From Gammaproteobacteria bacterium (lineage in GTDB: Bacteria > Pseudomonadota > Gammaproteobacteria > Pseudomonadales > Azotimanducaceae), in the NCBI GenBank assembly GCA_012269545.1, contig JAAXKB010000035.1:1-45811 (forward strand): a stretch of 45,811 nucleotides of DNA. Direction: 5' to 3'. Position numbers and translations under genes: made by a program. Positions 1 through 45,811 of the stretch are shown here, one piece after another (the first letter of the stretch is position 1; every line of letters begins with the position of its first letter). The notes under the pieces are model-generated. The model worked only from the letters and a program-made list of their open reading frames with translations. It ran no database searches and had not been told where the DNA came from.

Positions 1-10
1 TGATGGAGTA

Positions 11-499
11 CTATCGTCGGCAGCGAGATGCGTGATTAAGGGCGAAGGCCAAGGCCGACATGCCACCCATGGAGGCGCCTACCACCGTGTGCAGTTGGTC
101 AATACCCAAGGAGTCGAGGACGTGGGAAGCACTGTTGGCAATATCCTCTACGGTCAGTACCGGGAAAGTCAGGCGGTAGGGCTGCTGTGTCGCTGGGTCA
201 ATACTGGCTGCGCCAGTACTGCCAAAACAGCTGCCCAAGGAATTGACGCAAACGATAAAGTAACGATCAGTGTCCAATGGTTTCCCGGAACCGATCATGT
301 CCTCCCACCAGCCGGTCGAGGGGTCTTTTTCCGACGATGCAGCATGAGCGGAGGGGGACAAGCCGGTAAAGATCAGGATGGCGTTGTCCGCGGCAGGCGT
401 CAGTGTGCCCCAGGTTTCGAAGGCCACGGTAGGCGACATAAGATGGCCGCGCTTCATCTCGAAACGCCCCTCGATGGTCAGATATTTAACTGCTTTCAC
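11..499 (-). CDS. metX: Homoserine O-acyltransferase (MetX-like), N-terminal part, frame ends at window edge
   Basis: An alpha/beta-hydrolase-fold acyltransferase that would activate homoserine for methionine synthesis in the cytoplasm. The N-terminal half matches the family: FETWGTL near residue 27, NSLGSCFGSTG at 86-96 and the nucleophile elbow GASMGG at 141-146 (Ser143). Start is GTG at 499 with GGGGAG six bases upstream. The reading frame closes with TAG at 11-13 after 162 residues, while the family is about 350 residues with catalytic Asp and His in the missing half. The other frame beyond the break reads hydrophobic (T-I-V-L-H), as expected for the strand after the nucleophile helix, so a one-base frameshift is likely. 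Only ten bases remain, so pseudogene, sequencing error and true truncation cannot be separated. Acetyl versus succinyl donor cannot be told. Confidence 0.75.
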   Translation of the reverse strand: MKAVKYLTIEGRFEMKRGHLMSPTVAFETWGTLTPAADNAILIFTGLSPSAHAASSEKDPSTGWWEDMIGSGKPLDTDRYFIVCVNSLGSCFGSTGAASIDPATQQPYRLTFPVLTVEDIANSASHVLDSLGIDQLHTVVGASMGGMSALAFALNHASRCRR

Positions 500-592
500 G
501 CGTGCTCCCCAGTGAGGCCTGAACAGTATGAGATCGACTCGCCAAGGTCCAGTGGAGGACGGCTCTAAGGTTAGAACCGCTGGTGATTAGGC

Positions 593-886
593 CTACTGAG
601 GGTGTTCGCCCGTTACCGAGAAGGTTTCAGAAATCTGCTCCGCAGTCATCAGAATGTTGTCAATCTGATTCAGTGCAACCTCATCAAAGGAGATTCCCAG
701 AAAAGCGGTTGTCGAGAGCTCGATGAACAGTTCCAGCAGTTGCTCTTCCGAGGCGACAGCGTTCAGATCAACAAAGAGTTTTGTGAAAAAACCGGAGGCC
801 GCCATCTGATCTGTACTGTTCAAATGCATGAGCAGGTCTTCAAATTTAGGCGTCAGGTCACGTTTGACGGATTCGATTGCGTTCAT
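593..886 (-). CDS. Small hypothetical helical protein
   Basis: A 97-residue protein I do not recognise. It has no signal peptide, no cysteine motif and no membrane segment; the sequence looks largely alpha-helical and acidic (for example EEQLLELFIEL near residues 50-60). The frame extends upstream to 964, but the stretch before Met at 884-886 is basic and low in acidic residues, unlike the rest, so I take ATG at 886. The ribosome site is poor: a GAGGG lies about 20 bases upstream. It shares the minus strand with the metX-like gene about 95 bases downstream. Confidence 0.5.
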   Translation of the reverse strand: MNAIESVKRDLTPKFEDLLMHLNSTDQMAASGFFTKLFVDLNAVASEEQLLELFIELSTTAFLGISFDEVALNQIDNILMTAEQISETFSVTGEHPQ

Positions 887-991
887 CGCGCAACAATGCA
901 GGCGCCCTCGTGAAGGTCCCGTGAACTTGAGCGAAGATTTGTTTACCCGAGCTTGACCTAGCATCTGACAGGCTAAGTACAGAGGAATGTG

Positions 992-1438
992 ATGAAAACA
1001 GTTTTTGGTTTGGTCAACAAAATCGTCGTCTTTTTATCGGAGACGCCACTGCATATGCTGTTCAGCCATCAGGTGATGGTGCTGCGTTTTCTTGGCCGTC
1101 GCACGGGTCGACGTTATGCCATACCCGTCAGCTATTACCGTGATGAAATGACTGGCATGGTCACCTGCATGACGGATGCGTCAGGTGTCTGGTGGAAGAA
1201 CCTGCTGAGCGAGGACGCTATCGAGATTACAGTGAAAGGGACGCGTCGAGCTGTCTCGGTTGGGGTGGAAGCCGCTGATCAGCAAAAGATCAGCCGCGCA
1301 TTGGACGGTTTTTGCCGTCGCAGTCGCGTCAGTGCGTTCTTCGCAGGTGTTTCAATGGTCCAAGGAGAACCCAACGCCAGTGATCTTGCGCATGCCGCGC
1401 AAAAGCATGTCCTGATCGAACTGAGCGAGGACGGCTAG
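992..1438 (+). CDS. Nitroreductase/deazaflavin-type split-barrel protein
   Basis: A 148-residue protein resembling the flavin- or F420-binding split-barrel family annotated as nitroreductase/deazaflavin-dependent oxidoreductase. The diagnostic stretch is LRFLGRRTGRRYAIPVSYYR near residues 31-50, comparable to the family's 'T.GR.SG..R..PL.Y' strand, followed by a WWKNLL motif near residue 67 ('W..NL'). A role in cofactor-dependent reduction of small molecules is inferred. ATG at 992 follows AGAGGA at 981-986; a GTG at 989 is an alternative start one codon earlier. The upstream minus-strand gene is divergent and the next gene is convergent, so it is probably monocistronic. Confidence 0.6.
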   Translation: MKTVFGLVNKIVVFLSETPLHMLFSHQVMVLRFLGRRTGRRYAIPVSYYRDEMTGMVTCMTDASGVWWKNLLSEDAIEITVKGTRRAVSVGVEAADQQKISRALDGFCRRSRVSAFFAGVSMVQGEPNASDLAHAAQKHVLIELSEDG

Positions 1439-1445
1439 AGGAAAC

Positions 1446-1775
1446 TCACCCCTCCATCAGTACTTGGCAGACTCGGACTTCTGCGTAATCGTCCCGCCAT
1501 TCGAGGCGCTCAAGGAATTGTTCACGGGTATACCCGCCGAAATTTTCCTGCATGTACTCTTGCACCGCCTTGGCGAAGATTTCTAATCCTTCGAGCACAG
1601 TAGGCGCTACGATTCGGATCTCGATATCGAAGGGTTCGATGGGCAGTTCATCACTGTCGTAACCCCAGATATCATTCATGCGGTAAGCAATAGGGTCTAC
1701 CGGCCGCATCTGCAAGGTATCGATGGCGACGTGTCCACCAGCAGAGGGCTCAAAGTGCCATGGAGCGTGTTGCAT
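1446..1775 (-). CDS. Hypothetical protein, 109 aa
   Basis: Unrecognised acidic cytoplasmic protein with no signal peptide or membrane segment. Visible features are a central run IEPFDIEIRIVAPTVLEG (a probable beta strand entering a helix) and a C-terminal Trp/Asp/Glu-rich segment LERLEWRDDYAEVRVC. Start ATG at 1775 has AGG about 7 bases upstream. It is convergent with the split-barrel gene, whose stop is only 7 bases away, so the two may share a termination region. The coding frame is open throughout with typical codon use, which supports a real gene; function unknown. Confidence 0.55.
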   Translation of the reverse strand: MQHAPWHFEPSAGGHVAIDTLQMRPVDPIAYRMNDIWGYDSDELPIEPFDIEIRIVAPTVLEGLEIFAKAVQEYMQENFGGYTREQFLERLEWRDDYAEVRVCQVLMEG

Positions 1776-1956
1776 AACGTACCTGCCTTATTCAGTCGGC
1801 TGCTTGCTAGAGATGCAACGCTACCGATCAGGCACAGTTTTGTCTCATTGATGGGGCGCCATCTCGTGGACAAAGTCTCGACTCGGTTTGGAATGGTCGG
1901 CTTCAGAGGCCATCGTTCCGGCGAAACGTTAAGTCCGGATCAGCGATAGGAAGTCG

Positions 1957-3294
1957 ATGGAGCAGATGACATTGGGCAACGCGCAAAGCGATGCCGGTTG
2001 GGAGGGGCCGCAGAGTGACAGCTGGCCCCCGGTGCCGTCTCGGGCGGCCGGTCTGGAGCGCCTAGCGGCCTTCCTTGCCAAAGGCGGCAGACTGTATCAG
2101 ACCCATCGCAATACTGATCGAGGCGAGGGGCGGCACAGTCACGTATCAGCGTTGTCGCCCTACTTGCGGCATCGGATGATTTGCGAGACCGAGGTTCTCG
2201 AGCAAATTCTCGATCAGCACAGCGCAAACGATGCCTTCAAATTTATTCAGGAAGTCTTTTGGCGCTCCTATTGGAAAGGGTGGTTAGAGCACCGCAGCTT
2301 GCTTTGGCCATCACATCAGCGCCAATTGCCGAGATGCGTTGAGTATTTACAAGCAAACTCACGCTGCTTTGATGATTATCAGCGCGCGATTGCGGGTGAA
2401 ACGTCGATCGCGATCTTCAACGAATGGTGTGACGAGCTAAAACGGACGGGATACCTGCACAACCACGCCCGAATGTGGTTTGCGTCAATTTGGGTGTTTA
2501 CCTTGCGCTTGCCTTGGGAACTGGGGGCGGACTTTTTTGTGCGTCATTTGCTTGATGGAGACCCCGCAAGCAATACCTTGGGCTGGCGCTGGGTCGCCGG
2601 CCTGCACACGGCGGGCAAGACCTATCTGGCGACGCCGAAAAACATACGAGCTTGCGCTGCCGAGCGTTTGGCGGGGCGAAGTGATCACGAGCTCGGACTC
2701 AACCAACTGGCGTCGGCAACCTTCAGTGTTACCGATCACCTGCCTGCCAATGCGCTGCAAAGGACTGAAATCCCCTGGCCCGCACCAGAAGAAAAAGGCT
2801 GTTCAGACTATCGCGGTAACCATGGCCGGACCGCTGTGTTGGTTACTGAGGAAGATCTTACATGGCTGCCATCGTCAGCGCCGGACGGTGTTGTCGTGCT
2901 GTCGCCATCGCCCCGAAGCGCACTGCAGGCATGCAGCGGCGTTGTGGGGAATTTTGTAAACGCGGCGCTGGATGATGCAAGGCAGCGAATGGCAATGCAG
3001 TGGAAGCACGGGCCTGTCCTCACAGCACCGAACACGCTAGACGATGAAGCTCTGCTTGACTGGCTGGTTGAACAGCGGATGGACGAAGTTGTTTGCGCTT
3101 ATTTGCCCATGGGCCCGACACGTATTCGAGTGGAACGGCTGTGCGAGCGACTGGCCTCCAAGGGCATTGGCCTGCGTATTCAAATGCGGGACTACGATCG
3201 GTTTGTATGGCCTCATGCAAGCAAGGGTTTTTTCCAGTTGGGTAAGCGCATTCCGGAATTTTTGGACGTCATGCGCTTGCACGAAAAGTCCTGA
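1957..3294 (+). CDS. Photolyase/cryptochrome-family protein with FAD domain first
   Basis: A 445-residue flavoprotein of the DNA photolyase/cryptochrome superfamily. The FAD-binding helical domain occupies about residues 45-235: SALSPYLRHRMI (64-75), WRSYWKGWLEHR (102-113), NHARMWFASIW (169-179), DGDPASNTLGWRW (200-212) and ATPKNI (225-230) correspond to the FAD and substrate-pocket motifs of photolyases. The usual N-terminal Rossmann-like antenna domain is absent. Instead residues about 290-440 look like that domain placed at the C-terminus: a strand TAVLV (292-296), DDEALLDWLVEQRMDEVVCA, RIRVERLCERLASKGIGLRI and a tail KGFFQLGKRIPEFL reminiscent of 'G..Y.VFTPF'. Light-dependent repair or signalling is inferred; the antenna cofactor is unknown. 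ATG at 1957 has AGGAAG just upstream; ATG at 1966 is an alternative with better spacing. Confidence 0.8.
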   Translation: MEQMTLGNAQSDAGWEGPQSDSWPPVPSRAAGLERLAAFLAKGGRLYQTHRNTDRGEGRHSHVSALSPYLRHRMICETEVLEQILDQHSANDAFKFIQEVFWRSYWKGWLEHRSLLWPSHQRQLPRCVEYLQANSRCFDDYQRAIAGETSIAIFNEWCDELKRTGYLHNHARMWFASIWVFTLRLPWELGADFFVRHLLDGDPASNTLGWRWVAGLHTAGKTYLATPKNIRACAAERLAGRSDHELGLNQLASATFSVTDHLPANALQRTEIPWPAPEEKGCSDYRGNHGRTAVLVTEEDLTWLPSSAPDGVVVLSPSPRSALQACSGVVGNFVNAALDDARQRMAMQWKHGPVLTAPNTLDDEALLDWLVEQRMDEVVCAYLPMGPTRIRVERLCERLASKGIGLRIQMRDYDRFVWPHASKGFFQLGKRIPEFLDVMRLHEKS

Positions 3295-3427
3295 GTAGCC
3301 GGTATCGTCGAAATTACCGCGGGAAAGGCATTACGTTTGAAAGGATCGCGGGTAATTGTTGGCAACGCGATGCAGTAGACTAGGGGCCGGAAACTGAAGT
3401 CGACAGGGAACCTGAGGGAGGGTTTTG

Positions 3428-5086
3428 ATGGCTATAGGAATTAACCGGCGCCGATTGCTGCAAGCCATGGGGCTGAGTGCTTTGGCAACGCGGGGCTATG
3501 CGAAACAAGGCAGTGCTGCAGCGTACTTTACGCATAATGTGGCAAGTGGGGACCCGCTCTCCGATCGGGTGATGTTGTGGACCCGAGTGATACCGGAAAA
3601 CGAAAATACAGCGTTGAATGTGCGCTGGCAGGTCGCGCAGGATCGCGCATTCAGGCAGATCGTTGCTGCGGGAGAAGCAACGTCCCGGGCGGAGCAAGAC
3701 TATATTGTCAAAGTCGATGCGACCGGTCTGGCCCCGGGCACCCCATATTTTTATCGTTTCGACACCCTCGGTGTGACCAGTGAGACAGGACAGACCAAGA
3801 CACTGCCCGCAGGCCCGGTGGCATCCTTCCGGTTGGGTGTGGCGTCGTGCTCAAACTACCCTCAGGGCTTCTTCAACGCTTACCGGCACATGAGCGAAAC
3901 CGACTTGGATGTGGTTCTGCATTTGGGTGATTACATCTATGAATATCCAGAGGCAGGCTATGCCAACGATTACGCTCGTAACGTGCTGAAGCGCAATGTG
4001 GTTCCAGAGCACGAAACCCTCGCTCTGGAAGATTACCGGATGCGTTACGGACTCTATCGCTCGGACCCGGACCTTCAGGCTGTTCACCAGCGTCATCCGT
4101 TCATTTGTGTGTGGGACGATCACGAGTTGGCGAACAACACCTGGAGAGACGGTGCAGAAAACCACAACGAGGGGGAGGGCGATTTCTATCAGCGAATGCG
4201 GGCAGCCCGCCAAGCCTATGACGAGTGGATGCCCATTCGAACGCACTCAAGCGGTAACCAAGGACCGATCTATCGCAGCTTTGCGATCGGGGATTTGGCC
4301 GATCTGCTCATGCTGGATACACGACTTGAAGGCCGCGACCGGGGTCTGGAATACGCCAATGACATGGAATACCGGCCGCAGACCAATGCCGATGAGCCTC
4401 GCAAGCCGGATGTGGAGGCCTTTAGGGCCAAGCTGCACGACCCATCCCGCACGCTGCTGGGAGACCGGCAGGAGCGTTGGCTGGCTGACGAGATCGAGCG
4501 CAGTACGGGTCGTGGAGCCACATGGCAGGTGTTGGGACAGCAGGTGCTGATAGGCAACGTCGGCATTCCGAAAATCCAAGAGTCGGCGCTCGCCAAAAGC
4601 GATATGTCCGAACAACGCAAAAAATACACCGCGTTTCTGCAGGCACTGGGTGCTCAAGGTCTGCCGCTGAATTTGGATGCTTGGGACGGTTATCCCGCAA
4701 ATCGTGATCGCATGGCGCAACTGCTCGCAGATGCGAATGCCAACACCGTTGCCTTAGCCGGGGATACTCATAACGCTTGGGCATTTAATTTGGCAGACAG
4801 TAAACAGCGGGCTTTTGGCGTCGAAGTGGGCACACCGGGAATAACCAGCCCGGGCATGGAGAATTACCTGCCGGTGCCGGCAGACGAGTTGGCGCAAGCG
4901 TTTAAAGACGCCAGTCCAGAGCTGGTCGACATAGATACATCCCGCCGTGGATGGTCAGAGGTGACGTTGACGCCGCAGGCGATGCGAAATCAATGGCACT
5001 TCGTCTCGACGGTTCTCGATCGGCGCTTTACGGTGCAGAGCTCACCTGAGTTGGTCTGCCTCGCCGGTGCACGCAGATTTAGCTAG
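3428..5086 (+). CDS. phoD: Alkaline phosphatase D-like phosphodiesterase/phosphatase (PhoD), Tat-exported
   Basis: A 552-residue metallophosphoesterase of the PhoD family, releasing phosphate from phosphodiesters or monoesters in the periplasm. It begins with a twin-arginine signal (NRRRLLQAMGLSALA, residues 6-20), then the PhoD N-terminal domain (HNVASGDPLSDRVMLWTRV, 36-54) and the catalytic domain: GVASCSNYPQG (137-147), HLGDYIYEY (165-173, Asp168 as metal ligand), WDDHELANN (229-237) and AGDTHNAW near residue 440. These are the Ca/Fe-binding positions known in PhoD. Start ATG at 3428 follows GAGGGAGGG at 3414-3422; a TTG at 3425 is in frame but less likely. The length is normal. It converges on the nitroreductase gene. 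Confidence 0.9.
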   Translation: MAIGINRRRLLQAMGLSALATRGYAKQGSAAAYFTHNVASGDPLSDRVMLWTRVIPENENTALNVRWQVAQDRAFRQIVAAGEATSRAEQDYIVKVDATGLAPGTPYFYRFDTLGVTSETGQTKTLPAGPVASFRLGVASCSNYPQGFFNAYRHMSETDLDVVLHLGDYIYEYPEAGYANDYARNVLKRNVVPEHETLALEDYRMRYGLYRSDPDLQAVHQRHPFICVWDDHELANNTWRDGAENHNEGEGDFYQRMRAARQAYDEWMPIRTHSSGNQGPIYRSFAIGDLADLLMLDTRLEGRDRGLEYANDMEYRPQTNADEPRKPDVEAFRAKLHDPSRTLLGDRQERWLADEIERSTGRGATWQVLGQQVLIGNVGIPKIQESALAKSDMSEQRKKYTAFLQALGAQGLPLNLDAWDGYPANRDRMAQLLADANANTVALAGDTHNAWAFNLADSKQRAFGVEVGTPGITSPGMENYLPVPADELAQAFKDASPELVDIDTSRRGWSEVTLTPQAMRNQWHFVSTVLDRRFTVQSSPELVCLAGARRFS

Positions 5087-5134
5087 TTTGGGACTGCTGG
5101 GTGAGCCGCAGCCTCGCGGCCCCGCCTTAACCAG

Positions 5135-5788
5135 TCAGGCCCATTTTACCCAAGAATCCAGCGGCATGCGGTCGGCAACCAATTGATTGACCGGTGCGTC
5201 AGGATCTCGCTGGCCGATGGCCATACCGCAAAAAAGCATGAGGTTGTCCGGAGTCTGAAGAAAGGATGTTACGGCCTGCGGGCGGGTGGCCCACGCTTCT
5301 TGCGCGCAGGTGTCTAGGCCCGCTTCTTGTGCCAGTAGCATAAAGGTCTGCAAGAACATGCCTAAATCCGACCACTGAGGCTGGCCCATGGTTTTGTCGA
5401 TGAGACAGAAAAAAGCAGCCGGGGCGCCAAAGAACTCGAAGTTGCGCGCCAGATGCTTGAAGCGGCCGGCTTTGTCCTCTCTTGGGATGCCCAACAAGCC
5501 GTACATATCTTCGCCGACTTTGAAACGGCTGTCCCGATACGGCGAGGGCAGGTCCTTCGGGTAGATTTCGTAGGCGGGCTCTTCTCGCGGATTTTGCTGG
5601 GCAAGATGCTGCTGAAAGTCTTGCATGCGCGAGCCGTTCAAGACCTGAACGTGCCAAGGCTGCACGTTGCCGCCGGACGGTGCTCTGGCAGATTTTTCCA
5701 GCAGCTCGCGCAACAGGGTGTCGCTGACAGGAGTATCAAGAAATGCTCGGATCGAGCGCCGAGATGCAACAGCCTCGGTTACGTTCAT
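5135..5788 (-). CDS. Nitroreductase family protein
   Basis: A 217-residue FMN-dependent NAD(P)H oxidoreductase of the nitroreductase fold. The N-terminal SRRSIRAFLDTPV (FMN phosphate-binding RRS/R motif, residues 9-21) and RAPSGGNVQPWHV (35-47) are diagnostic, and the C-terminal half has the usual GLDTCAQEAW (about 157-166). Enzymes of this family reduce nitro groups, quinones, enones or flavins; the substrate here is unknown. Start ATG at 5788 follows AAGGTAGG. It is about 40% shorter in spacing than an operon partner would be from any gene; the selenoprotein gene upstream ends 59 bases before it on the same strand, so co-transcription is possible. Confidence 0.9.
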   Translation of the reverse strand: MNVTEAVASRRSIRAFLDTPVSDTLLRELLEKSARAPSGGNVQPWHVQVLNGSRMQDFQQHLAQQNPREEPAYEIYPKDLPSPYRDSRFKVGEDMYGLLGIPREDKAGRFKHLARNFEFFGAPAAFFCLIDKTMGQPQWSDLGMFLQTFMLLAQEAGLDTCAQEAWATRPQAVTSFLQTPDNLMLFCGMAIGQRDPDAPVNQLVADRMPLDSWVKWA

Positions 5789-5847
5789 AGTCGCCTACCT
5801 TGAATTGGACAGTGACCGGCCAAAAGGTCGGTCACTGATGCGTTGCG

Positions 5848-6189
5848 CTATGTTAGCGCGTCGGAGTATGTGTCTTCGTTGAAGCCCACAATGATGTGTT
5901 TGCCAACCACTGCGGTGGGTGCTCGAAGATTCCCTGTGCTGCCAAGCATGGCATCCAACGCCTCTTCAGACGCTTTGCTGCCGCCGGCAAATTCGGTCAC
6001 TTTCTTACCCTTTGAAACCACCATGGTTTTCGCCTTGGCTAACAGCGCAGCAGCGTCTTCACGTTGCAACTTTCTGCTTGCCGGAATGGTTTCGCTGATC
6101 TCGATCTTACTTGCTTCCAAAAACTTGGATGCTCGGGTACAGCTGGTTCATCCTCCGCGGAAGTAATACCAATCGACTTTTTTACTCAT
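5848..6189 (-). CDS. ArsC-family selenoprotein (UxxC), TGA read as selenocysteine
   Basis: A 113-residue thioredoxin-fold protein of the arsenate-reductase (ArsC)-like group. ATG at 6187-6189 lies about 7 bases after AGGGGA. Reading through the in-frame TGA at 6148-6150 as Sec gives R-G-G-U-T-S-C-T-R-A, a U14-x-x-C17 redox motif in the ArsC/glutaredoxin active-site position, preceded by a strand VDWYYF. The remainder is collinear with the family: E-I-S-E-T, then K-A-K-T-M-V-V-S-K-G-K-K-V and a C-terminal GNLRAPTAVVG with the cis-Pro expected of the fold, then IIVGFN. A bacterial-type SECIS hairpin starts 15 bases after TGA. ArsC-like selenoproteins are known from marine metagenomes. Function is inferred as thiol or selenol reductase; arsenate reduction is not shown. 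If the TGA were a stop, only a headless 90-residue frame from TTG at 6120 would remain. Confidence 0.87.
6113..6132 (-). promoter_or_regulatory. Putative bacterial SECIS element for the ArsC-like selenoprotein
   Basis: Within the coding mRNA, just after the Sec TGA, the sequence folds as GC-A-TCCAA, loop GTTT, TTGGA-A-GC. This gives five pairs, an A·A mismatch and two further pairs. The loop starts with G followed by U and begins 24 bases after the TGA, inside the 16-37 base window and loop rule known for bacterial SECIS hairpins bound by SelB. Confidence 0.75.
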
Positions 6190-6403
6190 CAATTTTTCCC
6201 CTGTTGTGGTGCCGCAAACCGGCAGTAACTGATCGCGTGAGAAATCATTATAGAGACAGGCTGCACTGGATTGCCACGGGTTCTGGTTGCAAGAAACACG
6301 GTCGGCGCTGCGGGGCGGTGGCCCTAGTGGGCGGTTAGACGATAGGCTATCGTCTCAGATGACGCATTAGCTCAATTTCACTATTTTTTCTGGGAGAGAC
6401 CTC

Positions 6404-7480
6404 ATGGCGCCAATTCCAAGGGGCAGTACGGTGGCAGTGACCGGCGCAGCCGGTTTTATCGGTGGTTGGGTTGTTCGCGGCTTACTGGACAAGGGCTATC
6501 GGGTGAGAGCCTGTGTGCGAGATGCCAACGATTCGAACAAAACCGATTTTCTGCGCCAGATGCCGGGTTATGCGTCGGGGCGGCTGACCTTGCATTCGGC
6601 CAACCTCGACGAGGCCGGTTGCTTTGATGACATTTTTACCGGCTGTCAGGGCATTTGCCACGTTTCCCACGTAAGCACCTATGACGATCCTGAGTACATG
6701 CGTGGCGTATGCGAACATGTGATCGCCAGTATCAACAATTCGGGAACGGTGAACCGGGTGGTCGTCACATCCAGCATCGCTGCCATCATTTCCGAGGCCG
6801 ATTTGCAGGAACTGGTGCGACGCCCGGTGTTTTATGAGGACCGTTATCCTGATGAAGAGAGCCCAAAGCGCACCACCGAGCGTGGCCAAGGCTACTCGAT
6901 GGGTAAGGTGGAACTCGAGCGGCTGTTCACCGACGCAGCCGAGGCTCATGGGGGCTGGGACTGCATTCGCATTTGCCCGGCGGATAACGTCGGTCCGATT
7001 CTCTCAGCGCATCAGAAAGACATGGGGCCCTGGCAGCACAACATTGAAATGATGTTGCTCGGCAAGTATTACCAAAACGGTGCTTACCGGCCCTGGATGA
7101 CAGTCGATGTGCGTGACGATGCCGAATGTCATATCCGGCTGCTGGAAAACGTCAACGTGCAAAATGGCGAGCGTTACATTGCGTGGTCTACGGAGACGCG
7201 CAATGTGGAAGATGTTTGCGCGTCCATTGATCGTCTGCTGCCGGAGCTTGGACATGCAACGCCAGAGGTCACGGATAATTTTCCAGAGCGTATTCAGGCG
7301 AGAGAACAAGAGATGCGCGCCATCTGGGCCCAGTGTGAATTGCGCAACGACAGAATTTGCTCGGTCACCGGCGCAACGTTCCGCCCGTTGGACGAGTCCA
7401 TTCGGGACTGCGTTGAATCGTTGCTGTCGGTGGCCAAGGTGCAGCCGGTGCTGCGCGAAGGCTTCGAATCTGCGCGATAA
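6404..7480 (+). CDS. NAD(P)-dependent epimerase/dehydratase-like extended SDR
   Basis: A 358-residue extended short-chain dehydrogenase similar in layout to dihydroflavonol-4-reductase/3-beta-HSD-type enzymes. The Rossmann motif TGAAGFIGG is at 13-21 with the cofactor-binding VRACVRD at 34-40, the VVTSSIAA strand at 120-127 supplies catalytic Ser, and Y164-S-M-G-K168 is the YxxxK pair. Basic residues after the second strand favour NADPH. It would oxidise or reduce a hydroxyl/carbonyl group on an unknown substrate. Start ATG at 6404 has GGGAGAG about 7 bases before. The DUF427 gene follows 28 bases downstream and is probably co-transcribed; the selenoprotein gene diverges 214 bases upstream. 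Confidence 0.85.
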   Translation: MAPIPRGSTVAVTGAAGFIGGWVVRGLLDKGYRVRACVRDANDSNKTDFLRQMPGYASGRLTLHSANLDEAGCFDDIFTGCQGICHVSHVSTYDDPEYMRGVCEHVIASINNSGTVNRVVVTSSIAAIISEADLQELVRRPVFYEDRYPDEESPKRTTERGQGYSMGKVELERLFTDAAEAHGGWDCIRICPADNVGPILSAHQKDMGPWQHNIEMMLLGKYYQNGAYRPWMTVDVRDDAECHIRLLENVNVQNGERYIAWSTETRNVEDVCASIDRLLPELGHATPEVTDNFPERIQAREQEMRAIWAQCELRNDRICSVTGATFRPLDESIRDCVESLLSVAKVQPVLREGFESAR

Positions 7481-7508
7481 CCTCCCATTTTTTTACAGGA
7501 ACGTGCAA

Positions 7509-8033
7509 ATGACAGACAAACCCAACACCTTCGGCTGGCAGCATACCGGCCAAAAGCGGCCGGATTTTGCGCTGGAACCCGGGCCCGGTGAGGAGTCGGT
7601 TTGGGACTATCCGCGCCCGCCAGCCATTGTTGACGATTCACGTGACGTGCAGGTGTTTGCCGCCGACGGCACCTTGGTCGCGGCCTGCAACAACAGTAAG
7701 CGCGTGCTAGAAACCGCCAGTCCGCCAACGTTTTATTTGCCACCCGATGCGCTCAACGTGCCGCTGGAGGCGGTAGACGGAACCTCGTACTGCGAATGGA
7801 AAGGGCAGGCGGAGTATTTTCAATATCAGGGCCATCGTCTGGCGTGGCGCTACCCGAAACCCACGCAGGCCTTTGCAGAAGTGGCTGGCTGGTATTCTTT
7901 TTATCCGGCGGAATGCCGCTGCTTGGTTGCGGGTCAGACCGTGCGAGCCCAAGCGGGTGGTTTTTATGGCGGGTGGGTGACGGATGAGATCGTCGGTCCG
8001 TATAAAGGCGAGCCGGGTCGCTCGGATTGGTAG
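7509..8033 (+). CDS. DUF427 domain protein
   Basis: A 174-residue protein with the DUF427 beta-rich fold: VQVFAADGTLVAACNNSKRV near residues 46-65, then TFYLPPDAL and DGTSYCEWKGQAEYF (about 94-108), where the family has 'TYCPWKGEA.Y'. DUF427 proteins have no firmly known function. ATG at 7509 is chosen because an AGGAA lies 8 bases upstream, and because the open frame before it overlaps the SDR gene out of frame and is low-complexity basic sequence. It ends just before a hairpin at 8059-8080, making this SDR-DUF427 pair a compact operon. Confidence 0.85.
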   Translation: MTDKPNTFGWQHTGQKRPDFALEPGPGEESVWDYPRPPAIVDDSRDVQVFAADGTLVAACNNSKRVLETASPPTFYLPPDALNVPLEAVDGTSYCEWKGQAEYFQYQGHRLAWRYPKPTQAFAEVAGWYSFYPAECRCLVAGQTVRAQAGGFYGGWVTDEIVGPYKGEPGRSDW

Positions 8034-8058
8034 GGACCGGCTTCCTAGGGTGAAAAAG

Positions 8059-8080
8059 AAGCGGCAGGCGATTGCCGCTT
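8059..8080 (+). terminator. Hairpin downstream of the DUF427 gene
   Basis: AAGCGGCA (8059-8066), loop GGCGAT and TGCCGCTT (8073-8080) form an eight-pair perfect stem 25 bases after the DUF427 stop. There is no T-run after it on the plus strand, but an A-rich run precedes it. It probably ends the SDR-DUF427 transcript. Confidence 0.5.
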
Positions 8081-8142
8081 GGATGGACCCTCGTCAGTAA
8101 TATCGGCTAAACTTGGCACCTCTTTAGCCGTGTTCGCCAATT

Positions 8143-8496
8143 ATGTCCCTACCATTGACCTCCAATGCACTCGTTGCACCCGCCGAAAACGCTGCGGCGC
8201 GGGCCAAGTTGGGGGCGCCTAAAACCGTTTTGGGCAGGGGGACCTATGAGGGCCTCAATGGGCCTAATGCTGCTATCCAGCAAGTCAGCCAAGATCAGAC
8301 AGGTAAGCGGCTGCGCGAGACGCTTGCGGCTCGAACTCAGGATGTCTCCTCCAGCACGAGACTGGCTCAGGCTAATTCACTGGTTTCCTTGGCCGGGCTG
8401 CCCTCTGGTGTGAGCAAGGTGGTAGATCGCCCGACAGCCGATGTGCTCGCGGTAAGAGTTCAGCGGCAGGCATTCATGACCTTCGCTCTGAGCTAA
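8143..8496 (+). CDS. Hypothetical protein, 117 aa, Ala/Gln/Ser-rich
   Basis: An unrecognised open frame rich in Ala, Leu, Ser and Gln with almost no aromatic residues; it has no signal peptide or membrane helix. The N-terminal part (LTSNALVAPAENAAARAKLG) and middle (RLRETLAARTQ) look helical. ATG at 8143 lacks a clear ribosome site. Support comes from its isolation between two hairpins, 8059-8080 and 8496-8528, as expected for a small stand-alone transcript, and from the absence of a better frame on either strand. It could still be a chance frame. Confidence 0.4.
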   Translation: MSLPLTSNALVAPAENAAARAKLGAPKTVLGRGTYEGLNGPNAAIQQVSQDQTGKRLRETLAARTQDVSSSTRLAQANSLVSLAGLPSGVSKVVDRPTADVLAVRVQRQAFMTFALS

Positions 8497-8528
8497 GGTC
8501 AATCGCGTCTTAACGTGACGATTGACCT
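8496..8528 (+). terminator. Inverted repeat after the 117-aa gene
   Basis: AGGTCAATCG (8496-8505) and CGATTGACCT (8519-8528) pair perfectly over ten bases around a 13-base loop. It starts on the last base of the stop codon of the 117-residue gene. No T-run follows, so an operator or a factor-dependent terminator is also possible. Confidence 0.5.
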
Positions 8529-8715
8529 AGCCTAGGGCGTGCTCTCACACTGATGGCTGTTGCGGGGAGCAATGAACGAGAAGCGAAAGGTTCTGCTGAT
8601 CAGGACCGGCCAGTGTGGCACCGACTTTCTTAATCTCGCGAAGATCTGTCACTGGCCTGCTGCAGCGGCGCAGCGAGCGCCTGAGATGAACAAAAGTCAT
8701 TAACGAGGAGTACTT

Positions 8716-9573
8716 ATGAGCGATGACAATCAAGCCCCGACAGACGAATACGTGCCACCTAAGGTTTGGACTTGGGATACCGAGAGCGGCGGGCGTTTCG
8801 CCAACATCAATCGGCCGATCGCCGGGCCTACGCACGAGAAAGAACTGCCTCGTGGCAAGAATCCGCTGCAGCTGTATTCGCTGGCGACGCCCAACGGGGT
8901 GAAGGTCACGGCCCTACTGGAAGAACTCCTTGATCTGGGTCACACCGGGGCAGAGTACGATGCGTACACGATCAATATTGGTGAAGGCCAGCAGTTCGGT
9001 AGCGACTTTGTCGACATTAACCCCAACTCCAAGATTCCCGCGCTCTTAGATCTCAGCACGCCAACGCCTACTCGAGTGTTTGAGTCCGGGGCAATCATGG
9101 TTTATCTGGCCGAAAAATTCGGGGCCCTGCTACCGACTGAACCCGCGGCTCGCGCAGAGTGTATGTCCTGGCTGTTCTGGCAAATGGGCAGCGCACCCTA
9201 TCTGGGCGGTGGTTTCGGTCACTTTTACGCTTACGCTCCGTTCAAGATGCAGTATCCGATCGATCGCTTCACGATGGAAATTAAGCGTCAGCTGGACGTG
9301 CTGAATCGAACGCTGGCAGAGCGTGAGTTCTTGTGCGGTGACGAATACACCATTGCCGATATCGCCAACTATTCTTGGTACGGGCAGCTGGTCATCAATA
9401 ACCTATACAGCGCCGAAGAGTTTATTGAAGCTGCGTCCTATACCCATGTGGTGCGATGGGCGAATCAAATCCAAGCGCGCCCTGCGGTAGATCGCGGCCG
9501 TCGTGTCAATCGCCCGTGGGGCCCCGAAGAGACTCGAGTGGTCGAGCGACACAGTGCAGCAGACTTCAAGTAA
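8716..9573 (+). CDS. yghU: YghU-like glutathione S-transferase family disulfide reductase
   Basis: A 285-residue glutathione transferase-fold protein matching the YghU/nu class, which binds two glutathiones and reduces disulfides or peroxides in the cytoplasm. An N-terminal extension with PPKVWTWD is followed by NRPIAGPTHEKELPRG (about 35-50), a YghU hallmark, then the thioredoxin domain (LQLYSLATPNGVKVTALLEE; NPNSKIPALLD; FESGAIMVYLAEKFG) and an all-helical C-terminal domain (GDEYTIADIANYSW). YghU-type enzymes use Thr/Asn near the glutathione thiol in place of the usual Tyr/Ser; the TPNG segment near residues 57-60 fits. Start ATG at 8716 follows GAGGAG. It appears monocistronic. Confidence 0.88.
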   Translation: MSDDNQAPTDEYVPPKVWTWDTESGGRFANINRPIAGPTHEKELPRGKNPLQLYSLATPNGVKVTALLEELLDLGHTGAEYDAYTINIGEGQQFGSDFVDINPNSKIPALLDLSTPTPTRVFESGAIMVYLAEKFGALLPTEPAARAECMSWLFWQMGSAPYLGGGFGHFYAYAPFKMQYPIDRFTMEIKRQLDVLNRTLAEREFLCGDEYTIADIANYSWYGQLVINNLYSAEEFIEAASYTHVVRWANQIQARPAVDRGRRVNRPWGPEETRVVERHSAADFK

Positions 9574-9611
9574 GAGCGCATGGGCCCTTGCGGCAGGTTC
9601 AGGGCGTTGGA

Positions 9612-10532
9612 CTAGCCAGCGCCTGTGAGCGCCTCTTGGTAGCTCGTCATGTCCCAATTCGGCCAGCGCGATTGGCACTGCTGCAGCGTGAGGGGGGTCC
9701 AAAACGGATCGCCCGGCAGCGGAATACCCAAGCAGGCTAGTTGTTCTGGGGTGGCGTGGTCGATCACATGATGCCAGGGCCGGTCCACGGCATACTGCCA
9801 AACATGGAAGCCAATGTTGGCATTGTCTGCACGCTTGAAACTCACGGTCATGGTGTAGCGCAGCCCCTTGGGTTCGACCATGTTGGTGCCCCGGTGAAAG
9901 GTGTCAATACAGTAGGCGACAACGGACCCGGCTGGGGCGGCAGCAGATCGTCCTTCCGCTTGCAGTGCCACCTGTTTGTCAGCCGCAGCCGTAATCGCTC
10001 GAGCACCCAGTATTCGCTCCGAGTCTGCCCTGCGAACGTAGTGCATCGCGCCGAGGGGGTCGGTGACATCCGAAATATAAATGACGAAATTGACCGTTTT
10101 ATCGCTGCTGTTTTCAGCGGGTACGGTCAGTGTGTGGTTGCCGTAGTCGCAGTGAAAAGGCTGCTCGTAATCCGCTTCGCCGGTGAACTTTGCCCAAGTA
10201 TGGGACTGATAAAGTTGCACGCTTTCGCAGCCCAATAGGTCCTTGGCGAGCGCGATCAGCCCGGGGTGCAGAGAAATCAGATTCATGTGGACGCTGGCAT
10301 CAAAGGGCAGGGTGTCTAGATTGACAAATTGCTTGGGGTGGAATGCACCAGCCGGCTGGCCAGTATCAACGCTCAATGTGTTGCCGTCTCCAGCGCCCTG
10401 AACGCCGTACAGCCGCACGTAGTCGGAGTACACAGGGGCGATTTCCTCGGCGCTGAAAAAATCACGCACAACCACGGCACCGTGTTGGTGCCATGCGTCT
10501 AAGTCTTGTTGCCGATAGCGTTGTGTGTCCAC
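9612..10532 (-). CDS. Phytanoyl-CoA dioxygenase (PhyH) family protein
   Basis: A 306-residue Fe(II)/2-oxoglutarate dioxygenase of the PhyH family. The iron triad is visible as H127-C-D129 (PFHCDYGNHT) and H213 (DTFHRGTN), with R225 placed to bind 2-oxoglutarate. The N-terminal helix (DAWHQHGAVVVRDFF) is typical. Family members hydroxylate lipids, acyl-CoAs, terpenoids or antibiotics; the substrate is unknown. Start is GTG at 10532; the ribosome site is weak (GAGAT-like), as expected if translation is coupled to the transporter gene that ends 18 bases upstream. Last gene of the operon nitroreductase-PhyH-GPH transporter-PhyH. Confidence 0.88.
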   Translation of the reverse strand: MDTQRYRQQDLDAWHQHGAVVVRDFFSAEEIAPVYSDYVRLYGVQGAGDGNTLSVDTGQPAGAFHPKQFVNLDTLPFDASVHMNLISLHPGLIALAKDLLGCESVQLYQSHTWAKFTGEADYEQPFHCDYGNHTLTVPAENSSDKTVNFVIYISDVTDPLGAMHYVRRADSERILGARAITAAADKQVALQAEGRSAAAPAGSVVAYCIDTFHRGTNMVEPKGLRYTMTVSFKRADNANIGFHVWQYAVDRPWHHVIDHATPEQLACLGIPLPGDPFWTPLTLQQCQSRWPNWDMTSYQEALTGAG

Positions 10533-10550
10533 TGAACCATCTCGATGTCG

Positions 10551-12068
10551 TTATGCGGTTTGCTTGCCAGCCGCAATATCTGCCTGCACCTCTGCAAGCC
10601 TTTCTTCTGTTAACGGGTAGCGCCAAAGCATGGGCACCGCAATAAATTTAAACAGCGCAGGTACAATGGAGTACAAGCAGGCCAACCAGATCAGAGAATA
10701 GGCTGTGTTGGGGGCATCGATGGGATCTGCCAAGGAGTTAAAGCCAACAATGGTTGCGGCGGTTGTGCCCACGACCAGACCTAGGGCGTAGGCCAGTTTT
10801 CGAGTCATGGTCCAGATGCTGAAGTATGCACCCCCCTGACGCTTGCCGGTGCGAGCACTGTCGAGGTCAATGACGTCGGCGGCCATGGCATAGGGCAGTG
10901 CGCTCAGCGCGCCAATGGCACTCCCTTTTAGGCACATCACGCCTATGAAGAACGCGAATTTGCCCGTGGGGATACCGTCGAACTGCGCGTTCATGCTAGC
11001 CAGCCAGCTGTCTGGCAAAAATGACAGTATCTTGCTCAATTCAAAGGCATCGAACCATGCTTGAGGTGCAAGAGCGATTACCGGAATGAAACACGACCAC
11101 AGGGCGTACCAGAAAATCGCAACCATGGTCGCCCGGTGCTTGCCGATTTTAGCCGAGAGCTTAAACCACAGCGGAATGGCGACAATCTGCGAAATAAAAT
11201 AGGGGGCTAGATAAAATCCGTACAAGTCGCCGGCTAGCAGCACATGTTTGACGAAGAAAAAACTCAGCGAGTTGGTCATTGCTGAACCGATTGTCGAGAA
11301 CAAAAAGATGATGACCAGAATACGATAGGGTTCGTTGGCCCAGACGTAGCGAAAACTGTCTCTAAGCGACAAACGGCTGGTGTTTTGTTCTTTCACCGGA
11401 TGCTCGGGGACAGCGTAGAGCATGTTGAAGATCAGGATCGGCATAATGAACATGAGAGCTACAGTGAGAAAGTAGACGTTATCGGTCGGTTTTGTGTAGC
11501 CCCAAAACACAATGATCGCCGGGCACATTGCGCCAATCAGCGAACCTGAGACGGTGAAGGCTTCTTTCCAACTCATCACCAGCGTTCGCTCGTTATAGCC
11601 TTGGGCAAGCTCAGCACCCCAGGCCGAATAGGGCACGTCCTTGATGGTTGCACCCACGTACATGATGATCAGCACACCGAGCAGATACGGGTAGCCGGTA
11701 TTGAAGGTCATGCCAAGCCAGGTGACCTCGCTGAATTCAAAGGGTGGAATCCATAGCAGCCAAACGCCAAGCATAAAAATCGGCATCCCAATGAGCACGA
11801 AGGGTTTGCGGCGCCCCCAACGTGTGCGGATTCGATCCGAAAGAAAACCGATCACCGGATCAGTGATACCATCAAATACGCGTGACAGGGCAAGCATCAA
11901 ACCGACGAAGGCCAAACTCAGTCCAAAGCCGGCTGAATCAGCGTACACCGGCGTGAGATAGACGGCCAAGGGCAGAGAGACCATGGACAGGGGCATCGAC
12001 GGCGCGCCATATGAGGCAAGCTGAAAAGTGCTGAGCGTTTTTTGTTCTGGTGCTTTCGTTTCCGACAT
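10551..12068 (-). CDS. GPH-family MFS transporter
   Basis: A 505-residue inner-membrane secondary transporter of the glycoside-pentoside-hexuronide:cation symporter (MelB-like) family, with about 12 hydrophobic segments. The family signature is SRVFDGITDPVIGFLSD (62-78) followed by RTRWGRRKPF (81-90), where the Asp residues correspond to the MelB cation site and the loop 2-3 motif. Members in marine bacteria are often beside oxygenase genes; the substrate is not necessarily a sugar. It lies between two PhyH genes, 52 bases after one and 18 bases before the other, so it likely imports the compound they oxidise. ATG at 12068 has no clear Shine-Dalgarno. Confidence 0.88.
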   Translation of the reverse strand: MSETKAPEQKTLSTFQLASYGAPSMPLSMVSLPLAVYLTPVYADSAGFGLSLAFVGLMLALSRVFDGITDPVIGFLSDRIRTRWGRRKPFVLIGMPIFMLGVWLLWIPPFEFSEVTWLGMTFNTGYPYLLGVLIIMYVGATIKDVPYSAWGAELAQGYNERTLVMSWKEAFTVSGSLIGAMCPAIIVFWGYTKPTDNVYFLTVALMFIMPILIFNMLYAVPEHPVKEQNTSRLSLRDSFRYVWANEPYRILVIIFLFSTIGSAMTNSLSFFFVKHVLLAGDLYGFYLAPYFISQIVAIPLWFKLSAKIGKHRATMVAIFWYALWSCFIPVIALAPQAWFDAFELSKILSFLPDSWLASMNAQFDGIPTGKFAFFIGVMCLKGSAIGALSALPYAMAADVIDLDSARTGKRQGGAYFSIWTMTRKLAYALGLVVGTTAATIVGFNSLADPIDAPNTAYSLIWLACLYSIVPALFKFIAVPMLWRYPLTEERLAEVQADIAAGKQTA

Positions 12069-12120
12069 AAATTTTACTTGTTGTTTGTATGAACTAATCA
12101 GATATCGGAGGTCTGCTTAC

Positions 12121-13086
12121 TCAGACCCCGTTGTTGGATTCGGTTTGCGGGCTGTCAGGCAAGCGTGTTTTGCCTGAGGGGATCAGCTGCGCATTTTCTC
12201 CAATCAGAAAGTCGGGCAAATCGACGTCGACGCTGCCAAAGGCGACCCGCTGCTGCGGCACCTTCGTACCGTTAACGTTACCGAGCGTGCCATAGGTGCG
12301 CAGGCCAAGCCGTGCGCGTAAGGTTGGGGCGGCATTTTCCAGCAGGTCGTGGCTTGTCGCGGCCAGAGCATTTTCCTGTTGCCGCAGCCAGGGTGCTGAG
12401 CAAAAAACCGACAACGCTCGCCTTGGATGCCCGGTAAGATTAGCCCCCGTGGCGTGCCAAAGCCGGCCTTCAAAGGCAAAGAGACTGCCGGCTGGCACAG
12501 TGACCTGTACGCCCTTTGCGGCAGCGGGCGGGTGAAGGCGGTGGGCTAGGGGCCATCGATGGCTGCCGGGAAATACCACGGTGCTGCCGCGCTCAGGGGT
12601 AAAATCATCGAGCAGATAAAACAGGTTCAACAGTGCCGGTTGTTCCAGACTTGCAGGTACTTGGCCCTGATCGCGATGAACCAGTTCGACGCTTGGGGTC
12701 GTGCCGATGAACATGTGGGCCGTCAGGCTGGACAGCAGCCACTGTTTGCCGAATACGTGGCTGGCAAATGCTTCGGTCTCATCGTGGGTGACCAGATCCA
12801 AATAGTGTTGACCCTTATTGACCAGATTTGGAATGACAATTTTATTGCTCAGACCCCGTTCCGGCGTCAGTTCTCCAAGGGCCTCTTCGGCCTCGTATTG
12901 CTCATCCATTTTTTGCTTGAGCAAAGCAATTCGTGCTGCGGATAGCACGTTGGTCAGAATGCAGCAGCCGTATTCGCTGAGATCGCTCATCGCCTGCGCT
13001 CGATCTCGCGTCAGCGGGGGCAGAGGCAGAACTTCCGGGTCATCAAGGGCCGCGGCTGCTTGGTAGTTAGGCCGATTGCTCACCAT
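12121..13086 (-). CDS. Phytanoyl-CoA dioxygenase (PhyH) family protein
   Basis: A 321-residue non-heme iron dioxygenase. The ligands are H137-R-D139 (ELVHRDQGQVP) and H211 (LWHATGAN), with R222/R223 for the 2-oxoglutarate carboxylate; FTPERGSTVVFPGSHRWP (162-179) is the conserved strand-turn that precedes the distal His. Its start ATG (13086) overlaps the end of the upstream nitroreductase gene by 7 bases, indicating translational coupling. Second gene of the four-gene operon. It differs clearly from the operon's other PhyH in length and motif context, so the two are not recent duplicates. Confidence 0.88.
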   Translation of the reverse strand: MVSNRPNYQAAAALDDPEVLPLPPLTRDRAQAMSDLSEYGCCILTNVLSAARIALLKQKMDEQYEAEEALGELTPERGLSNKIVIPNLVNKGQHYLDLVTHDETEAFASHVFGKQWLLSSLTAHMFIGTTPSVELVHRDQGQVPASLEQPALLNLFYLLDDFTPERGSTVVFPGSHRWPLAHRLHPPAAAKGVQVTVPAGSLFAFEGRLWHATGANLTGHPRRALSVFCSAPWLRQQENALAATSHDLLENAAPTLRARLGLRTYGTLGNVNGTKVPQQRVAFGSVDVDLPDFLIGENAQLIPSGKTRLPDSPQTESNNGV

Positions 13087-13715
13087 TGGTTATAACGAAC
13101 CATCTGATCCAAGGCGCGGCGCCGGATGCTACCGTGGCCGCCAAGGACCGGATAACCCACCGGGACGTGCGCGCAGGGATACCAGTCTTCGGGGATGCCT
13201 AACAGTTCTTTCACGGCGTCCTCTTCGTAGCACAGCAGGGTGGTAAGCACGCAGCCTAGTCCCTCGTTGCGACAGGCGAGCAAAAAGTTTTGTACCGCAG
13301 GATAGACCGATCCGCCGCCAACAACGCTTGGCCGATCCAACTCGCTGTCAGTAATGGTCATCAGTTTTGGGTTAAAGCAGAACACGGCGATCAGCGGCGC
13401 CTCATGCATATGCGCGGCGAGATAATTGCCGGCGTCCATGGCTTTGATGCTGGAGGCTCTGGCATCTTCCGGCATGTGTGACAGTCGGGCCTCGTAGCCC
13501 GGCAGATAGCTGTCCCAGTGCGGCTTGTATAGATCCTGTAGTGCCTGCTTTTTGTCGGCATCGGTCAGCGCCACGATGCGCCATGGCTGGGTGTTACCGC
13601 CGGTGGGTGCCCAGGTCGCTGCGGTCAGCACTCGATCGATAATCTCAGCGTCAATCGGGTCTGGGCGTAATCGGCGAACGGCACGCAGCGTGCTCATAGC
13701 CTCATATAGGTCCAT
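13080..13715 (-). CDS. Nitroreductase family protein, first gene of PhyH/transporter operon
   Basis: A 211-residue FMN oxidoreductase. The phosphate-binding MSTLRAVRRLRPDP (7-20) and TWAPTGGNTQPWRIV (34-48) motifs are clear, and NEGLGCVLTTLL with IPEDWYPCAHVPVGYP near the C-terminus matches the family. It shares only the fold motifs with the nitroreductase at 5135-5788. It ends inside the start of the downstream PhyH gene, so it probably provides a reduction step or reduced flavin in the same pathway. No regulator gene is adjacent; the divergent gene upstream is a metallo-beta-lactamase-fold hydrolase with 130 bases between starts. Confidence 0.88.
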   Translation of the reverse strand: MDLYEAMSTLRAVRRLRPDPIDAEIIDRVLTAATWAPTGGNTQPWRIVALTDADKKQALQDLYKPHWDSYLPGYEARLSHMPEDARASSIKAMDAGNYLAAHMHEAPLIAVFCFNPKLMTITDSELDRPSVVGGGSVYPAVQNFLLACRNEGLGCVLTTLLCYEEDAVKELLGIPEDWYPCAHVPVGYPVLGGHGSIRRRALDQMVRYNQW

Positions 13716-13845
13716 AACATCATCCCCCTGAGCCCAAACATGTCTTATTTGAGAGCGGATTTCTAGCCTTTTTCACCCTTACCTGCACGTGTTTTACACG
13801 TGGCCTGCGACAGACTGTCGACCTCAGCACCGGAAGGAAAAGCAG

Positions 13846-14898
13846 ATGCGGAGTGTGGTGGCGATAGGCCTGTTGAGTTTTCTGATTGCCGTATGGGCGC
13901 AAACGGGAAACGGCCGCGCAGAGCAAGCGCTGGCGGAAGCGGAATTGAACGAGCGCGGCAAGTTTTCAAATCCGATAGGCGACTTGGACAAGGGCGGCCT
14001 CGATGTGAGAGTGCCGTTTATGCTGCGCCGCCTCGGCACTTATTTCCGATCGAGTGAGGGCGCGCCAGAGCGGGTGCCAAACGATGGCAGCCTGCTGCGC
14101 GCCAACGCGACAGACACCACGCCAACGATCACCTGGGTCGGGCATTCGACCTTCGTCGTGCAGATTGGCGGCGTAACGTTTTTGACGGACCCAATCTGGT
14201 CGAACACGCCAAGCCCCGTGCCGGCTTTTGGTCCTCGCCGCTTTGTGCCGCCCGGTATCGCCATCGAAGATTTACCGACCATCGACTTTGTTACCATTTC
14301 TCATAATCACTACGATCACCTTGATTTGCCGACGCTGCGCACACTCGCAGCGCGTGACCCCAGTACAGTGTTTTTTGTCCCTGAGGGTAATGCGCGATTG
14401 CTGCGATCTGCTGGCATAAGCAACGTAACAGAGCTCAATTGGGGGCAACGTGTTGAACAGGGTGCTGTCACCGTACACTGCCTACCCACTCAGCATTGGA
14501 GCAAACGCAGCCTGACGGATACGAACGCATCTCTCTGGGCCTCCTGGGCTGTGATCGGCGCGGACCATCGTTTTTATCATGCAGGGGATACGGGTTACTT
14601 TCCGGGTTTTAAAGCGATCGGCAAACGTTTGGGACCCTTTGATCTGGCGGCTATTCCCATAGGAGCCTATCGGCCCCGGGCTATGATGAAGTCATCTCAC
14701 GTTAACCCCGAAGAGGCCGTCGCCGCTGCGCTCGATCTTCGCGCCGAGGCAGCGGTGGCCATGCATTTTGGTACCTTTGATTTGTCCGATGAAGCTCTGA
14801 ATGAGCCGCCAAAACGTTTTTTGCAGGCGGCAAAGGATCAAGGATTGGGGGAAGAAAACGCGTGGGTTCTCAAAATCGGCGAAACTCGCCAGTTTTAA
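13846..14898 (+). CDS. Exported metallo-beta-lactamase-fold hydrolase (NAPE-PLD/RomA-like)
   Basis: A 350-residue zinc hydrolase. An N-terminal hydrophobic signal (MRSVVAIGLLSFLIAVWAQT) suggests export. The MBL core is ITWVGHSTFVVQIGGVTFLTD (95-115), the metal motif H153-x-H155-x-D157-H158, then H217 (PTQHWSKR), D248 (HAGDTGYF) and H307 (MHFGTF). The WVGHST start and the PTQHWS element are typical of the NAPE-hydrolysing phospholipase D/RomA/UlaG-like branch, so a phospholipid or N-acyl amide substrate is possible. ATG at 13846 is chosen because GGAAGGA lies 7 bases upstream and the signal peptide begins there; the frame could extend to 13789. Confidence 0.85.
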   Translation: MRSVVAIGLLSFLIAVWAQTGNGRAEQALAEAELNERGKFSNPIGDLDKGGLDVRVPFMLRRLGTYFRSSEGAPERVPNDGSLLRANATDTTPTITWVGHSTFVVQIGGVTFLTDPIWSNTPSPVPAFGPRRFVPPGIAIEDLPTIDFVTISHNHYDHLDLPTLRTLAARDPSTVFFVPEGNARLLRSAGISNVTELNWGQRVEQGAVTVHCLPTQHWSKRSLTDTNASLWASWAVIGADHRFYHAGDTGYFPGFKAIGKRLGPFDLAAIPIGAYRPRAMMKSSHVNPEEAVAAALDLRAEAAVAMHFGTFDLSDEALNEPPKRFLQAAKDQGLGEENAWVLKIGETRQF

Positions 14899-15000
14899 GT
14901 TAACAGGGAAAACTTTAAAGAAAAAAGCCGTTAGTGCCGATTAAGTGAGCACACAGGAGGCTGTAAAAGCGCTCTGTATCGTCTTTCGTTTGGTGAGAAT

Positions 15001-15636
15001 GTGGTGTTACTGAAGATCGATCAATCGAATAAAGCAGTCCGCTGGTTGCTGCGCCTTAGCCTGCTGGTGTCCTGTGCATCGCAGCTGGGCTCCCCAACGG
15101 TGAGAGCCGAGGAGCTGCTTGAAGCGCAAGATGCGTTTGATCGCGGTGAATTTGTCACCGCCTTGAATCTGTTTGACGCGTTGGCCGAAGGTGGCGATGC
15201 ACAAGCCCAATACCAACTCGGCATGATGTACGAGCAGGGCTTAGGCACTGACCAAGACATCAGGATTGCCGCTCGCTGGTATACCCAAGCAGCTGAACAA
15301 CGCTCCCCCGAGGGTCTGACAGCGTTGAGTGCCTTGCATCTCAAGGGCGCTGGGGTGATCCAGAATTTCAAGGAGTCTCTGCGTTTAAACGAACAAGCGG
15401 CTGCCTTGGGCTACGCGCCGGCTCAATACAAATTGGGCGTAGCCTACGCTACCGGCGTCGGCACTTTCCGCGATCCGGTAAAAGCCCACATGTGGTTTAA
15501 CATTGCGTCCGCGAGCGGTTATCCCAATGCTATGGAGAGTCGCGAGCGTTTAGCGTCGGCTATGGCGGAAGCTGAAGTGACGCGTGCTCAAGCTCGCGCC
15601 AAAACATGCGTTGAGCGGAATTTCTCCAGCTGTTAA
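15001..15636 (+). CDS. Exported Sel1-repeat protein
   Basis: A 211-residue protein with a signal-like N-terminus (LLRLSLLVSCASQLGSPTVRA) and three Sel1-type helical repeats at about 66-101, 102-138 and 139-174 (AQYQLGMMYEQGLGTDQD; AQYKLGVAYATGVGTFRD). Such repeats bind peptides or proteins, often in the periplasm. The LVSC at residues 22-25 resembles a lipobox and could make it a lipoprotein, though A-S after the Cys and the later A-R-A site leave this open. Start GTG at 15001 or 15004; no ATG is available in frame upstream of the signal. The C-terminal tail carries two Cys (CVERNFSSC), a possible disulfide. Confidence 0.75.
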   Translation: MVLLKIDQSNKAVRWLLRLSLLVSCASQLGSPTVRAEELLEAQDAFDRGEFVTALNLFDALAEGGDAQAQYQLGMMYEQGLGTDQDIRIAARWYTQAAEQRSPEGLTALSALHLKGAGVIQNFKESLRLNEQAAALGYAPAQYKLGVAYATGVGTFRDPVKAHMWFNIASASGYPNAMESRERLASAMAEAEVTRAQARAKTCVERNFSSC

Positions 15637-15696
15637 CGCCAATCTGCTGCTTTAGGCTAGGATTTCTGCCACTGCAAATAAGATTGGAAGATGAGT

Positions 15697-16524
15697 ATGG
15701 GGGCGAAAACACATTCAGCATTGGTAACCGGAGGGGGAACTGGCATTGGTTTGGCCAGCGCCGAAAAATTTGCTGCTCAGGGTGCGGCGGTAGGTCTTTT
15801 AGGTCGTACTGAGGCCAAACTTGTGGCGGGCCGCGACGCCATTCTACGCCGTCACCCGGATGCTCACGTTTCGCTCTTTGTTGGTGATACCGCAGACGAG
15901 CAAACGGTGGCTGATTCGCTGATTCGAATGAACACGATTGCTCCGCTCAAAAAAGTGCTGGCCAATGCAGGTATCGGGGGACTGTCACCCATAGCCGCCC
16001 AAGATGCCGATCAATACGACGAGATCATGCGAATCAACGCCAAGGGCACGTTATTGGTTTTTAAACATGCCGCCAGAATCCTGTCGGCCAATGGCGGCGG
16101 GGCGCTCTGCGCGATTTCCAGTATCGCTGGTTTACGTACCCATCCGCATATGGCGGCCTACTGTATGAGCAAGGCGGCTATCGACATGTTGGTCCGAAAC
16201 TGCGCTGACGAACTTGGCGCTAGCGCGATCCGAGTGAATTCTGTTTGTCCCGGTTTGGTGGAAACTGAAATCGCAAGCGGCCTGCTTGGCACCGAATCGG
16301 TATATGAGGATTATTTGAAAAAGATGCCCATTGCCCGCCATGGACACGTCAACGATATTGCGGAGGCTGTTGCGTACCTGTGCAGTGACGCGGCAAATTG
16401 GATTACCGGGGTTAGTCTGCCTGTGGATGGTGGGCACCATCTGCGCCAGGGCCCTGACGTGTCGCCCTTCGCAAGGTCATTGTTCGGGGACAAAGCGGAA
16501 AGTCCGTCATCCTTCCTAGACTGA
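15697..16524 (+). CDS. SDR family oxidoreductase
   Basis: A 275-residue classical short-chain dehydrogenase. Motifs: TGGGTGIG (11-18) for NAD(P), ANAG (89-92), Ser in AISSIAG (about 139-145) and Y155-C-M-S-K159, with the family's VNSVCPGLVETEI segment and the C-terminal TGVSLPVDGG. It should interconvert a secondary alcohol and ketone. ATG at 15697 is preferred because GGAAG at 15686-15690 sits 6 bases before it; ATG at 15691 directly abuts that site. The flavin monooxygenase gene follows 110 bases downstream on the same strand: alcohol oxidation to a ketone followed by Baeyer-Villiger oxygenation is a plausible two-step route. Confidence 0.87.
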   Translation: MGAKTHSALVTGGGTGIGLASAEKFAAQGAAVGLLGRTEAKLVAGRDAILRRHPDAHVSLFVGDTADEQTVADSLIRMNTIAPLKKVLANAGIGGLSPIAAQDADQYDEIMRINAKGTLLVFKHAARILSANGGGALCAISSIAGLRTHPHMAAYCMSKAAIDMLVRNCADELGASAIRVNSVCPGLVETEIASGLLGTESVYEDYLKKMPIARHGHVNDIAEAVAYLCSDAANWITGVSLPVDGGHHLRQGPDVSPFARSLFGDKAESPSSFLD

Positions 16525-16634
16525 CATACGGCATGCCGATGAGAGGTCAGCGCCAACACTTTGTGTCATAATGCGCGGCTGCACTGGGGGCGAAAAAGAA
16601 CGCCCAAGGATTAGTTGTTTAGGACGTTTTTACT

Positions 16635-18200
16635 ATGTCGAATACCCACGAAGTGGTCATTGTAGGCGGTGGATTTTCAGGTCTGCTGTGTGGATATTTT
16701 CTCAAGGAAGCTGGCGTTGAGGATTTTTGTATTCTGGAAATGGGGGCTTCGCTAGGCGGGGTTTGGCAAAACGGTGGTGTCGGTGGTTATCCTGGCGCGG
16801 CCTGTGACGTGCCCTCCTATGCCTATCTGCCATTTCTTGACCGCATCGGGTTTATTCCCTCCAAAAAATACGTGAACCAGCAGGAAATTGCCGATTACAC
16901 GGATCAGTTGGTTGAATTTTGCGGGCTGCAGTCGCACATCCGTTTTTCAACCAAGGTGACCGGCGTTGAATACCTCAGTGAGGGGAATTGGCAGATTAAC
17001 ACCTTGGATATGCTCAGCGGCGAGGCTGGGTCTTCGTACAACGCGACCCACGTGGTCAGCGCCAACGGCCCGTTGTCTACTCCGCGTATGCCGGAAGTGG
17101 CTGGTATGGCGCGTTTCAAAGGTGAAAGCTTTCACACGGCCCAGTGGGACTATGGGGTTGACCTGAAAGGCAAAAACGTTGGCATCATAGGAACCGGCGC
17201 ATCTGCAGCCCAAGTGATTACCAGTATTGCGGATGAAGTCGAAACCCTGACCGTTTTCCAGCGCTCTGCAACTTGGGCCCTGCCTCGGGACGATGAACCA
17301 ACGCCCCCTGAAATCGTTGATGCATTCAAGAAAGGTGGCTACAGCGAGGGTCTTCGTTTTATCGATTGGGAAAACGGCCCCCAGCCGAATCCAGATCTGC
17401 CATTCACCTTTGATACCCTGCATGACGAGGAGGCTAATGCCAAACTGTGCGGCGCAATTGCGAAGCGCATCAAGGCCGAGGTGAACGACCCTGACTTAGC
17501 GCAGGTGCTGACGCCGGATTATCCGTTTTTCTGCAAGCGCGTGCTGTTCATCGATGACTACTACACCACGTTTAACAAACCGAACGTAACGCTGATCAAT
17601 GACTCGCAGGGTGTTGTGGGTATTACGGAAACCGGCGTGCAAATGGCCAGCGGCGACAGTCACGATGTAGACGTGCTGATTTACGCGACGGGATTCGATA
17701 GTAACCACATTCCATTTCCCGTTATCGGGCGCGATGGCGTGACGCTTGCTGACCAGTATGGGGCCAATGAGGCCAACAATTGGCAGATGACCCGCCCCCA
17801 GTCCCTGTGGGGCATTCATGTGGAGAACCTGCCGAATTTTTATCTGATGATCGGTCCCCAAAGCTTGAACCCGGTGACGAACGTAACTCTGCTGTGTGAA
17901 GAGCAGGGCAAGTACATAGCGGCCTTGGTCAGCCGTATGCGCGCTGCGAATGAAACGGAAGTCGAGCCCAAGGCTGAGGCGGTGGCAGCCTGGACGGAGC
18001 GCTGCAATGCCACTGCCGACGGCAAAGTCTGGCTGCGCTGTAACAATTGGTACATGAAGAGCACCAAGAGTGATGTGGAGGCAGGCCGCGAGCGTTCACA
18101 GGGTATGTGGATGGATACTTACGAAACCTACCTGCAGCACCTGCTGGGCGGCGCGGGTGGTTCGCAAGACAGTTTGCTGCGCTTCACAGGCAAGTCATAG
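16635..18200 (+). CDS. Flavin-containing monooxygenase, Baeyer-Villiger type
   Basis: A 521-residue FAD/NADPH monooxygenase. First Rossmann motif GGGFSG (11-16), then LGGVWQNGGVGGYPGAACDV (40-59) corresponding to the FAD-domain GGTWYWNRYPGA.CD stretch, the BVMO fingerprint F161-K-G-E-S-F-H167-T-A-Q-W171-D, and the NADPH Rossmann GTGASA (187-192). It would insert oxygen next to a ketone to give an ester or lactone. The second motif has N-G-G-V in place of Y-W-N-R, a local departure from the two longer paralogues at 35607 and 37653, and it lacks their 60-70-residue N-terminal extension. ATG at 16635 has an AGGA about 10 bases upstream. Confidence 0.87.
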   Translation: MSNTHEVVIVGGGFSGLLCGYFLKEAGVEDFCILEMGASLGGVWQNGGVGGYPGAACDVPSYAYLPFLDRIGFIPSKKYVNQQEIADYTDQLVEFCGLQSHIRFSTKVTGVEYLSEGNWQINTLDMLSGEAGSSYNATHVVSANGPLSTPRMPEVAGMARFKGESFHTAQWDYGVDLKGKNVGIIGTGASAAQVITSIADEVETLTVFQRSATWALPRDDEPTPPEIVDAFKKGGYSEGLRFIDWENGPQPNPDLPFTFDTLHDEEANAKLCGAIAKRIKAEVNDPDLAQVLTPDYPFFCKRVLFIDDYYTTFNKPNVTLINDSQGVVGITETGVQMASGDSHDVDVLIYATGFDSNHIPFPVIGRDGVTLADQYGANEANNWQMTRPQSLWGIHVENLPNFYLMIGPQSLNPVTNVTLLCEEQGKYIAALVSRMRAANETEVEPKAEAVAAWTERCNATADGKVWLRCNNWYMKSTKSDVEAGRERSQGMWMDTYETYLQHLLGGAGGSQDSLLRFTGKS

Positions 18201-18321
18201 CCGCCTGTGATCACGTCCCGTCGGCGCGGACAAGGCCGCGCCGCTGTTCCTTGATTTTAGTTGCCCGCTCGAGGGTTCTCGCACGCACTGTCTCGCGCCA
18301 TCACATGCTGCGTCTGATCTG

Positions 18322-19389
18322 TTAAAACGCCTTCTGTATGCCCAAGGTGAGTTGCCACTCCGGTGTCATTTGCACGCCGCGCGTATCCGTGTCCACGGGC
18401 AGTTCAAGCTCGATACCAAGACGTTCAGATTGACCGGGAAACAGCGAAACGACCGCATTGGCGCCCAGTCCAATACGCCACTTTTTATAGCCGTAGTTCG
18501 CCGGTATGGCTGTCTGCACTGGCGCCATAATCATGGCATCCATGCCTTCTAAGCCACTGGCTCGCGCGTAGCTCAGACGACCGGATAGCGACACACGGCG
18601 GTTCATCTCGCGCTGTACCCAAGCGGTGACCTGCTGGCTGTTTCCAAAGTGCCAATCCTTCGCCGCCACTTTAAATTTGCCGCTGATCTGACCACCGAAT
18701 ACCCACTTATTGCTGCTGTAAACATGGGTCAAGGCGGCATTTAAACGCAGGCTTTCATCACCAATCTGCATGCCATAGGGCAGCCGCATGGTCATGTTCA
18801 TTCCCATGGGGGTGAGGACGGTATCCGCTACGTTGGCATCCGCAATTGCCTGCTCTAGCCCCAAGGTTAGGTGCGTGCGGCTGCTAGCACCTTGCTGCAG
18901 TCGGAATAAGCCGCTCAGGGAAACGGACTGAATGTCATCGCTGGCGGTGGAGAATCCGCCTACCACGCTTCTAGGCCCTGAGTTCGTCATATCGGGCGGA
19001 GAATAGCTGGTCAGCGCCATATCTTTACTCGACGCCATGACCATGCCCATCAAGGTGAGCCGATCAGTGGGAGCGAACATGGCTCCTAGCATCAGCATGT
19101 CCATGTCCATGTCTTGCGGGACAACGCTCAGAACCCCAGGCATGCGACCCGGGGCGTTCGGCTGCATGATCACCTCGCTGTCACTGAGTTCGTCATCGCC
19201 TGCCTGATTTCCGGACATGTGCATACGCATCACTCTGGCGGATACCATCCACTCACCGGCTTTGTGGAAGTGATCTCCCATGACGCCAATGGGGCCGTGG
19301 TCTATGGCTCGCTCGCTATCTGCATTGGCATGGGTGGTGAGCAACAGGGCGCTTAAGCAAAGGCTCGCCCGGTAAAATAATGATTTCAT
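18322..19389 (-). CDS. Exported Met/His-rich beta-barrel-like protein, probably copper-related
   Basis: A 355-residue envelope protein with a clean signal peptide (MKSLFYRASLCLSALLLTTHANA). After it comes a Met/His-rich segment, MGDHFHKAGEWMVSARVMRM (37-56) and DMDMDMLMLG, then alternating-hydrophobic strands ending in LTLGIQKAF with a C-terminal Phe, typical of outer-membrane barrels. The MGDHxHxxGEWM signature marks a family usually annotated as transporter/outer-membrane phenol-degradation-like protein and often beside copper-resistance genes. A copper role is inferred from Met/His density and the DUF2946-like neighbour 100 bases upstream. ATG at 19389 follows GGAGA with five-base spacing; an ATG at 19401 is less likely because it precedes that site. 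Confidence 0.7.
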   Translation of the reverse strand: MKSLFYRASLCLSALLLTTHANADSERAIDHGPIGVMGDHFHKAGEWMVSARVMRMHMSGNQAGDDELSDSEVIMQPNAPGRMPGVLSVVPQDMDMDMLMLGAMFAPTDRLTLMGMVMASSKDMALTSYSPPDMTNSGPRSVVGGFSTASDDIQSVSLSGLFRLQQGASSRTHLTLGLEQAIADANVADTVLTPMGMNMTMRLPYGMQIGDESLRLNAALTHVYSSNKWVFGGQISGKFKVAAKDWHFGNSQQVTAWVQREMNRRVSLSGRLSYARASGLEGMDAMIMAPVQTAIPANYGYKKWRIGLGANAVVSLFPGQSERLGIELELPVDTDTRGVQMTPEWQLTLGIQKAF

Positions 19390-19489
19390 CGAAGTCTCCA
19401 AGTTTTTGCTGTTCAGCTGAACAAAATGACCAAGTCAACGCCTGCCCCTAGCACTGGGCCAGCGGTCAAGGAAAGGAATCAGTCTGGGT

Positions 19490-20053
19490 TTAATGCGCTG
19501 GAGAATGCGCCGGGGGAGCTCGCGTCGCGGGGCGAGGGAGGTGGTTTCGAGCGAAGGCTCGCGTGTATTGAGCGAACGTATGGAGGCTCAATGCTTCATC
19601 ATAAAGCGCACGTGCGGTCGGATAGGTATCTCCGGTTGCTGCAAGACCGTCGAGGCAAAACAGGCAGTGCGCTGGCAACGGTTGATTTGGCTGGACTCGC
19701 ACGCCGTGGCCCATTGTTGCTGCGTGTCGTTCGTGATGCTGCCTGATACTGGCGTCATTTACGCGGTGTTGATGCAGCTGATGGTGGTTTTGCTGGGAGG
19801 AATCCGCGCGACCGGCAGGCCCAGTGAACTCTCCTGATACCCCAAAGTAGGCGTTTCCCATACCCAGCAAGAACGCACCAAAAATCCACGCTGCCAAGGA
19901 CAGCGCGTACCCAATACGTTTTGGGGCAGGATGAAGCAATGTGGGAACTCGTCTCGGTGAACTGTTGCTCCATACTCTATCATGTACTAGCTTTCTTTTG
20001 CGGCGGGCCATTATGAAGCGAAGGTCGCTGTCATTTGATCTGCTGCCTGGCAT
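19490..20053 (-). CDS. DUF2946-like membrane-anchored protein
   Basis: A 187-residue protein with one hydrophobic segment (about 47-70), then a His-rich stretch QQNHHQLHQHRVN and RQHHERH (87-110) and H-C-L-F-C-L-D-G at 129-136, ending near TRAPPAHSPAH. A membrane helix, a His-rich loop, a C-x-x-C in a 'CPFC'-like context and a C-terminal 'R.PPA' are features of DUF2946, commonly found with copper-handling genes. The His and Cys residues could bind metal. It lies directly upstream of the Met/His-rich barrel gene on the same strand. The start is uncertain: ATG at 20053 gives a long basic leader, ATG at 20011 a shorter one; neither has a strong ribosome site. Confidence 0.6.
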   Translation of the reverse strand: MPGSRSNDSDLRFIMARRKRKLVHDRVWSNSSPRRVPTLLHPAPKRIGYALSLAAWIFGAFLLGMGNAYFGVSGEFTGPAGRADSSQQNHHQLHQHRVNDASIRQHHERHAATMGHGVRVQPNQPLPAHCLFCLDGLAATGDTYPTARALYDEALSLHTFAQYTRAFARNHLPRPATRAPPAHSPAH

Positions 20054-20127
20054 CGTATCTCACGAGCGCAGGTGTTCTGCATTTGTGGCGCAAAACCAAA
20101 GAATCGATCGGACATTAAAATACTGTT

Positions 20128-20916
20128 ATGAATGTACACCCGCTGAACACTGACTTTGTTTGGGCGCAACCTGAACCGCCTTATCAGCAAATCACTCAGG
20201 CTCAAGCCGACGCTTACCGGCACGAGGGCGGTTTCATACTGGAAAACGCTTTCACGCAAACTGAAATTTCCGACCTCGTTGAGGTTCTGGATCCGATGGA
20301 GGCGGAGGCAAACGCTCACATCGCCCGGATGTCCAGTGATCAGCCCAGCATTGCCAGAGCAGATGAAATCGTTTTTCGGCCTCATGCTGTTCTACAATCT
20401 CCTGCGGCGCAACATTTCGCCAAACACCGGGTTTTTGCAGCCTTGTGCCGGGATTTGATTGGTCCTCGGGCGCGTTTGTATTGGGATCAGTTGGTTTATA
20501 AACGCCCCGGCACCGCAGAAGAGTTTCCTTGGCATCAGGATAATGGCTACACCTTTGTGACGCCTCAGCAGTATCTAACTTGCTGGGTGGCGCTGAGCGA
20601 TGCGACACCTGAAAATGGCTGTCCTTGGATAGCGCCGGGCTTGCACAGCCGAGGCACCCTCGAGCATCGATGGACTGACCTTGGTTTTGAGTGTTTGACC
20701 GTCCCCCCACAGAATGCCCGGCCGATGCCCTTGGCGGCAGGTTCTATCGCGGTTTTTTCGAGCTTGACGCCTCACCGAACGGGGCCAAACCTGACCAGCC
20801 AAGTCCGCAAAGCCTACATCCTGCAATACGCGCCGGATGGGGCTGTCGTACATGAGCGAACAGGCGCCGTTCAGCCAGCCAATGCGCCTGACAGGCAGTT
20901 CTTTGTTGAAGAGTAA
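20128..20916 (+). CDS. Phytanoyl-CoA dioxygenase (PhyH) family protein
   Basis: A 262-residue Fe(II)/2-oxoglutarate dioxygenase. Ligands H136-Q-D138 (FPWHQDNGYTF) and H216 (SLTPHRTGPN), with R227 for 2-oxoglutarate; CWVALSDATPENGC (152-165) and the WIAPGLHSRG turn are the classical PhyH core. Of the four PhyH proteins in this window it is closest to the textbook pattern (WHQDNGY, T..NG). Substrate unknown. ATG at 20128. The selenoprotein gene follows 114 bases downstream on the same strand. Its start is 75 bases from the divergent DUF2946-like gene. Confidence 0.9.
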   Translation: MNVHPLNTDFVWAQPEPPYQQITQAQADAYRHEGGFILENAFTQTEISDLVEVLDPMEAEANAHIARMSSDQPSIARADEIVFRPHAVLQSPAAQHFAKHRVFAALCRDLIGPRARLYWDQLVYKRPGTAEEFPWHQDNGYTFVTPQQYLTCWVALSDATPENGCPWIAPGLHSRGTLEHRWTDLGFECLTVPPQNARPMPLAAGSIAVFSSLTPHRTGPNLTSQVRKAYILQYAPDGAVVHERTGAVQPANAPDRQFFVEE

Positions 20917-21030
20917 AAAGCAATCAGTGGTAATTTGCAGCAGTGGCCTGCGCGCAACCCGATGGGTTTTTGCCGAACTTGAGGGAAAGATGCAGGGGTA
21001 GACGAAGTGTTTGCTAAGTAAGGATGTGAA

Positions 21031-21591
21031 ATGGCCAGAATTAAATTGCTCCCAGATGACGAACTAACGGACGCAACGCGAGCTGCGGCACAGCATATGG
21101 ACGCTCAGGGGATGGACACCTCCACGCTGCGTGGTTTGGCGAATAGCCCAGAACTGTTCGAGGCTTACAATGCCTTTTACTTGCCGGCGCGCAAAGGATA
21201 CTCGGTGCCGGAAGAGCTGATTGAGTTGGTTCGACTGCGGATTGCCAGACACAACGACTGCTTTACGTGACTCAACGTCCGACTCCTGCAGTCTGCAGGA
21301 GACCTTACCGAGGAAAAAATCGCCCAGCTGGATTTGGACAGGCCGATGCTCGGCTTTACGCCTGAGGAGAGCATTGCACTGGAGTACGCTGATCGACTCG
21401 CTACTGATCATCACAACATGGACGATGCGTTCTTCGATCGGCTCAAAGAGCACTACAGTGATGCCCAAGTGCTCGAGCTTGGCATGATGATCGGACAATT
21501 TATTGGCTTTGGACGGCTGCTGGCGGTATTGGACTTGGAGTCCAAGTTTTGCCCAATCGATGACCCGCTTGAAAGCGGCGCATCTGACTGA
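21031..21591 (+). CDS. AhpD/carboxymuconolactone decarboxylase-like selenoprotein (CxxU)
   Basis: A 186-residue protein of the AhpD/CMD fold when the in-frame TGA at 21268-21270 is read as Sec. The first half ends ELVRLRIARHNDCFT and the second resumes LNVRLLQSAG in the same frame, so the conserved 'LR.A..N.C.YC' active-site helix is completed as C77-F-T-U80, with Sec replacing the second Cys of the CxxC pair. The C-terminal half (TPEESIALEYADRLA, then VLELGMMIGQFIGFGRLLAVL) is the normal second half of the family. A long perfect hairpin follows the TGA at SECIS distance. AhpD-like selenoproteins were reported from marine metagenomes. The His that often follows CxxC by four residues is Arg84 here. 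Peroxidase or disulfide-reductase activity is inferred. ATG at 21031 follows AGGA with six-base spacing. Confidence 0.9.
21281..21303 (+). promoter_or_regulatory. Putative bacterial SECIS element for the CxxU selenoprotein
   Basis: CTCCTGCA (21283-21290), loop GTC and TGCAGGAG (21294-21301) form a perfect eight-pair stem; an A·A mismatch and a G-C pair extend it. The loop begins with G-U, 21 bases after the Sec TGA, matching the known position and loop rule for SelB-bound SECIS hairpins. Confidence 0.85.
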
Positions 21592-21697
21592 CAACCCCAC
21601 TGATGCGGCGGGCTTAGCGAACGATCAGGACATTGTGGCTGACTGCACGAATCCTGCAGCGTCGATAAGGAAGCGAATGAGGAAGTAGGAGGCTTGT

Positions 21698-22090
21698 ATG
21701 ATTGGAGGAGGATGTTTGTGTGGTGCAGTTCGTTACTCCGTGAGCGGAGAACCGGTTGTTCAACTGTACTGTTACTGTACCGACTGCAGAAAAGTCAGCG
21801 GCACGGATGGCTACGCGGCCTATGTGGTTCATCGAGACGATTTGACACTAGAGCAGGGCGAGCCTGTGCGTTACAGCATCACAGCGAAATCAGGTCGAAC
21901 CAATACGCGAAATTTTTGCGGCAAATGCGGTAGCAGGCTTTGGGCTGACCTCGATACGGGGTTGGCCAGCGTTGCTGGCGGATCTCTGGACGATCCCGAC
22001 CTTTTTTCGCCCACCATGGTTCATTGCGAAAACGATGCGCCTAGCTGGGGCAGGGTGCCCGCGGCGCTTGCATCTTTGCCGGAAGACTAA
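21698..22090 (+). CDS. GFA/CENP-V domain zinc protein
   Basis: A 130-residue protein of the glutathione-dependent formaldehyde-activating (GFA) family. The zinc ligands are all present: C6-L-C8 (GGCLCGAVRY), C25-Y-C27 with C30 (YCYCTDCRK) and C74-G-K-C77 (FCGKCGSRLW). The name reflects the reaction of Gfa, joining formaldehyde to glutathione, but most members have no proven substrate. ATG at 21698 is reached after a GGAGG about 6 bases upstream. It lies 106 bases after the CxxU selenoprotein gene on the same strand; together with the YghU-like enzyme at 8.7 kb it hints at glutathione-linked detoxification. Confidence 0.85.
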   Translation: MIGGGCLCGAVRYSVSGEPVVQLYCYCTDCRKVSGTDGYAAYVVHRDDLTLEQGEPVRYSITAKSGRTNTRNFCGKCGSRLWADLDTGLASVAGGSLDDPDLFSPTMVHCENDAPSWGRVPAALASLPED

Positions 22091-22097
22091 CCCTAGT

Positions 22098-22211
22098 CTA
22101 GACGATCAAGGTCCAGCTGAAGGCATAGCAGGCGAATAAGATCGTGTAGCCACAGATCCACGCAATGGTGCGTATCCGTTTGACCCTCGATGCATAGTTC
22201 ACTCGCTTCAT
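22098..22211 (-). CDS. Tiny single-span membrane peptide, second gene of a Fur-box unit
   Basis: A 37-residue frame reading MKRVNYASRVKRIRT followed by a membrane helix (IAWICGYTILFACYAFSW) and a short tail. The basic N-terminus before the helix predicts the N-terminus inside. Its ATG overlaps the TGA of the preceding 49-residue frame (ATGA), a usual sign of translational coupling. No family is recognised. It would be transcribed from the Fur-box region 180 bases upstream. Being short, it could be a chance frame; the coupling and the well-formed helix are the reasons to keep it. Confidence 0.42.
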   Translation of the reverse strand: MKRVNYASRVKRIRTIAWICGYTILFACYAFSWTLIV

Positions 22212-22357
22212 GCCACGCCTGCGGTCAATTGGGGACGAATCATGCTGAGGTTGCGTGGCCCACGGGTCAATTCAGCGAGGTGATAGACCGCGCCTTGTGC
22301 GTTGCTCTCGGCCAACGGGGGTTGATGTGTCACGAAGACATGGGTGTGTGCGGACAT
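22208..22357 (-). CDS. Small ORF (49 aa) downstream of the Fur box
   Basis: An unrecognised 49-residue frame with ATG at 22357, 35 bases beyond the Fur box. AGGA precedes it at a short two-base spacing, which is not ideal. The sequence has several His near the N-terminus (MSAHTHVFVTHQ) and a basic C-terminal part. It overlaps the start of the 37-residue membrane peptide by ATGA. Support is positional: it is the only minus-strand frame placed to be controlled by the Fur box and coupled to the membrane peptide. Confidence 0.35.
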   Translation of the reverse strand: MSAHTHVFVTHQPPLAESNAQGAVYHLAELTRGPRNLSMIRPQLTAGVA

Positions 22358-22391
22358 TGTCCTGCTCGCGATGGCCTCATATCAATATAAA

Positions 22392-22406
22392 TGAGAATCA
22401 TTCTCA
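22392..22406. promoter_or_regulatory. Fur box (perfect 7-1-7 palindrome)
   Basis: TGAGAAT-C-ATTCTCA is a perfect 15-base inverted repeat matching the Fur consensus core (TGATAATNATTATCA-type) at nearly every position, in an A/T-rich context. It lies 106 bases before the exported-protein gene on the plus strand and 35 bases before the 49-residue frame on the minus strand, so it could repress either or both when iron is plentiful. Confidence 0.85.
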
Positions 22407-22512
22407 ATTAAAAAAAATCGTTTTGCAAGAAGAAACATCGTGTTTAAAGAGGCACAGTTACCGAGTTCCTGCAACAGGGCGCTAAAGAATAAAAAAACCA
22501 AAAGGAAGACTT

Positions 22513-23307
22513 ATGTTGAGAGTATTGACTGCGTGTATCGCGCTTTTATTGCCGCTATCAGGTTACGCGCACAATCACGCCGGCGAACCAACTGCCTTGC
22601 CAGAGAAAGCTATGGCTTTCGCTCAGATGGCGCCTTTGACCTATCAGCCCGGTAAGGGTCTGCAAGATTTGCAGGCTTGGGGAAAGAATTTTGGAAAGGT
22701 TGTTGAGAGCAATGGTACGCCGTATCGGATGACTACTTGGACACCTTTTTACTCGAATATGGCGGCCCTACCGGATATCGCCCAATTCGACACCATGTTC
22801 TTTGGGATCTGGCCAAGCATAGCCGACTTCGGAAGGGGCTGGGATGGTTTCTATGAAAATGGCGCTGAGGTACAGGCTGAATTGGACGAAATCGTTGTTC
22901 CAAGCAACCAGCGAACCATGGCCGTTTTGTATGCGTTATCGCCGAGCAAGGGGCAATTCGAGCCGAGCAACGGTCTTATTCGTATTTTAGGCTGTGAACT
23001 GGCAGACGGTAAAACCATCGACGATGCCTACTCGACTGGTGTGTCAGTAGCGCGCAAGGCAGATGAAGGAGACCTCGGGTTTAACGCGAGCTTCATGATG
23101 GTGCCCGGGCCGGGAGCGGCACCGAGCCAAGAAAATCATGTTTACCTTGTTGAGGTGTTCCGCAGCATTACAGATTACGGCGTTGGCTATGACAAAATGA
23201 CCCGCGATACGAGAAGAGCGATTCGGCAGATGGCCAACGGCGTGATGAGCTGTGATGCGCCGCGATTGTATTTGTCAAACGCTGTTTACTGGCCCATTAA
23301 CAACTAA
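22513..23307 (+). CDS. Exported hypothetical protein, probably iron-regulated
   Basis: A 264-residue protein with a clear signal peptide (MLRVLTACIALLLPLSGYAH) and a start of the mature part rich in His (HNHAGEP). No catalytic motif is recognised. It carries Trp/Tyr-rich segments (TTWTPFYSNM; FGIWPSIADFGRGWDGFYENG) and two Cys (near residues 158 and 249) that could form a disulfide in the periplasm. The perfect Fur box about 106 bases upstream suggests expression under iron limitation. ATG at 22513 follows AGGAAG (CAAAAGGAAGACTT) with ideal spacing. A hairpin at 23335-23359 follows the gene. Confidence 0.75.
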   Translation: MLRVLTACIALLLPLSGYAHNHAGEPTALPEKAMAFAQMAPLTYQPGKGLQDLQAWGKNFGKVVESNGTPYRMTTWTPFYSNMAALPDIAQFDTMFFGIWPSIADFGRGWDGFYENGAEVQAELDEIVVPSNQRTMAVLYALSPSKGQFEPSNGLIRILGCELADGKTIDDAYSTGVSVARKADEGDLGFNASFMMVPGPGAAPSQENHVYLVEVFRSITDYGVGYDKMTRDTRRAIRQMANGVMSCDAPRLYLSNAVYWPINN

Positions 23308-23334
23308 AGCTTGCTGCTGGCCAGCGTTTAACAT

Positions 23335-23359
23335 GCCGCCTTTCGCAAAAGAAGGCGGC
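23335..23359. terminator. Bidirectional terminator between convergent genes
   Basis: GCCGCCTT (23335-23342), a nine-base loop and AAGGCGGC (23352-23359) form a perfect eight-pair GC-rich stem. It sits between two convergent stops (23307 plus, 23460 minus), so it can end both transcripts. A short T-rich tail (TTCTCC) follows on the plus strand. Confidence 0.65.
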
Positions 23360-23459
23360 TTCTCCTACGTCGCTAATTGCGAGAAAAGGCTCCCTTTCCC
23401 TTGCTCAGACGGAACGGAGGCTTCGCCCGGTGCGGGGATATCTGTGACAAGCCCGGATG

Positions 23460-24251
23460 CTATCGCGACTTGTCAGTAATATGCCTAGCATAGGATCTAA
23501 CGGTTTCTTTGTACTCGTCTTCTGTCAGCGCCCATTGCTGCAGGTCGGCGTCGGCCCAGCCAAGGCTCATGCCCGCTGCCGAACGGCCGAGTGCGGACGT
23601 CATTGAGCGGGTCATCGCAAGTGCTGCAGCGGGTACGTCGAGGAGTTCTTTCAGCAACTCGCCCGTGAGCGCCTCTAAAGAATCATCAACGGCCACTCTT
23701 TGAGCCCAGCCACTTTGCTTCAGCTCATCAGCAAATACGTTTCGAGTCGTCATCACCCAGTCGCGTGCAGTAGGCAAGCCAACTTCGCGCGCTAACAGGG
23801 GCGTGCCATTCCAGACGTTGGGAATGCCGAGTGCCAATTCCGGAATTCGAAAGACAACGTTGTCAGAGATCACTCTGAAATCGCAGGCGGTTGCCAGCAG
23901 CGCGCCGCCACCAATAACGTGACCGCGCATGGAGGCAACCGTAACCTGTGGGATGCGCTCTAGCTGCTCCAACACCCTTTGCCAGGTAGCGGTGCGATTG
24001 CGGCGGGTTGACCAATCGCCTTCAACTTTTGGATAAGAGGTTGTTTTAAGGTCTGCTCCCGAGCAGAAGGACTTTCCCTCACCGGATATCACCAGCAGGC
24101 GGATATCCGGTCTTTCCATAAGTTCGTTGAGAGTGGTTGCGAAGACCCGGCGAATGTCATCGTTCAATGCGTTCAACTGTTTCGGGCGGTTTAGCACCAG
24201 ACGAACAAGTTGCTCCTCATACTCGACGGTTATGCCTTGGTCTGCGGACAT
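23460..24251 (-). CDS. Enoyl-CoA hydratase/isomerase family protein
   Basis: A 263-residue crotonase-fold protein acting on acyl-CoA thioesters. N-terminal LVRLVLNRPKQLNAL (15-29), the oxyanion-hole strands GEGKSFCSGADL (57-68) and GHVIGGGALLATACDFRV (110-127), and FRIPELALGIPN (134-145) are diagnostic. In the last motif the usual 'P-G-x-G-G-T' is replaced by P-N-V-W-N-G-T, and the second catalytic Glu position typical of hydratases is not evident, so isomerase, hydrolase or another crotonase activity is as likely as hydration. ATG at 24251. It is alone on its strand, divergent from the PhyH gene at 24577. Confidence 0.87.
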   Translation of the reverse strand: MSADQGITVEYEEQLVRLVLNRPKQLNALNDDIRRVFATTLNELMERPDIRLLVISGEGKSFCSGADLKTTSYPKVEGDWSTRRNRTATWQRVLEQLERIPQVTVASMRGHVIGGGALLATACDFRVISDNVVFRIPELALGIPNVWNGTPLLAREVGLPTARDWVMTTRNVFADELKQSGWAQRVAVDDSLEALTGELLKELLDVPAAALAMTRSMTSALGRSAAGMSLGWADADLQQWALTEDEYKETVRSYARHITDKSR

Positions 24252-24576
24252 GCTTGCGAAACTCCGGAATTGGTTGAATGTGTCTTAGCCGAGCCGAATA
24301 GTCTCATACCTGCTGCTCCCTGCTAAATCGGCAGTGAACTGGGCGAGGCACCGTCGCAGCGCTAATCGCACATCATGCAGCTAATACGAACCGATGTCTG
24401 GTGCGCTGAACAGCTTGTTCGCGCGAAGCTCAGAAAATCTGATCCATACGATGCTTCACGCAACGTAGGGTGTGATGCGTTAAAGGTCTTATTGCGGCAA
24501 CGGGCGCTTTTGCTAGCCACCTCAGGGGCTAGGCTCTAGACTGCAGAGATCAATACTTTCAGGGAATGGGACGCGC
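24252..24576. other. Intergenic region, 325 bp, divergent promoters expected
   Basis: This gap separates the start codons of the crotonase gene (minus) and the PhyH-aldo/keto reductase operon (plus), so both promoters should lie here. I see no coding frame, hairpin or recognisable operator. Confidence 0.5.
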
Positions 24577-25539
24577 ATGGGCTCTTTCTCACGCCCGCTA
24601 GGCTGGGCGACGAAACCTAAAGACGATCCTTCGGTGCAGGCGTTACGCAGCCATCTGCTTCAGCACAATGGCATCAAGGGGTTGGATGTGCTGAGCCCGA
24701 AAGATATTGAACGTGCGGTGGCACGATTTCGCCGTGACGGTTTCGTCGTGATAGCAGATGTCTTGAACAGCGAACAGACGGAATTTCTCGCAGCAGGATG
24801 TGACGAAGTTGCCGCAGAAATTGTTGCGCTAGATACGGAAAATAAAGGCAATCGCGGTACCCATCGCTATTCGTTCGGTGGCTCTAGTTTGACCCGCAGT
24901 CAATTGCACAGACCCGAATGGCAAATGTTGCTCGAGCTGCCGTTGGTTGATCAAATGGTAAGCGCCATTTTTGGCTCAGCAGACTATGCTCTGCGCGCCG
25001 CTAGCGGTGATTTTTGTTTGCCGGGCGCCATTTATTATCAACCGCTGCATTCAGACATTCGTGACTACGTTGACCCAAAACAAACGCCTTTTAGCGCTTT
25101 TATCGATCCCGTCAACACGATGTCCGTTCGAGACCTGCCTTGTCCCTATGTATGCGTAAACTTTCTTCCGCAGGAATTGACGACTCTAAATGGCCCGACT
25201 CGACAAATCCCCGGCACGCAAAATTCTCGCCAGCCGATTCCTGTCCTAGCGGAGGAACCGGAGTGGATGCGCCTGAGCACGGTATGCCCCGCACCGGCTG
25301 GCGGTATGATGATTCGAGATGTTCGCGCATGGCACGGCGGTACGCCGAACTTATCTGATGCAACGCGCTCCATACCCAATCTGGAGTTTTATGCACCGTG
25401 GTTTCGTGAACCCATGGTGCCGGGCATCAGTTACGAATCCTTCAAAAAAATGTCTCCCCGCGCACAACAGCTTGCACGCTTTTGCGTAGCCGACTCCAGC
25501 GCAGAGCTGGTAACCGGGCCTACCTTGCGTGCGCCATAA
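24577..25539 (+). CDS. Phytanoyl-CoA dioxygenase (PhyH)-like protein
   Basis: A 320-residue Fe(II)/2-oxoglutarate dioxygenase, the most divergent of the four PhyH-like proteins here. The ligands are H158-S-D160 (QPLHSDIRDY) and H253 (AWHGGTPN), with R264 for 2-oxoglutarate, and FRRDGFVVIADVL (51-63) is the usual N-terminal segment. LNGPTRQIPGTQNSRQ (204-219) is the strand-turn before the distal His. ATG at 24577. The aldo/keto reductase starts 21 bases after its stop, so the pair is probably an operon in which a hydroxylated product could be further oxidised or reduced. Confidence 0.85.
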   Translation: MGSFSRPLGWATKPKDDPSVQALRSHLLQHNGIKGLDVLSPKDIERAVARFRRDGFVVIADVLNSEQTEFLAAGCDEVAAEIVALDTENKGNRGTHRYSFGGSSLTRSQLHRPEWQMLLELPLVDQMVSAIFGSADYALRAASGDFCLPGAIYYQPLHSDIRDYVDPKQTPFSAFIDPVNTMSVRDLPCPYVCVNFLPQELTTLNGPTRQIPGTQNSRQPIPVLAEEPEWMRLSTVCPAPAGGMMIRDVRAWHGGTPNLSDATRSIPNLEFYAPWFREPMVPGISYESFKKMSPRAQQLARFCVADSSAELVTGPTLRAP

Positions 25540-25560
25540 ACACTTAACGAGAAAATCATC

Positions 25561-26523
25561 ATGCAATATCGTCAGCTGGGCCGTTCGGGTCTAAAAGTCA
25601 GCGAGCTGTGTTTGGGCACCATGAACTTTGGGTCCAGAACGTCGCCTCAAGCTGCGCAGGACATTTTGTCCGCTGCGATGGAGGCAGGCATCAACTTTAT
25701 CGACACCGCCAACCAATATGGCGGTGACAGTGGGGTGGGCACGACGGAAACGATTATTGGCCAGTGGTTAGCACAAGATCCAAACCGACGGCATAACGCT
25801 GTTATTGCGACTAAGGTGCACGAACCGATGTCCAATGGCATTAACGACCGCGGGCTGTCGGCCCGGCACATTCAAATGGCCTGCGAGGCCAGCCTAAAGC
25901 GCCTGCAGGTTGAGCACATTGATCTGTACCAAATGCACCACATTGATCGAACGACCCCTGTGGACGAGATCTGGCAGGCCATGGATCGTCTCTACCAACA
26001 GGGTAAAATCACCTATGTGGGCTCAAGCAACTTTCCGGGCTGGGCGATTGCTCAGGCTAACGAAAGAGCCCAATCGCAACAGCGCCTGGGTCTGGTATCT
26101 GAGCAGGGTCTGTATAACTTGCTGGAGCGCCGTGCAGAGCTCGAGGTGCTTCCCGCCTGTCGCGAATACGGGCTCGGGCTGATTCCCTGGAGCCCGCTAG
26201 CAGGCGGTTTGCTGGCGGCGGGTAGCGACGTATCGGGTAGACGCCAAGCACCAGCCATGCAGCAGGCAAGGCAAGCCAAGGCCGAACAGCTGCAAGCATT
26301 CCACAATTTATGTGACGATCTTCGCGAGGTGCCCAGCAATGTGGCGTTAGCGTGGCTTTTGCACCAGCCCGGTGTCACGGCGACCATTATCGGTCCGGGC
26401 ACCATTGAGCAGTTACAGGGCGTTTTAGAGGTGCCGCAACTCAGGCTAAGCCAAGAGACGCTGGACAAAATCGACGAGATTTTCCCGCCATGCGGCGCGG
26501 CACCAGAAGCCTACGCTTGGTAG
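25561..26523 (+). CDS. Aldo/keto reductase family oxidoreductase
   Basis: A 320-residue NADPH-dependent (beta/alpha)8-barrel reductase. The catalytic tetrad is D48, Y53, K85 and H126 (NFIDTANQYG; ATKVHE; QMHHID). The C-terminal NADPH-binding region ends IIGPGTIEQLQGVLEV. YdjG/YghZ-like enzymes of this shape reduce aldehydes and ketones. It is co-transcribed with the PhyH-like gene that ends 21 bases before it; the AAAATC leader has only a GAGAAA as ribosome site. Substrate unknown. Confidence 0.9.
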   Translation: MQYRQLGRSGLKVSELCLGTMNFGSRTSPQAAQDILSAAMEAGINFIDTANQYGGDSGVGTTETIIGQWLAQDPNRRHNAVIATKVHEPMSNGINDRGLSARHIQMACEASLKRLQVEHIDLYQMHHIDRTTPVDEIWQAMDRLYQQGKITYVGSSNFPGWAIAQANERAQSQQRLGLVSEQGLYNLLERRAELEVLPACREYGLGLIPWSPLAGGLLAAGSDVSGRRQAPAMQQARQAKAEQLQAFHNLCDDLREVPSNVALAWLLHQPGVTATIIGPGTIEQLQGVLEVPQLRLSQETLDKIDEIFPPCGAAPEAYAW

Positions 26524-26872
26524 TCGCATACGAGGTTTGTCAGGGGAGCAGCATGTCTGTGTTAACACGACAAGGCACGGCAAAGAACGCGCCGAAAATC
26601 ATCTCGAACGGCGGCAGCTCGTGGTCAGTAAGTTGCTCAAGCTCATCAAGCTGTTGCAAGAGCGCGTAGACGAATCGCAATGAATCGCCAGTGCAAGATC
26701 TTTGCAATGGGACCTATGATTCGATGACGCCGGTTGGTTTGTTCTCAGCAATCTTGGGGTGACGCTTTGCAGGACGTTGCCCTCACGCCGGCGTAAAGGA
26801 ATACCCTTTAGCGCGGCGAGGGTCGATGATGGACATCACTCAGCCGTGCGACCAGTCGGTGTATTGGAATGG
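26524..26872. other. Intergenic region, 349 bp
   Basis: This stretch lies between convergent genes. No gene with a start codon and ribosome site is convincing. One plus-strand frame (about 26620-26685) reads as an amphipathic helix, ERRQLVVSKLLKLIKLLQ, ending at TGA, without a good start; it may be a gene remnant. I see no clear terminator. Confidence 0.4.
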
Positions 26873-27268
26873 TTAGCCTGCCCCCGGTGAGCACACGCCC
26901 ATCTGTATCATCGTCTCGCCAACGCTCGGTTTAGAGGTCACTGAATAGCCCGCTCTGAAACCTAAGTTGCTGCCAACAGAGCTCAGTATAAACGTGCTTT
27001 CCTCGTTCTCGCCCTTGATCAAAAAGTCCTTAGCTGAAAGGGTCTGTCGGCAATCGTCGGTATTACACATAAACACCTGAGCGGCGTCCGGGAGCACCTT
27101 GATCGTTGAGTTTTCGACCTCGATCGTAAAGGCGACATCCGTTTCCTCTTGATCGATGTAATAGGGTGGGCCGAGGATCACGTCCCTGAGTTGTTTACAC
27201 TCCCAGCTTTCAGCCCAGCCTGCAGTCGTCGTCAGCAAGAAAAGAAAGCTTGCGATAATGTGCTTCAT
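26873..27268 (-). CDS. Small exported hypothetical protein
   Basis: A 131-residue protein with a signal peptide (MKHIIASFLFLLTTTAGWAES) and a beta-rich mature part containing four Cys: C near residue 24, C-N-T-D-D-C (68-73) and one near the C-terminus, which could form two periplasmic disulfides. No family is recognised. ATG at 27268 has AGGTCT about six bases upstream. It is alone on its strand; the RidA-like gene diverges 179 bases away. Confidence 0.65.
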   Translation of the reverse strand: MKHIIASFLFLLTTTAGWAESWECKQLRDVILGPPYYIDQEETDVAFTIEVENSTIKVLPDAAQVFMCNTDDCRQTLSAKDFLIKGENEESTFILSSVGSNLGFRAGYSVTSKPSVGETMIQMGVCSPGAG

Positions 27269-27447
27269 GTAAGACCTCTAAAGATTGACGCAAGATGCGT
27301 GTCGCAGGCGGCGGCTTGAAGGCGTCTGTGTTTTGCTTCGCAATGCCCCAGTGGCGGTTTTGCCGATTGCGCGTGAGGTATCTTGGCATAACGTCGACGA
27401 CTTGCAACAATTAGAAGAAGCAAAACAACCCAGACAGAGAGTCCAAA

Positions 27448-27822
27448 ATGTCCATCAGCGTTATCGTTCCAGAATCAGCCCAAGAAACCTACAGCTCGTG
27501 GCATTTTGCACCAGCCGTGCAACACGAAGACCTCATTTTTTTCTCCGGCGTTGTTGGCCAAGGCGAGTCTGCGGAGGAAGAATTCAGAAACGCATGGGCG
27601 TCTTTGGGCGAGACACTTACGGCAGCGGGTGTGGGTTACGAAGACATCATTGACACCACGATTTATATGGTAGAACTGCAAAAAAATGCCCGCGCCATGA
27701 GCAAGGCGAAAGACGAATTTATCAAAGAACCTTACCCAGCCTCCACGTGGATCGGTATCACCGAACTGGTCATTCCAGGAGCAAGAGCTGAGATCAAAGT
27801 TCTGGCGCGAAAACCGAGATAA
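27448..27822 (+). CDS. RidA-like (YjgF/Rid family) protein
   Basis: A 124-residue trimer-forming Rid-family protein. The fold is clear from DLIFFSGVVGQGESAEEEFRNAWASLGETL (28-57) and the YEDIIDTTIYMVEL segment. Archetypal RidA enzymes hydrolyse reactive enamines and need an Arg in 'P-A-R-x-T'; here the position reads Y-P-A-S-T-W, so the catalytic Arg is replaced by Ser and classical enamine deaminase activity is unlikely. Such Arg-less branches (Rid4-7) often sit in catabolic clusters with other roles. ATG at 27448 follows GAGAG. A short hairpin with a T-run follows the stop. Confidence 0.85.
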   Translation: MSISVIVPESAQETYSSWHFAPAVQHEDLIFFSGVVGQGESAEEEFRNAWASLGETLTAAGVGYEDIIDTTIYMVELQKNARAMSKAKDEFIKEPYPASTWIGITELVIPGARAEIKVLARKPR

Positions 27823-27823
27823 A

Positions 27824-27846
27824 GACCGATATCGGCCCAGTTTTTT
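27824..27846 (+). terminator. Possible terminator after the RidA-like gene
   Basis: Directly after the stop, a short dyad around CCGATATCGG is followed by CCCAG and six T residues. The stem is short and nearly loopless, so only the T-run and position support this. Confidence 0.35.
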
Positions 27847-28135
27847 CACGCTAACCTCTGCGACCTTACCCTTGCTTACTGGGGAACCGCGCAAAAGCAG
27901 GTCATGTGCGAGGGGCAGAGGCCTTTCGGTCGGGCAAAAGCATTAGACCCTCTTTTCGCAAAAAACATCACTTACCGCGTGAGATGGCCTGCTCTGGGGA
28001 ACCATTGACTCTCCAGAGGCCGGCTTGATTGTTTGTCGATGTTTTAACGCATTGGGAAACTTGGCAAACTGAGCGCAAGGAATCGCAGCGAATGGCGATA
28101 GTCTTGGGTGTAGAGCATGGTGCAAGGGATAAGAT
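27847..28135. other. Intergenic region before the TauD-like gene
   Basis: About 290 bases lie between the RidA-like and TauD-like genes. It should hold the promoter of the downstream gene. I see no coding frame with support, no operator and no RNA gene. Confidence 0.4.
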
Positions 28136-29164
28136 ATGAGAGACATAGCGGGTCAACCGATACTCGACACGCGCGCATGGCGAAGTGCTGAGTTAGCGCA
28201 AACCGAGTGGGTAACACACCTCTCTGCGGAGCAGATAAAGGCGCTAAATGAGGCAGCCGATGCCTTGCCCTACGATGACGCAAGTTGGCTGGACTGTGAT
28301 GTGCGCGAAATCATGAGATCTGCTGCATCACAATTGCTGCGCCAAGCCAGCAAGGAGTTGGCGATAGGCAAGGGTTTTGTTTTGCTTCGCGGACTTGATG
28401 CCAGCGACACTGAGCGACTCCGCCGGATTTTCTGGATCATCGGCAATGGACTTGGCGAACCGGTAATGCAGAACGCCAGAGGAGAGGTGCTGAGCATCGT
28501 CGCCGATCGGTTTGCCGGGGCAGAGCGCGGCGTGGATACCCGTGGCTATGAAAGTAACGATGAACTCCGCTTTCACTGCGACGGCGGCGACTGCATTGGC
28601 ATGAGTTGCATACGCCAGGCACCCGAGGGCGGAGGCAATGGTTTGGTCAGCCTGTTTGCGCTGTATAACGAAGTTCTCACCAAGCATCCGCAGCATCTCG
28701 ATGCTCTGATGCAAGGATTTCCCCTGTATTCACGCAAAGAGCAGGGTGATGCCGAATCAACAAAAAAACTCGGTAGTGTGCAACACACCCGGATACCGGT
28801 TTTTGCTTGGCATGACGGGGCGATGAGTGCATGGCTCAACATCCAGCTGGCGGAGCTTGCGGCACAGGTCTCTGGGCAGGCGTTTAGTGACGCCGAGCGA
28901 GACGCACTGACCTGTATTGAAACGCTAGCGAACGATCCGGAAATGCAGTTGACCTTTAAACAGGAGGCCGGTGACGTAATCTTTATTAACAATCTGGCGA
29001 TCATGCATCGGCGAGACAAATATCATGACGCAGCGGACGAGGCGCAGAAGCGCATGCTCTACCGTATGTGGGTCAACTTATACCAGTCTCGTTCATTAAC
29101 CCGTCAACACGCAGCGTTGCGCCGTGGTATCCGCGGAGCCAAGCCAACAATTGCGGCCGCCTGA
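28136..29164 (+). CDS. TauD/TfdA family Fe(II)/2-oxoglutarate dioxygenase
   Basis: A 342-residue dioxygenase of the TauD/TfdA (CAS-like) family. The iron ligands are H147-C-D149 (LRFHCDGGDCIGM) and H291 (IMHRRDKYHD), with R310 (RMLYRMW) for 2-oxoglutarate. The segment LRFHCDGGDCIGMSCIRQAP and VIFINNLAIMHRRD resemble TfdA-like proteins annotated as taurine catabolism dioxygenases, but no specificity can be read. Members hydroxylate next to carboxylate or sulfonate groups. ATG at 28136 follows AAGGGA. It is the fifth Fe/2-oxoglutarate oxygenase in this window and belongs to a different subfamily from the four PhyH-like proteins. Confidence 0.88.
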   Translation: MRDIAGQPILDTRAWRSAELAQTEWVTHLSAEQIKALNEAADALPYDDASWLDCDVREIMRSAASQLLRQASKELAIGKGFVLLRGLDASDTERLRRIFWIIGNGLGEPVMQNARGEVLSIVADRFAGAERGVDTRGYESNDELRFHCDGGDCIGMSCIRQAPEGGGNGLVSLFALYNEVLTKHPQHLDALMQGFPLYSRKEQGDAESTKKLGSVQHTRIPVFAWHDGAMSAWLNIQLAELAAQVSGQAFSDAERDALTCIETLANDPEMQLTFKQEAGDVIFINNLAIMHRRDKYHDAADEAQKRMLYRMWVNLYQSRSLTRQHAALRRGIRGAKPTIAAA

Positions 29165-29209
29165 CCCAGCGCAGTGGCGCAGTCTTCGCAGCGGCGCTCG
29201 TTCTGACTT

Positions 29210-29584
29210 TCAGATCGGCCTGCTAAAGACATCTTTTTCGGCGATCCGACCGTTCTCGAACGTGTACCGTTCCACGCCGACCCTCTCAAATCGTTCGTTG
29301 TTCGCCAGATCGGTCCCGGTAACCCGGTAGGTCATGAACGTGGCATCTTGGGCGTGGTGAAAAACAACGTCCTCAAACCGCACGTCCTTCTGCGTGGCGT
29401 TGCGTTCTGCAAAAAAAGCGGCCACTTGGTCTCTGCTACGCATGACTCGGGTTACATCATTGACGACGATTGAATAGGTGAAGTCCTCGGTTACGACGTC
29501 GTATAGGGCATCAAGATCTTGCTTGAAAAAAGCCCGCCCAAATTGTTTAAAGAGCAAATCACGCTCTGCATTGTTTTGCGCCAT
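29210..29584 (-). CDS. SnoaL/NTF2-like domain protein
   Basis: A 124-residue protein with the cone-shaped SnoaL/NTF2-like fold: an N-terminal helix (ERDLLFKQFGRAFFKQDLDALYDVVTEDF) followed by strands with RSRDQVAAFFAER and a C-terminal RYTFENGRIAEKDVF. Enzymes of this fold include cyclases, isomerases and hydroxylases acting on polyketides and steroids; many have unknown function. ATG at 29584 is chosen because AGGAGAG lies just upstream; the open frame continuing to 29674 overlaps the neighbour's end out of frame and is rejected. It follows the cyclase-family gene by 43 bases and is likely co-transcribed. Confidence 0.78.
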   Translation of the reverse strand: MAQNNAERDLLFKQFGRAFFKQDLDALYDVVTEDFTYSIVVNDVTRVMRSRDQVAAFFAERNATQKDVRFEDVVFHHAQDATFMTYRVTGTDLANNERFERVGVERYTFENGRIAEKDVFSRPI

Positions 29585-29627
29585 GACACTCTCCTTTGGC
29601 GAGGGTTGGGGCAGGTTTCCATCGGCC

Positions 29628-30647
29628 TCAGAACACTGCCAGTGGGGTGAGGGGCGATCCAGTAGCGCCTTCAATGTTGAGCGGCGTTGCCGTAAACAGA
29701 AACGTTTGCCGTTGCAGGCGAGCTGCCGTTTCGGCTACTTGGTCCAGTTGCAGATGATCAAAAATCGGCATGCCTAACGCAGCGTTGGCGAGCGTATGCA
29801 CCGGATTGAATACGCCTTCAACCCCGCTTGGCATGACATCACTGATCGCATCGCAACCAATGGCGGCCACGCCGCGCTCTTTCAGCCAGGGACCGATGGA
29901 CGCATGCATTCCCGCAGTAGCCCCCAGCGCATCATAGTCGCGCTGCGTTGCAGCGAGCTGCCAACGGCCCACCCGCAGCAACAGGATGTCTCCGCTCTGA
30001 ATTGTTGTACCCGTCGACGCCTCCCACGCTTCTAAATGTTCGGCTTTGATTTGAGCGCCAGGCTCGAGGTAGTCCACACCGTACAAGCGTGGCAGATCAA
30101 CCAAAACCCCGCGGCCAAAAATGCCGCGGGCTGCGATATGCTCGACGCCAACGTGGACAAATCCATCTTCCTTCGGCGCAAAATCGAACCCGTTGTACAG
30201 TTTTCCTCGCCAGCCAAAATGGGCGACGCCATCCATGTGTGAGTGGATGCCTCCGTGGTAGTTAATGTTAAAAATATCGCCGGCAGCCGATTCGCCGGCA
30301 TCGAATTCCGGTGGCAAATCGAATACGAATGTTTTGTGACCAAGCGGTTCAATGAAGTTGCCTGATGCAGACTTGCTCATGGGGTTGGCTAGGCTAACGC
30401 TTTCACCCGTCGTGACGAGGGAAGCCGCGTTCACTCTTGTTTGCGGTGTAATCAAATTTAGCGCGCCGAGCTCGTCCTCTTCGCCGAATTCGCCCCAGCG
30501 TTTCGATTCATTGAAGAGAGCCTGATATTGGGGAATGGTGACGACTGGCGTATCTTTGCCCAGCTTGGGTAAGGAATCTTGGGCCAAGCTGTGAAGCGAA
30601 GTACAGCAAACAGCCGTGCAGAGGAGGGTGCGCAGAACGAATGTCAT
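29628..30647 (-). CDS. Exported cyclase/kynurenine-formamidase-family hydrolase
   Basis: A 339-residue metal-dependent hydrolase of the Cyclase family (PF04199, kynurenine formamidase-like). A signal peptide (TLLCTAVCCTSLHSLAQ) suggests a periplasmic site. The metal-binding signature HGGIHSHMDGVAHF (131-144) matches 'H.GTH.D.P.H', with a further metal-site motif GHKTFVFDLPP before it. Substrates of related enzymes include amides and lactone-like rings. Start ATG at 30647. It is 91 bases after the GPH transporter gene and 43 before the SnoaL-like gene, forming a probable three-gene minus-strand operon: import, hydrolysis, and a SnoaL-type step. Confidence 0.82.
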   Translation of the reverse strand: MTFVLRTLLCTAVCCTSLHSLAQDSLPKLGKDTPVVTIPQYQALFNESKRWGEFGEEDELGALNLITPQTRVNAASLVTTGESVSLANPMSKSASGNFIEPLGHKTFVFDLPPEFDAGESAAGDIFNINYHGGIHSHMDGVAHFGWRGKLYNGFDFAPKEDGFVHVGVEHIAARGIFGRGVLVDLPRLYGVDYLEPGAQIKAEHLEAWEASTGTTIQSGDILLLRVGRWQLAATQRDYDALGATAGMHASIGPWLKERGVAAIGCDAISDVMPSGVEGVFNPVHTLANAALGMPIFDHLQLDQVAETAARLQRQTFLFTATPLNIEGATGSPLTPLAVF

Positions 30648-30738
30648 GATTTGGTCTTCTTGTTATCCAGAGCGAAGAGCTAAAGATGCGTTAGGCCACG
30701 GGTTTATGCAACCAAGTGCTGGGTTTTGCAGATATCTT

Positions 30739-32280
30739 TCACAAGCCCGATTGCTGCTCCTGCTCCTGCTGGCGTTGACGTAACCGTTGGTGAATGCTGC
30801 CGAGAGCCGTCTTGTCGATGCGGTAACCCAAGTAAACCACGCCTGCAATGATGCCGCCGATCATGGCTAACGGGCCGTCAACAATGCCGAGCCGAAAAAT
30901 AATGTCCGCGGGCACATCGCCGGGTACCGATTGCGGTGGCAACGCGATGTAATACTGAAGGGCTAATCCAGCAACGATGTGACCTACAGCATTCATCGCC
31001 TTGGCGAAGAAAGCTCTCGCTGAATAGAAAATGCCCTCCGATCGCATGCCGGTATTGAGCTCATGCTCGTCTGCGATATCAGCCAACGCAGACATCACGC
31101 TGATGTTCAGAACCGCACCAAAAAACGACGAAAAGCTGCCAAGAAAAATAATAAAGGCGACAAGAGCCCAAGACGCATTCGCCGGAGCGGCTCCGAGCAG
31201 CGCGAGGTTAGCACTCATCGACCAAAAAACACTTAGGCCGATTGCTGACAGAGAAATGGTCCAGCGTTTATCAAAACGATCATGCAGGCGTGCAGCAAGA
31301 AAGAATCCAACGTGAACACCAATGATGTTGTTGAGTACCAAAAAGCCGATTTGATATGGCGTGAGTTCCCAAAAAAAAGTACCCATGTAGATGGCAAGCG
31401 TCTCGTGGGTGCCAATGGTCAGGGATAGAAAAAACAAACCCAACAACAGATACAAATAATTCCTGTTCTGCAGCACCGACCAAATGTCGCGGTAGAACGA
31501 GCCGAAGGAGAGTGTCCCTGATGCGTTATTCTCGTTGCTTTTAAGGTGATCTATCTGATCCTGCGTACCAAATGCGCAGGCAAAGATCGAGACTAAAATG
31601 ATTGCGCAGGCGGCGAGAGCAATCCATGTGTAGGCAGGCCGGTAAAGTTGTGCGCCTTGATCCGCAAAAATAAAACCGAACACCAAAAACCATGCGATCA
31701 AGTGCATCAACATGCCGCCGTACAAGCCGAAGAGGTTATTGAAAGCCATCACTCGGGTGCGCTCTAAGTAATCCTTAGACAGCTCTGCTCCCATTGCTAA
31801 ATGAGGAACAACATAAAACGTCTGAAACGTACGCTGCAGGATGGTAAACAAACAAAGCCACGAGAAAAGCAGGGTTTGCGACTGCACGACAAACTGCGGT
31901 GGATGAAAAATCAAAAAGACACAAATAGCGAGTGGGATTGGGGCAGTAAAAAGAAAGGGGTGTCTGCGACCTAGCCGCGAACGAAATCTATCCGAAATCG
32001 CACCGATTAAAGGGTCGGTGATCGCGTCAGCAAAGATCGCCAGGGCCAAGGCGGTACCCGCTAAGCCTGCGGGTAAACCAAGGATTTGTTGATAGAAAAG
32101 AAGGCCAAGTGCATTAAAAATCCACATTGACGCCGCTTCTCCGCCTGCGCCAACACCAAAGAAAAATTTAGTGCGCAGTGGTACGGCAAGGGCTTCGCCG
32201 CTGTCCTTGGGGTTCGTGCGCGAGCTCTCCGAGCCATTTGAGCGCGAGCCACTTTCGCCGGATTGAAATTTATCGCTCAC
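30739..32280 (-). CDS. GPH-family MFS transporter
   Basis: A 513-residue inner-membrane secondary transporter of the glycoside-pentoside-hexuronide:cation symporter family. The signature is FADAITDPLIGAISDRFR (83-100) with SRLGRRHPFL (101-110), in the MelB cation-site position. It has an unusual N-terminal tail of about 35 residues rich in Ser, Gly and Glu before the first helix, and a Gln/Glu-rich C-terminus (RQRQQEQEQQSG). Start is GTG at 32280 after GGGGGT. It heads a minus-strand unit with the cyclase-family and SnoaL-like genes, and is divergent from another GPH transporter, so the two share a promoter region. Confidence 0.86.
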   Translation of the reverse strand: MSDKFQSGESGSRSNGSESSRTNPKDSGEALAVPLRTKFFFGVGAGGEAASMWIFNALGLLFYQQILGLPAGLAGTALALAIFADAITDPLIGAISDRFRSRLGRRHPFLFTAPIPLAICVFLIFHPPQFVVQSQTLLFSWLCLFTILQRTFQTFYVVPHLAMGAELSKDYLERTRVMAFNNLFGLYGGMLMHLIAWFLVFGFIFADQGAQLYRPAYTWIALAACAIILVSIFACAFGTQDQIDHLKSNENNASGTLSFGSFYRDIWSVLQNRNYLYLLLGLFFLSLTIGTHETLAIYMGTFFWELTPYQIGFLVLNNIIGVHVGFFLAARLHDRFDKRWTISLSAIGLSVFWSMSANLALLGAAPANASWALVAFIIFLGSFSSFFGAVLNISVMSALADIADEHELNTGMRSEGIFYSARAFFAKAMNAVGHIVAGLALQYYIALPPQSVPGDVPADIIFRLGIVDGPLAMIGGIIAGVVYLGYRIDKTALGSIHQRLRQRQQEQEQQSGL

Positions 32281-32601
32281 TCTTGACCCCCGTTACAAAA
32301 GTACGCCAAAACGCCGCGTTCGCCTACAGAAATTACGTTCTATCGCTAGCGACGATTAACTCACGACTTAGAGAGAGATGATGTAGAGAGTAAGGATATT
32401 GGACCATGTGAGTACGCATTGGAGCGGGCTGCAGTTAACGTTTTCCGGTGTCAGGCCGGCATAGGGTTGACAGAGGCGGAAGGGCGTCGGTTAATTTTTC
32501 TACCGCCTGAGTCCATAGGATTGACCATTAAAAGGTTTCTTAGCGTCTCGACGGCCAACCGTGATAGCTTTAGGCGTGTTTGCAGGCAGGGGAGGGGCCG
32601 C
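32281..32601. other. Intergenic region between divergent GPH transporter genes
   Basis: About 320 bases lie between the two transporter start codons. The downstream frame is open back to 32419, but its upstream part is basic and lacks a ribosome site, so it is treated as non-coding leader. Both promoters should be here; I see no clear operator. Confidence 0.45.
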
Positions 32602-34065
32602 GTGACCACAGAGGTATTATCAAAAAAGACACTGTATGCCCATGGCACCTTGGGCATGCCGCTTGCCGTCATAGGCTATCCACTTGCTATCTGGATTCCC
32701 GCGCACTACTCCGGCGGTCTTGGCATTAGCCTTGCGACCGTTGGCACCATTCTCATGCTGGCTCGTCTCACTGACGTGATTACCGATCCGCTGATGGGAG
32801 AGTTATCTGACCGGTGGCGCACCCCTATTGGCCGACGCAGGCCCTGGCTGATTCTTGGTCCGCCGGTCATGATGGTGGGGGTCTACAACCTTTTCATGCC
32901 CTCAGAGGGGGTAGGCATTGCCTACTTCCTTTTCTGGTTAACCGTATTCTTTGTGGGCAGCACCATGATCGCCTTACCGCACAGAGCATGGGGCGCGGAG
33001 CTTTCCGGTGACTACCATCAGCGCAGTCGGGTAACCGCGGCTAGGGAAATTTATGTGTTAGTCGGTCTGATGATCGCTGCGGCCATTCCCATGATCATCG
33101 AGATTTTAGCCGACGGCGGCAGCAGTGTTGGACAGGTGTTTAAAACCCTTTGGGACGATGCGCTAGGGGCTTTTGCCGGCGATTTTAGGGAAAAGAAAAT
33201 TGTCGACCGCGCCACGCTCACCGGGCCGGTTCTGGCAGGGATGGCTTGGGCCATTATTGGTATCCTGCCCATTTGTGCCGCCATCGTACTGTTGATGGTC
33301 AAAGAACCTCCGCCCAATGCTGGGGAAACTCGGCCGAAGATCAGTGATGGCCTCAGGCTTGTGATGAAAAATGGCCCCATGCTGCGAGTGTTGGCCATTG
33401 TGCTGCTGGTGCATTTTGGCGAGTCTTTTCGCAATGCAGTGTCGCTGTTCTTCATTCGTGACATTGTCGGGGTGCCCACCATAGGTGCCGCCTATTTCTT
33501 CTATTTCATCGCTGGCTTGGGGGCAATTCCTTTTTGGTTGTGGCTGGGCCGCAGAATCGGTAAGCATCGAGCCTTTATGTGCACGCTAATCACCGTCGCC
33601 GCGGTGAGCGGCGCCAACCTGTTTCTTGGCTATGGCGACTACTCCATCTTCTTTTTGCTGTTTGTGGTCAAAGGTTTTTGCTTTGGGGGCCTACAGTTCT
33701 TACCCATTGCCATGTTGGCCGACGTGGTTGATGTAGATTCGGCACGAAGCGGCGGTCAGCGTGCAGGGGCGTATTTCGCGTTCTTGGGTTTCTCGGAAAA
33801 AGTCGCTATCGCCTTCGGCACCGGAGTATCGTTAAACATTGTCGGACTGCTGGGCTTTGATCCCTCTGGGGGGGTGGCCGGTAGCACAGAGGCCGGCGTA
33901 ATGGCCCTGCGCTTGGTTTACTGCCTAGGACCTATTTTTTTCTATGGTCTTGCCATGAAGCTGATTTGGTCGTATCCGCTGACGCCCGAACGACACAAAC
34001 GGCTGCAGGAACGTCTGGCCCGGCGCAATGCGCGCTTGGCCGCTAAGAATCATCAGGTGGGTTGA
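32602..34065 (+). CDS. GPH-family MFS transporter
   Basis: A 487-residue inner-membrane transporter related to the other two here. The signature is ARLTDVITDPLMGELSDRWR (54-73) followed by TPIGRRRPWL (74-83). GTG at 32602 is chosen because GGAGG at 32591-32595 sits six bases before it, and because the hydrophobic protein begins directly after; the open frame to 32419 would add a basic leader. The C-terminus is basic (LQERLARRNARLAAKN). It is divergent from the GPH gene at 30739 and upstream of the desaturase unit. Substrate unknown. Confidence 0.86.
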   Translation: MTTEVLSKKTLYAHGTLGMPLAVIGYPLAIWIPAHYSGGLGISLATVGTILMLARLTDVITDPLMGELSDRWRTPIGRRRPWLILGPPVMMVGVYNLFMPSEGVGIAYFLFWLTVFFVGSTMIALPHRAWGAELSGDYHQRSRVTAAREIYVLVGLMIAAAIPMIIEILADGGSSVGQVFKTLWDDALGAFAGDFREKKIVDRATLTGPVLAGMAWAIIGILPICAAIVLLMVKEPPPNAGETRPKISDGLRLVMKNGPMLRVLAIVLLVHFGESFRNAVSLFFIRDIVGVPTIGAAYFFYFIAGLGAIPFWLWLGRRIGKHRAFMCTLITVAAVSGANLFLGYGDYSIFFLLFVVKGFCFGGLQFLPIAMLADVVDVDSARSGGQRAGAYFAFLGFSEKVAIAFGTGVSLNIVGLLGFDPSGGVAGSTEAGVMALRLVYCLGPIFFYGLAMKLIWSYPLTPERHKRLQERLARRNARLAAKNHQVG

Positions 34066-34354
34066 CGGCTGGCTTCGCGACAGCTGTTCCCACATCAAAT
34101 GGCACGTACGGTAAAGCAAGGGCTGGTTAAAATGGGGTTGTGGATCTGCCAGCCATGGTTGCTATGAGGGTTGTACGATGGGGAGCAAATGGTTTTCACC
34201 GCCGGCACGACTTGGGGTCGCTGTATCTTGTTAGAGCGCTGAAATTCGCTTTCAAGGACGCGATTGTTCTCAAGTTGTAACGCCGGTAAAACTTGCGAAA
34301 TTTGCCTGACAGACCCACAGTAAGAAAATACAATTTACCTGAGCGGGAGACAGT
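34066..34354. other. Intergenic region before the small membrane ORF
   Basis: About 290 bases; no coding frame with support. It should contain the promoter for the small membrane ORF and desaturase. I see no terminator for the transporter gene. Confidence 0.35.
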
Positions 34355-34552
34355 ATGATCGAAAAATTCGCCAAGCTGCTTTTTGCACCATTGACCTTTG
34401 CGTTGGCTTTTTTAGTGCCTTTGATGGCCCAAATTCTTGACGCCTTGGCTGTGTCGTTTGCCCTTGCATCGAATCTTACCGTAGCTTTTTTTGTTGCAGG
34501 CGCGTGGGGCTTAATGGCTCAACTCCGGGGGAGTTGGATATGGCTGAAGTAG
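34355..34552 (+). CDS. Small hydrophobic membrane protein overlapping the desaturase start
   Basis: A 65-residue protein with a strongly hydrophobic core: KLLFAPLTFALAFLVPLMAQ followed by ALAVSFALASNLTVAFFVAGAW, consistent with two membrane helices. ATG at 34355 follows GGGAG with good spacing. Its stop lies 13 bases inside the desaturase gene, suggesting coupled translation, and it may be an accessory membrane subunit. No family is recognised. Confidence 0.55.
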   Translation: MIEKFAKLLFAPLTFALAFLVPLMAQILDALAVSFALASNLTVAFFVAGAWGLMAQLRGSWIWLK

Positions 34553-35424
34553 CTCCGTGGCCTGACTGGGACGCGCTGTCTGACGAACAATTGGATGCTA
34601 TGGAGCGGCGGATTGCGGCGAAATACATGAGGAAATTTCCCCTAGGCATTGTGTTTTGGGGGTTTACGAATACGGCGGTGTGGCTTGCTCTTTGGCCGCT
34701 GGCACTTACAGGAACCATACCGCTTTGGCTGGCGTTTCCCATTGCCCTGTTTAACGTAGCCGCTGCGTACTTACCCTCTCACGACGCTCAGCACAGCATA
34801 ATTGCTCGACAGGGCCACAAGCTGCGTTGGCTCAATGAACTGCTGGGGCATGTCTCTTTGATACCTTTCGCCGCTCCGTTTCGCTACTTGCGCCATACCC
34901 ACTTTGAGCACCACGCGCATGCGAACGATCCGGAATTAGACCCGGACTACGAGGTACATGCTGAAAATCGGCGTGAGTTTTTTCGTCAATCTCTCATCAG
35001 AATGCAACCCGGTGATGAGACCGCTCAACAGGCGTATCCGGCTGCGCTGCAACGCATCGGCAAGGAACATTTGATCCTTGAGGCACTGGCGGTGCGAGCC
35101 GTTTATCTGTTGGTGTTGTTCGGTGCTGCGTGGTCCGGCTACGCCATAGAGGCTGCGCTGCTGTGGTGGGTGCCCATTTTGCTGTCCCAGGTGTATATCC
35201 GTTATTACCTCAGTTGGAAGCCGCATCATCCCGGTAAGGCAACCGGGCGCTACCACGATACATCGGCATTCGGCAGCACCCTTGGCAATTTGGGGTCATC
35301 AGGCATGCAGTATCATATTGTCCACCATCTCTACCCGCGGATTCCTTTGATGCAAACCCCGGCGGCATACCGGGAACTGCGCCCGATATTGGCACGCAAG
35401 GGCTGCGATTTGGGTAATTTGTGA
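34540..35424 (+). CDS. Fatty acid desaturase family protein
   Basis: A 294-residue membrane di-iron oxygenase of the fatty-acid desaturase/hydroxylase family. The three His boxes are visible: H81-D-A-Q-H85 (LPSHDAQHS), H119-T-H121-F-E-H124-H125, and H259-I-V-H262-H263 (QYHIVHHLYP). Hydrophobic segments lie around 40-77, 100-113 and 183-222. The enzyme would introduce a double bond or hydroxyl on a membrane lipid; the class has carotenoid and alkane hydroxylase members, so the substrate is open. ATG at 34540 is preferred because GGGGGAG precedes it; an in-frame GTG lies at 34504. Probably co-translated with the small membrane protein. Confidence 0.84.
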   Translation: MAEVAPWPDWDALSDEQLDAMERRIAAKYMRKFPLGIVFWGFTNTAVWLALWPLALTGTIPLWLAFPIALFNVAAAYLPSHDAQHSIIARQGHKLRWLNELLGHVSLIPFAAPFRYLRHTHFEHHAHANDPELDPDYEVHAENRREFFRQSLIRMQPGDETAQQAYPAALQRIGKEHLILEALAVRAVYLLVLFGAAWSGYAIEAALLWWVPILLSQVYIRYYLSWKPHHPGKATGRYHDTSAFGSTLGNLGSSGMQYHIVHHLYPRIPLMQTPAAYRELRPILARKGCDLGNL

Positions 35425-35606
35425 CTCTTTATTGGTGAGCCTTACAGCTTAGGATTGACTCTTTTGTTCTGCAGCAACCTCAAATGTCGGAAGTGCAGGC
35501 ACAGACGCTTTGCGCATACTGCGCTGGAGTTGCGCCCTATCGCAGCAAAGCATCATTCTTGCCCTACCTTTGGGTTCAAACACATCGTTTCTGGGGATAG
35601 TTAACC

Positions 35607-37430
35607 ATGGCCACTAAAGACAACCTGATCTCGCCCGACGTGCTTGGATTCGATCCCGACGCGCTTGCCAAACGCTACGCTGTAGAACGCGACAAACGCA
35701 TTCGCGCAGATGCGGAAGAGCAATTCGTGCAGCTTTCACATGATTCGCCCTTCACCAATAAGTATCTGCAAGAAGATCCCTATTGCAAACCGTTAGACCG
35801 TGCGCCTTTGAAAGACCAGCGCGAGGTTATTGTTATCGGCGGCGGTTGGGTTGGTATGCTAACCGCGGCACGCCTGGCTGAGGCGGGCATCACGGATGTA
35901 CGCATTGTTGAGAGCGGCAGCGATTTTGGTGGTACGTGGTATTGGAATCGCTACCCCGGCGCACAGTGCGATATCGAGTCATACAGTTATCTTCCGCTGC
36001 TGGAGGAAACCGGTTATGTGCCAAAACTCCGATTTTCCTACGCGTCAGAGATTTACGAGCACGCGCAAAGAATCGGCAGACATTTCGATCTTTATAAAGA
36101 TGCCGTTTTTCAAACCTGGGTGACTGAGTTGCGCTGGCTTGAGGATGAATCCGTGTGGTTGCTGGCAACCGACCGTGGTGACCAGATGCGCGCCCGCCAC
36201 GTCTGCCTTGGTACGGGGCCAGCCAACCGGCCGCGTTTGCCCGGCATACCGGGTGTTGAGAAATTCAAAGGCCATTCGTTTCACACATCGCGCTGGGACT
36301 ACGATTACACAGGGGGCGGACCAGACGGCTGTCTTTCGGGACTGGCGGACAAGACCGTTGCCATTATCGGTACCGGCGCCACGGCCGTGCAATGCATTCC
36401 GGCATTAGGTGATGGCGCAAAGCAACTCTATGTGTTTCAGCGAACACCATCGTCGGTGGATATGCGAAATAATGCAGAAACCGACCCGGAGTGGGCGAAG
36501 AGCCTAAAACCGGGTTGGCAGAGGGAGCGACAGAAGAAATTCGGAGAGGCGTTTTTGGGCGGACCGATCGATCCGGCGTTTGCTGATGATGGCTGGACTC
36601 GGCTGACTCGCAATGTGGCGGAATTAGCCAGCCAAATCCCTGGCAAGGTGCCCGGCCTTGTACAGATCGCTGATTTCAAAACCATGGAGGAAATTCGAGG
36701 ATTGGTTGACGATACCGTCCAGAATCCTGAGGTCGCGGAAAAATTAAAGGCGTATTACAACCAGTTCTGCAAACGCCCGACTTTTAATGATTTTTATCTC
36801 GATACGTTCAACCGGCCCAACGTGGAACTGGTCGATGTCAGCGCCACTCAAGGAGTCGAGGCGATCACTGAAAATGGCATCGTTGCCAATGGGAAGGAGT
36901 ACGCTGTTGACTGCATCGTGTACGCCAGCGGTTTTGAAATTACCTCCAGTTATGAGCGGCGTCTCGGCATTCCGATTTTTGGCATTGGCGGCAAGTCAAT
37001 CTACGAACATTGGCAAGAGGGTATGCGCACGATGCATGGACTGATGGTCAGCGGCTTTCCAAATCTGTTCCTCTGCGGCGGTGGCTTCGTTTTTCAACTC
37101 GGAGCCAACTACGCTCACGGCATCGATGTGCAAGCTGGACACGTGGCATATACGATTAGCGAATTGGGCAGTCGCGGCGTCAAGGCAGCCAACGTATCGG
37201 TTGCAGCCGAAGAACGTTGGATAGCGGATCAGCTGGAAACCAAGGGCGGCGGCTTCGTGCTTGGAGGGTCGCCGGATACCTGCACGCCAGGCTACTACAA
37301 TCAAGAAGGCACCACGCAGCGTTACCGCAATGTGCGTCGGGAGACCTACAGCAAGGGCGTTGGCGCTTACATGAAGTTGCTGCGCCAGTGGCGAGCCGAT
37401 GGCGAGTTAGAGGGCCTAGAGTTGAACTAG
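35607..37430 (+). CDS. Baeyer-Villiger monooxygenase (flavin-containing)
   Basis: A 607-residue FAD/NADPH monooxygenase of the long BVMO type. An N-terminal extension of about 70 residues precedes the FAD Rossmann GGGWVG (78-83). Then come FGGTWYWNRYPGAQCDIESY (107-126), the BVMO fingerprint F220-K-G-H-S-F-H226-T-S-R-W230-D, and the NADPH Rossmann GTGATA (255-260). The C-terminal TPGYYNQEGT is conserved in these enzymes. It should convert ketones to esters or lactones, possibly on polycyclic or steroid-like compounds. ATG at 35607. The paralogue at 37653 follows 222 bases downstream. Confidence 0.9.
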   Translation: MATKDNLISPDVLGFDPDALAKRYAVERDKRIRADAEEQFVQLSHDSPFTNKYLQEDPYCKPLDRAPLKDQREVIVIGGGWVGMLTAARLAEAGITDVRIVESGSDFGGTWYWNRYPGAQCDIESYSYLPLLEETGYVPKLRFSYASEIYEHAQRIGRHFDLYKDAVFQTWVTELRWLEDESVWLLATDRGDQMRARHVCLGTGPANRPRLPGIPGVEKFKGHSFHTSRWDYDYTGGGPDGCLSGLADKTVAIIGTGATAVQCIPALGDGAKQLYVFQRTPSSVDMRNNAETDPEWAKSLKPGWQRERQKKFGEAFLGGPIDPAFADDGWTRLTRNVAELASQIPGKVPGLVQIADFKTMEEIRGLVDDTVQNPEVAEKLKAYYNQFCKRPTFNDFYLDTFNRPNVELVDVSATQGVEAITENGIVANGKEYAVDCIVYASGFEITSSYERRLGIPIFGIGGKSIYEHWQEGMRTMHGLMVSGFPNLFLCGGGFVFQLGANYAHGIDVQAGHVAYTISELGSRGVKAANVSVAAEERWIADQLETKGGGFVLGGSPDTCTPGYYNQEGTTQRYRNVRRETYSKGVGAYMKLLRQWRADGELEGLELN

Positions 37431-37652
37431 ATTCCCGAAAATTGTCCTTTCTCGTCGGATTTATCGCCGCCAACGTGTGCTGCCGCTGACTGACTGCCTC
37501 GATTTGAGTATTTTTGTGTGTCCATGCATGGCGCCTAGTTCGCGCAGCAGATCGACTACAAAAGCGCCTTAGCTGCCAATGACTCAAGGGACAAGTCGAC
37601 ACCGAGATTTTCTGTTACCGTCGACCGCTGTGGAATCAAGAGGAACGCACGC

Positions 37653-39377
37653 ATGCCTAGACCCAAGCGCCCGCAGCAGTATTACGATCAAATCAAAGAT
37701 AAATTTCGCGAGGAACGGAATCTGCGATTAGGGTACCGCCCGCCGGGAACAAATCAGTACACCTCGGAGTTCAGCGGCGATTTGGCAAAGTACGCGGTTG
37801 ACCCCTATGCGAAAGATGTTCCAAAAAGGGAGTCTATTAGCGATGAGGTCGAGGTCTTGTTTATCGGTGGGGGGTTCTCCGCCTTGTTGACGTCCGCTCG
37901 ACTGCGAGAGCGTGGTTTAGAGAGTATCCGTATCGTAGAGCGTGGGTCAGACGTGGGCGGCACGTGGTACTGGAACCGGTATCCGGGCGCTGCCTGTGAC
38001 GTTGTGAGCTACGATTATTTGCCGTTGCTCGACGAGTTGGACTATGTCCCCGTGAATCACTATTCACGCGGCCCGGAAATTTTTGGTCACTGTCAGGCAA
38101 TCGCTCGCAAGTATCATTTGTACGATCTCGCGGTGTTTAACACGACGGTTACCGAGACTCGCTGGAACCAAACTGATCAGCTCTGGCACGTGGAAACCGA
38201 TCAGGGCGATGTGATGCGCGCGCAATTCGTTATTTGCGCAAATGGCACATTGGCGAAACCAAAGCTTTCAGCCATTAAAGGAATGGAAAGTTTTGCCGGA
38301 CATTCGTTCCATACGTCTCGGTGGGATTACGATTACACCGGGGAGAATTTGGAGCACTTGAGAGACAAGTCGGTCGGTATCATTGGCACTGGCGCCAGCG
38401 CGGTGCAAATCGTTCCAGAACTTGCCAAGACGGCAAAGGAAGTTTTCGTTTTTCAGCGCACGCCTTCGTCTATTGATATTCGCGATGATTGGCCAACAGA
38501 CCCCAATTGGGCACGCAAACTGCAACCGGGTTGGCAACACAAAAGACGCGAAAAAGTGCTTGCTGCGGTTGAAAACTCGCTGGAGAAGCGCGCTGCGAAG
38601 GGCGCAACATCACCGGAGGAAAAGCTCCGAAAACAGGAAAACGCCAATATTGACTACATGATGCGTATCCACCGACGCATTGATGAAATTGTTGATGATC
38701 CCCAGACGGCCGACGCTTTGAAGCCATGGTACATGTTCATGTGTAAGCGTCCCTGTTTTCACAACGAGTACCTGCCATCTTTCAACCGGCCAAACGTGCA
38801 TTTGGTGGATACGCACGGGCAGGGCATAACGCAGATTAGTACCAAGGGTCCGGTATTTGACGGTAAAGAATATGGTTTGGACTTATTGATTTACGCAACT
38901 GGCTTCGAGGTTCAGCAGACCGGTATCTATAATGACATTGTGGGCGCGGGCGGCGTGAATCTTAAGGACAAGTACGCCCAGGGCATCCGGACTTTGTTGG
39001 GCATTCATACGGCAGGTTTTCCCAACCTGTTCATCATGGGCGGATATCAAGCCTCCTTCCAGTTCAACCTGACGGAGATGCTGCAAACACAGGGCGATCA
39101 TATTGCTGCGTGTATCGATTATGTGCGTGCCAACGGCCATCACGCTCTTGATGTCAAAGATGAGGCCGAAGAGTGGTGGGTGCAAAACGTCATCCAGCAT
39201 CGAGGCAAGACCAATCGCTCTGAAGAATGCACGCCCGGTTACTACAACTTTGAGGGCAACGAGCAAAGACGCCAGGACGGCAACTACAACGGAGGATTTA
39301 GACGGTATTTTCAGCATCAAGGCGAGGTGCGTGAAAAAATGGAAGATAACTTCCATCTAGTCGCGAGAGAGCATTGA
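37653..39377 (+). CDS. Baeyer-Villiger monooxygenase (flavin-containing)
   Basis: A 574-residue FAD/NADPH monooxygenase paralogous to the one at 35607, sharing VGGTWYWNRYPGAACDVVSY (101-120) and the fingerprint F214-A-G-H-S-F-H220-T-S-R-W224-D, and GTGASA (245-250) for NADPH. The FAD Rossmann loop reads G-G-G-F-S-A (72-77): the last Gly of GxGxxG is Ala, which is tolerated in some flavoproteins. The C-terminal TPGYYNFEGN matches the paralogue. ATG at 37653 follows AGAGGAA. It heads an operon with the CoA transferase (23-base gap) and an SDR (12-base gap), suggesting ring opening of a ketone followed by CoA activation. Confidence 0.9.
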   Translation: MPRPKRPQQYYDQIKDKFREERNLRLGYRPPGTNQYTSEFSGDLAKYAVDPYAKDVPKRESISDEVEVLFIGGGFSALLTSARLRERGLESIRIVERGSDVGGTWYWNRYPGAACDVVSYDYLPLLDELDYVPVNHYSRGPEIFGHCQAIARKYHLYDLAVFNTTVTETRWNQTDQLWHVETDQGDVMRAQFVICANGTLAKPKLSAIKGMESFAGHSFHTSRWDYDYTGENLEHLRDKSVGIIGTGASAVQIVPELAKTAKEVFVFQRTPSSIDIRDDWPTDPNWARKLQPGWQHKRREKVLAAVENSLEKRAAKGATSPEEKLRKQENANIDYMMRIHRRIDEIVDDPQTADALKPWYMFMCKRPCFHNEYLPSFNRPNVHLVDTHGQGITQISTKGPVFDGKEYGLDLLIYATGFEVQQTGIYNDIVGAGGVNLKDKYAQGIRTLLGIHTAGFPNLFIMGGYQASFQFNLTEMLQTQGDHIAACIDYVRANGHHALDVKDEAEEWWVQNVIQHRGKTNRSEECTPGYYNFEGNEQRRQDGNYNGGFRRYFQHQGEVREKMEDNFHLVAREH

Positions 39378-39400
39378 TCAATGCTTTCCTGGAGTAGGGC

Positions 39401-40567
39401 ATGAGTTATCCTCTGGCGGGCCTGAAAGTCCTCGATTTATCCCGTGTTTTAGCCGGCCCGTTTGCGGGACGAATGCTCAGTGACTTGGGTGCTGATGTTG
39501 TAAAACTCGAGCCGCCAGAGGGTGACGTTACCCGACATTGGGGAGTCAAACGCAGTGGAATTTCCGGCTACTACCATCAGCAAAACGCCGGGAAGCGAAA
39601 TATCGCGGTAGACCTTCAACACCCAAAGGGCCTGCTGGTTGCGAAGTCACTACTGGCAGAGGCAGATGTGCTGATCGAAAATTTCCGGCCGGATGTGATG
39701 CATCGGTTGGGGCTCGATTACGACACGTTGGCCGACATAAATCCGCGATTGATCATGCTGTCTATCTCCGGTTTCGGTGCAAACAATGCCGACAGCCACC
39801 GCGCGGCCTATGCTCCCATTATTCATGCTGAGACAGGGCTAATCGCTCGACAGGCGGAGTTAACAGGCGCGTTTCCAGCCGAGTTGCCGCTCTCCGTTGC
39901 AGACACGAACGCGTCAATGCATGGCCTTGTTGGTTTGCTGGCGGCGCTATATGCACGTCAACAAACCGGACGAGGCGACCATGTGGAGATCTCCATGGTT
40001 GATGCAACGGTGGTGACAAACGATGGCATGCACTATGCCTTAGAGGGCGTGAAGATGGGCGTCACGAATGAAGTGCATGAGACAGCTGGTGGATTGCTCA
40101 TGCTCGCAGGTGAGTTCAGATACATTTGGAAATTACTCAGCACGGTATATCAGGTGAGCGACGGGCTGGAGAAGGCTCAAGACGTTTCACTTGAAGAAAA
40201 GATCAAAGCGCGCCGTGCGGCCTCTAAACACTTTTTCACACAGACCTGCCGCAACAGGGAAGAAGTCATTCATGCGCTTGATCAAATGAACATCGCTTGG
40301 GGCGATGTCAGGTCCGCATCGGATGTGCAGGAGCTGGTCTCGGTGGTAGCGCGGAACTCAATTGCAGAGGTCGATGACCGAGCAGGTGGCAAGCGTTTGA
40401 TTCCATCGTCACCGTATAAATATAAGCACCTCGAGTCACACGTCAGAGCAGGTGCCCCCCATCTGGGCGAGCACAACGAGGAAGTATTGAAGCAATGGTT
40501 GGGTTGGTCACCGGAGCAGATCAGCGATGTTGAGTCCGCGCTGTTGACGACAAGGCGAGAATCATAG
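39401..40567 (+). CDS. CaiB/BaiF-family CoA transferase
   Basis: A 388-residue class III CoA transferase, moving CoA between carboxylates through an aspartyl intermediate. N-terminal GLKVLDLSRVLAGPFAGRML (7-26), EPPEGDVTRHW (37-47), NAGKRNIAVDLQHPKG (62-77) and the VADTNASMHG segment (167-176; candidate nucleophile Asp168) match the family. Start ATG at 39401 after GGAG. Placed after a BVMO and before an SDR, it likely activates an acid released from ring cleavage for beta-oxidation-like breakdown. The length is at the short end of the family's usual 380-450. Confidence 0.88.
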   Translation: MSYPLAGLKVLDLSRVLAGPFAGRMLSDLGADVVKLEPPEGDVTRHWGVKRSGISGYYHQQNAGKRNIAVDLQHPKGLLVAKSLLAEADVLIENFRPDVMHRLGLDYDTLADINPRLIMLSISGFGANNADSHRAAYAPIIHAETGLIARQAELTGAFPAELPLSVADTNASMHGLVGLLAALYARQQTGRGDHVEISMVDATVVTNDGMHYALEGVKMGVTNEVHETAGGLLMLAGEFRYIWKLLSTVYQVSDGLEKAQDVSLEEKIKARRAASKHFFTQTCRNREEVIHALDQMNIAWGDVRSASDVQELVSVVARNSIAEVDDRAGGKRLIPSSPYKYKHLESHVRAGAPHLGEHNEEVLKQWLGWSPEQISDVESALLTTRRES

Positions 40568-40579
40568 GGAGAGTACACG

Positions 40580-41410
40580 ATGCAGGAATTTGCCGGACGA
40601 ACTGCGGTCATTACAGGTGGTGCCAGTGGTATTGGGCTAGGTATGGCGAGGTCTTTTGCGAAGCGCGGCATGCAGATAGTGCTGGCCGACTTGAATGAAG
40701 AGCTCTTGCACGCTGCCGAGCAGGAACTTTTGGATGCTGGTATTGCCGTTGTCAGTCAAATTTGTGATGCCTCCAAACTCGATCATGTTGAGCGTTTGGC
40801 CCAAACGGCCATGGATCGCTTCGGGGCTGTACATGTGGTGTGCAGTAATGCCGGTGTCGGTATCCCAACCTCCGCGCGTAACGTCAAGCTGTCTGACTGG
40901 GAATGGATTATCAACGTTGATTTGTGGGGTCCGATCTACGCGGTGAAAACGTTTTTACCGCTAATTGAAGCACAGGGCGAGGGACATATTAACGCCACGT
41001 CCTCAATGGCAGGTTTGATCTCGTCACAGATGATGGGCGCTTACAATATTGCTAAGCATGGTGTCGTCGCACTGATGGCGGCCACAGAGCGGGAACTGCG
41101 GGCCAAGCAAAGCAATGTAAGGGCATCCGTTTTATGTCCGGGGCCTATCAACACAAATATCAGTCGGCATTCGGTCAGCTATCGCCCAGGCCAGGGCAAG
41201 CCCAAAAACGATAACGAAAAAGCTGGAAAGTTGGCTGGGAATATCCAATCAGCATTGGAACAGGGCATGCACCCGGATGAGGTAGGTGAACTTGTTGCCA
41301 GCGCAATTACCGAGGAAAAATTCTGGATTTTGACGCATCCTCGATGGGCTAGGGCGGTACAAAAACAGCTAGATGCCATGGTGGATGATCAGACACTGAC
41401 GCGCGCCTAA
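40580..41410 (+). CDS. SDR family oxidoreductase
   Basis: A 276-residue classical short-chain dehydrogenase: TGGASGIG (12-19), SNAG (89-92), Ser in NATSSMAG (138-145) and Y155-N-I-A-K159. A C-terminal extension (HPRWARAVQKQLDAM) is common in SDRs of unknown-substrate catabolic clusters. ATG at 40580 follows GGGAGAG, 12 bases after the CoA transferase stop, so it is the third gene of the BVMO operon. It would oxidise or reduce an alcohol or ketone in the same pathway. Confidence 0.88.
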   Translation: MQEFAGRTAVITGGASGIGLGMARSFAKRGMQIVLADLNEELLHAAEQELLDAGIAVVSQICDASKLDHVERLAQTAMDRFGAVHVVCSNAGVGIPTSARNVKLSDWEWIINVDLWGPIYAVKTFLPLIEAQGEGHINATSSMAGLISSQMMGAYNIAKHGVVALMAATERELRAKQSNVRASVLCPGPINTNISRHSVSYRPGQGKPKNDNEKAGKLAGNIQSALEQGMHPDEVGELVASAITEEKFWILTHPRWARAVQKQLDAMVDDQTLTRA

Positions 41411-41493
41411 GTCTTCAGTGAGCGCATCGCGATGAGTTGATGGCGGCGTATTGACGTGCCCGCTGTTCAATCGCGGTCAGGTGAAAGACAAGG

Positions 41494-42063
41494 TTAAACC
41501 AACCGGGTCACAACACGTCGCGGAGAGTTTTTTGTGTCGGCGAATTTTGCAACATCAATGGCCACGCGCCGCTTACCCTCTGGCGAATCATAGAACTTGT
41601 TCCGTAGATCATCTTCGTTAGCAAAGCAGCAGAGCGCCAAGCCGTTCCAGTCTTGGCCTGAAAATCTGTGCAAGACAGACAGCTGATAGTAATGGGTCAT
41701 GGCGGTGTGCACATCCAGTGCTATAGGCGCATGCTGCTCACGCCAATGGGTGTCTGCTGCCTTTGGGCCAATTTCTGGATTTGCCACCATTGGAAAGATG
41801 CCCGTAATTGCCGGCCGCCTGTCTTGGCTAAGCGCGCTCAGGGGCTGGTTTAATACCGCGCGTTCGTTGACCAGGTATAACCCCACGTCAGTGCGTTGCT
41901 TGAGATCCATTAGGCTTTCAGAGGTGCCCAGAACCAGCGCCGCGAAGGGCAGGTGTGCAGTCGTGTCAGCCGACGCCTCAAACACGAGACTTTGGCTTGA
42001 TTTAGCCAACGTCCCTGCTTCTTCTTTGTCTGTAAAAACTGCCGCTACTTTTAGTGTGGCCAT
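41494..42063 (-). CDS. EthD-like ferredoxin-fold protein
   Basis: A 189-residue protein with two alpha/beta repeats typical of EthD-type dimeric alpha/beta barrels; the second half contains THWREQHAPIALDVHTAM (about 120-137), where EthD proteins show 'W...H...V'. EthD is required in ethyl-tert-butyl-ether breakdown, role unknown; other members are small decarboxylases or cyclases. ATG at 42063 follows AAGGAGAA with ideal spacing; the frame extends further upstream without a ribosome site. It ends the minus-strand operon with the SDR that stops 11 bases before. Confidence 0.7.
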   Translation of the reverse strand: MATLKVAAVFTDKEEAGTLAKSSQSLVFEASADTTAHLPFAALVLGTSESLMDLKQRTDVGLYLVNERAVLNQPLSALSQDRRPAITGIFPMVANPEIGPKAADTHWREQHAPIALDVHTAMTHYYQLSVLHRFSGQDWNGLALCCFANEDDLRNKFYDSPEGKRRVAIDVAKFADTKNSPRRVVTRLV

Positions 42064-42074
42064 GTAGCTTCTCC

Positions 42075-42833
42075 TTAAACTGTTTTGTCGCCCGGGGCGC
42101 GAATCACATAGCGTGGTTTGTCTGCGCGCAACCTGACCCAACTTTTACCGCTTTCAGCTTCTTCCATAAGCTCGACCACGTCCTTCGCAAGATCCTCAGG
42201 GGCCATAAAGAGCGCGTCCTCAGTCTTTTGCGCGTGAGGTATGATTTCCGTTGCCACGGCACCGGGACAAAGGGCATGTATACGAATGCCCCGTTTTGAG
42301 AGTTCCGGGGCTAAGCTCCGCACTAAGCCCACGACTGCGTGCTTGCTCATCGCATAAAGCGGGTCAATTGCGTAAGGGGTTACGCCAGCCAGAGATGCGG
42401 TCACAACAATTGCTGCGCCGGGCGCCAAAAACGGCAAGAGCGTCTGTAAGCCGAACACGACACCATCGACATTGACGCTCATCATACGCCTGTAGCGCTC
42501 CAACGTTGCTGCCTCGAGCTGATATTCAGACAAGGGTTCGTTTGGTGGAGCAATTTGAACGCCGGCATTGAGGTGAACGTACCTTGGCGACCCAAGGCTT
42601 GTGCGTTCAGACGCTAGGTAATCGGCGAATTGCTGCCACTGATCCAGAGCGCCTACATCCAAGGCCCGGTATAGAGCTCCTGTCTCCTGAGCGAGTGCTG
42701 AACCTTTGGCCTCATCGACATCGAGCGCAAGCACATTAGCTCCTGAGTTTCTCACAGCACGCACAACTGATGCACCGATACCTGATGCAGCACCCGTTAC
42801 AATCCAATATCCAGTGTTTTCGTTTTGATCCAA
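42075..42833 (-). CDS. SDR family oxidoreductase
   Basis: A 252-residue classical short-chain dehydrogenase: TGAASGIG (13-20), LNAG (88-91), Ser147 (VTASLAG), and Y160-A-M-S-K164. Asp37-38 after the second strand suggests NAD rather than NADP. Start is TTG at 42833 with AAGGAAA about nine bases before; no in-frame ATG lies nearby. It leads a two-gene minus-strand operon with the EthD-like gene. Convergent with the BVMO-CoA transferase-SDR operon, whose last gene ends 83 bases from the EthD stop. Confidence 0.84.
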   Translation of the reverse strand: MDQNENTGYWIVTGAASGIGASVVRAVRNSGANVLALDVDEAKGSALAQETGALYRALDVGALDQWQQFADYLASERTSLGSPRYVHLNAGVQIAPPNEPLSEYQLEAATLERYRRMMSVNVDGVVFGLQTLLPFLAPGAAIVVTASLAGVTPYAIDPLYAMSKHAVVGLVRSLAPELSKRGIRIHALCPGAVATEIIPHAQKTEDALFMAPEDLAKDVVELMEEAESGKSWVRLRADKPRYVIRAPGDKTV

Positions 42834-43462
42834 GAGTCAATTTCCTTACGCTGCGCGTCTGACAAAGTCACCGTTGTGCGTTGATCTGCTCAGCCGCCTC
42901 CTGCTTGCGAAGACAGTTGCCCTATGCCAACAGTGATTGATGTAGCGTAAGCGTGCAAGGCGAACTTTGGAGTCCAGCGGTAGTGCCGTGAGGCACCGTG
43001 GCCGGGACGGGATCGTCAAACGGTGAAGAAAGCCCTGCGCAACGGTGTGGACGAGGGCAAAGTGGATGCGCGAATACAGAGTGAAAGGCAGTGGATGAAG
43101 TGAACAATGCCCGGGCTCGCTGCTGATAGCTGACAGTCAAACGCAGCCGGCAATAAGTCACTTTGGCGTCGGTTTGCCGCGGCGTGAGTTGGGCTTTCGT
43201 GGAGACAATATTCGGAGACTCTGAGTATTAATAATGCAGGCTTGGACGACGGCGAAAGCTGCAAGTCATTGCTCCAGAGGCAGTTTTCACCTGTGCATCA
43301 GCGGTTCGGCTAGTCGCCGGAATCTCCGAGCAATATCTTGATAATTCCGGTGCCGTTTTGTTGCAGAACAAGAGGGCAGAAAACTTGGCACGCTTTCAGT
43401 TTCGTATATTCTCTTAACGATGCGTCAACGCAGCGCCAAGACATCAGAACAGGAGAGATCGA
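42834..43462. other. Intergenic region, 629 bp, no clear gene
   Basis: The longest gap here, between divergent genes. No frame on either strand has both a ribosome site and family likeness. Small features: a hairpin GTGCC-GTGA-GGCAC near 42990, and a 27-residue plus-strand frame near 43020-43100. Promoters of the SDR and amine oxidase genes should be here. Confidence 0.4.
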
Positions 43463-45346
43463 ATGTCTAATCCCTTTGAGCCCCTTTCGGCAGCAGAAAT
43501 CCAAGAAGCCGTGGCCATATTTCGCCAAGCACACGGTGACGAGGGGGCAGTGTTCTGTTCATCGGGCTTGGAGGAGCCGGCTAAATGCGAGGTTAAAGCA
43601 GGAAGGGCAGTAGACCGTGTCGTACGATTTTTGGGTACTGACAGCAAGTCCGACGGCGGCTTTGAGGTGCTAGTTAATCTCACGCAAAAGCAGGTGGATC
43701 GACTGGAGCGATTGCCTAACGAGGCGCAAGCCCCCTACGGCTATCTGGATCTGGGTGTTGCCATTGAACTGACCAAGAGTCACCCAGAATGGTTGGCCGC
43801 AGTGAATGCCCGTGGAATTCCGTGCGACTCCGATGAAGATCTCAAGCGCATTCAAATCGATCCTTGGCCTGCTGGTGGCTATCCGGTGGTCGAGTTGCCA
43901 AAAGGGCATCGTGCGGTCCGCTGCATCGCCTTTGTACGCGAAGATGCGACAGACAACGGCTACGCTCGCCCTATTCACGGTCTGATCTGCCACGTCGATG
44001 TGACCGATAAAAAGGTGGTTTTGGTGGAAGACTCTGGCGTAATACCCATGCCCCCGCACTCGGGACGTTTCGATTCGGCTCACCAGCAGAAGACGCGGAC
44101 GGACCTAAAAGATCTGGAGATCGTGCAGCGCAATGGCCCCAGCTTTGAGGTGGACGGTTACCGAGTGAAATGGCAGGGCTACGAGTTTTCTGTGTCCATG
44201 CATCCAGTGCATGGTTTGGTCTTGCACCAGCTGTCGCTTCAAGAACGGCCGCTGCTGTATAGAGCAGCGCTATCGGAAATGATCGTTCCCTATGGGGATA
44301 GGGACAATATGCATGCGTGGAAGCACGTGCTGGATGCTTCGGAATACAACATGGGCATGCTGGTTAATTCCTTGAAGCTGGGCTGCGATTGTCTAGGTGA
44401 GATTTTCTATTTCGACGTCCATCAGGTGACATGGGAGGGCAAGGTTAAGTCGGTGGAAAATGCCATTTGCATGCATGAGGAAGACTATGGCATTCAATGG
44501 AAACATTACGATAGCGAGTCCCAAACCAGTGAAGTACGGCGCTCTCGGCGCTTGGTCATCAGTTCGATCTTTACCATCGGTAACTACGACTACGGCTTCT
44601 ACTGGTACTTGTACCTTGATGGCACGATTCAAATGGAAATTAAGCTGACGGGTATTGTGGGCGTCAGCGCAGTGACGGCTGAAACTCACAATCCCAGTCA
44701 ATCCCCGTTGATTGCCCAGGGGCTGGCCTCGCCAGTTCACCAGCACGTCTTTTGTTTCCGCCTAGACTGGGATTTAGACGGCGGTGCGAACTCGCTTTAT
44801 GAAAGTCAGATTGAGGTTCTACCGGTCAGCGATACCAATCCAGACGGCACTCAGTTTCAATCCGTTTCCCGTCATTTGACCGGCGAGACCTCGGCAAAGC
44901 GAAACATTGCCCCTGAACGAAGTCGGCATTGGAAGGTTGTGAATCCAACATCCTTGAACGCCTTGGGTAATCCGGTGTCGTATAAACTTTTACCCGTTGG
45001 GTCTCCGTCTCTGTTGGCAGCGAATGATTCTGCCGTGGCTCGGCGAGGCGCCTTTGGCAAGCATCATATTTGGGCAACGCCCTATACAGAAGGTGAGTTC
45101 AGCGCAGCAGGAGCGCATACCGTGATGCATGACGGTGGGGGTTTGCCCGAGTACACCAGAAGCGATCGAGACATTGCGGAATGTGATCTGGTCATGTGGC
45201 ATACCGTGGCCCTAACTCACGTGCCACGCCCGGAAGATTGGCCTGTAATGCCAGTGGAGTACACCGGTTTTCATCTGATACCTGTGGGTTTCTTTGATCG
45301 TAACCCCACACTGGACCTGCCCTCTCAGTGTCACTCGCCGAAGTAG
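43463..45346 (+). CDS. Copper-containing primary-amine oxidase (topaquinone)
   Basis: A 627-residue copper amine oxidase, converting primary amines to aldehydes with release of ammonia and hydrogen peroxide. The active site is complete: catalytic Asp291 in HVLDASEYNMG, the TPQ precursor Tyr375 in T-I-G-N-Y-D-Y-G-F, copper ligands H426 and H428 (VHQHVFCF) and H586 (LTHVPRPEDWPVMP). The N-terminal N2/N3-like domains and the conserved GCDCLGEIFYFD (308-319) are present. No signal peptide is visible, so the enzyme appears cytoplasmic, unlike the periplasmic E. coli TynA. ATG at 43463 follows AGGAGAG. Monocistronic as far as visible. Confidence 0.93.
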   Translation: MSNPFEPLSAAEIQEAVAIFRQAHGDEGAVFCSSGLEEPAKCEVKAGRAVDRVVRFLGTDSKSDGGFEVLVNLTQKQVDRLERLPNEAQAPYGYLDLGVAIELTKSHPEWLAAVNARGIPCDSDEDLKRIQIDPWPAGGYPVVELPKGHRAVRCIAFVREDATDNGYARPIHGLICHVDVTDKKVVLVEDSGVIPMPPHSGRFDSAHQQKTRTDLKDLEIVQRNGPSFEVDGYRVKWQGYEFSVSMHPVHGLVLHQLSLQERPLLYRAALSEMIVPYGDRDNMHAWKHVLDASEYNMGMLVNSLKLGCDCLGEIFYFDVHQVTWEGKVKSVENAICMHEEDYGIQWKHYDSESQTSEVRRSRRLVISSIFTIGNYDYGFYWYLYLDGTIQMEIKLTGIVGVSAVTAETHNPSQSPLIAQGLASPVHQHVFCFRLDWDLDGGANSLYESQIEVLPVSDTNPDGTQFQSVSRHLTGETSAKRNIAPERSRHWKVVNPTSLNALGNPVSYKLLPVGSPSLLAANDSAVARRGAFGKHHIWATPYTEGEFSAAGAHTVMHDGGGLPEYTRSDRDIAECDLVMWHTVALTHVPRPEDWPVMPVEYTGFHLIPVGFFDRNPTLDLPSQCHSPK

Positions 45347-45629
45347 GGTCTTCAGTGCCGCAGCTTGCATCTGGCGGAAGATGAAATAAAAAAACATTAA
45401 AACTGATCACTAGAGGCTTCTTTTAATGTAAATAATGCGTAGAGCTGGACTAGAAACGGCGCGAAAGTAGCTGCAAGGAACTCCCAGTTCTTAGCGAGTC
45501 CCGATACGGGTCATGGTGATACGATTAATCGCGCTTCGCGCCTGAAAGCCGCGGTTGATCTTGGTTGCCTAGATGTTGCTTGTTAGATACGGTTGCGAGT
45601 GCCGATAGTTGAACAAACGTGGGGTTAGT
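45347..45629. other. Intergenic region after the amine oxidase
   Basis: About 280 bases with A/T-rich tracts around 45387-45440; no convincing gene. It should hold the promoter of the lipoprotein gene. Confidence 0.35.
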
Positions 45630-45811
45630 ATGCAAAGATTCTTAGCAAGCGTCGCGGCGATCGCTTTTGTCACCTCCTGCGGAGGTGGTGGTGGAAGTTC
45701 TTCTCCTGCTGCAGTGCAAGTCACTAACACGGCGCCGACCATTACCGATCCCGGAACTCTGTCGTTGTTAGAAGGTGAGACGACTGTTGCGACGATTAGC
45801 GCCAGTGATGC
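45630..45811 (+). CDS. Lipoprotein, start only (runs off the window)
   Basis: ATG at 45630 begins MQRFLASVAAIAFVTSC followed by GGGGGSSS: a signal peptide with the lipobox V-T-S-C and a Gly/Ser linker, hence a lipidated outer-membrane or surface protein. The following VTNTAPTITDPGTLSLLEGE resembles the N-terminal strand of cadherin-like or Ig-like repeat domains ('N..P.I.......V.EN'), often found in large adhesins and enzymes of marine bacteria. Sixty codons are visible; the rest is outside the window. The ribosome site is weak. Confidence 0.7.
   Translation, partial: MQRFLASVAAIAFVTSCGGGGGSSSPAAVQVTNTAPTITDPGTLSLLEGETTVATISASD

What the first reader, a model, noticed from the sequence alone, without database searches (positions are those of the whole stretch)
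21031..21591. AhpD/CMD-like protein split by TGA is a CxxU selenoprotein
Two in-frame halves of a carboxymuconolactone-decarboxylase-like protein are joined by a TGA exactly at the second Cys of the CxxC motif. An eight-pair hairpin starting 13 bases later, with loop G-U-C, fits a SECIS. An automated annotation would call two fragments or a pseudogene.
Basis: partly seen in the sequence, partly recalled or inferred. Interest (0 to 1): 0.85.

Follow-up and report, generated by a model that had tools for sequence, protein, structure and literature searches.

The report
Selenocysteine-containing AhpD-like redox protein
A gene that looks broken by a stop codon is almost certainly intact and makes a small redox protein with the rare amino acid selenocysteine at its active site, a new branch of a kind of protein already known from ocean bacteria.

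Summary
Window 21031-21591 reads as one 186-residue AhpD/CMD-fold protein interrupted only by TGA at codon 80 (21268-21270), the second position of a C-x-x-C motif. A perfect 8-bp hairpin with loop GUC follows 12 bases later. In 18 of 18 distinct orthologous loci the TGA is kept. Both halves are under purifying selection, and 6 of 8 hairpin pairs show compensatory change. The 10 best-scoring stop-free homologues in related genomes all have Cys in that column; over 50 stop-free homologues covering it, 31 have Cys and 19, from two distant groups, another residue. The genome carries selA, selB, tRNA-Sec and selD. The selenoprotein reading is strongly supported, though no protein evidence exists. 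CxxU AhpD/CMD selenoproteins have been known since the Sargasso Sea survey (2005). The window protein reaches no NCBIfam cut-off and has Arg where AhpD has its catalytic His, so it should not be called an AhpD. Its substrate is unknown. Verdict: real, well supported, a new member of a known kind.

The parts
21020..21024 (+). Shine-Dalgarno-like AAGGA, 6 nt before the start codon
   Evidence: read directly
21031..21591 (+). 186-codon gene of an AhpD/CMD-fold selenoprotein (read through TGA at codon 80; ends at TGA 21589-21591)
21259..21270 (+). redox motif C77-F-T-U80 (TGC TTT ACG TGA)
21268..21270 (+). in-frame TGA, predicted selenocysteine codon; TGA in 18 of 18 orthologous loci
21283..21301 (+). 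predicted bacterial SECIS hairpin: 8-bp stem 21283-21290/21294-21301, loop GUC 21291-21293

Best explanation
The gene encodes a 186-residue selenoprotein with an AhpD/CMD (all-helical) fold. During translation SelB, carrying Sec-tRNA(Sec), binds the hairpin just downstream of the UGA and inserts selenocysteine at codon 80 instead of terminating (inferred from anatomy and covariation; the machinery genes are shown to be present). The product is most likely a thiol/selenol oxidoreductase in which Cys77 and Sec80 cycle through a selenenylsulfide, reducing a peroxide, disulfide or other oxidised small substrate (inferred from the CxxU motif and fold). It is a branch of its own within the AhpD-like proteins, with Arg84 in place of the AhpD catalytic His.
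For: TGA in 18 of 18 orthologous loci, with purifying selection on both sides: mean pN/pS 0.315 before and 0.232 after the TGA over 136 pairs of 17 full-length genes. Hairpin: 92.4% of 144 cells paired, 6 of 8 pairs with compensatory changes, covariation score 0.382 against a shuffled mean of 0.175 (0 of 500 shuffles as high) and at most 0.131 when slid. First loop base and the fourth pair are invariant. In L021 and L022 the encoded LLQSAG becomes FPSAME, yet 8 pairs of other bases remain possible in the same columns. In the window 11 of 2000 synonymous recodings give as many pairs in this stem. Homologues: the 10 best-scoring stop-free matches have Cys at the column; in all, 31 of 50 stop-free homologues covering it. 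Own genome: tRNA-Sec 72.4 bits with anticodon loop CTTCAAA; SelA 518 and SelB 407 bits on the same contig; SelD 260 bits. Of 14 same-genus genomes with the gene, 13 have SelB over the cut-off and 11 tRNA-Sec. Outside the genus, G151, with two TGA forms, has SelB and tRNA-Sec, against 1 of 15 (SelB) and 2 of 15 (tRNA-Sec) genomes with no TGA at the column. Fold: AhpD-like structures from Foldseek E 1.1e-6 on a model of mean pLDDT 77.1.
Against: No protein or RNA evidence. 19 of 50 stop-free homologues have a residue other than Cys at the column; three of these keep the first Cys but have Glu at the second (G008:C12:80616, G003:C58:205181, G006:C87:2872). G010 has the TGA gene but no SelB or tRNA-Sec was found, and G003 and G027 lack a tRNA-Sec hit; these are draft genomes, and only 120 first-look candidates were scored in each for the tRNA. 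SelB is common in the genus anyway (29 of 40), so co-occurrence there says little. No Rfam family reached its gathering score in the window. Overall folding energy after the TGA is not exceptional against synonymous recodings (261 of 2000 as stable in the window; 1177 of 2000 in L015); only the pairing of this particular stem is. The outermost pair is unpaired in 9 of 18 and the next in 2 of 18; the best fold of L022 is not the plain 8-bp stem. The AhpD relay His is Arg in 18 of 18 and Tyr/His is Thr, so AhpD-type peroxidase activity is not assured. Residues 81-87 are low-confidence in the model.
Confidence: 0.94

Rival explanations
1. Pseudogene or sequencing error: the TGA is a real interruption of a decaying CMD gene or an assembly artefact.
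For: Read by the standard code it is two shorter frames; other TGAs in the window also join two open stretches of at least 75 codons by chance (11 in all).
Against: The same TGA stands in 18 of 18 distinct loci with purifying selection on both sides and a covarying hairpin.
Confidence: 0.01
2. Two separate gene products: the TGA terminates and a second start makes the C-terminal half, or both halves are made as separate chains.
For: A TTG-started frame 21334-21591 exists in this register.
Against: The conserved protein continues directly across the TGA, L81-N82 following it in 18 of 18; the nearest stop-free homologues have Cys at that column; the conserved stretch right after the TGA lies before the 21334 start.
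Confidence: 0.02
3. UGA is read as another amino acid (for example Trp by suppression or a changed code) and not as Sec.
For: Read-through itself would be compatible with the open frame.
Against: The gene itself ends at TGA in 7 of 18 loci, so TGA also terminates; the residue at this column in stop-free homologues is Cys in 31 of 50 and Trp in none; Sec machinery and a SECIS-like hairpin are present.
Confidence: 0.01
4. The antisense frame 21064-21600 (178 aa) is the real gene.
For: It is an open frame of 178 codons, and L047 is as open on that strand (one stop).
Against: That frame holds two or more stops in 16 of 18 distinct loci, up to 14, whereas the sense frame has only the TGA and its terminator in all 18.
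Confidence: 0.01

Closest known systems
AhpD-like 1 (COG2128, CxxU) and AhpD-like 2 / CMD-domain (pfam02627, CxxU) selenoproteins of the Sargasso Sea and GOS surveys (PMC1088965, PMC2398784; passages seen)
   Same: CMD/AhpD relationship, Sec at the second position of CxxC, SECIS with a G-containing small apical loop; at least one record that carries an orthologue is marine by title (L042).
   Different: Their sequences could not be compared here. Whether this branch is among the 299 AhpD-like 1 or 70 AhpD-like 2 sequences they counted is not known.
NF053654 GroundWater_YciW, YciW-related (seleno)protein (NCBIfam)
   Same: Best family match of the window protein (E 4.4e-13), matched by 18 of 18 members at E up to 0.1; described as a (seleno)protein.
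   Different: 49.4 bits against a cut-off of 310 for the window protein: not that equivalog. Bit scores of the other 17 members were not shown.
TIGR01926 peroxidase-related enzyme (NCBIfam), the model listed for 'AhpD-like protein, CxxU' in PMC13188914 (passage seen)
   Same: Matched by 18 of 18 members at E up to 0.1, along residues 5-169 of the window protein.
   Different: 27 bits against a cut-off of 81.8 for the window protein.
PA0269 of Pseudomonas aeruginosa (2o4d, 2ijc), reported as a weak peroxidase of AhpD type
   Same: Best sequence match in the PDB (E 2.8e-9) and similar fold; relay residues Glu36, Cys48 and Cys51 correspond to Glu65, Cys77 and Sec80.
   Different: His55 is Arg84 and Tyr50 is Thr79 here (alignment; relay residues from PMC3141380, passages seen).
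Debrominase Bmp8 (6ohi, 6ohj)
   Same: Similar fold (Foldseek E 4.1e-4 for 6ohj_A).
   Different: Weak sequence match covering only residues 108-173 (E 0.48); which Cys corresponds was not established.

Membership tests
Bacterial selenoproteins | In-frame UGA conserved in orthologues | tested here: met
   18 of 18 distinct loci
Bacterial selenoproteins | Cys in the UGA column of non-Sec homologues | tested here: met
   The 10 best-scoring stop-free matches all have Cys; in all 31 of 50 that cover the column, the 19 others in two distant groups
Bacterial selenoproteins | SECIS: hairpin just downstream of the UGA with G in a small apical loop (as described in PMC1088965) | tested here: met
   8-bp stem, first loop base G in 18 of 18, covariation in 6 of 8 pairs
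Bacterial selenoproteins | Sec machinery (SelA, SelB, tRNA-Sec, SelD) in the same genome | tested here: met
Bacterial selenoproteins | Selenium or Sec found in the protein | not testable with these tools
   needs 75Se labelling or mass spectrometry
AhpD/CMD superfamily (fold) | AhpD-like helical fold and CMD sequence signature | tested here: met
   PDB match E 2.8e-9, Foldseek E 1.1e-6; but Pfam CMD at 16.8 bits is below the curated cut-off of 23
AhpD-type alkylhydroperoxidase | Catalytic Cys-X-X-Cys followed by the invariant His four residues on (proton relay Glu/Cys/Cys/His) | tested here: not met
   Glu65, Cys77 and Sec80 present, but His is Arg84 in 18 of 18 (relay definition from PMC3141380)
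NF053654 GroundWater_YciW | score over the curated cut-off of 310 | tested here: not met
   49.4 bits for the window protein
TIGR01926 peroxidase-related | score over the curated cut-off of 81.8 | tested here: not met
   27 bits for the window protein
GOS/Sargasso AhpD-like 1 (COG2128) | belongs to that sequence cluster | not testable with these tools
   those sequences and the COG library are not held here

The most novel reading that the evidence does not exclude
Because the AhpD relay His is replaced by Arg and the fold includes the debrominase Bmp8, the protein might be a selenol-based reductive dehalogenase, or another non-peroxide reductase of organic substrates: a bacterial AhpD-fold counterpart of the selenium-dependent deiodinases. 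This would fit neighbourhoods with catabolic-looking genes (PhyH, TauD, flavin monooxygenase, Rieske and luciferase-like oxygenases). The comparison with deiodinase is recalled; a search of the paper library for it listed nothing.
Probability: 0.06. Interest if true: 0.7.

Novelty: new member of a known kind. Interest (0 to 1): 0.35.

Why it matters
It describes a coherent branch of AhpD-like selenoproteins (14 of the 37 same-genus genomes, plus 4 further MAG loci) whose window member reaches no NCBIfam cut-off. The wider family also offers Sec/Cys pairs in sister lineages (L057 Sec against L058 Cys) for asking what selenium buys this fold. Practically, a gene finder that does not read TGA as Sec would split or drop the gene (inference; no annotation was looked at).

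Tried and rejected
Viral contigs: 161 stretches matched a pattern, none confirmed as a relative. Rfam on the window: nothing over any gathering score. Conserved neighbourhood as a clue to function: with frames of 90 residues or more and E up to 1e-8 against window 13001-30000, only L039 (the same contig as L010) of 10 loci shares the surrounding genes; besides the gene itself (and its antisense shadow in L046 and L047), the other nine gave only a homology in L043 (TauD type, with its own antisense shadow) and one in L046 (flavin monooxygenase type), to window genes that are not adjacent. Adjacent genes differ from locus to locus, so context gives no specific function. Antisense frame: rejected. 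Overall folding energy as proof of a SECIS: weak, so the argument rests on stem pairing and covariation. Arg84 as a peculiarity of the Sec form: rejected, since Cys relatives such as L023, L024, L030, L035-L038 and L058 also have Arg.

Tree: 45 rows; L020 was left out as partial, L048 as a duplicate, and the further matches read (all but L068's) were not added. The 17 orthologues form one group (99/95); the Sec label needs 5 changes (at least 3 forced by starred branches), so Sec and Cys have probably interchanged more than once in the wider family. Long branches make the deeper order unsure.

Rows dropped or corrected: one search read several minus-strand loci in the wrong orientation (corrected). 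The L063 row used wrong coordinates and is ignored (re-read). L075 (G006:C88) is an N-terminal piece at a contig end with TGA at codon 80, probably the other end of L020, and was not counted as a locus. I also found that machinery had been sought in only 7 of 15 genomes outside the genus with no TGA at the column; searches added the other 8, which brought in G039 (SelB and tRNA-Sec) and G042 (tRNA-Sec only, 49.9 bits) as Cys-form genomes with machinery hits.

Full report
What is there. Window 21031-21591 (+) is a single 186-codon frame interrupted only by TGA at codon 80, 21268-21270, with AAGGA 6 nt before the ATG. The product has the motif C77-F-T-U80. A perfect 8-bp hairpin (21283-21301, loop GUC) starts 12 nt after the TGA. 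Of the 11 TGAs in the window that join two in-frame open stretches of at least 75 codons, only this one is followed by such a hairpin; of the 1509 TGA triplets examined, 4 have a Watson-Crick hairpin of that kind and 37 have one with G-U allowed.

What protein it is. The read-through product matches Pfam CMD weakly (16.8 bits, cut-off 23). In the PDB it matches AhpD-like PA0269 (E 2.8e-9). A predicted model (mean pLDDT 77.1, pTM 0.71) matches AhpD-core peroxidase-related structures (Foldseek E 1.1e-6 for 2prr_D). The window protein reaches no NCBIfam cut-off; the nearest models, NF053654 and TIGR01926, match 18 of 18 orthologues at E up to 0.1, the bit scores of the other 17 not being shown.

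Orthologues. A search of 58 genomes gave a TGA-bearing orthologue in 14 of 37 same-genus genomes, the window's included (55% identity or more over nearly the whole protein, or 75% over residues 52-180 in G006, where it is cut by a contig end). A scan of GTDB contigs gave 10 loci, of which 6 are the same contigs by length and 4 are new. In all 18 distinct loci codon 80 is TGA. Mean pN/pS is 0.315 before and 0.232 after it over 136 pairs of the 17 full-length genes. The gene's own terminator is TGA in 7 of 18, TAG in 7 and TAA in 4. The antisense frame in codon register has two or more stops in 16 of 18.

The hairpin. Aligned without gaps, 92.4% of 144 cells are paired and 6 of 8 pairs show changes on both sides. 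The covariation score is 0.382 against a shuffled mean of 0.175 (0 of 500 as high), and 0.131 at most when the partner is slid by 1-3 columns. One further measure, the number of pair types, does not exceed the shuffles (7 against a mean of 6.9). The first loop base is G in 18 of 18. In L021 and L022 the amino acids coded by the stem differ (FPSAME against LLQSAG), yet the same columns form 8 pairs with other bases. Among 2000 synonymous recodings of the window stretch, 11 have as many pairs in this stem; the corresponding numbers in the other 17 run from 12 to 151. Overall folding energy is unremarkable in that control (261 of 2000 as stable in the window, up to 1177 in L015), which is a limit of the structural evidence.

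Residue at the TGA column elsewhere. Besides the orthologues, searches listed 63 matches (52 and 11). Read at the column, 31 have Cys, 12 have TGA (one of them the N-terminal piece of the G006 orthologue), 16 have Glu, one each Asp, Phe and Ala, and one does not cover it. So of 50 stop-free homologues covering the column 31 have Cys. The 10 best-scoring stop-free matches (E 3.2e-17 or better) are all Cys. The 19 others are 10 of one distant type (with GYEWGQH) and 9 that are, or resemble, the partner genes beside a second TGA-bearing family; three of the 19 keep the first Cys of the motif. L057 and L067 of G151, from another family of the class, have TGA, and L058 of G272, in the same family as G151, is a Cys form. 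The TGA that one search flagged in G053:C7 is near the end of the match and not at this column, where it has Cys.

Machinery. The window genome has tRNA-Sec at 72.4 bits (loop read), SelA (518 bits) and SelB (407 bits) on the same contig and SelD (260 bits, in a 742-residue frame). Of the 14 same-genus genomes with the gene, 13 have SelB over its cut-off and 11 have tRNA-Sec over its cut-off. G010 has neither, and G003 and G027 lack only the tRNA hit; only 120 first-look candidates were scored per genome for the tRNA. SelB is common in the genus anyway (29 of 40), so co-occurrence inside it says little. Outside the genus, 16 genomes have a match: G151 (TGA forms) has SelB and tRNA-Sec, and of the 15 with no TGA at the column 1 has SelB over the cut-off (G039) and 2 have tRNA-Sec (G039, and G042 at 49.9 bits against 47). 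A Cys form in a Sec-using genome does not conflict with the reading.

How it works. Shown: frame, conservation, hairpin, machinery genes, Cys equivalence in the nearest homologues. Inferred: SelB reads the hairpin and UGA is decoded as Sec; Cys77 and Sec80 form the redox pair. By the alignment and the relay residues of PA0269 (PMC3141380, passages seen), Glu36, Cys48 and Cys51 correspond to Glu65, Cys77 and Sec80, but Tyr50 to Thr79 and the invariant His55 to Arg84. Arg84 is invariant in 18 of 18 and also found in several Cys relatives, so it is a trait of this wider branch and not of Sec use. I would therefore call it a selenol oxidoreductase with an AhpD fold, not an AhpD. Its substrate is open; neighbourhoods vary, with catabolic-looking genes in several.

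What is known. AhpD-like (COG2128) and CMD-domain selenoproteins with CxxU were reported from the Sargasso Sea (PMC1088965, passages; 27 and 4 sequences) and GOS (PMC2398784, passages; AhpD-like 1 and 2, 299 and 70 sequences), AhpD-like (COG2128) also in PMC1794560 (passages), and they are tabulated in reviews (PMC9312934, PMC13188914, passages). Paper searches (listings only) showed no work on this particular branch by title or abstract start, but those surveys may have counted it. Hence: new member of a known kind.

Tree. In a tree of 45 rows the 17 full-length orthologues form one group (99/95) and the Sec label needs 5 changes, at least 3 of them forced, so Sec and Cys have probably interchanged more than once in this family.

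Noticed in passing
L068:577-1707 (G027), and matching places in G010, G008, G006, G003, G031, G019, G028 and G015 (L069-L074, L083, L025/L078): A second family of TGA-bearing CMD-type genes (CGYU or CNYU, TGA at the same column in 9 genomes). In 7 of the 9 one search also lists a neighbouring CMD paralogue without TGA, with Glu (6) or Phe (1) at the column; in L068 a rhodanese-like frame follows (rhodanese by eye, no call). Not found in the window genome by the search.
   Followed up: partly
L057 and L067 (G151): Two TGA-containing members of the wider family in one genome of another family of the class, on the same contig, with CFLU and CGLU motifs.
   Followed up: partly
L054 (G000:C34:734-1639): SelD match lies in a 742-residue open frame, which might be one of the Ndh-SelD fusions described in PMC2398784 (passage seen); the fusion partner was not checked.
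   Followed up: no
window 9612-13086, 20128-20916, 24577-25539: Four PhyH (phytanoyl-CoA dioxygenase) family genes within about 16 kb, plus a TauD-type dioxygenase at 28136-29164 and three MFS_2 transporters in the window: an apparently catabolic region.
   Followed up: no
window 1957-3294: A 445-residue frame whose only Pfam match at E up to 1e-5 is part of the photolyase FAD-binding domain (residues 96-223).
   Followed up: no
window 21064-21600 (-): A 178-codon antisense open frame over the selenoprotein gene; broken in 16 of 18 loci by two or more stops.
   Followed up: yes
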